From: Paenarthrobacter sp. CM16
Lineage (GTDB): Bacteria; Actinomycetota; Actinomycetes; Actinomycetales; Micrococcaceae
Direction: 5' to 3'
Assembly: GCF_013179505.1 (NCBI RefSeq)
Contig: NZ_JABMCX010000003.1
Span: 1 to 41,573, forward strand
DNA: 41,573 nt
A program made the position numbers and the translations under genes. The notes under the pieces were generated by a model. It had not been told where the DNA came from and searched no databases. It worked only from the letters and a program-made list of their open reading frames with translations. This document shows, in pieces, positions 1 through 41,573 of the stretch (position 1 is the first letter of the stretch; every line of letters starts with the position of its first letter).

Positions 1-31
1 CAATTTTCCGCGTCCAAGCCAAAGCCACCCG

Positions 32-53
32 CATGTTACCCGCCAGTAACATG
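32..53. promoter_or_regulatory. Perfect 8-bp inverted repeat, probable repressor operator
   Basis: The arms CATGTTAC (32-39) and GTAACATG (46-53) are exact reverse complements separated by 6 bases. The right arm ends 7 bases before a -10-like TAGAGT (61-66), so the palindrome covers the -35 region of the dehydrogenase promoter. This is the geometry of a steric repressor site. The size and symmetry suit a dimeric TetR-type regulator, but that family assignment is inference. The gene to the left of the window may share the site. Confidence 0.65.
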
Positions 54-60
54 GTTGGGT

Positions 61-73
61 TAGAGTGTCCCCA
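61..73 (+). promoter_or_regulatory. -10 element of a leaderless promoter for the SDR gene
   Basis: TAGAGT (61-66) matches the actinobacterial TANNNT -10 pattern, and the ATG begins exactly 7 bases after its last T. There is no Shine-Dalgarno sequence before the ATG, so transcription probably starts at the A of the start codon. No good -35 box is visible. Confidence 0.5.
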
Positions 74-951
74 TGACTTCAAGCAACGACGCTTCCGGCG
101 CACTTGCGCCCACGCAGACTCCCTACGTAGCTACTGGTTCGCTCAAGGGCAGGACCATCCTGATGTCCGGCGGCAGCCGGGGCATCGGCTTGGCCATCGC
201 CACGCGTGCGGCCCGCGACGGTGCAAACATCGTGCTCATGGCCAAGACAGGGGATCCCCATCCCAAACTCGAAGGCACGGTTTTCACCGCCGCCGATCAG
301 CTGGTCGCTGCCGGTGGCCAGGCATTGCCGCTCGTAGGGGACGTGCGCAATGACGACGACGTCGCCGCCGCTGTAGCCGCCGCCGTCGAGCGTTTCGGAG
401 GTATCGACGTCGTGGTCAACAACGCCTCGGCCATCGACCTTTCCCGGACCGATGCTGTTGACATGAAGCGTTACGACCTCATGCAGGACATCAACGTTCG
501 TGGCACCTTCCTGCTCTCCAAGCTCGCGCTGCCGGCGCTCAGGGAATCCAGCCACGGCCACATCCTCACCCTGTCCCCGCCCCTGAACCTGGACCCGAAA
601 TGGGCCGGCATGCATCTTGCCTACACCATGGCCAAGTACGGAATGAGCCTGACCACCCTGGGATTGGCCGAAGAGCTCAAGAACGACGGCGTGTCGGTCA
701 ACTCCCTCTGGCCTTGCACGCTGATTGATACAGCCGCGATCCGGAACATGCCCGGCGGGCAGCAAATCGTGCAAGCAGCACGGGGCCCCGAAATCATGGC
801 CGATGCCGCACATGCTGTCCTGACCGGTTCCGGGGCAACAGGCAAATTCTTCACCGACGAAGAGGTCCTGACAGCTGCCGGTGTGTCGGATTTTTCGCCC
901 TACAGCCTCGGTGCACCCGAAGGCCGCCTGGTTCCGGACATCTTTCTCTGA
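73..951 (+). CDS. Short-chain dehydrogenase/reductase, HSDL2-like
   Basis: A 292-aa NAD(P)-dependent oxidoreductase of the classical SDR superfamily, cytosolic. The Rossmann glycine motif GGSRGIG lies at residues 33-39, NNAS at 116-119, and the catalytic Ser168, Tyr184 and Lys188 (YTMAK) are all present. The family reduces or oxidises hydroxyl/keto groups. The overall pattern resembles the hydroxysteroid-dehydrogenase-like-2 branch, often linked to fatty-acyl metabolism, but the substrate cannot be read from sequence. The start is the ATG at 73, preceded by a -10 box with leaderless spacing and a palindromic operator at 32-53, so regulated expression is likely. It lies 88 bp upstream of birA, which has its own promoter-like element. 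Family assignment is firm; substrate unknown. Confidence 0.9.
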   Translation: MTSSNDASGALAPTQTPYVATGSLKGRTILMSGGSRGIGLAIATRAARDGANIVLMAKTGDPHPKLEGTVFTAADQLVAAGGQALPLVGDVRNDDDVAAAVAAAVERFGGIDVVVNNASAIDLSRTDAVDMKRYDLMQDINVRGTFLLSKLALPALRESSHGHILTLSPPLNLDPKWAGMHLAYTMAKYGMSLTTLGLAEELKNDGVSVNSLWPCTLIDTAAIRNMPGGQQIVQAARGPEIMADAAHAVLTGSGATGKFFTDEEVLTAAGVSDFSPYSLGAPEGRLVPDIFL

Positions 952-1027
952 TTTCCACGCGGGGTTCTCCGGGTGTATTCCCAGACCCTTTTCAGGGCAC
1001 GGGCCATCTGTGTGCGCCGCAAATGGA

Positions 1028-1040
1028 TAGGATTCAGCTA
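1028..1040 (+). promoter_or_regulatory. -10 element of a leaderless promoter for birA
   Basis: TAGGAT (1028-1033) lies exactly 7 bases before the ATG at 1040, the same geometry as at the SDR gene. The GGAT/GGAT-rich stretch could also act as a weak ribosome site, so leaderless initiation is an inference. Confidence 0.4.
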
Positions 1041-1963
1041 TGGATGCCGAACAGCCAGACAGCAGCGAACCCCCTGTCCAGGGCGCCGGTCCCGAGCGGC
1101 CCGCGTTGGACCGGGAAGCATTGCTGCAGCCGGAGTTCCTGTCGGCAGCAGGCATTTCGCAACTGAACATCGTTCAATCCACGGGCTCCACCAACCAGGA
1201 CCTGGTGCGGGCGGTCACCGTTGAGCCCAAGAAGTGGACTGACCTTTCCGTGCTGACCGCCGAACATCAGACGGCGGCTCGTGGACGGTTGGACCGGCAG
1301 TGGGAATCGCCCGAGCGTTCAGCGGTGTCTGTATCCATGGTGCTTCGTCCTGTCACAGCCGAAGGCATGCCGGTACCCACTCAGAGCTACTCGTGGCTGT
1401 CCCTCCTGGCTGCAGTTGCCCTGCGTGAAGCTTTGCAGGAAACGGCCGGGGTCACTGCCGATATCAAGTGGCCCAACGACGTCCTGGTGAACGGCCGCAA
1501 GATCGCCGGCATCCTGGCGCAGATGACGAACATCGGCGATGGCTCGGTTCCCGCCGTCGTCCTCGGCGTGGGCCTTAACGTGACGCTGGCTGAGGAGGAG
1601 TTGCCGGTCAAGACAGCGACGTCGCTAGCGTTGGAAGGGGCAACGACGACGGACCGCACCGCGCTGCTGAAAAGCTACCTGTCCCGCTTCGCACGGCTTT
1701 ACCGCAGTTTCTGTAATTCAGAAGGAGATCCCGCCGCAGGTTTGGCCGGCGGACCTTCCCTGCACAAGCGGGTGGAGTCGGCCATGGTCACACTAGGCCG
1801 CGAGGTCCGGGCACATTTGCCGGGGGATCATGAGCTTGTGGGCCATGCTTCGCGTTTGGACGAGCACGGCTCCTTGCTGGTGGTGGACCACGGCGGCAGG
1901 GAACATGTTGTGACGGCGGGTGATGTGGTGCACCTGCGCGCCACAGAAAGCGGTTATGCGTAA
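1040..1963 (+). CDS. birA: Biotin--[acetyl-CoA-carboxylase] ligase
   Basis: A 307-aa biotin-protein ligase that makes biotinyl-AMP and transfers biotin to a carboxylase carrier lysine. Visible motifs are STN (50-52), the biotin-loop RGRLDRQW (81-88), KWPND (143-147) and the following NGRKIAGIL with Lys154. A C-terminal SH3-like cap occupies roughly residues 245-302. There is no N-terminal helix-turn-helix, so this is a monofunctional group I enzyme, not the E. coli-type repressor. Residues 1-30 are a poorly conserved extension. The stop overlaps the start of the next gene by 8 nt, indicating translational coupling. Biotinylated acyl-CoA carboxylases are the expected targets; none is inside the window. 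Confidence 0.95.
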   Translation: MDAEQPDSSEPPVQGAGPERPALDREALLQPEFLSAAGISQLNIVQSTGSTNQDLVRAVTVEPKKWTDLSVLTAEHQTAARGRLDRQWESPERSAVSVSMVLRPVTAEGMPVPTQSYSWLSLLAAVALREALQETAGVTADIKWPNDVLVNGRKIAGILAQMTNIGDGSVPAVVLGVGLNVTLAEEELPVKTATSLALEGATTTDRTALLKSYLSRFARLYRSFCNSEGDPAAGLAGGPSLHKRVESAMVTLGREVRAHLPGDHELVGHASRLDEHGSLLVVDHGGREHVVTAGDVVHLRATESGYA

Positions 1964-2549
1964 AGAGTTGCTTCCGGGAGAGCAGGTCATCACCATCACG
2001 CGCCAACAGGCCCGCTCCCTCTTCTTTCCCGTGCTTGCCTTCGTTATTGCTCCGGCCCTCACAGGCTATGCCTGCGCTTGGATTGTCAAAGGCAATGCAC
2101 AGCGGGTGGCGCCTTTCATTACGGCGGAATGGACTCCTTGGTTGATAGGGCTGTCCTTACTGCTGGCTGCGTGGCTGGTGGTTGGGTACAGCCTGCGGCG
2201 GGTGATGCGATGGAATTCCGTCCGGTACATCCTCACGAGCAGGCGGATACTTGCCAAATTCGGAATGTTCCGGCGTCGGGACTGGCAGATATCGCTGATG
2301 GCGATCCGCAATGTGGGAGTCCATCAGAGCATGCTCCAACGGGCTTTGCACTCAGGGAATATATCCTTGGATACCGGGCACTCCGGAACGGCCACCTTGG
2401 TGGATGTTCCAGACGTCGCGAAATTCCGGGGTTTCATTCTTGACGCGATGGACGAACTCCCGCAAGGTGAAGTTTTTGAGGGCCAAGTATTGACGGACTA
2501 TGACCAGTTGCCATGGGAGCTGAGAGAAGGTGGAAGAGATGAGCGTTGA
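1956..2549 (+). CDS. PH-like domain (DUF304/bPH2) membrane protein
   Basis: A 197-aa protein with two N-terminal membrane segments (about residues 21-43 and 60-80) followed by a bacterial pleckstrin-homology-like domain. The domain contains the characteristic run RYILTSRRILAKFGMF, after which comes the I..VGVHQSMLQR segment. The family is widespread in actinobacteria and has no settled biochemical role; a membrane-associated scaffold is the usual guess. I chose the ATG at 1956 (protein MRKELLPGEQ) over an upstream in-frame ATG at 1920 because AGAAAG lies just before it and the upstream residues look non-native. It overlaps birA by 8 nt and the cyclase by 11 nt, so the three genes probably form one coupled operon. 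Confidence 0.85.
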   Translation: MRKELLPGEQVITITRQQARSLFFPVLAFVIAPALTGYACAWIVKGNAQRVAPFITAEWTPWLIGLSLLLAAWLVVGYSLRRVMRWNSVRYILTSRRILAKFGMFRRRDWQISLMAIRNVGVHQSMLQRALHSGNISLDTGHSGTATLVDVPDVAKFRGFILDAMDELPQGEVFEGQVLTDYDQLPWELREGGRDER

Positions 2550-3717
2550 GGATCAGCAGTCCGGCGAGGACACGGACCAGGAGTTCGACGCCGTCCCTGA
2601 ACCTTCAGTGGATGAGGACACCGAGGCCGGGCCTGCTCCGGTTGTCGTGCAAACAGGTCCGCCTACGGGTGTTATGTCCGCCGAGCGTCTGGCCATCAAG
2701 GCCTTGGAATCGAAGCTGCTGGGCGGCGAACGCAAGCTCCGTCGTCGTGAAGTTGCCGCAGGTGCGGGAGTTTCCATTCTCTCGGCGAGGAAAATCTGGC
2801 GTGCCCTGGGATTCCCGAACTTCGGCGACGAAGACGTTGCCTTTACGGAACGGGACCAAGCCGCTCTCTCCACCATCCTGGACCTCGTCCGGGCCGGGAT
2901 ATTGACCGAGGAAGCCGCCATCTCCGTCACCCGTTCCATCGGGCAGATGACAGACCGGATGGTGGTCTGGCAGATCGAAGCGCTGGTCGAAGACATGGTC
3001 TCCGAGCAGGGGATTCCGGATGCAGTGGCGCGCAAGCAATTGGTAGGCCAGTTGCCGGCCCTGGTGGATTCGCTCGAAGAGATCCTTGTGTACTCCTACC
3101 GCCGTCAACTCAACGCTGGTGTGCAGCGCCTCGCCGTTCGCGCTGAAGCCGGACTTCAGGCCAGCGAGGAAGGCCGTGAGGGCGACGAAGACGATTCGCC
3201 TTTGCCCCTGGCTCGGGCTGTGGGCTTCGCCGACCTCGTCTCCTACACCAGCCTTTCGCGCCGCATGAACGAGAAGACGCTCGCTCAGCTGGTGCAGCGT
3301 TTTGAGAACAAGTGCGCAGAAATCATTTCCGTGGGTGGCGGACGTCTGGTCAAGACCGTGGGCGATGAAGTCCTCTACATCGCCGAGACACCAGCCGCAG
3401 GGGCTGAGATTTCCCTGGCATTGGCGCAGGCCTTTACTGAGGACGAGATCCTGCCGCAATGCCGTGTCTCCATGGTTTGGGGTCGCATCCTGTCCAGGCT
3501 GGGTGACATTTATGGACCGACGGTCAACCTCGCTGCCCGCCTCACCACGTTGGCTCAACCGGGCACCGTCCTGGTGGACGCCATGACCGCAGCTGCGCTG
3601 GGGCAGGATGACCGATTCGTCCTGGTTCCGCAGAAGTCTGAAAATGTTCGCGGTTTCGGCGAGATCCATCCCGTCATGCTGGCCCGTGGCCGCGGCAAGG
3701 GTTTGGTGCTCGACTAG
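2539..3717 (+). CDS. Class III adenylate cyclase with Ad_Cy_reg-type N-terminal domain
   Basis: A 392-aa soluble nucleotidyl cyclase expected to form cAMP from ATP. Residues 46-200 form an all-helical regulatory region with a MerR-like helix-turn-helix look (REVAAGAGVSILSARKIWRA), resembling the regulatory domain of mycobacterial Rv1264/Rv2212-type cyclases. The catalytic domain spans about 225-385: metal-binding Asp232 and Asp276, adenine-specifying Lys272 and Asp323, and transition-state residues Asn330 and Arg334. All needed residues are present, so a homodimer should be active. The ATG at 2539 is preferred to a GTG at 2530 because AAGGTGG (2527-2533) is correctly spaced from it. Residues 1-45 are acidic and disordered. 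The regulator sensed by the N-terminal domain is unknown. Confidence 0.9.
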   Translation: MSVEDQQSGEDTDQEFDAVPEPSVDEDTEAGPAPVVVQTGPPTGVMSAERLAIKALESKLLGGERKLRRREVAAGAGVSILSARKIWRALGFPNFGDEDVAFTERDQAALSTILDLVRAGILTEEAAISVTRSIGQMTDRMVVWQIEALVEDMVSEQGIPDAVARKQLVGQLPALVDSLEEILVYSYRRQLNAGVQRLAVRAEAGLQASEEGREGDEDDSPLPLARAVGFADLVSYTSLSRRMNEKTLAQLVQRFENKCAEIISVGGGRLVKTVGDEVLYIAETPAAGAEISLALAQAFTEDEILPQCRVSMVWGRILSRLGDIYGPTVNLAARLTTLAQPGTVLVDAMTAAALGQDDRFVLVPQKSENVRGFGEIHPVMLARGRGKGLVLD

Positions 3718-3744
3718 GCGCCTCCGGACGGGCCGCCTTCCAAT

Positions 3745-4017
3745 GCGCATGCTCTCTCACTTCCCCCGGGTTTGAACCGGACGCTCTATCACTTCCCCCA
3801 TGGTTTGACCCGGACGCTCTATCACGTCCCCCTGGTGTGAACCGGACGCTCTATCACGTCCCCCATGGTTTGAACCGGACGCTCTATCACGTCCCCCTGG
3901 TGTGGACCGGTCGCTCTATCACTTTCTTCAAGGAAGGGAGAGAGCGTTCGGGTTTAAGGGGTGTGATGTGGGAGAGCGTTCGGCTTTAGGGGGTGTGATG
4001 TGGGAGGGCGTGTGGGT
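3745..4017. repeat. Two-armed array of 32/33-bp repeats
   Basis: Six forward copies, each containing GCTCT.TCAC.TC, start at 3751, 3783, 3816, 3848, 3881 and 3913, so the periods are 32, 33, 32, 33, 32. The alternation reflects a 65-bp higher-order unit (3783-3847 and 3848-3912) made of a CCCCCATGG type and a CCCCCTGG type copy. Three reverse-oriented copies with AGAGCG at 3941 and 3973 and AGGGCG at 4005 follow at a 32-bp period. The arms meet in an imperfect hairpin at about 3913-3946. No spacers of unrelated sequence are present, so it is not a CRISPR. It sits between the end of the cyclase operon and the start of the giant-protein gene. Confidence 0.85.
3913..3946. terminator. Hairpin at the junction of the two repeat arms
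   Basis: GCTCTATCACTTTCTTC can pair imperfectly with GGAAGGGAGAGAGC across a two-base AA loop. It closes the cyclase operon and could end transcription in either direction, but there is no T-tract, so intrinsic termination is only a possibility. Confidence 0.35.
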
Positions 4018-4144
4018 GCGATTTAGGTCACGACTTAGCTAATCGATGGAGTAACCCGGTAGGCTGTGGGGTGATTGTGTCGTGTTGCGCCGTGGGGGTC
4101 GGCGATGGCGGCTCCGTGCTGCCTGAACTGTGGGGGAATGTGGG
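4018..4144 (+). promoter_or_regulatory. Upstream region of giant gene 1 with weak -10 candidate
   Basis: This stretch lies between the repeat array and the first giant gene. TAGGCT (4060-4065) is the best -10 candidate and would give a leader of about 80 nt. No convincing -35 box is seen. A G-rich ribosome site, GGGGGAA (4132-4138), precedes the ATG at 4145. Confidence 0.3.
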
Positions 4145-7100
4145 ATGGCTCTGTCTGATGGGTCCGGAAAACGCCGTGCCAATAACCGCCGGCGGAAGGT
4201 CATCGCAGCCACTGCTTTCACTGCCGCCACAGCTGTCCTGGTAACAGGTGCCATCCTCTATCCGGGTTTCAAGACCACGGAGGTGGACCTGAACGACGGC
4301 GGTGTATGGGTGGTCAGCAAGACCAAGAACGCGGCCGGCCGCCTCAACTACCCGTCCAAGTCGCTGGATGGGGCAGTCACTCCAGCCAGTACCAACTTCG
4401 ATATCCTCCAGCAGGCCGGCGACATTTTCATCGATGACGCCGATGGCGGGACCATCAACCCCGTCAGTGCAGCCAACATGCGCCTCGGTGGCGACCAAAA
4501 ACTGCCAGGCTCGGCAGAGGTGAGCTTCGGCAACAAGGTCCTGGCTGTCACAGACCCCTCCAAGGGCAAAGTATGGGCCGTTTCGCCTACCTCCATAGGC
4601 GGTTTCAGCGATGAATCCGAACCCTTGTTCGAGCAGTCGCCCGGTGTGGTCTCAGTGGTGGGTGTGGATGACACCATCCATACGCTGGACCCGAAAACCG
4701 GGACATTGACGGCCACAAAGGTGGACATTGACGGTAGGTCCGTGGACTCGCAGGTCAGGAAAGACGACGCCTTAAAGGCCGACGGCGAAGTCCAGTTGGC
4801 AACCGTCGGCGACAAAGCAGTGGTCCTCAACGCGGCCACAGGCGAGATCGTGCTGCCCGGGGGCAACAGGGTGCATCTGGACGATGCCAGGGAAGCGAAA
4901 CTGCAGCAGAGCGGCCCGGACGCCACCAGCGTCGCCATCGCCACTCCGAAAGCGCTGCTCCTGCAACCCTTGGACGGCGGAACCGCGAAGACTGTTCCGG
5001 CAGACGGGCAGGGGATTCCGGCCGCGCCGGTGCATCTGGGATCCTGCACGTACGCCGCGTGGTCCGGTGCCAACAAGTACGTCCGGGAATGCACCAACGA
5101 GGCAGATAACAGGCGGTCCGACGTTCCCAAGGCGAGTGCGTCGCCGTCGTACGTTTTCCGGGTCAACCGCGATCTCGTGGTGCTGAACGACGTCAACTCA
5201 GGCAACGTCTGGATGGTCAACCAGAACATGCAGTTGGTCAACAACTGGGATGACGTCATCCCGCCCCAACAGACCTCGGACGACGCCGAGAAGGACTCTG
5301 CGGATGAAGTCCAGCAGACAGTCCTTCCGGACAGGAGTAAGCCCAACACCGTGCCGGTGGCCAAACCTGATGCGTTCGGAGTCAGGGCCGGTAAGACCAC
5401 CGTCCTGCCCGTCTTGGACAACGACGCAGATGCCGACGGCGATGTCCTCACGGTCAGCACCAGCGAGCCGTTGAAGTCAGGCGCTTTGTCCGCCGTTTAC
5501 GGTGGCACCGGCTTCCAGATTGCGGTTCCCGCAGGGACCACCGGCTCGGAAACTTTCAAGTATTCGGCGGATGATGGCCGTGGCGGTACAGGCGGCGCCG
5601 ATGTTGACCTGCGGGTTGTGCCAGCGGAGGAAAATAACGCCCCCCAGCCCAAGCCGAACCGGAACAACACGTTGGTGGTCCAGTCCGGGAAGATCGCCAG
5701 CCAGTTTGTTCTCACCGATTGGTTGGACCCCGACGGCGATGACATCTTTGCCGTCGCCGTCTCCAGCAGCGATCCCGCGGACCAGGTCCGGATCAGGCCT
5801 GATGGCTTGCTCACGTTTCAGGACTCGGGGGCGGGGCCGGGCCGTAAAACGCTGACTGTCAGTGTTTCGGACGGGTCGCTGACCACCCAAGGGCAGATCG
5901 GCGTTGACGTTCGTGCTCCCGGCGCACTGCCGCCGATCGCGAACGCGGACCATGTGGTTGCAGTGGCCGGCCAGGACACCGTGATCGCGCCCCTCAAGAA
6001 CGACACCGACCCCCAAGGCGGCACCTTGCGGCTGGCTCAAGCCCAGCCGGATCCGCAGTCAACAGCCGTGGTGGGGCCGGACCAGCAAACCTTTACTTTC
6101 AATTCCACGACCGTGGGCGCCCACTATGTGACCTACATGGTGACCAACGGGCCTGCGAGTGCGCAGCAGTTGGTGCGTGTAGACGTTGTTTCCGGCAACA
6201 GCGACGGTGCGCCCGTAGCCGTCCGCGATATTGCGCTCCTGCCCAGCGGCGGCAGCACCGTGGTTGATGTTTTGGGCAATGACTCGGATCCCAGTGGGGG
6301 CGTCCTGGTGGTCCAGTCGGTCACGGCGGCGGACGGGCTTCCGGTATCGGTCGCGGTCCTTGACCACTCGGTCATCAAGATCACCGACATCCGTGCCCAG
6401 GGGCAGTTGTCTTTGAAATACACGATCTCCAACGGCAAAGCCTCCGCAACCGGGGACATTTCCGTCCAGGTTGTCCCGGCGCCCACCAAACTCCAGGCGC
6501 CGCAGGCGAAACCGGACGAAGTCTCCGTCCGTGCCGGCGACGTCGTCACCATCCCGGTCCTGGAGAACGATACAGACCCCAATGGTGGAGAACTGACGCT
6601 GGACCCGGTACTGGCCCAGCAGCCGGACGAGAAAGCCGGGCGGATCTTCCTTGCCGGCAACACCCTGCGCTACATCGCCGGCCAGGAACCCACCACTGTT
6701 TATGCCATCTACAAGGTCAGTAATGCCTCGGGTCAAACTGACTCGCAACAAGTCACCATCCGCATCCGCGCCCGCGACGACGCCACCAACACCAGGCCGG
6801 AGCCCCGGAATCTGACAGCCCGCGTGGTTGCGGGGATGACGGTAAGAATCCCTGTTCCCTTGGACGGCATCGATGCCGATGGCGACTCGGTGCAGCTGAT
6901 GGGCATCGATAAAGCTCCCGAGCTGGGGACAGCGATCCTGCGGGACGGGTACCTCGAGTTCACCGCTGGAGGAACGTCTGCCGGCACTGACACCTTCAGC
7001 TACCGCGTACGGGACCGTATTGGTGCGGAGAACACCGGTACGGTGATCGTGGGCATCGCGCCTGCGGAAGCCGACAACCAGAAGCCCATCGCGGTGGACG

Positions 7101-10100
7101 ACGTCATTGATGTCCGGCCCGGCCGACGGGTGGCGGTTAACGCACTGAAAAACGACTCAGACCCCGACGGCGACCCCATCGCTTTGGTGTCGGCGTTCGA
7201 GGCCAAGCCGGAACTGCAGGTTGAGGCCGCTGCAGGAAAGGTAGTCCTCACAGCGCCGGGTGCAGCCGGCACGGACAGCATCAGTTACCGGATCCAGGAC
7301 GATAAGAAGGCTGAAGCAGCCGCGGTCATCCGTGTCCAGACCAGCCCGACAGCGCCACTACATGCCCCCGTGGCAGTGGACGACCGGATCACGCTGGCCG
7401 AGACCCTGGGTAAGACTGCGGTTGACGTTCCGGTGGTGAAGAACGATTCCGATCCCGACGGCGTGGCGGAGGACCTCACCATTTCCCTGCCGGACGGAAA
7501 CCCGAATGCGCGCGTCGGAACCGCCGGAAACGTGGTGGTGACACTCCTGCCCGAGGACCAGCTGATTCCGTACACCGTCACGGACATTGACGGTCAATCA
7601 GCTACGGCCGTCATGTGGATTCCGGGCCAGGGCCTCCAGTACCCCACACTTTCCACCACGGAGATCGTGGAGGTCACAGCGGGGGAGGAAGTCACTTTGG
7701 CCCTCCAGGACCACGTCAAGGTCAGGGACGGCCGCCAACCCCGCATCACGGTGGCTGACAAGATCCGTGTCCTGGGCGGTGACTCCACCAACGTCATTGC
7801 TGGTGACGGTACTGCGCTGAGGTATGCGGCCCGGCCTGAGTACGTGGGGCCCGGGTCCATCACCTTCGAAGTGACCGACGGCAGTGGTCCGGACGATGCC
7901 GAGGGCTTGAAGTCCACCCTGACCATCCAGACCAAGGTGCTCCCGAACCCCAACGCCAACCACGCCCCCACCTTCAGTGGAGCTGCGATTGAGGCGCCGA
8001 AGGGAGATACCACCGAGCTGGACCTGGCCAACCTTGCCGCGGACGTTGATGAGCAGGACCAAGGCAAGCTCACGTTCAGCGTGGACGGTGACCTGCCCGG
8101 CGGATTCGACGCGCGGGTGGAGGGTACGGTCCTGAAAATCACCCCCGGAGGCTCACTCAACCCCGGTGCCCGCGGGACCGTGCCGCTCAAGGTGACAGAC
8201 GGCCGCTCAGAGCCTGCGAAGGCAGCCGTCACCGTCTCCGTGGTCTCATCGAACCGACCCAAACCGGCAGCGAACGATGACGTCCTGGACAAGGCCAACG
8301 CCGGCAAGTCAGAAACCATCAATGTGCTGGGCAACGACTTCAACCCCTTCAGCGAACCCTTGACCGTGCTTTCTGCCGTGGTGGAAACCGGATCCGCATC
8401 GGGTGAGCCTGCCATTGGAGGCGACTCCATCACTGTGACGCCTGCCGACGGCTTCAAGGGGGTCCTGGTGGTCAGGTACACCATCAAGGACAAGACCGAT
8501 GATCCCAGCCGGCAAGCCGTGGGCCGTGTCCGGATCACCGTGCGGGACAAGCCCGACGCTCCTTCGGCACCGGTGGCCACCGACGTCCGCAGCAAAACTG
8601 CCGTCCTCAAGTGGGCACCACCGTCGGACAATGGCGCAGCCATCACCAAGTACACGGTTAAAGCGGCCGGGTTCCAGCAGGAATGCCCCACCACCACCTG
8701 CACCCTCACTGGGCTCACCAACAACGTCAAGTACGTCTTCACCGTGGTTGCCACCAATGAGGTAGGCGAATCCCAGCCCTCTGTGCCCTCCAACGAGATC
8801 ACTCCGGATGAGAAGCCGTCGCCCCCGGACGTCCCCACGGTCAAGGCCGGCGATAAGGACCTGGCGATCACTTGGACCCCTGCCAAAACCGAGGGTTCGC
8901 CGGTGAAGCACTACAATCTGGAGATCTCTCCACCGCCCGCCAACGGCATTGCCGTCAAGAACGATGTCACCGGCCTCAGCTACACCTGGCCGGGCCTGAC
9001 CAACGGTGTGAAGTACAAGGTCCGTGCTCAGGCTGTCAATGACCTCGGCCCCTCAGACTGGGGGCTGTATTCCGCCGAGGACCACCCTGCGGGTATCCCC
9101 GCAACACCGGCGCCGCCGAGTACCACTGTGGTGTCCGCAGTTGGTGCGCAAAACCAGCTCCGTGTCGACTGGGCTGAGCCGGGCATCAATGGTGACCCCA
9201 TCAAGAGCTATTACGTCACCATGAGCGGTGGCAGCGGCACCACCCAGACTCAGACCATTCCGGGGAACGTCCGGACAGCCACCTTCAAAGTTTCCACCAA
9301 CGAATCGGCGTACACGTTTACTGTCCAGGCCGAGAACAAAGCAGGCAAGAGCCTGGTCAGCGCAGCCTCGCCACCGCGCAGGGCCACCGGAAAGCTGGGT
9401 ACCGTTCAAAACGTCAGCGCGACGCCGGCCAACACCGGCGCCGCTGGTGGCCAGCTCACCATCAACTTCAGTGCGCTCGGCGACACCCAGCGCAACGGTT
9501 CCAAGGCCAACGAAGTCAGCTACACCTACTCCGCAGGCGGACGCTCCGGCGCCATCCAGCCCGGGCAGACCGTAGGAGGCTTCGCCAATGGCCAGGCCAC
9601 CACCGTGACAGTGACGGCACATTCAACCGTGGCGCCCAGTTCCGATGCCGCTGCCGCGCCACCCGCCACGCCATTTGGTGCGCCGGGGACGCCGTCGGCG
9701 TCGGGGTCCAACGGAGCCGTGAACCAGAAATCGGTGACCTTCAACTGGTCGTCACCATCGGCATCCACCAACGATGTGAAGACGACGAAGATCCGCATCG
9801 ACAACGGCGGGTGGGAGACTGTGGGAGCCTCGGGCAGCCGGACCATCAACACCGCCGGGTGGGAAGAGGCTCACAGCATCACGGTGCAGACGTTCAACTC
9901 GCTGGGAACCGGTGGGCCCGTGGCATCGGCCAGTGCCAAGTCCGGGCGCCAAGGGGAGTGGACCACCACCATGAACCCAGGAGCCGTGGTGCGGTCTTGC
10001 AGCTTTACCTTGGGCGGCGCGAACTATAGGGAATCGGACAGAACCTGCGACGGAAAGGGTGGCAACCAGCCACCTTGGTTCTACTCGGCTGATCAAGGAC

Positions 10101-10261
10101 CGCTGGTTGTGCGTTGTTACATCGACCAGTCGGATCATGTCGTCGGCATGTTCCGCTGGTGGCGCATCGAATCAGGCTCCTACCGCAACGTGGGCCGGTA
10201 CATCATCGCAGGTCACACCAACCTTCCAGATCCCGCAGGCATTGGAGCGCCCCCGTGCTGA
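4145..10261 (+). CDS. Giant surface protein 1: propeller-like, Ig-like and FN3 repeats
   Basis: A 2038-aa protein. After a basic 18-residue cytosolic tail, one hydrophobic segment (about 19-40) should anchor it with the rest outside. Residues 45-390 show repeated beta-propeller-like blades, with a Cys pair in SCTYAAWSGANKYVRECTN. From about 400 to 1465 come roughly eleven Ig/cadherin-like units, each marked by a turn such as NDTDP.GG or NDSDPDGD. Residues 1468-1940 hold about five FN3-like units; the first has a C-x5-C pair. The last 95 residues contain four cysteines, look SH3-like (RCYIDQSDHVVGMFRWWRI) and end on Cys. The ATG at 4145 is favoured over a GTG at 4130 by ribosome-site spacing and by alignment with the paralogue. 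Likely role is a wall-spanning receptor or adhesin; the ligand is unknown. Confidence 0.85.
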   Translation: MALSDGSGKRRANNRRRKVIAATAFTAATAVLVTGAILYPGFKTTEVDLNDGGVWVVSKTKNAAGRLNYPSKSLDGAVTPASTNFDILQQAGDIFIDDADGGTINPVSAANMRLGGDQKLPGSAEVSFGNKVLAVTDPSKGKVWAVSPTSIGGFSDESEPLFEQSPGVVSVVGVDDTIHTLDPKTGTLTATKVDIDGRSVDSQVRKDDALKADGEVQLATVGDKAVVLNAATGEIVLPGGNRVHLDDAREAKLQQSGPDATSVAIATPKALLLQPLDGGTAKTVPADGQGIPAAPVHLGSCTYAAWSGANKYVRECTNEADNRRSDVPKASASPSYVFRVNRDLVVLNDVNSGNVWMVNQNMQLVNNWDDVIPPQQTSDDAEKDSADEVQQTVLPDRSKPNTVPVAKPDAFGVRAGKTTVLPVLDNDADADGDVLTVSTSEPLKSGALSAVYGGTGFQIAVPAGTTGSETFKYSADDGRGGTGGADVDLRVVPAEENNAPQPKPNRNNTLVVQSGKIASQFVLTDWLDPDGDDIFAVAVSSSDPADQVRIRPDGLLTFQDSGAGPGRKTLTVSVSDGSLTTQGQIGVDVRAPGALPPIANADHVVAVAGQDTVIAPLKNDTDPQGGTLRLAQAQPDPQSTAVVGPDQQTFTFNSTTVGAHYVTYMVTNGPASAQQLVRVDVVSGNSDGAPVAVRDIALLPSGGSTVVDVLGNDSDPSGGVLVVQSVTAADGLPVSVAVLDHSVIKITDIRAQGQLSLKYTISNGKASATGDISVQVVPAPTKLQAPQAKPDEVSVRAGDVVTIPVLENDTDPNGGELTLDPVLAQQPDEKAGRIFLAGNTLRYIAGQEPTTVYAIYKVSNASGQTDSQQVTIRIRARDDATNTRPEPRNLTARVVAGMTVRIPVPLDGIDADGDSVQLMGIDKAPELGTAILRDGYLEFTAGGTSAGTDTFSYRVRDRIGAENTGTVIVGIAPAEADNQKPIAVDDVIDVRPGRRVAVNALKNDSDPDGDPIALVSAFEAKPELQVEAAAGKVVLTAPGAAGTDSISYRIQDDKKAEAAAVIRVQTSPTAPLHAPVAVDDRITLAETLGKTAVDVPVVKNDSDPDGVAEDLTISLPDGNPNARVGTAGNVVVTLLPEDQLIPYTVTDIDGQSATAVMWIPGQGLQYPTLSTTEIVEVTAGEEVTLALQDHVKVRDGRQPRITVADKIRVLGGDSTNVIAGDGTALRYAARPEYVGPGSITFEVTDGSGPDDAEGLKSTLTIQTKVLPNPNANHAPTFSGAAIEAPKGDTTELDLANLAADVDEQDQGKLTFSVDGDLPGGFDARVEGTVLKITPGGSLNPGARGTVPLKVTDGRSEPAKAAVTVSVVSSNRPKPAANDDVLDKANAGKSETINVLGNDFNPFSEPLTVLSAVVETGSASGEPAIGGDSITVTPADGFKGVLVVRYTIKDKTDDPSRQAVGRVRITVRDKPDAPSAPVATDVRSKTAVLKWAPPSDNGAAITKYTVKAAGFQQECPTTTCTLTGLTNNVKYVFTVVATNEVGESQPSVPSNEITPDEKPSPPDVPTVKAGDKDLAITWTPAKTEGSPVKHYNLEISPPPANGIAVKNDVTGLSYTWPGLTNGVKYKVRAQAVNDLGPSDWGLYSAEDHPAGIPATPAPPSTTVVSAVGAQNQLRVDWAEPGINGDPIKSYYVTMSGGSGTTQTQTIPGNVRTATFKVSTNESAYTFTVQAENKAGKSLVSAASPPRRATGKLGTVQNVSATPANTGAAGGQLTINFSALGDTQRNGSKANEVSYTYSAGGRSGAIQPGQTVGGFANGQATTVTVTAHSTVAPSSDAAAAPPATPFGAPGTPSASGSNGAVNQKSVTFNWSSPSASTNDVKTTKIRIDNGGWETVGASGSRTINTAGWEEAHSITVQTFNSLGTGGPVASASAKSGRQGEWTTTMNPGAVVRSCSFTLGGANYRESDRTCDGKGGNQPPWFYSADQGPLVVRCYIDQSDHVVGMFRWWRIESGSYRNVGRYIIAGHTNLPDPAGIGAPPC

Positions 10262-10276
10262 CGGCCGCCGACGCCA

Positions 10277-10301
10277 GCGATGGGGCACATCTCCCCATCG
10301 C
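10277..10301. other. Perfect 9-bp hairpin between the two giant genes
   Basis: GCGATGGGG (10277-10285) and CCCCATCGC (10293-10301) pair perfectly around a 7-base loop, 15 bp after the stop of giant gene 1. No T-run follows, so it may be a processing or stability element, or a partial terminator, rather than a strong intrinsic terminator. Confidence 0.45.
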
Positions 10302-10366
10302 GCGCCCAGTGGTTAAGGCCGTAGTCTGTCAAAGCCAATGGATAGCCCGGTCTCGGGTTTCCTCGA

Positions 10367-10393
10367 TTGGACGTGGGGTGCGTGGGATAGTCT
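10367..10393 (+). promoter_or_regulatory. Possible promoter for giant gene 2
   Basis: TTGGAC (10367-10372) and TAGTCT (10388-10393) are spaced by 15 bp, slightly short but plausible. They lie in the 250-bp gap between the giants, downstream of the 9-bp hairpin, and would give a leader of about 110 nt. The rest of the gap shows nothing else that I recognise. Confidence 0.3.
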
Positions 10394-10511
10394 TAGGGAC
10401 TGAAAATTCCGCCGCCGTATGGGGGTACTGCGGAATGCACGGCTGCCGGCATGTGTCGGTTGGCCCGGACGCCGCTGGGGAGCGGCTGTATATCAAGGGA
10501 ATTTTGGGGCT

Positions 10512-13500
10512 GTGAGAAATTTCTTCGGCAAGTTGAGGCTGACGAGGCGTCAAAACAAGAAGTTCATAGCGGGAACTGCTGCAACGGCAGCGGGCGCGTT
10601 GTTGATCACCGGGGCTGTGCTGTACCCGGGATTCAAGACCACTGAGGTGGACTTGAACGACGGCGGCGTGTGGGTTGTGAGCAAGACCAAGAACGCCGTG
10701 GGCCGGTTGAACTACCCGTCGCGTGTTCTCGATGGTGCCGTGACTCCGGCAACCACCACCTTTGACGTCCTGCAGCATGACGGCAACGTCTTTGTCGACG
10801 ACGAATCCGGTTCCACCATCAACCAGGTCTCTGCCGCGAACCTCAAGCTTGGCGGCGACAAGCAGCTGCCGTCGTCGTCGCAGGTGAGCTATGGCTCCAC
10901 CGTACTGTCGGTGACCGATCCGGCCCGCGGCAAGGTGTGGGCGTTGTCTCCCTCCACCGTCAACGGTTTCGACGAAGAAGGCACCGAACCGGTCCTGACC
11001 GGCGAACAGGGATTGGTTTCCGCTGTAGGTGCCGATAACCGCATCTACACTGCGGATCCGGGGAAGGGCGAAATCACCGTTACCGCGGTTGACGCCAATG
11101 GCGAGCGGACAGACTCACAGGTCACCAAAATTGACGAACTCAAAGGCGCCGGAGACCTCCAGATCTCCGTCGTGGGGGACAAGCCGGTAGTCCTCGACGC
11201 CGGTTCCGGCAACCTGTTCCTGCCCGGCGGCCGCAAACTCCAGTTGCAGGACGCAAGGGAAGCCAAGCTGCAGCAGAGCGGCGAGGACAGCAGCTTCGTT
11301 GCCATCGCCACTCGGAAGGCCCTGCTGAAGCAGCCCTTGGATGGGTCCACAGCGGCAACAGTCAACGCCGACGGCGAAGGTGTCCCGGCTGCACCAGTGC
11401 AGGTCAGCAAGTGTGTTCACGCAGCCTGGTCCGGGGCCAACAAATATGTCCGCGACTGCGAGAACGATGCCGACGACAAGAAGAACGACGTCCCCAAGGC
11501 CAGTGCTTCGCCCAGCTACGTTTTCCGCGTCAACCGCGACCTCGTAGTCCTCAACGACGTGAACTCGGGCAGTGTGTGGCTGGTTAACCAGAACATGCAG
11601 CTCGTCAACAACTGGGACGATGTTGTCCCTCCGAAGAACCAGTCCGATGACCAGGACCAGGAGTCCGCGGACAACAACACCATCAACGTCCTGCCGGACC
11701 GTACCAAGCCCAACCGTGCACCGGAAACGAAGCCTGACGAGTTCGGTGTCCGTCCTGGCCGAACCACTATCCTCAGCGTCCTGGACAATGACTCAGACCC
11801 CGACGGCGACGTCCTCACCGCAGCTGTGGGCGCGAACGGACCAAAATCGGGGGCGCTGGAGAACATCTATGGTGGCTCAGCGTTCCAGCTCAAGGTTCCC
11901 GCTGACGCCAAGCCCGGCACGGAAACCTTCGACTACAACGCTTCGGACGGACGTGGCTTGTCCGCCGGTGGCCAGGTGACGCTGCGCGTCGTGGCTCCGG
12001 AGGACAACAAGCCTCCCTTCTTCAAACGCGGCGAGCCCACCACCATGCTGGTGGAGCAGGGCAAGTCCGTTAGCCAGAACATCCTGACAGACTGGATGGA
12101 CCCTGACGGCGACGACCTCGTGCTTCTGGATGCCAAGACGGACAACGATCAGGACCAGGTGAAGGTCCGCCGCGACGGCCTGCTCACGTACCAGGACTCG
12201 GGTGCAGCACCGGGCAAGAAGAACGTCACCATCACGGTATGGGACGGCCGGGCCACCACCACCGGCAGGATCGTCGTCAACGTTCAGCCGCCGGGCGCTT
12301 TGGCGCCGGTGGTCAACGCCGACCACGTCACGGCAGTGGTAGGGCAGGACCTTGTCATCGCACCCCTCAAGAACGACGTCGATCCCAACGGTGGCGCCTT
12401 GCGCGTTGCCCATGTGGAAGCCGCCGGCCCGGCGGAGCTGGGTCCAGTGACCGACGGCGGTACATTCACTTTCCGGAGCACCACACCGGGCCCGGTCTAC
12501 TTGACGTACATCGCCAGCAACGGCCCCCAAAGCAGCCAAGGCCTGATCCGCGTGGACGTCGAATCCGGCAAGGACTCCGGTGCGCCGGTTGCGGTCCACG
12601 ACGTCGCCCTGCTCCCTGTAGGTGGCAGCGTCCTGGTGGATCCACTGGCCAACGACTCCGATCCTTCCGGCGGGGTGCTGGTCCTCCAATCCGTTACCGT
12701 CCCGGACGGCTCATCGGCCTCGGTCAGCGTGATCGACCACAGCGTGCTGCGCGTTACCGACGTACTCGGCGCGAAAGAACCTTTCGTGTTCAGCTACACC
12801 ATGTCCAACGGCCGCGGCTCGGCCACAGGCACCGTGGGCGTCGTCCCGGTGCCGGCCCCCGCCGTCGTCGAGGCTCCGCAGCCGAAACCGGACGAAGTCA
12901 ACGTCCGCGTCAACGATGTTGTAACCATTCCGGTCCTGGACAACGACACCCACCCGCAGGGTGAGGAACTCTCTGTTGACCCCGTACTGGCGCAGACCAT
13001 TCCGGAAGAGGACGGCAAGGCGTTCATTTCCGAGAAGACCTTGCGCTTCATTGCCGGCCCCACTCCCAAGACCGTGCGTGCCATCTACAACGCGGTGGAC
13101 CCGCAGGGCCAGAAGAGCGCCGCGGCTGTCACCATCCACATCCTGCCGCTGGAAGGTGCGCAGAACTCACGTCCGCAGCCGCAGAACCTCACCGCACGCG
13201 TAGTGGCCGGCGGCAGCGTCCGGATTCCGGTACCACTGGACGGCATCGACCCCGACGGCGACTCTGTCCAGTTGACCGGCATCGACAGCACCCCCACCAT
13301 GGGAACCGCGACGGCGGGCAGCAGCTTCATCGATTTCGTCGCCGCCGGTGATGGCGCGGGAACCGACACGTTCCGGTACAAGGTGATTGACCGCCAAGGT
13401 GCGGTCAACACCGGAACGGTGACGGTCGGCGTCGCGCCCCGCGGTGAAGACAACCAAAAGCCTGCCCCAGTGGATGACGAAGTGCAGGTGCGGCCCGGAC

Positions 13501-16500
13501 GGCAGATCGCCGTGGATGCCACTGCCAACGACACCGATCCCGACGGCGACATCATCCGTATCCTGACGGACAGCATCGAAGCCGACGCCGGACTCGAAGC
13601 ACAGGTCAGTAAGACCAGTGGCCGTGTACTGGTCACAGCCCCTGCCGCAGAGGGCACAGTCAACGTCCGGTACTCCGTAGCCGATGACCGGGACGCCGTG
13701 GGCCAGGCCAGCATCAGGGTGATCGTCAAGAACGACATTCCTCTGCAGGCTCCTATCGCCCGCGATGACCGCGTCACGTCTGCCCAGACGCTGGGCAAGA
13801 CCGCAGTGGACGTTCCGGTCCTGAAGAACGATGAGGATCCCGATGGCGTGGGGGAGAACCTCAAGGTCACCACGGGCTTGGAGACGGCCCGTCCGGGCTC
13901 CGAAGGCAACGTGGTGGTGGACCTCACCGAGCAGCCGCAGTTGGTGCCCTACACCGTGGAGGACGTGGACGGTCAGAAGTCCACTGCCATCATCTGGGTT
14001 CCGGGCATCGGCCAGCAGGTTCCGACACTCGCCAAGGATGAAGTGGTGGAGATGGTTTCAGGCCAGTCCGTCACCGTTAACCTGGCCGAATGGGTCAAGG
14101 TCCGCGAGGGTAAGTCGCCGAGGCTGACCCAGGCGGACCGCATCAAACTCATCGGTGCCGACGGCAGCGACCCCGTAGCCGGCAATGGAACGGCCCTGAA
14201 ATACACGGCCGGCGCTGAATACGTTGGTCCCGGTTCCATCAGCTTCGAAGTCACTGACGGAAGCGGACCCGACGACCCCAACGGACTGAAGTCGACACTG
14301 AGCATCCGGACCAAGGTGCTGCCGGATCCGAACAAGAACAACCCGCCGGTGCTGCTGGGCAGCGACGTGGACGTTCCCAAGGGTGACTCGGCCAGCCTGG
14401 ACCTGGAGAAGCTCGCGTCCGATCCCGATTCCGACGATGTTCAGAACATGAAGTATGAGTTGGCCGGCGCAGCCCCGGGTGGATTCAGGGTCAGCATCGA
14501 TGGCAGGACCCTGAAGGTCTCGGCCGAAGATTCGGTGCAGATCGGCCAGGGCGGCACGGTCCAGGTGAAGGCCAAGGACCCGCGTGGCCTCGAAGCGATT
14601 GCAACCTACAAACTACGGTTGACGGCGTCCAACCGGCCCAAGCCGGTTGCCAATGACGATCTTGAGCCGGAGGCACAGTCCGGGAAGTCCGTCACCGTCA
14701 ATGCGTTGGCGAACGACTCCAACCCGTTCCCGGATACGCCACTGAAAATTATCTCTGCGGTGACTGAAACGGGCGAAGGCACAGCAGAGGTCAGCGGTGG
14801 GAACGTCACCGTCACGCCGTCGTCGGGCTTCACCGGCACCATGGTTGTTGCCTATGTGGTGGGTGACAAGACAGGCGAAACCTCACGTTATGCCACGGCG
14901 CGCATCCGCCTCACGGTCAAAGACAAACCTGCGGCTCCCACCACGCCGCTCGCCCAAAGCGTGGGCGACCAGACAGCGTTGCTCAACTGGAACGCCTCCG
15001 CTGACCGCGGCTCGCCCATCACCAAATACACCGTGTACGGCGAGGGCGGATTCAAGCAGGACTGCCCGGCCAACACCTGCACGTTGACTGGACTGACCAA
15101 CAACGTGAAGTATCACTTTGCCGTCACGGCGACCAATGCGATCGGTGAGTCTGAACGTTCGCCGGCATCCGCCGAGGTCCGTCCGGACGTCAAGCCCGAT
15201 ACTCCCATTGCTCCCACGCTGAAGTTTGGCGACAAGCAGGTGTCCGTGGCTTGGGTAGCCCCTGGCAGCAAGGGCTCGCCCATCAAGTCCTACGATCTTG
15301 AGATCTCACCGGCTCCGGCAGGGCAGAACCCCCAGATCCAGAACCTCACGGGCAACAGTCACGTGTGGACCGGACTGACCAACGGCGTGGCCTACAAGGT
15401 CCGCGTCCTGGCCCGGAATGACGCCAAGGAACCGTCCGAGTGGAGCCCCTACTCCGCGGCCGAAACACCAGCCGGTGTCCCGGCAACCCCTGCCGCGCCG
15501 TCCGTGGCGGGCGCCGGATCCGTGGGCGACCAGAGCCAACTCCAGGTCAGCTGGACCGCCCCGAACAACAACGGTGACGCCGTGTCCGCCTACACACTGA
15601 CCACCTATCGCGGCGGCGCTGTGGTGACCACGCAGTCAGTGGGTGCCACGTCGCAGAACGTCACCGTAGCCAACAGCGAAGCTGATTATACGTTCACGGT
15701 GTCGGCTACCAACAAGGCAGGCGTCAGTGGGGTGAGCCAGCAGTCCGCGGCAATCCGTGCTGCGGGCAAGCCCGGGATGGTGGCTGCGCCCACAGCAGCT
15801 TTGGTGGAAACCAACGCGGCCGGAGGGAAAATCCGGGTGGCCTTCAACCCCCTGTCACAGCGGGAACGCAACGGCGCCAACGCTAACGAGATCAGCTACC
15901 GGTATGCGCTGACGTCCGGAGCCGCCAGCGGAGCGATTCCGGCCGGTGGTGGAATTGTTGCGGCACCCAACGGCCAGGATACGGCCGTGGTGGTGTGGGC
16001 GGTCTCCTCAAGAAACCCCACGCCTGGCGACAGGAGCCCTGCATCAAACGCTGTCAATCCTTATGGGCTTGCGGCTGCGCCGACCGTTACCGGCAGCAAG
16101 AGCAGCGGCGTCGGAGACAAGACGGTGTCCTGGACGTGGAACCAACCCAGCGGTAATGGCAGGCCGGTCACCGGTTACCAGTACAGCCTCGATGGCGGGG
16201 GATGGACTGACACCGGTCAGCGGAGTTTCTCCACGAGCGTAGGCTTCAGCGAAACGCACACCCTGAGAGTACGCGCCATCAGCGGCGGTCAGGCCGGCAA
16301 CGTCGGAAGCGACACGTCGCGAAGCGGTTCGGCGCCCCCACCCCCGGAGCCGACATCACAGATACAGGTAGATGCGTCCAGCGTGCGGACTTGCCCGGGT
16401 AAGCCCGGCCAAACGGACAGTTACACCCCCGGCAGTCCCGCGAAGTGCGGTGTGGGTTGGGTGGAACGCTCCTGGGGCAAGATCACCGTCAACTGCACCA

Positions 16501-16616
16501 AGGACATCTACGGAAACGGCACCCCGTGGTACCGGCTCCAAGGCTCGCCCAAGGACGGCTGGTTCGTGAAGTCCACCACGGTGGATCTCTACGGACCGCG
16601 CCCCGGCGGTTGCTAG
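10512..16616 (+). CDS. Giant surface protein 2, tandem paralogue of giant protein 1
   Basis: A 2034-aa protein with the same order of parts as the preceding gene: basic tail and membrane anchor (about 17-39), propeller-like region to about 395, about eleven Ig-like units to about 1470, FN3-like units to about 1940, and a Cys-containing C-terminus. The segments GFKTTEVDLNDGGVWVVSK and SYVFRVNRDLVVLNDVNSG are shared almost unchanged, while the last two FN3-like units and the terminal domain diverge. The terminal domain has four cysteines (RTCPG, AKCGV, VNCTK and the final residue) and an SH3-like WYRL/GWFV pattern. The GTG at 10512 is chosen because it aligns with the paralogue start; the ribosome site (GGGG) is weak, and an in-frame start at 10419 would only add a non-homologous extension. 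An ancient tandem duplication is the simplest origin. Confidence 0.83.
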   Translation: MRNFFGKLRLTRRQNKKFIAGTAATAAGALLITGAVLYPGFKTTEVDLNDGGVWVVSKTKNAVGRLNYPSRVLDGAVTPATTTFDVLQHDGNVFVDDESGSTINQVSAANLKLGGDKQLPSSSQVSYGSTVLSVTDPARGKVWALSPSTVNGFDEEGTEPVLTGEQGLVSAVGADNRIYTADPGKGEITVTAVDANGERTDSQVTKIDELKGAGDLQISVVGDKPVVLDAGSGNLFLPGGRKLQLQDAREAKLQQSGEDSSFVAIATRKALLKQPLDGSTAATVNADGEGVPAAPVQVSKCVHAAWSGANKYVRDCENDADDKKNDVPKASASPSYVFRVNRDLVVLNDVNSGSVWLVNQNMQLVNNWDDVVPPKNQSDDQDQESADNNTINVLPDRTKPNRAPETKPDEFGVRPGRTTILSVLDNDSDPDGDVLTAAVGANGPKSGALENIYGGSAFQLKVPADAKPGTETFDYNASDGRGLSAGGQVTLRVVAPEDNKPPFFKRGEPTTMLVEQGKSVSQNILTDWMDPDGDDLVLLDAKTDNDQDQVKVRRDGLLTYQDSGAAPGKKNVTITVWDGRATTTGRIVVNVQPPGALAPVVNADHVTAVVGQDLVIAPLKNDVDPNGGALRVAHVEAAGPAELGPVTDGGTFTFRSTTPGPVYLTYIASNGPQSSQGLIRVDVESGKDSGAPVAVHDVALLPVGGSVLVDPLANDSDPSGGVLVLQSVTVPDGSSASVSVIDHSVLRVTDVLGAKEPFVFSYTMSNGRGSATGTVGVVPVPAPAVVEAPQPKPDEVNVRVNDVVTIPVLDNDTHPQGEELSVDPVLAQTIPEEDGKAFISEKTLRFIAGPTPKTVRAIYNAVDPQGQKSAAAVTIHILPLEGAQNSRPQPQNLTARVVAGGSVRIPVPLDGIDPDGDSVQLTGIDSTPTMGTATAGSSFIDFVAAGDGAGTDTFRYKVIDRQGAVNTGTVTVGVAPRGEDNQKPAPVDDEVQVRPGRQIAVDATANDTDPDGDIIRILTDSIEADAGLEAQVSKTSGRVLVTAPAAEGTVNVRYSVADDRDAVGQASIRVIVKNDIPLQAPIARDDRVTSAQTLGKTAVDVPVLKNDEDPDGVGENLKVTTGLETARPGSEGNVVVDLTEQPQLVPYTVEDVDGQKSTAIIWVPGIGQQVPTLAKDEVVEMVSGQSVTVNLAEWVKVREGKSPRLTQADRIKLIGADGSDPVAGNGTALKYTAGAEYVGPGSISFEVTDGSGPDDPNGLKSTLSIRTKVLPDPNKNNPPVLLGSDVDVPKGDSASLDLEKLASDPDSDDVQNMKYELAGAAPGGFRVSIDGRTLKVSAEDSVQIGQGGTVQVKAKDPRGLEAIATYKLRLTASNRPKPVANDDLEPEAQSGKSVTVNALANDSNPFPDTPLKIISAVTETGEGTAEVSGGNVTVTPSSGFTGTMVVAYVVGDKTGETSRYATARIRLTVKDKPAAPTTPLAQSVGDQTALLNWNASADRGSPITKYTVYGEGGFKQDCPANTCTLTGLTNNVKYHFAVTATNAIGESERSPASAEVRPDVKPDTPIAPTLKFGDKQVSVAWVAPGSKGSPIKSYDLEISPAPAGQNPQIQNLTGNSHVWTGLTNGVAYKVRVLARNDAKEPSEWSPYSAAETPAGVPATPAAPSVAGAGSVGDQSQLQVSWTAPNNNGDAVSAYTLTTYRGGAVVTTQSVGATSQNVTVANSEADYTFTVSATNKAGVSGVSQQSAAIRAAGKPGMVAAPTAALVETNAAGGKIRVAFNPLSQRERNGANANEISYRYALTSGAASGAIPAGGGIVAAPNGQDTAVVVWAVSSRNPTPGDRSPASNAVNPYGLAAAPTVTGSKSSGVGDKTVSWTWNQPSGNGRPVTGYQYSLDGGGWTDTGQRSFSTSVGFSETHTLRVRAISGGQAGNVGSDTSRSGSAPPPPEPTSQIQVDASSVRTCPGKPGQTDSYTPGSPAKCGVGWVERSWGKITVNCTKDIYGNGTPWYRLQGSPKDGWFVKSTTVDLYGPRPGGC

Positions 16617-16683
16617 CCCGTTCGGGCCGGCAGCCAACAACAACGTCAAACCTCCACCGATACATAAGGAACAGGATCAACCG

Positions 16684-17655
16684 ATGACCATGACAAACGA
16701 GCAAGCCGCCTGGTTTGCAGAAACGTTCGAGAAGCTCGTGGCCAACGTGGGCAAGGCGGTGCTCGGCAAGGAGCACGTCATCCGGCTGACCTTCACGGCG
16801 ATGCTGGCCGAGGGCCACGTCCTGTTTGAAGACGCGCCGGGAACGGGCAAGACGTCGCTGGCCCGCGCCTTGGCAGCAACGGTGCAGGGTTCGCACAACC
16901 GTATCCAGTTCACGCCCGACCTCCTGCCCTCCGACGTCACCGGTGTGACCATCTATGACCAGAAGACCCAGAAGTTCGAGTTCCACAAGGGTCCGGTGTT
17001 CAACAACATCGTCCTGGCCGATGAAATCAACCGTGCATCGCCGAAGACACAGTCCGCGCTGCTGGAAGTCATGGAAGAATCCCGGGTGACCGTGGATGGA
17101 ACCACCTATGAGGCAGGCCGCCCGTTCATGGTGCTGGCAACCCAGAACCCGATCGAGCAAGCAGGTACGTACCGCCTGCCCGAAGCACAGTTGGACCGCT
17201 TCCTGATCAAGACCTCCATCGGGTACCCGGACCACGCCTCCACAGTGCGCTTGTTGGGCGGGGCCAACTTGAAGGACCGGTCCAAGGAACTGACGGCGCT
17301 CATCACCACCCAGGCTGTGGCCGACATGGCCGATCTCGCAGCCACCACCCACGTGGACACTGCCGTGCTTGAGTACATCTCGCGGTTGTGCGAGGAGACC
17401 CGCAACGCATCCGAGACCCGCCCTGGTGTTTCCGTTCGTGGTGCACTTGCCATGGTCCGGGCCGCCAAGGTCTGGGCTGCCGGGCAGGGCCGTAACTTCG
17501 TGCTGCCGGATGACATCAAGGAACTGGCCCCCGTGGTGTGGACCCACCGTCTGGTGATGGATCCCGAGGCTGAGTTCTCCGGTGCAACGCCTGAGGTAGT
17601 CCTCACCCGGGTCCTGGCAGACGTCGCGGCCCCGCAGCAACGCGCCACGGCCTAG
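16684..17655 (+). CDS. MoxR-family AAA+ ATPase
   Basis: A 323-aa cytosolic AAA+ chaperone-like ATPase. Walker A is APGTGKT (51-57, Lys56), Walker B ends in LADE (Asp113, Glu114), and sensor-1 sits in ATQNPIEQ. MoxR proteins usually act with a DUF58 or VWA partner encoded next door, remodelling or activating another protein; the DUF58 gene follows 81 bp downstream here. The ATG at 16684 has AGGA at 16673-16676; a second in-frame ATG lies two codons later. In bifidobacteria an equivalent AAA ATPase sits in the PFNA cluster beside Fn3, DUF58 and transglutaminase genes, which fits this context. Confidence 0.93.
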   Translation: MTMTNEQAAWFAETFEKLVANVGKAVLGKEHVIRLTFTAMLAEGHVLFEDAPGTGKTSLARALAATVQGSHNRIQFTPDLLPSDVTGVTIYDQKTQKFEFHKGPVFNNIVLADEINRASPKTQSALLEVMEESRVTVDGTTYEAGRPFMVLATQNPIEQAGTYRLPEAQLDRFLIKTSIGYPDHASTVRLLGGANLKDRSKELTALITTQAVADMADLAATTHVDTAVLEYISRLCEETRNASETRPGVSVRGALAMVRAAKVWAAGQGRNFVLPDDIKELAPVVWTHRLVMDPEAEFSGATPEVVLTRVLADVAAPQQRATA

Positions 17656-17736
17656 CCCGCGGCACCGGCGTCGGGTCAAACCAACACGGCGCACAGCACC
17701 CCCACCCTGCACCCCAGCTCAAACAAAGGCCTCCAC

Positions 17737-19140
17737 ATGTCCTCCAGCACACCCCTGACCAGGGCTGCTGACTCGTTCAAGCGCGCTACGGCCGCTGTGA
17801 GCGGCAAGATTCGCGGCGCCCGCACCCCCCGGAACGAGCCGGGCAAGCGTCCTGGCCGTACCGGGAAACCGGGCAAACCCAGCTCCCTGCACCCGGCGGC
17901 CGTGTGGGCCGAAGCCGCTGGAACTGCCGGCGAATTCCTCTCGCCGGTGTGGACCAAGGTCCGCGCTGCCTGGTTGAAGTTCGTGTGGCCGGTCCTGTCC
18001 GTGGTGAGCCTGCTGGGCTGGGTGGTCCTGGCTGCAGCAATCGGACTCTGGTGGGCCGGACAGGCGTGGGGCTGGCAGGAAGCGAAGGCCGCGGCGATGG
18101 TCGCGTTCCTGTTGTTCGTCCTGGCCATTGCCTTCATTGTGGGCCGCTCGGCCTACGGCGTGGTCCTGGACCTTGCCCGCACGCGCGTGGCCGTAGGCGA
18201 TGACGCTGTGGGCAGTATTGCGGTTTCCAACGTCTCCACCAGGCCGTTGCTGCCGGCCGCATTGGAGCTTCCCGTTGGTGCCAATACTGCTGTGTTCCAT
18301 CTGCCCCGCATGAAGCCGGCGCAGGTGCATGAGGACCTCTTCACCATTCCTACGGCCCGGCGTGCCGTGATCGTGGTGGGCCCGGTCCGTTCGGTACGCG
18401 CGGACCCCCTGCACCTTCTCCGCCGTCGCGTCATGTGGACCGAACCTGTGGACCTTTTCGTCCACCCCCGCACGGTGTCGCTGGGCAGCTCTGCCGCCGG
18501 CTTCATCCGCGACCTTGAAGGCATGCCCACCACGGAGCTCTCCAGCGCCGACGTTTCTTTCCATGCCTTGCGGGATTATGTCCCCGGAGATGACCGGCGG
18601 CATATCCACTGGAAGACCACGGCGCGTACCAACAAACTCATGGTCCGCCAGTTCGAAGAAACCCGCCGCGCACACCTCGCCATCGCCCTGTCCATCAATA
18701 CTGACGAATACGATTCCGAGCCTGAGTTTGAAATGGCCATCTCAGTGGCGGCATCCATCGGACGCCAGGCCATCAGCGAACAGCGCGATCTCGACGTCCT
18801 GACCCAAAGAGGACCGCTCCGCTGCGAAACCGGCCGCAACCTGCTGGACGACGCCACCCGCATTGTCGGGGCACCCATGCGGAAGACCGCCGTCGACCTC
18901 GCACGGAACCTCTCAGACGCCGTTCCGAACGCTTCTGTGGTGTTCTTCGTCGTGGGCAGCCATGTCAGCGCGACCCAGCTCCGCACCTGCGCCGCATCCG
19001 TGCCCCCAGGAGTCCGCAGCCTGGCCGTACGCGTCCAACCCGGTACGGCGCCGTCGAGGGCCAACATCGCGGACCTGACCGTCCTCACCGTCGGCGACCT
19101 GGACGACCTCGCCATTGTTCTTCGAAAGGCGGCAGCATGA
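17737..19140 (+). CDS. DUF58 domain membrane protein
   Basis: A 467-aa protein with a basic, Pro/Gly-rich cytosolic N-terminus, two close membrane segments (about 87-107 and 114-134), and a C-terminal DUF58 region. The DUF58 hallmark RDYVPGDDRRHIHWKTTAR lies at residues 279-297, followed by a VWA-like fold reaching the C-terminus. DUF58 proteins are the usual partners of MoxR ATPases and of transglutaminase-like membrane proteins, as seen on both sides here. Its molecular activity is unknown. The start has AAAGG about 8 nt upstream. The stop overlaps the next start by 4 nt (ATGA), so the two are translationally coupled. Confidence 0.9.
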   Translation: MSSSTPLTRAADSFKRATAAVSGKIRGARTPRNEPGKRPGRTGKPGKPSSLHPAAVWAEAAGTAGEFLSPVWTKVRAAWLKFVWPVLSVVSLLGWVVLAAAIGLWWAGQAWGWQEAKAAAMVAFLLFVLAIAFIVGRSAYGVVLDLARTRVAVGDDAVGSIAVSNVSTRPLLPAALELPVGANTAVFHLPRMKPAQVHEDLFTIPTARRAVIVVGPVRSVRADPLHLLRRRVMWTEPVDLFVHPRTVSLGSSAAGFIRDLEGMPTTELSSADVSFHALRDYVPGDDRRHIHWKTTARTNKLMVRQFEETRRAHLAIALSINTDEYDSEPEFEMAISVAASIGRQAISEQRDLDVLTQRGPLRCETGRNLLDDATRIVGAPMRKTAVDLARNLSDAVPNASVVFFVVGSHVSATQLRTCAASVPPGVRSLAVRVQPGTAPSRANIADLTVLTVGDLDDLAIVLRKAAA

Positions 19141-21632
19141 GCACCGTGCCGAACCTTCGCGTGCGTCCCCGCGCCGCCAAGGGAGCCAGGTCCGCAGGCC
19201 GTGCCAACAGCGCCGCCGGCGGGTCGATTTTTGCCGATGGCCGCCCCTTGTGGCACTTCGCGGTGGACTGCGGCGCCTTGGTGGTGCTGCTTTTCCTTGG
19301 AGTCCTCGGCTTCAGCCTGAGTTTCGGAGGGGATCCGCATTATCTGATCGCCGGCCTGGGCGGTGTGCTGCTTGGACTGGGCATCGCTGTCCTGAACGCC
19401 CATCTCCGTTTGGGGCTGTTGATCACCGTCGCCGTGACCTTTGGCGCCTACATGCTGTTCGGCTCCGCGCTTGCTGTCCCTGATTCAGCAGTCTTCGGTG
19501 TCCTGCCGAGCCTTGATTCGTTGCGGACCCTGCTGTTGGGCGTGGTGTTTTCCTGGAAGGACATGCTCACGGTAGGTGTTCCTGTGGGTACAGCCAATGG
19601 CATGCTCATTGTGCCGTTCCTCAGCTCGCTGGTGACCGCCTTGGCCGCTGGTCTGCTGACGTGGCGCCTGAAGAGCCCGTACTGGCCCTTGCTGCCCGTT
19701 TTGGTGTTGTTCGTCACGGGTATTGCCTTCAGCACCAGTGCCGGTTTCCTCAATGTGGAACGCGGTGTTTCCCTGACCATCGTTTCGATCGTATGGGCCA
19801 CGTTCCGGCGCGATGTCCTTCGGCAAAGGAGCACCAAGACTGTCTCGGCCAACAGGCCGGATTCCGACGCCGGTGCCGCGCGCCGCGGCCAGCTCCGCAG
19901 GCTGGGGACTGCTGCAGCCGTGATTGCGGTTGCCGTCGGTGTCACCGCCATCGCCTCGCCGATTGTGACGGCCAGCGATGACCGGAAGGTGCTGCGGAAC
20001 ACGATCGTCCCGCCGTTCGATCCGCGTGACTACATCACTCCCTTGGCCAGCTTCCGGAACTTCGTCAAGGACGAGAAGGACAGCACGCTGTTCACCGTCA
20101 AGGGCTTGCCCAAGGACGCCCGCGTGCGCTTGGCCGCGCTCGATGCCTTCAACGGTTTGAACTACACCATGGATCCCAACAGCTCCGGCAACTTCAGCAA
20201 GGTGGGAGATGCCCGCTCGCTCAATACGCTGGCCGATACCGGGAGCCCGGTAAAAGGGACCAACTACACGTTGGACATCACCATTGAGGACTACCAGGGC
20301 TACTTCGTCCCTGGCGGCCGGCACACCACGGGCATGAGTTTTGCTGACACGTCCGGTGCGGCGTCGGGCCTGTACTTCAATGCCGGCACGGACACCGCGG
20401 TGACCACTAAAGGCCTGGCCAAGGGCGAGAACTACACGGTCCAGGTTGCGGACCCCGGCACCTTGGAGCACGGTCAGCTGACACAGTACGACTTCGCCAA
20501 GCTCACGCTGCCGGAGGCACAGGAAGTGCCGCCGATCGTTGCATCGCAGGCCAACGAATTGTCTGCAGATGCGCCCACGGCCATTGACCGCGTACGGCAG
20601 ATCGAAGCACATTTCCAGAAGAGCGGTGCGTTCAGCAACGGCCTGGTGACGGAGGGACAGCTTCCGAGCCTCCCCGGGCATAGCGCCGCGCGGGTCCGCA
20701 ACATGCTCTCTGCCAAGCAGATGCTGGGCGACGATGAACAGTACGCCGTGTCCATGTCCCTCATGCTCCGGCATCTGGGCATCCCCTCGCGCGTGGTGAT
20801 GGGCTTTTATCCCGATCCCAAGAGCCCCGAAAACGGTGCCGGGGACGTCAAGATCACCGGCAAGGACGTCCACGCCTGGGTTGAGGTGGCTTTTGACCGT
20901 GTGGGCTGGGTTGCCTTCGATCCCACTCCGCCCAAGGACAACGTGCCCATCCCGCCGGATCCGGAGAACAAGTCCAAGCCCAAGCCACAGGTGTTGCAGC
21001 CTCCGCCCCCGCCGCAGGAACCGGCAGACCTTCCGCCGGACTCCACCCCGGATGCCCTGGACGCTGACGAGAAGAAGAACAACCCCTGGCTGTTCTGGGG
21101 TCCGCTGTTGGCCGCCATCGGTGTGGCGCTGATTCCGTTGGGGATCCTCGCCCTGCCACTGCTGCTCATCCTCCTGTTGAAAGCACGACGCCGGAAGGCC
21201 CGTTTCCGTGACGGCCACCCCGCCCAGCGGGTAGGCGGTGGATGGAACGAGGTGATCAGCCTTGCCACCGATATGGGCGCCTCGATCGATACCAAGTCCA
21301 CGCGCCGCGAGTCGGCCACGGTCATCGCGGAGGCGTTCCCGAACGCGGGCGGCACCACCACGATGCTGGCCCACCGCGCCGACGCTGCGGTCTTTGGTGC
21401 CGGCCAGCCGAGCGAGGAGGAGGTCAAGCATTATTGGGAGATCGTGGATTCGTCCTTGACCGACATCACCGGAAGCGTAGGTTTCTGGAAGCGGCAGCAG
21501 GCCCGGTTCTCGCCGCGGTCCCTGTTGTCCGATGGCCGGGCTGCCTTGAGGCGCCGGGAGTTGGGAACCACTGATCCGGCGTCTCGTCGTCGATTCACCT
21601 GGCCGTTCAAGAAGGACACCACCAATGAGTAA
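19137..21632 (+). CDS. TgpA-like membrane transglutaminase homologue lacking catalytic Cys
   Basis: An 831-aa polytopic membrane protein. About seven hydrophobic segments lie between residues 38 and 285. A periplasmic/extracytoplasmic transglutaminase-like domain extends to about 610, followed by a Pro/Lys-rich linker, one last membrane segment (about 655-680) and a cytosolic tail. In the transglutaminase core the His (His579, HAWVEV) and Asp (Asp595, FDPTP) are present, but the usual Cys position reads GDDEQYA, placing Asp533 where Cys is expected. It is therefore probably not a transglutaminase or Cys protease and may be a binding or structural module. It overlaps DUF58 by 4 nt and the RDD/FHA gene by 8 nt. 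Confidence 0.88.
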   Translation: MSTVPNLRVRPRAAKGARSAGRANSAAGGSIFADGRPLWHFAVDCGALVVLLFLGVLGFSLSFGGDPHYLIAGLGGVLLGLGIAVLNAHLRLGLLITVAVTFGAYMLFGSALAVPDSAVFGVLPSLDSLRTLLLGVVFSWKDMLTVGVPVGTANGMLIVPFLSSLVTALAAGLLTWRLKSPYWPLLPVLVLFVTGIAFSTSAGFLNVERGVSLTIVSIVWATFRRDVLRQRSTKTVSANRPDSDAGAARRGQLRRLGTAAAVIAVAVGVTAIASPIVTASDDRKVLRNTIVPPFDPRDYITPLASFRNFVKDEKDSTLFTVKGLPKDARVRLAALDAFNGLNYTMDPNSSGNFSKVGDARSLNTLADTGSPVKGTNYTLDITIEDYQGYFVPGGRHTTGMSFADTSGAASGLYFNAGTDTAVTTKGLAKGENYTVQVADPGTLEHGQLTQYDFAKLTLPEAQEVPPIVASQANELSADAPTAIDRVRQIEAHFQKSGAFSNGLVTEGQLPSLPGHSAARVRNMLSAKQMLGDDEQYAVSMSLMLRHLGIPSRVVMGFYPDPKSPENGAGDVKITGKDVHAWVEVAFDRVGWVAFDPTPPKDNVPIPPDPENKSKPKPQVLQPPPPPQEPADLPPDSTPDALDADEKKNNPWLFWGPLLAAIGVALIPLGILALPLLLILLLKARRRKARFRDGHPAQRVGGGWNEVISLATDMGASIDTKSTRRESATVIAEAFPNAGGTTTMLAHRADAAVFGAGQPSEEEVKHYWEIVDSSLTDITGSVGFWKRQQARFSPRSLLSDGRAALRRRELGTTDPASRRRFTWPFKKDTTNE

Positions 21633-23202
21633 TGAGGCCGAACTCTGCCCGGCCTGCAAGCATGCAGTCCGTCCCGGGGCTGCGTTCTGCACCCAGTGCG
21701 GTTCCCCCCTGAGCAACCGCGGAGCCCGCAAGGAAGGGAACATCAACCACGCCCAAAAGGCGGCTTTGGAGTTCGCAACCCGGCAGGGCCTGCCCGATCC
21801 CGGTAGTATCTCGGTAGTGTCGGCGCCGGCGTCGCCGACGCACCCGGTGCCTTCGGGAGCCACCATCGCGCCGGACCGTATCACTGGGCCAGGGGGAGGG
21901 ACCACCATGACCACCAAGCTCGAGCTGGTGCCCGCATCTGCCGGGAAGAGGCTTGGCGCTGCTGTACTGGACTGGCTGGGCCCCATCGCTGTCCTGGCTA
22001 CCACCTTCGCCATTGGCATCGCCGGCATTACGCAAACCCGCAGGAACGGCTTCATTGTCTATGACACGGGCCTGCTGGTTCTCCTCGGCAGCATCGGCCT
22101 GGGCGTGACAGCGGTCTATGTCTTCGTGCTGCTGGCACTCGAGGCCAAATCCGGCAACACTGTGGGCAACCAACTCATGGGTATCCGAAGCGCCGACGCC
22201 GAGGGCTACGCTCCCGGGGCCGGTGCCGTGTTTGTCCGCGGCATCATCACCGGCGGCGTCCTGCTCCTTGGCGGGATCACCTCGGTGGTCCTTTCCGCCC
22301 TTGGCCTGATTTCCCTGGTCCTGTGGATCGGGCTTCCGTTGATGTTCCTCGGTGTCGTCTGGGCTATCCTCGTGGTGGTTTCCAATGCCTGGGACAAGAA
22401 CGGCAAGCTGCGCGGCTGGCAGGACAAGGCCGCAAAGTCTTTGGTGTTCGACGTCCATGCAGGGCGCAACCCCGTGGCTACCGGAGGTATCCAGGGCCCC
22501 TATAGTTTTGCGCCGATGGATCTGCCTCCGGTGCAGCCGGTTGCTTCCCCGGTACCCTCCGGTGCCGGGCAGTCCACGACGATTCATGCTTCGCCTGCAC
22601 AGGGAACTCACGCGCAGGCGGGCCCTGTGGTGCCGGCAGCCCAGCAACCCTCACATGACCCCAACCAGTGGCGTCCGCCGTCGGCTCCACGGCCACCTGC
22701 GGCAGCACAACAACAGGCACCGGCCACGCAGCAGCCCCACGTCATCCACCCTCAGGTGACGCCGCAACCCCAGGCCGAACAACAACCGTCCGCGCCGGTT
22801 CCCGGCTTTGGAAGCCATCCCGACGACGACGTCGAGCGCACCCAGATGCGCCCGGGCACCGCACGGGCACAAGCGGTCCTGCGGATCCAGGTAGATGACG
22901 GACAGGACGTGCAGCTGGGCGGTTCGTGCCTTTTGGGACGCAATCCTGCCGCACAGCCGGGTGAAGCTGTAGAGCAACTGTTGCCCGTGGTCGATCCCGG
23001 CAGGTCCATCTCCAAAACCCATCTGCATCTTCGGGTCGATGGTGATGGTGTCTGGGTCACGGACCGAAACTCGACCAACGGCAGCGCCGTTACCACGCCC
23101 GATGGCCTCCAGACACGACTCCATCCGGGCCAGCCAGTATTGGTCCGTCCCGGTTCCACCGTCCACTTTGGCGACCGTTCCTTCCACCTAGGACAAGCAT
23201 GA
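21625..23202 (+). CDS. Zinc-ribbon, RDD membrane and FHA domain protein
   Basis: A 525-aa protein. It begins with a four-Cys zinc ribbon (Cys8, Cys11, Cys22, Cys25). An RDD-type membrane domain follows at about 105-285, starting ASAGKRLGAAVLDWL and containing NTVGNQLMGIR. A Pro/Gln/Ala-rich linker precedes a C-terminal FHA domain (about 415-525) with the phospho-Thr pocket signature SISKTHLHL and NSTNG. Just before the FHA domain is Thr406 in DVERTQMRPG, a candidate kinase site placed much as in OdhI/GarA, where a phosphorylated N-terminal Thr binds the protein's own FHA. It is coupled to TgpA (8-nt overlap) and to PP2C (4-nt overlap). Probable role: membrane-bound phospho-Thr reader; transported substrate, if any, unknown. 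Confidence 0.88.
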   Translation: MSNEAELCPACKHAVRPGAAFCTQCGSPLSNRGARKEGNINHAQKAALEFATRQGLPDPGSISVVSAPASPTHPVPSGATIAPDRITGPGGGTTMTTKLELVPASAGKRLGAAVLDWLGPIAVLATTFAIGIAGITQTRRNGFIVYDTGLLVLLGSIGLGVTAVYVFVLLALEAKSGNTVGNQLMGIRSADAEGYAPGAGAVFVRGIITGGVLLLGGITSVVLSALGLISLVLWIGLPLMFLGVVWAILVVVSNAWDKNGKLRGWQDKAAKSLVFDVHAGRNPVATGGIQGPYSFAPMDLPPVQPVASPVPSGAGQSTTIHASPAQGTHAQAGPVVPAAQQPSHDPNQWRPPSAPRPPAAAQQQAPATQQPHVIHPQVTPQPQAEQQPSAPVPGFGSHPDDDVERTQMRPGTARAQAVLRIQVDDGQDVQLGGSCLLGRNPAAQPGEAVEQLLPVVDPGRSISKTHLHLRVDGDGVWVTDRNSTNGSAVTTPDGLQTRLHPGQPVLVRPGSTVHFGDRSFHLGQA

Positions 23203-24122
23203 ATTCACAGCCGGCCACCCCTGCCAACGCCGAAACCGGAGCCCCCGGGGGGCCGTCCTTCGGCCTGAGCTACGGGTACGGGACGGATCGCGGACTCCGG
23301 CGTGAACTGAACGAGGACTCGTTCATCGCTGCCGACCCCGTTTTTGCTGTGGCCGACGGCATGGGTGGGCATGAGGCCGGCGAAATCGCCAGCGGCATGT
23401 GCGTACGGGCCTTGGGCAGTGCCCCCGAACTTGCTGCCGGTGTGCGTACCGCCTCTGCTGCGGATTTGCAGGCCTGCCTGTTGAGGGCCGACGCTGGAAT
23501 CCGCAATGCCACGGGAGCACGCGCAGGAACCACATTGTCCGGCGTGGTGGTGGTGGAACAGATGGGCCTGCCCTACTGGCTGGTGATGAACATCGGCGAT
23601 TCCCGGACCTACCGCCTCAGCCAAGGGGAGTTCACCCAGGTCAGCGTGGACCACTCCGAGGTCCAGGAACTGGTTGATTCCGGAGACATCACTGCCGAGC
23701 AGGCAACCATTCATCCCCGCCGCCACGTAGTGACCCGTGCCTTGGGCACCGGTGATGAGACCGAGGCCGATTTCTGGTTGCTTCCCATCCAGGAAGGCGA
23801 CCGGATCATGATCTGCTCCGACGGCCTCAACGGTGAACTGGGCGATGACCACATGTTCCGCATCCTCAGCACCGTAGCCCATCCCCAGGATGCCGTGGAT
23901 GCGCTGATCCAGGCTGCCCTGCGAAGCGGCGGCCGGGACAACGTCACCGTGATCGTGGTGGACGCCAAGAACGTCTTGAACGACGCCGGCATCGCCACCA
24001 CAGCGCCCCGCCCCGAGGTTGCATCCGAGGTTGAAGAGGACACTCTTCCCCGGGCCTGGGTTAATGGCACGGATGAGCCATCCCCGGCTGACCAGGAGGA
24101 AGGCGCCGATGGCAAGCAGTAA
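23199..24122 (+). CDS. PP2C-type Ser/Thr protein phosphatase
   Basis: A 307-aa soluble metal-dependent phosphatase. All main PPM motifs are present: NEDSF with Asp40, VADGMGGHEAGE with Asp53/Gly54, GTTLSG, NIGDSR, CSDGL with Asp208, and RDNVTVIVVD with Asp247. It should be active and is the expected antagonist of the Ser/Thr kinase encoded 2 kb downstream. Unlike PstP it has no membrane segment. An acidic C-terminal tail of about 50 residues contains Thr282 in EEDTLPRAW, one of the recurring Thr motifs of this cluster. It starts inside the previous gene (ATGA overlap, 4 nt), and the next gene starts 14 nt before its stop. Confidence 0.95.
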   Translation: MNSQPATPANAETGAPGGPSFGLSYGYGTDRGLRRELNEDSFIAADPVFAVADGMGGHEAGEIASGMCVRALGSAPELAAGVRTASAADLQACLLRADAGIRNATGARAGTTLSGVVVVEQMGLPYWLVMNIGDSRTYRLSQGEFTQVSVDHSEVQELVDSGDITAEQATIHPRRHVVTRALGTGDETEADFWLLPIQEGDRIMICSDGLNGELGDDHMFRILSTVAHPQDAVDALIQAALRSGGRDNVTVIVVDAKNVLNDAGIATTAPRPEVASEVEEDTLPRAWVNGTDEPSPADQEEGADGKQ

Positions 24123-26145
24123 CCTTTCGCTGACCCGCTACCAGCAGGGTGACTGGTTTGGCGTGGTGCGGAACGGAACCGTGGTGCTCCTTGGCCCGGA
24201 CACCCCGCATGCGCTGATCGATACCGTTTGGGAGTTGCTGGACTCAGCTCCCGAGGCCCATGAGGTCCTTCACGAAGTGACGGATGCCTTTGGCGTTTCA
24301 CTGAGCCGCATCCCTCCGTTCGGGATCATCGATTCCAAGGATGCGCTCCGTGTTTTCCTCCGTGGTGATCTCGAATTGCTGGTCCAGTCCGAATCGGGCG
24401 CCGAGGAGCTCACCGGCCGTGATGTGACCACCTGGACGGAGCGCCGGCTTGCCGGCGTAACCTCCTACAGTCTCCGGATCGGTGGCGGCTCAGCCTCGGA
24501 CATGCCGTTGAACAGCCTTCCCCTGGCGGAGGGTGTGGTGCTGTTGTCAGTCCTGGAAGCCGCCGGCGCACCAGCCCGCGAGGCAGGTCCTGCCATCCAT
24601 GCTGCCGCCGTCCCGCTGGCGGAACCGAAGGAACCGGCAAAGGACAGGGAAGAGCAGCCCGCGGTTCAGGACCGGGTTTCCGATGAGACCATGATCGGTT
24701 ACACAGAGGCTGACCTTGGGCTGACCATCGCACCGGGCCAACTCTCCGCCGGCCAGCTCTCCAACGGCCAGCCCTCCGACAACCGGGCCTCAGGTGGCCA
24801 GTCGGCGGCCGGCGAGTCTGCCGAAACCGACGAGTCTGCCGAAACCGACGAGTCTGCCGAAACCGACGAATCTCCGGAAGCCTACGGGTCTCCGGACGCC
24901 GGAGCGGTTGCCGGTGGGGCACTGGCTTCCATGTCATCAGCCTCGGCGGGGGAAATCCCTGCGGTAGTTGAGTCTTCGCAACCGGGAGCGCTCCCGCATC
25001 CCGATCACCTGCAAGGCCAGGAAAAGGACGACGAAACCGGGAAAGCGGCGGCTGCGGAGCCATCCGTCCACGATCCAGCGGTGGAGGACGCCCGGGAAGA
25101 GTCGGGGGCCCCTGTCCACACCAGCACCACCGATCCGTTGTTGCCCACGTTGGAAAACACCACCAACTACGATCACTTGTGGGACAAAACGGTGATGCGG
25201 AACATTGAAGACGCCGCTGTCCGGGCGGAAGAAGACTCCGACGACCACGACGCCCCTGCATCCAAAACGCCGGATGCTCCCCAGGCCTACACTCCGGAAA
25301 CCCCTGTTGAGCAACTCCCTGCTCCGGAGCCGGCAGCCCGGGAATCCGTTGAGCAACCCGCGGCAGCCCCGCAAGGGTCCGGGCTGATCGATTCCGTGCC
25401 CTGGCTCCGCAGCAGCCCCGCCACGCCGGAGGCAGCCAGTGCCCCGCCTGGGCTTTCGAGCATGCCTGCCATGCCAGCTACAGGTACGGCCCCATCCACG
25501 GGAGCTGGCCCTTCACAGCCAGGTACGGACCCTGCCCCGCAGCTTCCGGGCGGCTGGCCGCCTGCCGGCGTCGTCGACGAGGATTCAGACCATGACGGCC
25601 AAACCATCATGAAGAGCAGCCTGGTTGCTGACCCTGCGGATGCAGCCAGTCCCGGGCCTGATGTTCCGAACGCCGCGGTTGCCAACGGGCCCAGCGTCCT
25701 TGCAAGGGTGTGCCCGCAAGGGCACGCAAATCCGCCTACGTACCCGCAGTGTTCCGTTTGTGGCACCGCATTGTCCGGCGATGCGCAGCAGGTCCCGCGT
25801 CCATGTCTTGGCCGGATGCGCCTTTCCACAGGTGAGCTGATTGATCTTGACCAGTCGCTGATCATTGGACGGCAACCTTCCGTTTCCCGTGTCCAGGGCG
25901 GCACCATGCCCAAGCTGGTGCAGGTGGAGAGTCCCGGTGGGGACATCTCCCGCTCCCACGTCGAGGTCAGGTTGGAAGGTTGGCACGTCATGTTGTGCGA
26001 CCTGAAGGCAACCAACGGAACAGTGTTGATCAGGGAAGGCCAGGCACCCCGCCGGCTTGCCCAAAACGAGATGGCCATCCTGTTGGACGGCGACATCGCC
26101 GAGTTGGGTGACGACATTTCATTGCGTTTCGAGGAGATTCTTTGA
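24109..26145 (+). CDS. Zinc-ribbon/FHA protein with long disordered linker
   Basis: A 678-aa cytosolic protein. An N-terminal conserved domain of about 145 residues that I cannot name (it starts with LSLTRYQQGDWFGVVRNG) is followed by a very long acidic, Pro/Ser/Thr/Ala-rich linker. A treble-type zinc ribbon (Cys535, His539, Cys548, Cys551; CPQGH...CSVCG) and a C-terminal FHA domain (about 560-678; DISRSHVEV, ATNGT) close it. The linker carries three Thr motifs: Thr194 (DETMIG), Thr361 (DKTVMRN) and Thr499 (GQTIMKS). I chose the ATG at 24109 because AGGAGGAAGG (24094-24103) precedes it by 5 nt; the upstream frame lies within the phosphatase gene. Likely a multisite kinase substrate and FHA adaptor. 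Confidence 0.85.
   Translation: MASSNLSLTRYQQGDWFGVVRNGTVVLLGPDTPHALIDTVWELLDSAPEAHEVLHEVTDAFGVSLSRIPPFGIIDSKDALRVFLRGDLELLVQSESGAEELTGRDVTTWTERRLAGVTSYSLRIGGGSASDMPLNSLPLAEGVVLLSVLEAAGAPAREAGPAIHAAAVPLAEPKEPAKDREEQPAVQDRVSDETMIGYTEADLGLTIAPGQLSAGQLSNGQPSDNRASGGQSAAGESAETDESAETDESAETDESPEAYGSPDAGAVAGGALASMSSASAGEIPAVVESSQPGALPHPDHLQGQEKDDETGKAAAAEPSVHDPAVEDAREESGAPVHTSTTDPLLPTLENTTNYDHLWDKTVMRNIEDAAVRAEEDSDDHDAPASKTPDAPQAYTPETPVEQLPAPEPAARESVEQPAAAPQGSGLIDSVPWLRSSPATPEAASAPPGLSSMPAMPATGTAPSTGAGPSQPGTDPAPQLPGGWPPAGVVDEDSDHDGQTIMKSSLVADPADAASPGPDVPNAAVANGPSVLARVCPQGHANPPTYPQCSVCGTALSGDAQQVPRPCLGRMRLSTGELIDLDQSLIIGRQPSVSRVQGGTMPKLVQVESPGGDISRSHVEVRLEGWHVMLCDLKATNGTVLIREGQAPRRLAQNEMAILLDGDIAELGDDISLRFEEIL
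24814..24867 (+). repeat. Three perfect 18-bp tandem copies encoding ESAETD
   Basis: The unit GAGTCTGCCGAAACCGAC occurs three times without mismatch (24814, 24832, 24850) and decays into related codons to about 24900. It encodes an acidic Ser/Thr-containing hexapeptide in the disordered linker of the FHA protein. Copy number is likely to vary between strains. Confidence 0.9.
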
Positions 26146-27914
26146 GTTCCAAGAGGCCCCCCGCGCCGCCTCCACCCATTCCCGGATTCCAGTACGTCAG
26201 CCTGCTCGGCTCGGGCGGATTCTCGGATGTGTACCTGTACGAACAAGACAGGCCCCGCCGCAAAGTAGCCGTTAAGGTGCTGCTTTCGGACCTGAAAACC
26301 GAGGGCGCACGGCGTCGCTTCGAGTCCGAGGCCAACCTGATGGCCCAGCTATCCTCGCACCCGTACATCGTGACGATCTTCGAAGCGGAGATCACGGAGA
26401 ACGGCCATTCCTACCTCGCCATGGAATATTGCTCCAGGCCGAGCCTCGATGTCCGGTACCGCCGGCAGCGCTTCAGCGTGGACGAGGTCCTGGCCGTCGG
26501 CATCCAGGTGGCTTCCGCCGTCGAAACCGCCCACCGGGCCGGCATTGTGCACCGTGACATTAAGCCTGCAAATATCCTGGTCACCGACTACAACCGGCCT
26601 GCCCTGACGGACTTTGGTATCTCCGGTACCATCGGCGCCGACACCGAGGATGACGCCGGGATGTCCATTCCGTGGTCGCCGCCGGAGCAGTTCCGTGGCG
26701 GCGCCGTGGACGGGGTTCCCGTGGACATCTGGGCCCTTGGCGCCACCCTGTACACGCTCCTGGCCGGCCGTTCGCCCTTTGTTCTGCCCGGGCAGGACAA
26801 TTCGCAGCGCGAGCTCATTTCGCGCATCACCAACTCGCCCCTTCCCAGGCTTGGGCGGGCGGATGTTCCGGAGTCCCTGGAGCTGGTGCTGGCCACGTCC
26901 ATGGCGAAATCGCCGGGGTCCCGGTACTCCTCGGCCCATGCTTTTGCCTTGGCGCTCCAACGGATCCAGACAGAACTGAATTTGTCAGTGACGCCCTTTG
27001 AGGTTCTTGAGGAACCCGGTCACGGCGACGAGCAACATCCGGATGACAACTTCGAGGAAACCCGGGTCCGGAGCATTGCGTCCATCGATCCGGACGCGTC
27101 CGGAACGGCCACCACGGGTTCCGCGCCCACGTTCCCGGCGCGGACCTTTCCCTCCACCGTTCCAGGGGCCACCCAGCCTCCTGGGCAGTTGGCCGGTCCG
27201 CCGCAGACAGTGCAGCCGAACCAGCTCAGGCCCGCCCAGCCAACGCAAGCCCAACCAACTCCCGCCCAACCAACGCAAGCCGGCACCACTCAGCAAACCC
27301 CGCCCCGGTTCCATGCGCCGGTCCGGGACAACAGCCCAGCGGAGGAACCGGACGTTGCTGAGTCCACAGTCCTTCGCGGTTGGCAGTCCTCACCGGGCAC
27401 GGTGGACGATGCCACGGTCGACCGCTCGAATGCCTCTGCAGGGGTACCGGCGGCGGGTGAAGATGACGTCCCGGCAGCGGACCACAGCAAGCGCAATCTG
27501 TGGCTTGCCGCCACCGGCGCAGCAGTGCTGGTGGTCGCCGTCGTGGTTGGCATGGTCCTGGGCTCCTCGGCACCACCGAAAGTCGCTCCGACGGAAACGG
27601 CCAGCAAAGCTCCGGCCGACCCCTTGGATAGTGGCAGCGTCCCTGACGTCGAAGCACTGGCCGCGGCGCGGGATACCAAGGATCCGAACATCATTGTTTT
27701 CTCGTGGAAGAACCCGCAGCCCAAAGAGGGCGATACCTACAAGTGGCGCACCAAATCGGCCAAAGCCGACGGCGCCTACGAGACCACACGGACAGAGAAG
27801 GCATTCGTCTCCGGATTCGGTGAACCGCCCATTTGCGTGCAGGTCATTATTGTCCGATCGGACGGCAGCGCGTCGCCTGAGGGGCCGGGCTCCATCGCTT
27901 GCCTGGACGGGTAG
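26142..27914 (+). CDS. Membrane Ser/Thr protein kinase with FN3-like ectodomain
   Basis: A 590-aa Hanks-type kinase. The catalytic domain (about 14-275) has the glycine loop GSGGFSDVY, Lys45 in VAVKVL, HRDIKPAN (Asp139), DFG (157-159) and a PPE in place of APE. A Pro/Gln/Thr-rich juxtamembrane linker holds Thr307 (EETRVRS) and Thr409 (ESTVLRG). One membrane helix (about 450-472) leads to an extracellular C-terminal module of about 95 residues that looks FN3-like and carries two cysteines (ICVQV, IACLDG). PASTA repeats are absent. The start is a TTG at 26142, with GAGGAGA upstream and a TTGA overlap with the preceding stop. The order kinase plus Fn3, MoxR, DUF58 and phosphatase matches the bifidobacterial Pkb2/PFNA arrangement. 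Confidence 0.93.
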   Translation: MSSKRPPAPPPPIPGFQYVSLLGSGGFSDVYLYEQDRPRRKVAVKVLLSDLKTEGARRRFESEANLMAQLSSHPYIVTIFEAEITENGHSYLAMEYCSRPSLDVRYRRQRFSVDEVLAVGIQVASAVETAHRAGIVHRDIKPANILVTDYNRPALTDFGISGTIGADTEDDAGMSIPWSPPEQFRGGAVDGVPVDIWALGATLYTLLAGRSPFVLPGQDNSQRELISRITNSPLPRLGRADVPESLELVLATSMAKSPGSRYSSAHAFALALQRIQTELNLSVTPFEVLEEPGHGDEQHPDDNFEETRVRSIASIDPDASGTATTGSAPTFPARTFPSTVPGATQPPGQLAGPPQTVQPNQLRPAQPTQAQPTPAQPTQAGTTQQTPPRFHAPVRDNSPAEEPDVAESTVLRGWQSSPGTVDDATVDRSNASAGVPAAGEDDVPAADHSKRNLWLAATGAAVLVVAVVVGMVLGSSAPPKVAPTETASKAPADPLDSGSVPDVEALAAARDTKDPNIIVFSWKNPQPKEGDTYKWRTKSAKADGAYETTRTEKAFVSGFGEPPICVQVIIVRSDGSASPEGPGSIACLDG

Positions 27915-27959
27915 CCGGCAGATGAAACTTACTTACCGCCGACTGAGGAGGCACAGATC

Positions 27960-28664
27960 ATGGGGGATCTAGCAATAGATTTCTGTGGGGAATGGTACGA
28001 ACCATCCGACGAAGACGTCTTTGACATTGGTCGCGAAGGTGACCTGGAGGTCGACGACAACCCGTACCTGCACCGACGCTTCCTGCAGATCGCCCGTTAC
28101 GACGGCATGTGGTGGCTCAGCAACGTGGGCAGTATGTTGTCTGCCACCATCGCCGATGGTTCCGGTGGGATGCAGGCCTGGCTCGCACCCGGAGCAAGGA
28201 TCCCGCTGGTCTTCAGCCACACCAATGTGATCTTCACAGCCGGGCCCACCACCTATGAGTTCGCCGTCCACTTGAAGACGCCGTCATTCCGGCATGAGGC
28301 CCGCGAAGAGGACCAGGCCGGGGACACCACCATTGGGCCCGTGGTCTTTACCGACTCGCAGAAGGCCTTGATCGTGGCCTTGGCTGAGCCCATGCTGCGG
28401 CGCGAAGGCACCGGTTTCAGTGCCATCCCTTCCTCAGCAGAAGCCGCCAAGCGGCTGGGTTGGGCTCTGACACGCTTCAACCGCAAGCTGGACAACGTGT
28501 GCGACAAACTGGACCGCGTGGGCGTAGTGGGCTTGCGCGGTGGTGCAGGGAAACTTGCCACCAACCGCCGGGCCCGCCTGGTGGAACACGCTGTGACCTC
28601 GCATTTGGTGACCCCGGCCGATTTGCACCTCCTTGAGAAAATGACTGGAGTCGACGAAGGATGA
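27960..28664 (+). CDS. Degenerate FHA-like plus winged-helix protein
   Basis: A 234-aa soluble protein. Residues about 1-105 have an FHA-like beta pattern (DIGREGDLEV, then PYLHRRFLQI). The Ser that normally lies three residues before the conserved His and the Ser/Thr-Asn-Gly loop are both missing, so phospho-Thr binding is doubtful. Residues about 130-225 are helical and resemble the winged-helix segment seen in other actinobacterial FHA proteins (LTRFNRKLDNVCDKLDRVGV). A 45-nt gap separates it from the kinase; GAGGAGG (27945-27951) gives a strong ribosome site. It overlaps the secretion ATPase by 4 nt, which suggests stoichiometric co-production. DNA binding or protein scaffolding are both possible. 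Confidence 0.78.
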   Translation: MGDLAIDFCGEWYEPSDEDVFDIGREGDLEVDDNPYLHRRFLQIARYDGMWWLSNVGSMLSATIADGSGGMQAWLAPGARIPLVFSHTNVIFTAGPTTYEFAVHLKTPSFRHEAREEDQAGDTTIGPVVFTDSQKALIVALAEPMLRREGTGFSAIPSSAEAAKRLGWALTRFNRKLDNVCDKLDRVGVVGLRGGAGKLATNRRARLVEHAVTSHLVTPADLHLLEKMTGVDEG

Positions 28665-31600
28665 AGTTTCGCCTGACCTTGCGGCGCGATCCTGCAGAAG
28701 CAAAGGACCTCGCCGTAACGGTGGATGGCCGCGCCACCGTTGCTGACATTGCTACGGAACTCTGGGCCGCCGACCCCGCACGCAAGGGGACCGAACCGCC
28801 GTCGAACCTGTCCATCAGTGTGGACGAAGCGTTTGTTGGCGGCGGCCTGTCCGGGCACATCCTGCGGCCCACCGACAACTTGCTGGAGTCCGGACTTCGC
28901 CCCGGTTCCAAGGTTTCGCTCGCCCAGGTCAGCGAACAGTTCGCCTCGAACGGCCACGGAAACGGCACTAACAGGGGACCGGCAGCTGCGACGTTGCGCG
29001 TCATGTCAGGGCCCGACGTCGGACGCGAATTTTCGCTGCCTTTCGGCACCAGCTACATCGGCCGGGACCGGGACGCCGACATCCGGCTCACCGACCCCCT
29101 GACCTCCAAGCGCCATGCCCGCGTCACAGTGGGCGAAACGGTGGAGATCGTGGACACCAACTCCGCCAACGGCCTGCTGATGGATGGGCTGCCCGTCACC
29201 CGGGCAACCTTGCAATCCTCGGACACGGTCACCCTGGGGGACACCACGGTAGGGGTGGTGGCGTTGTCGCGCAACCATGGCGGCGGACCGTCGTCGCCTT
29301 TGGTGGACTTCAACCGCTCACCGCGGGTGCTTCCGAGGTTCGAGTCTCCCAAGCGCGTGCCGCCGGCCGGTCCTAAGCGCCCCGAGCACCAGCCGTTCCC
29401 GTACATCATGCTGGTGGCTCCGCTGCTGATGGGCGGCGTGCTCTTTGCCGTCACCCAGAACCTGCTATCGGTGCTCTTCATGGCCATGATGCCGCTGTTC
29501 ATCGTGGGGCACTATGTGGACCACAAGATGCAGAGCAAGCGCCAGGCCAAGGAAGGCCACAAGCAGTTCAAAGCCGCCATGCTGGCGTTCCGCGAGGACA
29601 TTGACCGGCAGCAGAACATTGAGCGCGCCGTCAGGCTCCAGGAAGCGCCGTCGGTCAGCGATACTGTGGACGCGATCTACAAGCTTGGCCCCCTGCTGTG
29701 GACCAACCGTCCCGAGCACCAGCACTTCCTGGGCGTCCGGTTCGGTCTGGGTTCCGCGCCGTCGCGCATCCCGTTCGACGAGCCCGGTGCCAACGAGACA
29801 GAACCGCAATACATGCGGGAAATCCAAGAGTGCCTGCAGCAGGTCCGCGTGATTGAGGGCGTGCCGATCGTTTCCCAACTGCGCACCTCCGGCTCGTTCG
29901 GCGTTGCGGGGGACCGCAGCGTGGTGGACGATGTTGCCCGCGGGATGGTGCTCCAACTGGTGGGCCTCCACTCGCCGGCGGAAGTGGTGCTGACCTCGCT
30001 GACCTCGGCGCGTTCGCGCGAACGCTGGGACTGGCTGCAATGGCTCCCGCATGTGGGTTCAGGCCACAGCCCCCTCTCCGGCGACCACCTCGCCGCCGGC
30101 CCCGGTGCCGGTGCTGCCTTGTTGTCCAGATTGGAAAGCCTCGTGGAGGAACGCGAGTCCATGGCCAAGGAACCGGGCCCCCAGCCCCGACCAGGTCTTA
30201 AGGACGAACACGAAGAAATCCCCGCGCCCGTGGTTCCGGCGGTCCTGGTGATCGTTGAAGACGATGCTCCCGTGGACCGGGGACGGCTGACCCGGCTGGT
30301 GGAACGAGGCCCGGATTACGGCGTGCACATCATGTGGGTGGCGGCCAACGTACAGTCGCTTCCCGCGGCGTGCCGTGATTTCCTTTCCGTCGACGGCGAT
30401 CACGGCACCACCACCGGACAGGTGCGCCTGGGCCGCCACACATACCCTGTGAGCTGCGAAAGCCTCGACGCCGATCTCGCCACCCAACTGGCGCGCATGA
30501 TGTCGCCGCTGGTGGATGTTGGAAACCCGCTCGACGACGACTCCGACCTCCCGCGTGCCGTTTCCTACGCCACGCTGATCGGCAAGGAGTTGATGGACAA
30601 CCCGCAGGCCGTGGCCGAGCGCTGGCAGGAAAACAACTCAGTCCACGCAACGGCAGTGCCCAACCGCAAGGACAACGGCAGCCTCCGTGCTTTGGTTGGC
30701 TCCAAGGGCGTGGAGCCGTTCTACCTGGATTTGAAGAACGAGGGCCCCCACGCACTGGTCGGTGGAACCACCGGTGCCGGCAAGTCCGAATTCCTCCAGT
30801 CGTGGGTGATGGGCATGGCCGCGGCGTACAGCCCGGACCGTGTCAGCTTCCTGTTCGTGGACTACAAGGGCGGTGCCGCTTTCGCGGACTGCCTCCACTT
30901 GCCCCACACTGTGGGCCTGGTGACCGACCTGTCCCCGCACCTGGTTCGCCGTGCGCTGACGTCCCTGCGCGCCGAGCTGCACTACCGGGAACGGCTCCTG
31001 AACCGTAAGAAAGCCAAGGACCTGCTGGCCCTGCAACGCGAAGCCGATCCCGAGGCCCCGCCTTACCTGATCATCATCGTGGACGAGTTTGCGGCTTTGG
31101 CCACGGAAGTTCCCGAGTTTGTGGACGGCGTGGTGGACGTCGCCGCCCGAGGCCGTTCGCTGGGCTTGCACCTGATCCTGGCCACCCAGCGCCCCGCCGG
31201 CGTCATCAAGGACAACCTGCGGGCCAACACCAACCTCCGCGTTGCTTTGCGCATGGCCGATGAAGTGGATGCCGTGGATATCCTCGGTGTTCCCACTGCT
31301 GCTTACTTTGATCCCTCGATCCCGGGTCGTGGCGCTGCAAAAACTGGTCCTGGCCGCATCCAGGGTTTCCAGACCGGCTACGCCGGTGGCTGGACCACCG
31401 AGAAACCCCAGCGTCCCAGGATCGACATCGTGGAGATGGCCTTCGGTTCCGGACCCACGTGGGAACCACCGTTGGTGTCCCAGGTAGAGGAAGAACCGGC
31501 TGGACCCAACGACATCGCCCGCATGACCGGAAACATCATCCGTGCCGCCGACGTCCTGTCCATCGAACCTCCCCGGAAGCCGTGGCTTAACGAACTCGCC

Positions 31601-33115
31601 ACTACCTATGATTTCTCCAAGCTCCCCAATCCGCGGACGGATGAGCGGCTGCTGCTGGGTGTAGCGGACGATCCCGCCCACCAGGACCAGCCCACGGTGT
31701 TCTACGAACCGGACAAGGACGGCAACATGGCCGTCTACGGCACGGGCGGATCCGGAAAGTCGGCTGGGTTGCGCAGTATCGCCATCGCCGCTGCCGTCAC
31801 ACCCCGCGGTGGTCCGGTGCACGTTTACGGCATCGACTGCGGTTCCTCGGGCTTGAAGATGCTGGACGGACTCCCGCACGTTGGTGAAATCATCAACGGC
31901 GACGACGTAGAACGCGTGGGCCGCCTGCTGCGCTGGCTCAAAGAAGTGGCCGATGACCGTGCAGCCCGGTTTGCTGAGGTCCGGGCCTCGACCATTGTCG
32001 AGTACCGGCAGTTGGCCAACCGGCCGGATGAGAAGCGCATCTTCATCCTGGTTGACGGCATGTCCTCCTTCCGGGAAGGCTACGAGTACAGCAAGTTGTC
32101 CGCGCTCTGGGATATCTTCCTGACCCTGGCTACCGACGGACGTCCCTTGGGCATCCACCTGGTTGTCAGCGGTGACCGCACCAACTCTGTTCCGGCGTCG
32201 CTCCTTGCTTCGATCCAGAAGCGGTTGGTCCTGCGCCTTAGTTCCGAAGACGACTACATGACCCTGGACGTCCCCAAGGACGTCCTCAATGCCGCCTCGC
32301 CTCCCGGCCGAGGGCTCCTGGATGGGCTGGAAGTCCAGCTCGCCGTGTTGGGTGGCAACTCCAACCTGGCCCTGCAAGCGCGCGAAGTGGCAAAGCTCAG
32401 CCAGGCCATGCTCCGCCAGGGACTCGAGCAGGCACCGCAGATCCAGCGACTGCCGGAACTGGTGGACCTGGATATCCTCCCCACCGGTGCCCCGGACAAC
32501 CCCGTGATAGGCGTCGACGACGAAACGCTGGGTTCGGCGGCAATCGCCGCCAAGGGTTCGCTTCTCCTGGCCGGCCCTCCGGGTGCCGGACGGACGGTTG
32601 CGCTGGTTACCTTGGCGTACGCTTTGCGTCGCTCCAACCCGAGGACGGACCTGATCTACATCGGTTCACGCCGTTCCGCTGTTGCCTCCTTGAACATCTG
32701 GAGCCGCTCGCTGGTGGGCCCGGATGAAGTGTCGGACGTCGTGGATGACTTGATCGACAAAGCCTCGGACAACCCGGGGAGTATGGCCATTTTCATTGAG
32801 GGGCTCACCGAGTTCACGGACACACTGGCAGAGTCGGGCGTCGGGCGCCTGGTCACGGCGGCCATCAAAGCCGACCAATGGGTGGTGGGGGAGTCCGAAA
32901 CCTCCACTTGGTCCCAGGCCTGGTCCCTGGCCCAGCCGTTCAAGTCCGGACGCCGTGGACTCTTGCTCAACCCCGGTGATGTGGAAGGCGACAGCCTGCT
33001 CAACACCTCCCTGGGCCGGATCAGCACGGACTTCATTCCGGGTCGTGGCTACATTGTTGGACGGGGCAAGGTACGCAAATTGCAGATCGCCATGCCGCCG
33101 GAGAACCGAAGCTAG
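28661..33115 (+). CDS. Ubiquitin-like/FHA/FtsK-SpoIIIE secretion ATPase, EssC/EccC-like
   Basis: A 1484-aa membrane motor of the type VII secretion ATPase class. Order: ubiquitin-like fold (about 1-92), FHA domain (about 106-198; SKRHARV, NSANG), two membrane helices (about 247-290), then three FtsK/SpoIIIE-type ATPase units. Unit 1 is intact: GGTTGAGKSE with Lys708 and VDEFAAL with Asp808/Glu809. Unit 2 keeps Lys1033 (GTGGSGKS) but its Walker B reads VDGMSSF. Unit 3 has Arg1311 instead of Lys (GPPGAGRT). In EssC/EccC proteins unit 1 does the hydrolysis and units 2-3 recognise substrate, which fits. FHA followed by two helices recalls Bacillota EssC more than mycobacterial EccC. No WXG100, EccB/D/E or mycosin gene is in the window. 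Confidence 0.9.
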   Translation: MKFRLTLRRDPAEAKDLAVTVDGRATVADIATELWAADPARKGTEPPSNLSISVDEAFVGGGLSGHILRPTDNLLESGLRPGSKVSLAQVSEQFASNGHGNGTNRGPAAATLRVMSGPDVGREFSLPFGTSYIGRDRDADIRLTDPLTSKRHARVTVGETVEIVDTNSANGLLMDGLPVTRATLQSSDTVTLGDTTVGVVALSRNHGGGPSSPLVDFNRSPRVLPRFESPKRVPPAGPKRPEHQPFPYIMLVAPLLMGGVLFAVTQNLLSVLFMAMMPLFIVGHYVDHKMQSKRQAKEGHKQFKAAMLAFREDIDRQQNIERAVRLQEAPSVSDTVDAIYKLGPLLWTNRPEHQHFLGVRFGLGSAPSRIPFDEPGANETEPQYMREIQECLQQVRVIEGVPIVSQLRTSGSFGVAGDRSVVDDVARGMVLQLVGLHSPAEVVLTSLTSARSRERWDWLQWLPHVGSGHSPLSGDHLAAGPGAGAALLSRLESLVEERESMAKEPGPQPRPGLKDEHEEIPAPVVPAVLVIVEDDAPVDRGRLTRLVERGPDYGVHIMWVAANVQSLPAACRDFLSVDGDHGTTTGQVRLGRHTYPVSCESLDADLATQLARMMSPLVDVGNPLDDDSDLPRAVSYATLIGKELMDNPQAVAERWQENNSVHATAVPNRKDNGSLRALVGSKGVEPFYLDLKNEGPHALVGGTTGAGKSEFLQSWVMGMAAAYSPDRVSFLFVDYKGGAAFADCLHLPHTVGLVTDLSPHLVRRALTSLRAELHYRERLLNRKKAKDLLALQREADPEAPPYLIIIVDEFAALATEVPEFVDGVVDVAARGRSLGLHLILATQRPAGVIKDNLRANTNLRVALRMADEVDAVDILGVPTAAYFDPSIPGRGAAKTGPGRIQGFQTGYAGGWTTEKPQRPRIDIVEMAFGSGPTWEPPLVSQVEEEPAGPNDIARMTGNIIRAADVLSIEPPRKPWLNELATTYDFSKLPNPRTDERLLLGVADDPAHQDQPTVFYEPDKDGNMAVYGTGGSGKSAGLRSIAIAAAVTPRGGPVHVYGIDCGSSGLKMLDGLPHVGEIINGDDVERVGRLLRWLKEVADDRAARFAEVRASTIVEYRQLANRPDEKRIFILVDGMSSFREGYEYSKLSALWDIFLTLATDGRPLGIHLVVSGDRTNSVPASLLASIQKRLVLRLSSEDDYMTLDVPKDVLNAASPPGRGLLDGLEVQLAVLGGNSNLALQAREVAKLSQAMLRQGLEQAPQIQRLPELVDLDILPTGAPDNPVIGVDDETLGSAAIAAKGSLLLAGPPGAGRTVALVTLAYALRRSNPRTDLIYIGSRRSAVASLNIWSRSLVGPDEVSDVVDDLIDKASDNPGSMAIFIEGLTEFTDTLAESGVGRLVTAAIKADQWVVGESETSTWSQAWSLAQPFKSGRRGLLLNPGDVEGDSLLNTSLGRISTDFIPGRGYIVGRGKVRKLQIAMPPENRS

Positions 33116-33212
33116 GATTTGCCGCAGCGCGGGGGATGTAGGAGGATTTCACAAAACACCCGAACTCCTTGAAAACCGGCGGCACCCCAACGCCCCGGCT
33201 GAGGTTAATTCC
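33116..33212 (+). other. Short intergenic gap with an unused strong ribosome site
   Basis: TAGGAGGA (33139-33146) has no start codon at usable distance. Its AGGAG can pair with CTCCT at 33165-33169. GAGG (33201-33204) is the site that serves the next gene. Nothing else is recognised. Confidence 0.4.
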
Positions 33213-37010
<3,798 letters not shown>

Positions 37011-37020
37011 CCATCAACCC

Positions 37021-38229
37021 GTGATCAGAAGCCTCGCCATCGCCAACTACCGGTCAATCCGGGATCTTGCCATGGAATTGCATGGGCTGGACATCGTGAC
37101 CGGGGCCAACGGCAGCGGCAAATCCTCGTTGTACCGCGCCCTGCGTCTGCTGGCCGAGTGTGCCGGGGGAGATTCCGGAAATGTGGTGGGATCACTTGCG
37201 CGTGACGGCGGCCTGGCCTCCACGCTGTGGGCCGGTCCGGAGTCCATCAGTGATGCCATGCGCCGCGGCGACGTGCCTGTCCAAGGCACTGTCCGGCGTG
37301 AGTCCGTGAATTTGAAGCTGGGTTACTCCGGCGACGACTTCGGATACCTGGTGGATCTGGGGATGCCTGCGGGCAGCGGTTCCGGGTTTGATCCGGAAAC
37401 CGGCCGGACCCGCCCCTCGGCCTTCAGCCGTGACCCGGAAATAAAACGCGAGCAGATCTTCTCAGGCCCCGTAGCCAGGCCGGGGTCTTTGCTGGTGGAC
37501 CGGAAGGGAAGCCTGGCCAGATTACGGGGACCGAAAGGGGAGTGGGCCGAGTTGTCGCGGCGCCTGGATACTTTCCAGAGCATGCTGACCGAGGTTTCGG
37601 ACCAGGATCGGGCGCCGGAAGTGCTGAGGGTTCGGGATTCAGTGCGGTCCTGGCGGTTCTACGATCACTTCCGCACAGATGCCGAAGCCCCGGCGCGTCA
37701 GGCGCAACTTGGCACACGTACTCCGGTTCTGCACCATAGCGGCAAGGATCTCGCTGCTGCGCTCCAGACACTGCGGGAGGTGGGGTTCGAGCGGCAGCTG
37801 GATGCCGCCGTCGGGCATGCCTTTCCCGGAAGCCGATTGGAAATAGCCGTCCACGACGGCCGGTTCAGCGTGGAGCTGCGGCAGCCGGGCATGCTGCGGC
37901 CCATGAAGGCTGCCGAGCTATCGGATGGGACCCTGCGGTTCCTTTTGCTGACAGCTGCGTTGCTGACCCCGCGACCGCCGGAGCTCATGGTCTTGAACGA
38001 ACCCGAGACCAGCCTCCACGTTGACCTGATGCCGGCACTGGCCGGACTGATCGTCCAAGCCAGTGCCAACAGCCAGATGATCGTGGTGACCCACTCTGAA
38101 GCCTTGTTGACTGCTTTGCGGAGCAGCGGCGCCGCCCATGAACATGAGTTGTACAAGGACATGGGCGAGACCAGGATCAAGGGTCTGGGCCCGTTGGAGG
38201 GGCCGCTATGGAGTTGGCCCAAGCGCTGA
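37021..38229 (+). CDS. RecF/SMC-like AAA family ATPase
   Basis: A 402-aa soluble ATPase. The N-terminus IRSLAIANYRSIRDL is typical of RecF/OLD-like AAA_21 proteins. Walker A is GANGSGKS with Lys34. The ABC-type signature is ELSDGTLR, Walker B ends in LNEPETSLH, and the switch His lies in VVTHSEAL. No coiled-coil arms and no Toprim nuclease domain are visible, so it is a compact ATPase of unknown partner, possibly in DNA repair or defence. The GTG at 37021 begins at the conserved N-terminus, 10 nt after the previous stop, with no clear ribosome site. The gene is convergent with the monooxygenase, with only 8 bp between the stops. Confidence 0.85.
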   Translation: MIRSLAIANYRSIRDLAMELHGLDIVTGANGSGKSSLYRALRLLAECAGGDSGNVVGSLARDGGLASTLWAGPESISDAMRRGDVPVQGTVRRESVNLKLGYSGDDFGYLVDLGMPAGSGSGFDPETGRTRPSAFSRDPEIKREQIFSGPVARPGSLLVDRKGSLARLRGPKGEWAELSRRLDTFQSMLTEVSDQDRAPEVLRVRDSVRSWRFYDHFRTDAEAPARQAQLGTRTPVLHHSGKDLAAALQTLREVGFERQLDAAVGHAFPGSRLEIAVHDGRFSVELRQPGMLRPMKAAELSDGTLRFLLLTAALLTPRPPELMVLNEPETSLHVDLMPALAGLIVQASANSQMIVVTHSEALLTALRSSGAAHEHELYKDMGETRIKGLGPLEGPLWSWPKR

Positions 38230-38237
38230 AATCCGGC

Positions 38238-39605
38238 TCAGAAGGCAGAGCCTATGGATGTAAGCTCCTGCGGGGCGCTTCCGGCGTAACGGTTCTCAGG
38301 GCGTGCCAGCCCGTAGTGACCACGGAGCGTGGAGGCCGTGTACTCGGTCCGGAAAAGTCCACGCCGCTGAAGGATGGGGACCACCTGGTCCACGAAGACC
38401 TCCAAACCGGAAGGCAGCACGGGCGGCATGATGTTGAAGCCATCAGCGGCACCGGCAAAGAACCAGTCCTGGATAGCGTCGGCCACCTGTTCGGGCGTAC
38501 CGGAGAACGTCCGGTGGCCGCGTCCGCCACCCAGGCGTCCAATCAGCTGCCGGACGGTGAGCTGTTCGCGCCTGGCCAGCTCCACAATGAGCGTGTAGCG
38601 GCTCTTGGCTCCCTCAATCTCGTCCTCTGAGGGCAGGTCGGCGGGGAGTTGGCGGTCCAAGGGAAGGTCCTCGGGGGACAAACGCAGTGCCTTGGCCAAT
38701 TGTTCACGGGCGTACTCGGGCTTGATGAGCTGGTCCAGTTCCCGCTCGAGTTGGAGGGCTTCGGCCTCGGTGGAGCCGATCACTGGGACGATTCCGGGCA
38801 GGATCTTGATGCCTTCGGGGTCCCGTCCGGCCGCTGCGGTGCGGGCCTTGAGGTCTGAATAGAAGGCCTGGGCATCGTTCAGCGTCTGGTGGGCCGTGAA
38901 GACGGCTTCTGCGTACTGTGCTGCCAGGTTCTTACCGTTTTCCGAGGACCCGGCCTGCACCATCAAAGGGTGGCCTTGCGGGGAACGGGGCACGTTCAGG
39001 GGGCCACGGACGCGGAAGTGCTTTCCTTCGTGGTCGATAGTGCGGATCTTGGTGTCGTCACCCCAGACGCCATCGGCCTTGTCCGCCAGGACGGCGTCGT
39101 CTTCCCAGCTGTCCCACAGCTTCCGGGCCACTTCGATAAATTCGGCAGCTCGTTCGTATCGGACTGCGTGTGCGGGCTGATCGTCAACACCGAAGTTCCG
39201 CGCGGCATCCGGGCCGGCCGTCGTCACGACGTTCCACCCCGCACGGCCTCCGCTGACCCAATCAACGGAGGCATAGCGGCGGGCAAGATTGAAGGGATCG
39301 TTGTAGGTGGTGGACGCGGTAGCGATCAGGCCAATCTTCCGGGTCGCTGCTGCCAGTGCCGTCAGCAGCACTGTGGGCTCCAACTTCCCTGCCGGGCGCC
39401 GGCCTACCTCCCCGAACAGCACCGGGGAATCTGCGAAGAAGATGGAGTCCAGCTTTCCCCGTTCCGCTGTGCGGGCAAGGTGCTGGTAGTGCTCCACCTT
39501 GGTGGAGGCAAAAGGGTCGCTCTCGGGCAGGCGCCACGATGCCTCGTGGTGCCCTGTGCTCATCAGGAACGCGTTCAGGTGCAGCTGGCGGTCTGGCGGG
39601 GTCAT
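38238..39605 (-). CDS. LLM-class FMN-dependent monooxygenase, DszA/NtaA/SnaA family
   Basis: A 455-aa TIM-barrel flavin monooxygenase using FMNH2 from a partner reductase. Characteristic segments are LNAFLMSTGHHEASWR near the N-terminus, FFADSP, ASTTYNDPFNLARRYASVD, SGGRAGWNVVTT, the YERAAEFIEVARKLWDSW helix, and QAGSSENGKNLAA. Relatives cleave sulfones, nitrilotriacetate, long alkanes or similar substrates; this one is not assignable. I chose the ATG at 39605 because GAGGAGA stands 5 nt upstream on this strand, although the frame stays open to 39851. A very small Cys-containing reading frame lies just upstream. It is divergent from the GNAT gene. Confidence 0.9.
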   Translation of the reverse strand: MTPPDRQLHLNAFLMSTGHHEASWRLPESDPFASTKVEHYQHLARTAERGKLDSIFFADSPVLFGEVGRRPAGKLEPTVLLTALAAATRKIGLIATASTTYNDPFNLARRYASVDWVSGGRAGWNVVTTAGPDAARNFGVDDQPAHAVRYERAAEFIEVARKLWDSWEDDAVLADKADGVWGDDTKIRTIDHEGKHFRVRGPLNVPRSPQGHPLMVQAGSSENGKNLAAQYAEAVFTAHQTLNDAQAFYSDLKARTAAAGRDPEGIKILPGIVPVIGSTEAEALQLERELDQLIKPEYAREQLAKALRLSPEDLPLDRQLPADLPSEDEIEGAKSRYTLIVELARREQLTVRQLIGRLGGGRGHRTFSGTPEQVADAIQDWFFAGAADGFNIMPPVLPSGLEVFVDQVVPILQRRGLFRTEYTASTLRGHYGLARPENRYAGSAPQELTSIGSAF

Positions 39606-39903
39606 GGTTCTCCTCGTGGTCAGGACGGGTTTCGGGCCGGTGTGTGGCAACTCAAGCACGGGTCCAACGGCCTCCGCCAGCAGTCCGACATGTCCCCGCA
39701 ACAGCGCGAAACCGGGCTTCATGGCACGAAACGCGGCTCCATCAGGCGCCACGTGGGGCAACACAAAAACGGCCCCCGCGGCCGGAAGCGAACAGCGTAG
39801 CGCCAGCCGTCCGGCGTCGTACTTTTCGAACGTGACTGATAGCTCCATCACGAAAAGGCCATTCCGGCGCTGTTCCTGCCTCTCACGCGACTACCATTGG
39901 TAG
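39606..39903. other. Divergent intergenic region between monooxygenase and GNAT genes
   Basis: This gap of about 300 bp holds the monooxygenase ribosome site (minus strand, just right of 39605), the small Cys-containing frame, and the GNAT -10 box at its right end. I could not recognise a SAM or other riboswitch fold by eye, nor a palindromic operator. Confidence 0.5.
39620..39691 (-). CDS. Candidate 23-aa cysteine-containing leader peptide
   Basis: On the minus strand an ATG at 39691 opens a 23-codon frame ending at 39620, 14 nt before the monooxygenase ATG. It has Cys at positions 4, 12 and 15, with GCGGGG just before its start. Actinobacterial sulfur genes are known to use Cys-rich leader peptides for translational attenuation, so this could sense cysteine. 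It may equally be a chance frame in GC-rich DNA. Confidence 0.25.
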   Translation of the reverse strand: MSDCWRRPLDPCLSCHTPARNPS

Positions 39904-39904
39904 G
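39892..39904 (+). promoter_or_regulatory. -10 element of a leaderless promoter for the GNAT gene
   Basis: TACCAT (39892-39897) ends 7 bases before the GTG at 39904. No Shine-Dalgarno sequence is present, so the mRNA probably begins at the start codon. Confidence 0.45.
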
Positions 39905-40416
39905 TGCTTTCGCCGATTACCGTCCGTCCCGCCCTGCCCGAAGACTACGACGCCGTTGCCCGCATTACGCAGGATTCTTACGTCACCGCGGGGTACTACG
40001 GTGACGCCGACCACCCGTACCTGCAGAAGCTTCAGGACGTGGCTGGACGCGCGGAGCACGCAGAGATCCTGGTGGCAGAGCGCAATGGCCAAATCATCGG
40101 CTCCGTCACCGCGGCACCTGCCGGCGGCGGTTTCTCCGACATCGGCCTCGAGGACGAACTGGAACTCCGAACCCTGGTAGTGGATCCGTCAGTCCAACGC
40201 TCCGGTGCGGGCAGGGCCCTGGTGCAGGCCGTGGTGGATCAAGCCAAAGCCATGGACGGTATCAAGGCAGTGTCCCTGACCACCGGTGCCACCTGGGAAA
40301 GTGCCAACGCCCTCTATGCACGTACCGGCTTTGACCGCGCACCGCACCGCGACTGGTTTGTGCCCGGCACCGACATAAAACTGTTCGTTTACCGGCTGGA
40401 CCTTCCACAGTCATAA
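39904..40416 (+). CDS. GNAT family N-acetyltransferase
   Basis: A 170-aa cytosolic acetyltransferase. It begins ITVRPALPEDYDAVARI, a common GNAT opening, and has the acetyl-CoA pyrophosphate loop in VDPSVQRSGAGRALVQ (about residues 98-113) and the late NALYARTGFDRA motif. The acceptor substrate is unknown. The GTG start is fixed by the -10 box 7 nt upstream and by the good N-terminal match. A RidA-family gene follows 54 bp downstream in the same direction and may be co-transcribed. Confidence 0.9.
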   Translation: MLSPITVRPALPEDYDAVARITQDSYVTAGYYGDADHPYLQKLQDVAGRAEHAEILVAERNGQIIGSVTAAPAGGGFSDIGLEDELELRTLVVDPSVQRSGAGRALVQAVVDQAKAMDGIKAVSLTTGATWESANALYARTGFDRAPHRDWFVPGTDIKLFVYRLDLPQS

Positions 40417-40470
40417 AGTTTCCTTCGTAAACGCCGGTCAAAGGACCGCGAAGCGACAGGAGGGCGCGGC

Positions 40471-40851
40471 ATGCGCAAGACATTCGGCACGGGCTCGGTC
40501 TGGGAACAGACCCTTGGATACTCCCGGGCTGTCCAGGTGGACAACACCCTTTTCATTTCGGCGACGGCCGCCTCCGGACCTGATGGCATTGTGGGCGAGG
40601 ACTTCTACTCGCAGACCAAGTACATCCTTGAAAAGCTCGGTGCTGTCCTGGAAGACGCCGGATTCTCCTACCAGGACGTCGTCCAGTCCAAGCTGTACCT
40701 GACGGACATCAGTAAGTGGGAGGACGCCGGCCGCGCCCACGGTGAAGTGTTCGGCGAGATCCGTCCCACGCTGTCCTTGGTGCACGTCCTGCCGTTCCTC
40801 GACCCGGAGATGTTGGTAGAGATCGAGCTGGTAGCGCAAAAGTCCGCGTAG
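40471..40851 (+). CDS. RidA/YjgF family protein lacking the catalytic Arg
   Basis: A 126-aa protein of the YjgF/YER057c/UK114 fold, expected to be a trimer. Family segments are VDNTLFISATAA, GDFYSQTKYIL-like helix, DVVQSKLYLTDI and the terminal VEIELVA. In canonical RidA an Arg in the PARS motif deaminates enamine/imine intermediates; here the aligned stretch is RPTLSLVHV with Leu101 in that place. It therefore probably belongs to a non-deaminase Rid subfamily with an unknown ligand. AGGAGGG (40458-40464) is a strong ribosome site for the ATG at 40471. It converges on the response regulator with a 23-bp gap. Confidence 0.9.
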   Translation: MRKTFGTGSVWEQTLGYSRAVQVDNTLFISATAASGPDGIVGEDFYSQTKYILEKLGAVLEDAGFSYQDVVQSKLYLTDISKWEDAGRAHGEVFGEIRPTLSLVHVLPFLDPEMLVEIELVAQKSA

Positions 40852-40874
40852 CGCACAAATGCTACTTACTTGGG

Positions 40875-41534
40875 TCAGGCCGGGACGCCGTACCGGTGTT
40901 CCGGCCGGCCCGTGGTCCCGTAGCGCAACTGGATTTCGACGGCGCCATCGTCCGCCAGCGAGGACAGGTAGCGTTGCGCTGTGGCCCGGGAAACGCCAAC
41001 GCGTTCCGCGACCTCGGCGGCTGAGTACTGCTCACCGGGAAGCAACGATTCCAGGACGGCCGCTTCGGTGGCGGAGCGGGGTTTGGCCGTAGGGGTGACG
41101 TCTCCGGGGATCAGGGAGCGTTTGGCCCGTTCAATGGTGCCCTGGTCAACGGCCGTCTGCTGCCCCAAAATCCGCCGATACCTGGCGTAGGAACGGAGCT
41201 GCTGGGACAGGGACTCAGCGGTGAAGGGCTTGAGCATGTACCCCAAAGCGCCGCGACGCAAAGCGACCTTGATGGATTGGGCGTCAGAGGCCGCCGTGAG
41301 CATGATGGCATCCACGTCCAGTTGGCCCAACAGATCCAGGCCGGAGCCGTCCGGGAGGTATACGTCCAGCAGCACCAGATCGGGGCGCAGGCTATGGATG
41401 GCCTGCAAAGCCTGGGACACCGACCCCGCCGGTGCCAAGGCCATGAAGCCGGCCACCGAATCCACGTAGGCGGCGTGGAGCCTTGCAACGTGGAAGTCGT
41501 CATCCACAATCAGCACGCGTAAATCCTCAGCCAT
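40875..41534 (-). CDS. Two-component response regulator, CitB/DcuR (DpiA) type
   Basis: A 219-aa regulator. The receiver domain (about 5-120) has the acidic triad Asp11-Asp12-Asp13, phospho-acceptor Asp57 in LLDVYLPDG, Thr80 and Lys102. The C-terminal region holds a helix-turn-helix (SAAEVAERVGVSRATAQRYL) and an RYG.TGRPEHRY ending typical of this class. Family members control uptake or catabolism of C4-dicarboxylates, citrate and similar acids; the transporter it controls is outside the window. GGGAGGA on this strand precedes the ATG at 41534. A probable sensor kinase ends just upstream with an 8-nt overlap. Confidence 0.93.
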   Translation of the reverse strand: MAEDLRVLIVDDDFHVARLHAAYVDSVAGFMALAPAGSVSQALQAIHSLRPDLVLLDVYLPDGSGLDLLGQLDVDAIMLTAASDAQSIKVALRRGALGYMLKPFTAESLSQQLRSYARYRRILGQQTAVDQGTIERAKRSLIPGDVTPTAKPRSATEAAVLESLLPGEQYSAAEVAERVGVSRATAQRYLSSLADDGAVEIQLRYGTTGRPEHRYGVPA

Positions 41535-41573
41535 TGCTGTCCTCCCTCAACGTCGAGTCGGTTCCGGTAATAC
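41527..41573 (-). CDS. C-terminal end of probable sensor histidine kinase (partial)
   Basis: Reading on the minus strand from the window edge, one frame gives ITGTDSTLREDSNG and a stop at 41527 that overlaps the regulator start by 8 nt. Kinase-regulator pairs of this class are commonly coupled in this way. Only 14 residues are visible, no kinase motif is included, and another frame also stops nearby, so the call rests on context. Confidence 0.35.
   Translation of the reverse strand, partial: ITGTDSTLREDSNG

Follow-up and report, generated by a model that had tools for sequence, protein, structure and literature searches.

The T6SS threonine phosphorylation pathway (PpkA, PppA, Fha) has a membrane Thr kinase, a phosphatase and an FHA protein encoded together, and is described as one in which Thr phosphorylation promotes assembly of the FHA protein on the secretion machine while the phosphatase opposes this step (PMC6082577, PMC3953482). 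The bifidobacterial PFNA operon is given as pkb2, fn3, aaa-atp, duf58, tgm, prpC and fha, and no tag code features in the descriptions of it drawn on here (PMC8430577, PMC10688814). In GarA/OdhI and DgcB, a phospho-Thr with a hydrophobic residue at +3 is reported to lie in a disordered tail near an FHA domain, and the tail binds the protein's own domain (PMC6733907, PMC2784874).

The window, meaning the whole 41,573-nucleotide stretch that was analysed, comes from a soil bacterium and holds neighbouring genes for four proteins that carry the short Thr-containing tags considered here. All features lie on the forward (+) strand. The first protein (reader 1; 21625..23202; Pfam RDD, FHA) consists of a Zn-ribbon, an RDD membrane domain, a linker and an FHA domain. 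It is followed by a PP2C phosphatase with a linker tail (eraser; 23199..24122; Pfam PP2C_2), by an FHA protein with an N-terminal domain, a linker of ~400 residues, Cys pairs and a C-terminal FHA domain (reader 2; 24109..26145; Pfam FHA), and by a kinase with a hydrophobic segment after its linker (writer; 26142..27914; Pfam Pkinase), which is a Hanks-type Ser/Thr kinase by its catalytic residues (K, D, N, D). Next comes a protein with a degenerate FHA-like domain and a C-terminal helical domain (27960..28664), for which a Pfam scan gave no match; its predicted model matches FHA folds including those of Rv1747, GarA and OdhI, and the pThr-binding Ser is replaced by His in 88/88 aligned sequences (90 given). 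The last protein (reader 3; 28661..33115; Pfam FHA, FtsK_SpoIIIE) is EssC-like in that FHA and FtsK/SpoIIIE ATPase domains are joined in one protein. The cluster was detected in about thirty actinobacterial genera.

Like the T6SS pathway, the window encodes kinase, PP2C and FHA genes together, but here there are several tags and one T-x-x-R code runs across writer, reader and eraser; no T6SS families were found among the Pfam matches of the 17 window ORFs scanned. The gene kinds are those of the PFNA operon, as the same window holds a kinase, a giant FN3 protein, MoxR AAA, DUF58 and transglutaminase genes (Pfam) alongside PP2C and FHA. Unlike that operon, it has in addition the RDD-FHA protein, the degenerate FHA protein and the EssC-like ATPase, and the gene order differs. 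By analogy, our best reading is that the module, set in a PFNA-like cluster, would work in the manner of the T6SS threonine phosphorylation pathway while using a pThr-x-x-Arg code of its own.

Conservation of the tags

The sequence-only reading had proposed that similar peptides, with acid before a Thr and mostly a basic residue at +3, recur in the linkers or tails of the four proteins. The genus alignment contained 38 rows, the window and 37 of 40 fetched members (L045, L063 and L069 were left out, two having short or broken frames and one, L069, having no cluster). These 40 were the closest in phosphatase among 60 relatives, and the other 20 were fetched later (7 cluster-bearing, 12 without the cluster and one, L289, broken). 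The six strong sites had been named and placed correctly, and each has Arg/Lys at +3: T406-QMR of the RDD/FHA protein (22840..22851), T282-LPR of the phosphatase (24042..24053), T361-VMR and T499-IMK of the FHA protein (25189..25200 and 25603..25614, the latter within DHDGQTIMK), and T307-RVR and T409-VLR of the kinase (27060..27071 and 27366..27377). In the orthologue alignment that had been suggested as a check, each of these Thr is present in 38/38 members while the linkers change around them. The +3 residue is Arg in 38/38 at T406, T361, T307 and T409, Lys in 38/38 at T499, and Arg in 37 and Lys in one at T282. T361 lies inside the block YDHLW..TV.R.IEDAAVR, which outside the genus is present in 18/39 rows, with +3 Arg in 18/18. 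The original observation is confirmed and was under-called. Two sites had been missed: T268-APR in the phosphatase (24000..24011; Thr 38/38, +3 Arg 38/38) and T425-VDR in the kinase (27414..27425; Thr 36/38 with two gaps, +3 Arg 36/36, +2 variable). This gives seven sites at which Thr with a basic +3 is kept in 38/38 and an eighth at 36/38.

Two parts of the proposed motif did not hold. T194 (DETMIG) of the FHA protein (24688..24690), listed as a weaker member, is a conserved Thr (35/38) and was rejected as it has Gly at +3 (Gly 27, Ala 7, Glu 1). The upstream acid (-1 to -4) is missing at T268 in 36/38 members and at T409 in 30/38, and T425 is unrestricted at +2, which leaves T-x-x-R/K as the constant core; the upstream acid is optional and was rejected as the core in favour of +3 Arg. 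Not every invariant Thr has a basic +3: it is missing at T351 of the FHA protein and at T325 and T330 of the kinase. A constraint at the DNA level was rejected because three or four different Thr codons occur at each tag site in the genus alignment. The 7 later-fetched cluster-bearing relatives retain T406, both phosphatase tags, T361, T499 and T307, each followed by R/K at +3; the T409 pattern is found in 1/7, but in each of the 7 the kinase linker contains a further two or three T-x-x-R/K stretches.

Association of the tags with kinase and FHA genes

Thirteen of the 60 relatives, including L069, are without the cluster. None of the 13 has the FHA gene (0/13) or a close kinase copy (best matches 87-111 bits versus 615-1,313 in four cluster-bearing genomes). 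The PP2C domain is kept, and the T-x-P-R/K tail is found in 0/13 of them versus 47/47 cluster-bearing members (L289, with no readable phosphatase frame, was left out). On a tree of 63 rows, tag presence and absence require 4 changes, at least two of which are forced by supported branches. As the tags are kept amid changing linkers and are lost from a phosphatase without partner genes, they probably serve a single module as switchable docking sites.

We consider it probable, on balance, that a single writer-reader-eraser signalling module uses the Thr-x-x-Arg/Lys sites as phospho-switch tags. The kinase, predicted to be a membrane protein, would phosphorylate Thr residues of its own linker, predicted to be cytoplasmic (T307, T409, T425), of the FHA protein linker (T361, T499) and of the phosphatase tail (T268, T282), and probably T406 of the RDD/FHA protein. 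The FHA domain of the FHA protein would bind pThr-x-x-Arg, with Asp612 pairing with the Arg at +3. As the FHA protein itself carries two tags it could self-link and serve as a scaffold bringing kinase and phosphatase together. The probable site of this assembly is beside the EssC-like ATPase, which has an intact FHA domain of its own and through which the module may be linked to export. The PP2C eraser, recruited through its own tags, would reset the assembly.

Bacterial phosphosites usually come from mass spectrometry and are rarely linked to a reader. Here the sequence by itself points to eight probable phosphosites, to a probable reader and to a residue that perhaps sets its specificity. 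Further partners of the kinase might be sought by looking for Thr-x-x-Arg tags whose presence and absence follow those of the reader gene.

The FHA pocket and the +3 residue

The three FHA domains taken to be intact in the sequence-only reading do retain their pThr-binding residues: R, S and N are kept in 68/68 aligned sequences of the RDD protein (70 given) and in 79/79 of the FHA protein, and in the EssC-like ATPase R and S are kept in 80/80 and N in 78/80, while the kinase catalytic Lys, HRD Asp, Asn and DFG Asp are kept in 81/82, the remaining one being unaligned (counts of 79, 80 or 82 may each hold one double). The proposed reader of Arg +3 is Asp612 of the FHA protein (25942..25944), two residues before the pThr-binding Ser614 (S-2). 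S-2 is acidic (Asp/Glu) in 73/79 FHA proteins, against 0/68 RDD proteins, where it is Ser in 63/68, 1/80 EssC-like ATPases, and 0/20 FHA domains of a separate origin locus (PknA/PknB/Stp/FHA, 10 genus members), where it is Tyr or Gly. The closest solved structure by sequence, FhaA (TB39.8/Rv0020c; 3po8, E 0.00018), aligns a Gly at this place where the FHA protein has Asp. In Rad53 FHA1, Arg83, two before the pThr-binding Ser85, is reported to read Asp at +3 through a salt bridge (PMC4037201); here the charges would be swapped, with Asp612 in the domain and Arg in the ligand.

In one clade S-2 of the FHA protein, placed by BLAST mapping, is His, and the tags have mostly Asp, Asn or Ser at +3. 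A T-x-P-R/K is present in the phosphatase tail of 92/94 acidic rows (91/93 distinct places, L104 and L218 being one place fetched twice), 0/7 His rows and 3/4 others; 11 of 116 FHA proteins, with no phosphatase in the stretch or of another FHA type without genus, were left out. A genus-level Fisher test of acidic versus His gives 7.5e-5; like the other per-genus tests it treats genera as independent, although they are not, and as the His co-change falls in one clade (tree of 48 chosen loci) it counts as one event. This table replaces an earlier, blurred count of the last T-x-P in the tail (acidic 74 basic and 18 not, other 3 basic and 8 not; Fisher p 0.0006 with loci and 0.012 with genera as units). 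For the kinase tag, the acidic loci are 85 basic and 3 not, and the others 3 basic and 7 not; of the three acidic loci scored as not basic, two (L220, L258) were read at a stretch other than the usual tag. Further exceptions are L094, L226 and L056, which keep Arg with Gly or Asn at S-2; acidic L088, with DTIPT in the phosphatase tail, and acidic L250, without T-x-P; acidic L075, whose first kinase tag is TRMN; Tyr-type L225, where the phosphatase has TEPD and the kinase R/K; and His locus L231, which retains one TRLR tag.

A tentative explanation, which we put forward as possible, is a charge-coded and switchable pThr +3 code, in which the acid in the pocket would read the partner Arg at +3 and one lineage would have re-coded reader and tags together. 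Charge pairing would explain one reader only, as the RDD and EssC-like domains are without acid at S-2. If the re-coding is true, two such clusters in one cell would stay apart: on one contig of genome G709, about 15 kb separate a His-type locus (L235, tail TRPM) from one of Glu type (L251, tail TRPR), and G750 likewise has one locus of each type (L233, L250).

Another explanation is that the tags reflect no more than the consensus of the kinase encoded in the cluster, with +3 Arg as a substrate preference, pThr acting by charge or through unknown readers, and no FHA docking. Hanks kinases prefer Thr, both the phosphatase and the kinase itself carry such sites, and since the kinase and FHA genes were lost together in the 13 genomes, that comparison does not separate FHA docking from a kinase consensus. 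Nevertheless, we regard this explanation as unlikely, given that Asp at S-2 is a specific feature of the FHA protein's domain and is replaced along with the +3 residue in the His clade, and that FHA domains are described as highly pThr-specific (PMC3146460) and as often weighing +3 (PMC6733907, PMC4037201), a rule termed controversial in one of these sources (PMC4037201). The PknA-dependent target motif reported for M. tuberculosis is similar in having acid upstream of Thr and Pro at +2, but it has a hydrophobic +3 and a basic +4 (PMC7164672), whereas here +3 is basic and basic +4 is not enriched.

T406 and a proposed autoinhibition

T406 of the RDD protein closely precedes an intact FHA domain, and a role as autoinhibitory switch of this domain, in the manner of OdhI/GarA, had also been suggested. 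As in those proteins and DgcB, the predicted phospho-Thr is in a disordered segment near an FHA domain. Across 21 loci, at least 90% have Thr in its column (L082 has Ser there). A spacer of 13 residues separates T406 from the first FHA strand; in OdhI, T14/T15 precede a domain given as residues 43-143 (PMC2784874). In the predicted model, built without phosphate, the segment is of low confidence and undocked. The tails of GarA, OdhI and DgcB are reported to be hydrophobic at +3 (PMC6733907), but T406 has Arg there throughout the genus, and at 11 loci outside it Arg in one and Ser in six; moreover, the RDD protein has Ser at S-2, and the tags here are mostly on other proteins. A switch of this type is not supported and seems distinctly improbable, and it could coexist with the module proposed above. 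Of the earlier proposal of a shared kinase-target and FHA-docking code, then, the comparison with OdhI/GarA is not supported; the code itself is well supported, if indirectly, by Thr-only conservation in the genus, a Thr-specific +3 Arg, the intact writer and readers, the absence of phosphatase tags without partners and the +3 co-change.

Threonine specificity and motif statistics

Docking motifs are typically short conserved islands within disordered linkers, and the peptides could be ordinary unphosphorylated motifs of this kind, for kinase or ATPase, with a groove that accepts a hydrophobic residue or Pro at +2 and Arg at +3 and merely prefers Thr. We find this very improbable, as across the 38 genus members none of the six strong sites has Ser in place of Thr, and there is no enrichment of the corresponding Ser pattern. 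Across the same four linkers, 10/57 Thr are invariant in the genus versus 3/65 Ser. The pattern of the sequence-only reading, taken as acid at -1 to -3, hydrophobic/Ala/Pro at +2 and Arg/Lys at +3, matches 6/57 Thr in the window linkers (shuffled mean 0.46; at least 6 in 0/1000 shuffles) and 0/63 Ser; 137 background ORFs of one genus member have it at 31/2,696 Thr and 43/2,936 Ser. In the kinase and phosphatase linkers (56 stretches from 30 acidic-type loci, one per GTDB genus), R/K was counted 112 times at Thr+3, where 38.0 would be expected; Ser+3 shows no excess (24 versus 27.7), and Thr+2 and Thr+4 show no enrichment. In all four linkers of 15 genera, excluding the window and selected independently of FHA type, the counts are 79 versus 31.7 for Thr+3 and 21 versus 32.1 for Ser.

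Chance similarity, for which it may be said that the linkers are of low complexity and the motif was picked after reading, is rejected as scarcely credible, given the Thr+3 excess, the conservation of the sites in place within the genus, and pooled pattern counts that 0/1000 shuffles matched in the window and in 15 other genera alike. By protein, the pattern count in those genera was 11 versus 0.69 shuffled for the phosphatase and 19 versus 2.54 for the kinase (both 0/1000 shuffles); it was not significant for the RDD protein (5 found; 1 versus 0.27, 241/1000) or the FHA protein alone (4 versus 2.48, 230/1000). That the pattern is generic to any kinase/FHA/PP2C locus was rejected only in part, as 2/20 FHA proteins of the origin locus have it, but it recurs once in Stp (10/10 genus members) and once in the PknB-like kinase (8/10). 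Around Thr in the 15 genera, acidic residues exceed expectation at -2 (115 versus 82.5) and fall short of it at -1 (64 versus 83.4).

Conserved threonines in the linkers

The sequence-only reading had described a recurring acidic-Thr-basic peptide in the linkers of four proteins of the cluster; its six strong peptides were confirmed at the residues claimed, and the observation is real and was under-called. T268 of the PP2C phosphatase and T425 of the kinase are extra sites absent from it. In a genus alignment of 38 members (the window and 37 of 40 fetched), T406 (RDD/FHA protein), T268 and T282 (phosphatase), T361 and T499 (FHA protein) and T307 and T409 (kinase) are Thr in 38/38 each and T425 in 36/38 with two gaps, and the +3 residue is Arg or Lys behind every aligned Thr at all eight sites. 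In the proposed orthologue comparison, Thr and the basic +3 are thus kept while the surrounding linkers change greatly: of the residues in the window linkers, 10 of 57 Thr are invariant, as are 3 of 65 Ser. Three or four different Thr codons occur at each site, so what is conserved is the protein and not the DNA. The acidic half of the motif fared less well: an acid at -1 to -4 is absent from T268 in 36/38 members and from T409 in 30/38, and +2 of T425 may be Ser, His, Gln, Asn, Asp or Gly. The constant core is Thr-x-x-Arg/Lys. Other conserved features of these linkers are a TGSAPTFPART block in the kinase (27114-27146; T325, T330, T335), invariant or nearly so with no basic +3, and an island in the FHA protein (25384-25404), LIDSVPW, or FIDWVP in another family, that holds no Thr tag; ESAETD is repeated in tandem at 24814-24870 of the FHA protein.

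In another family of the same order (12 loci), EDTxPR of the phosphatase, HTRIR of the kinase, the TMLRP surroundings and the FHA protein block with TVFR are largely retained, and T499 was not seen. The T499 position is followed by Ser at +3 in loci L073 and L075. Beyond the genus, 18 of 39 rows contain the T361 block, and every one of these has Arg at +3. At T406, Thr fills at least 90% of the column in 21 loci (Ser replaces it in L082); among 11 loci beyond the genus, one has Arg at +3 and six have Ser.

In the window linkers, the pattern first described (acid at -1 to -3, hydrophobic, Ala or Pro at +2, Arg/Lys at +3) matches 6 of 57 Thr (shuffled mean 0.46; 0/1000 shuffles reach 6) and, placed on Ser, 0 of 63; its background rate is 31 of 2,696 Thr in 137 ORFs. 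Because the motif was picked after viewing the window, the test was rerun without the window, on single loci representing 15 other genera (RDD protein in 5, phosphatase 15, FHA protein 15, kinase 14). Thr matches numbered 35 against 6.0 expected and Ser matches 2 against 6.1; the phosphatase and kinase supply most of the excess, and neither the RDD protein nor the FHA protein alone gave a significant excess in this test. When positions around Thr were scored in these linkers independently of any motif, Arg at +3 ranked top among those tested (79 vs 31.7, z 8.7), followed by acid at -2 (z 4.1); acid at -1 was depleted (z -2.5), Arg at +2 or +4 was not enriched, and Arg at +3 of Ser numbered 21 against 32.1. 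A further count covered 30 loci, one per genus, with Asp or Glu two before the pThr-binding Ser of the FHA protein (acidic-type); in their kinase and phosphatase linkers, Arg/Lys at +3 numbered 112 vs 38.0 for Thr and 24 vs 27.7 for Ser.

Co-occurrence with the partner genes

Sixty other genomes of the genus were sampled, 13 of which form a cluster-less set; one further phosphatase (L289) was unreadable. Whole-genome search found the FHA gene in 0/13 and no close kinase copy (top matches 87 to 111 bits, vs 615 to 1,313 in four cluster genomes), and the phosphatase gene is retained in all 13. There the protein stops 3 to 16 residues past its last conserved strand and T-x-P-R/K occurs in 0/13, against 47/47 genus members with the cluster and 3/3 outgroups. 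The tags thus track the partner genes and not phosphatase catalysis, although the joint loss of FHA and kinase genes means that tail loss cannot tell which partner requires them. On the tree, four changes of the tail are needed, at least two of them forced by supported branches.

The FHA pocket

The preference of Rad53 FHA1 for Asp at +3 is set by Arg83, two residues ahead of its pThr-binding Ser85; the same source calls a general FHA +3 rule controversial (PMC4037201). At the corresponding position the FHA protein carries an acid (Asp or Glu) in 73/79 sequences, vs 0/68 for the RDD FHA, 1/80 for the EssC-like protein and 0/20 for the FHA of an origin-proximal kinase locus. An acid facing the tag Arg would be the charge-swapped counterpart of the Rad53 pair. 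At eight loci (two families, five genera) the pocket residue is His; their phosphatase tails read TLPN, TLPD, TLPD, TRPN, TVPD, TLPD and TRPM (T-x-P-R/K in 0/7, vs 92/94 acidic rows) and their first kinase tags TRVS, TRIS, TRIS, TRVS, TRIS, TRVV and TRVG. Arg/Lys at +3 of Thr is not enriched at the His loci (8 vs 5.5), where Asp/Asn is (20 vs 11.0; 6/1000 shuffles) and Ser weakly so (13 vs 7.2; 24/1000). A tree of 48 chosen loci groups the seven kinase-bearing His loci in a single clade with support 100/97; the co-change therefore counts as one event. Several loci depart from the pairing: Arg is retained where the pocket residue is Asn or Gly (L056, L094, L226), a locus with Tyr (L225) combines a phosphatase TEPD with Arg in the kinase, the acidic loci L088, L250 and L075 have, respectively, DTIPT, no T-x-P and a kinase TRMN, and L231 retains one TRLR tag.

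A proposed phosphorylation cycle

The domains needed are intact. Catalytic Lys, Asp, Asn and Asp are retained in 81/82 kinases (the remaining one is unaligned), and the pThr-binding Arg, Ser and Asn in 68/68 aligned RDD FHAs and 79/79 FHA proteins; the EssC-like FHA keeps Arg and Ser in 80/80 and Asn in 78/80. We propose that the kinase would autophosphorylate its own linker and phosphorylate the FHA protein, the phosphatase tail and the RDD protein. The FHA domain of the FHA protein would then recognise pThr-x-x-Arg, linking kinase, phosphatase and RDD protein together and self-linking through its own tags, and the recruited phosphatase would reset the assembly. Everything from phosphorylation on is inferred; the shared kinase-target and FHA-docking code, as read from sequence, is well supported but unproven. 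The cycle would resemble the T6SS pathway, in which Fha, phosphorylated by PpkA, assembles on the secretion machine, and PppA reverses this (PMC6082577, PMC3953482). No published description of these Thr tags was found in the literature searched, most subscription journals lying outside its coverage.

The suggestion that T406 acts as a GarA/OdhI-type switch is unsupported. In a phosphate-free model of residues 395-525, 13 residues separate T406 from the first FHA strand, and the first 20 residues have no secondary structure (pLDDT block means 48 and 49). In OdhI, T14/T15 lie ahead of an FHA domain at 43-143 (PMC2784874), and a hydrophobic residue stands at +3 in the tails of GarA, OdhI and DgcB (PMC6733907). 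Docking of T406 in trans seems likelier.

The 234-aa protein (27960-28664) is a fourth, degenerate FHA: its predicted structure (mean pLDDT 77) matches known FHA folds, among them Rv1747 FHA-1, GarA and OdhI, and the pThr Ser is replaced by His in 88/88 aligned sequences. It has no Pfam match; the FHA-like fold is followed by a helical domain, and the halves are joined by the conserved sequence G[DE][TS]T[IVM]G. PknB-like activation loops usually carry a Thr pair; that of this kinase (26610-26687) is short, lacks the pair and ends GMSIPWSPPE, and the loops of the relatives inspected look similar.

The cluster and its relatives

The cluster runs from two giant Ig/FN3 proteins (4130-10261 and 10419-16616) through a MoxR ATPase, DUF58, transglutaminase, Zn-ribbon/RDD/FHA protein, PP2C phosphatase, FHA protein, kinase and 234-aa protein to an FHA/FtsK (EssC-like) ATPase. 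The same kinds of gene make up the PFNA operon of bifidobacteria (PMC8430577, PMC10688814), to which the window cluster has additions; the likeness is by gene kind and not to bifidobacterial sequences. According to PMC10688814 the operon has been found in Bifidobacterium alone; relatives of the window cluster occur in about thirty of the GTDB genera sampled. Only a minority of genomes carry the cluster: within the class, the 234-aa protein has matches in 31 of 296; its best match among named records is Paenarthrobacter aurescens TC1 (100%). Four genomes hold two such clusters (L233/L250, L235/L251, L241/L252, L253/L258), and two of these genomes have one His-type and one Glu-type reader. The window's own genome (G000, with the window on contig 223) carries another close kinase copy, L290 (contig 65, 8472-10142), which is either a paralogue or on a contaminant contig; this 11-kb contig has no match to any of six other cluster proteins tested, and the kinase retains EETRVR plus a TGLR stretch.
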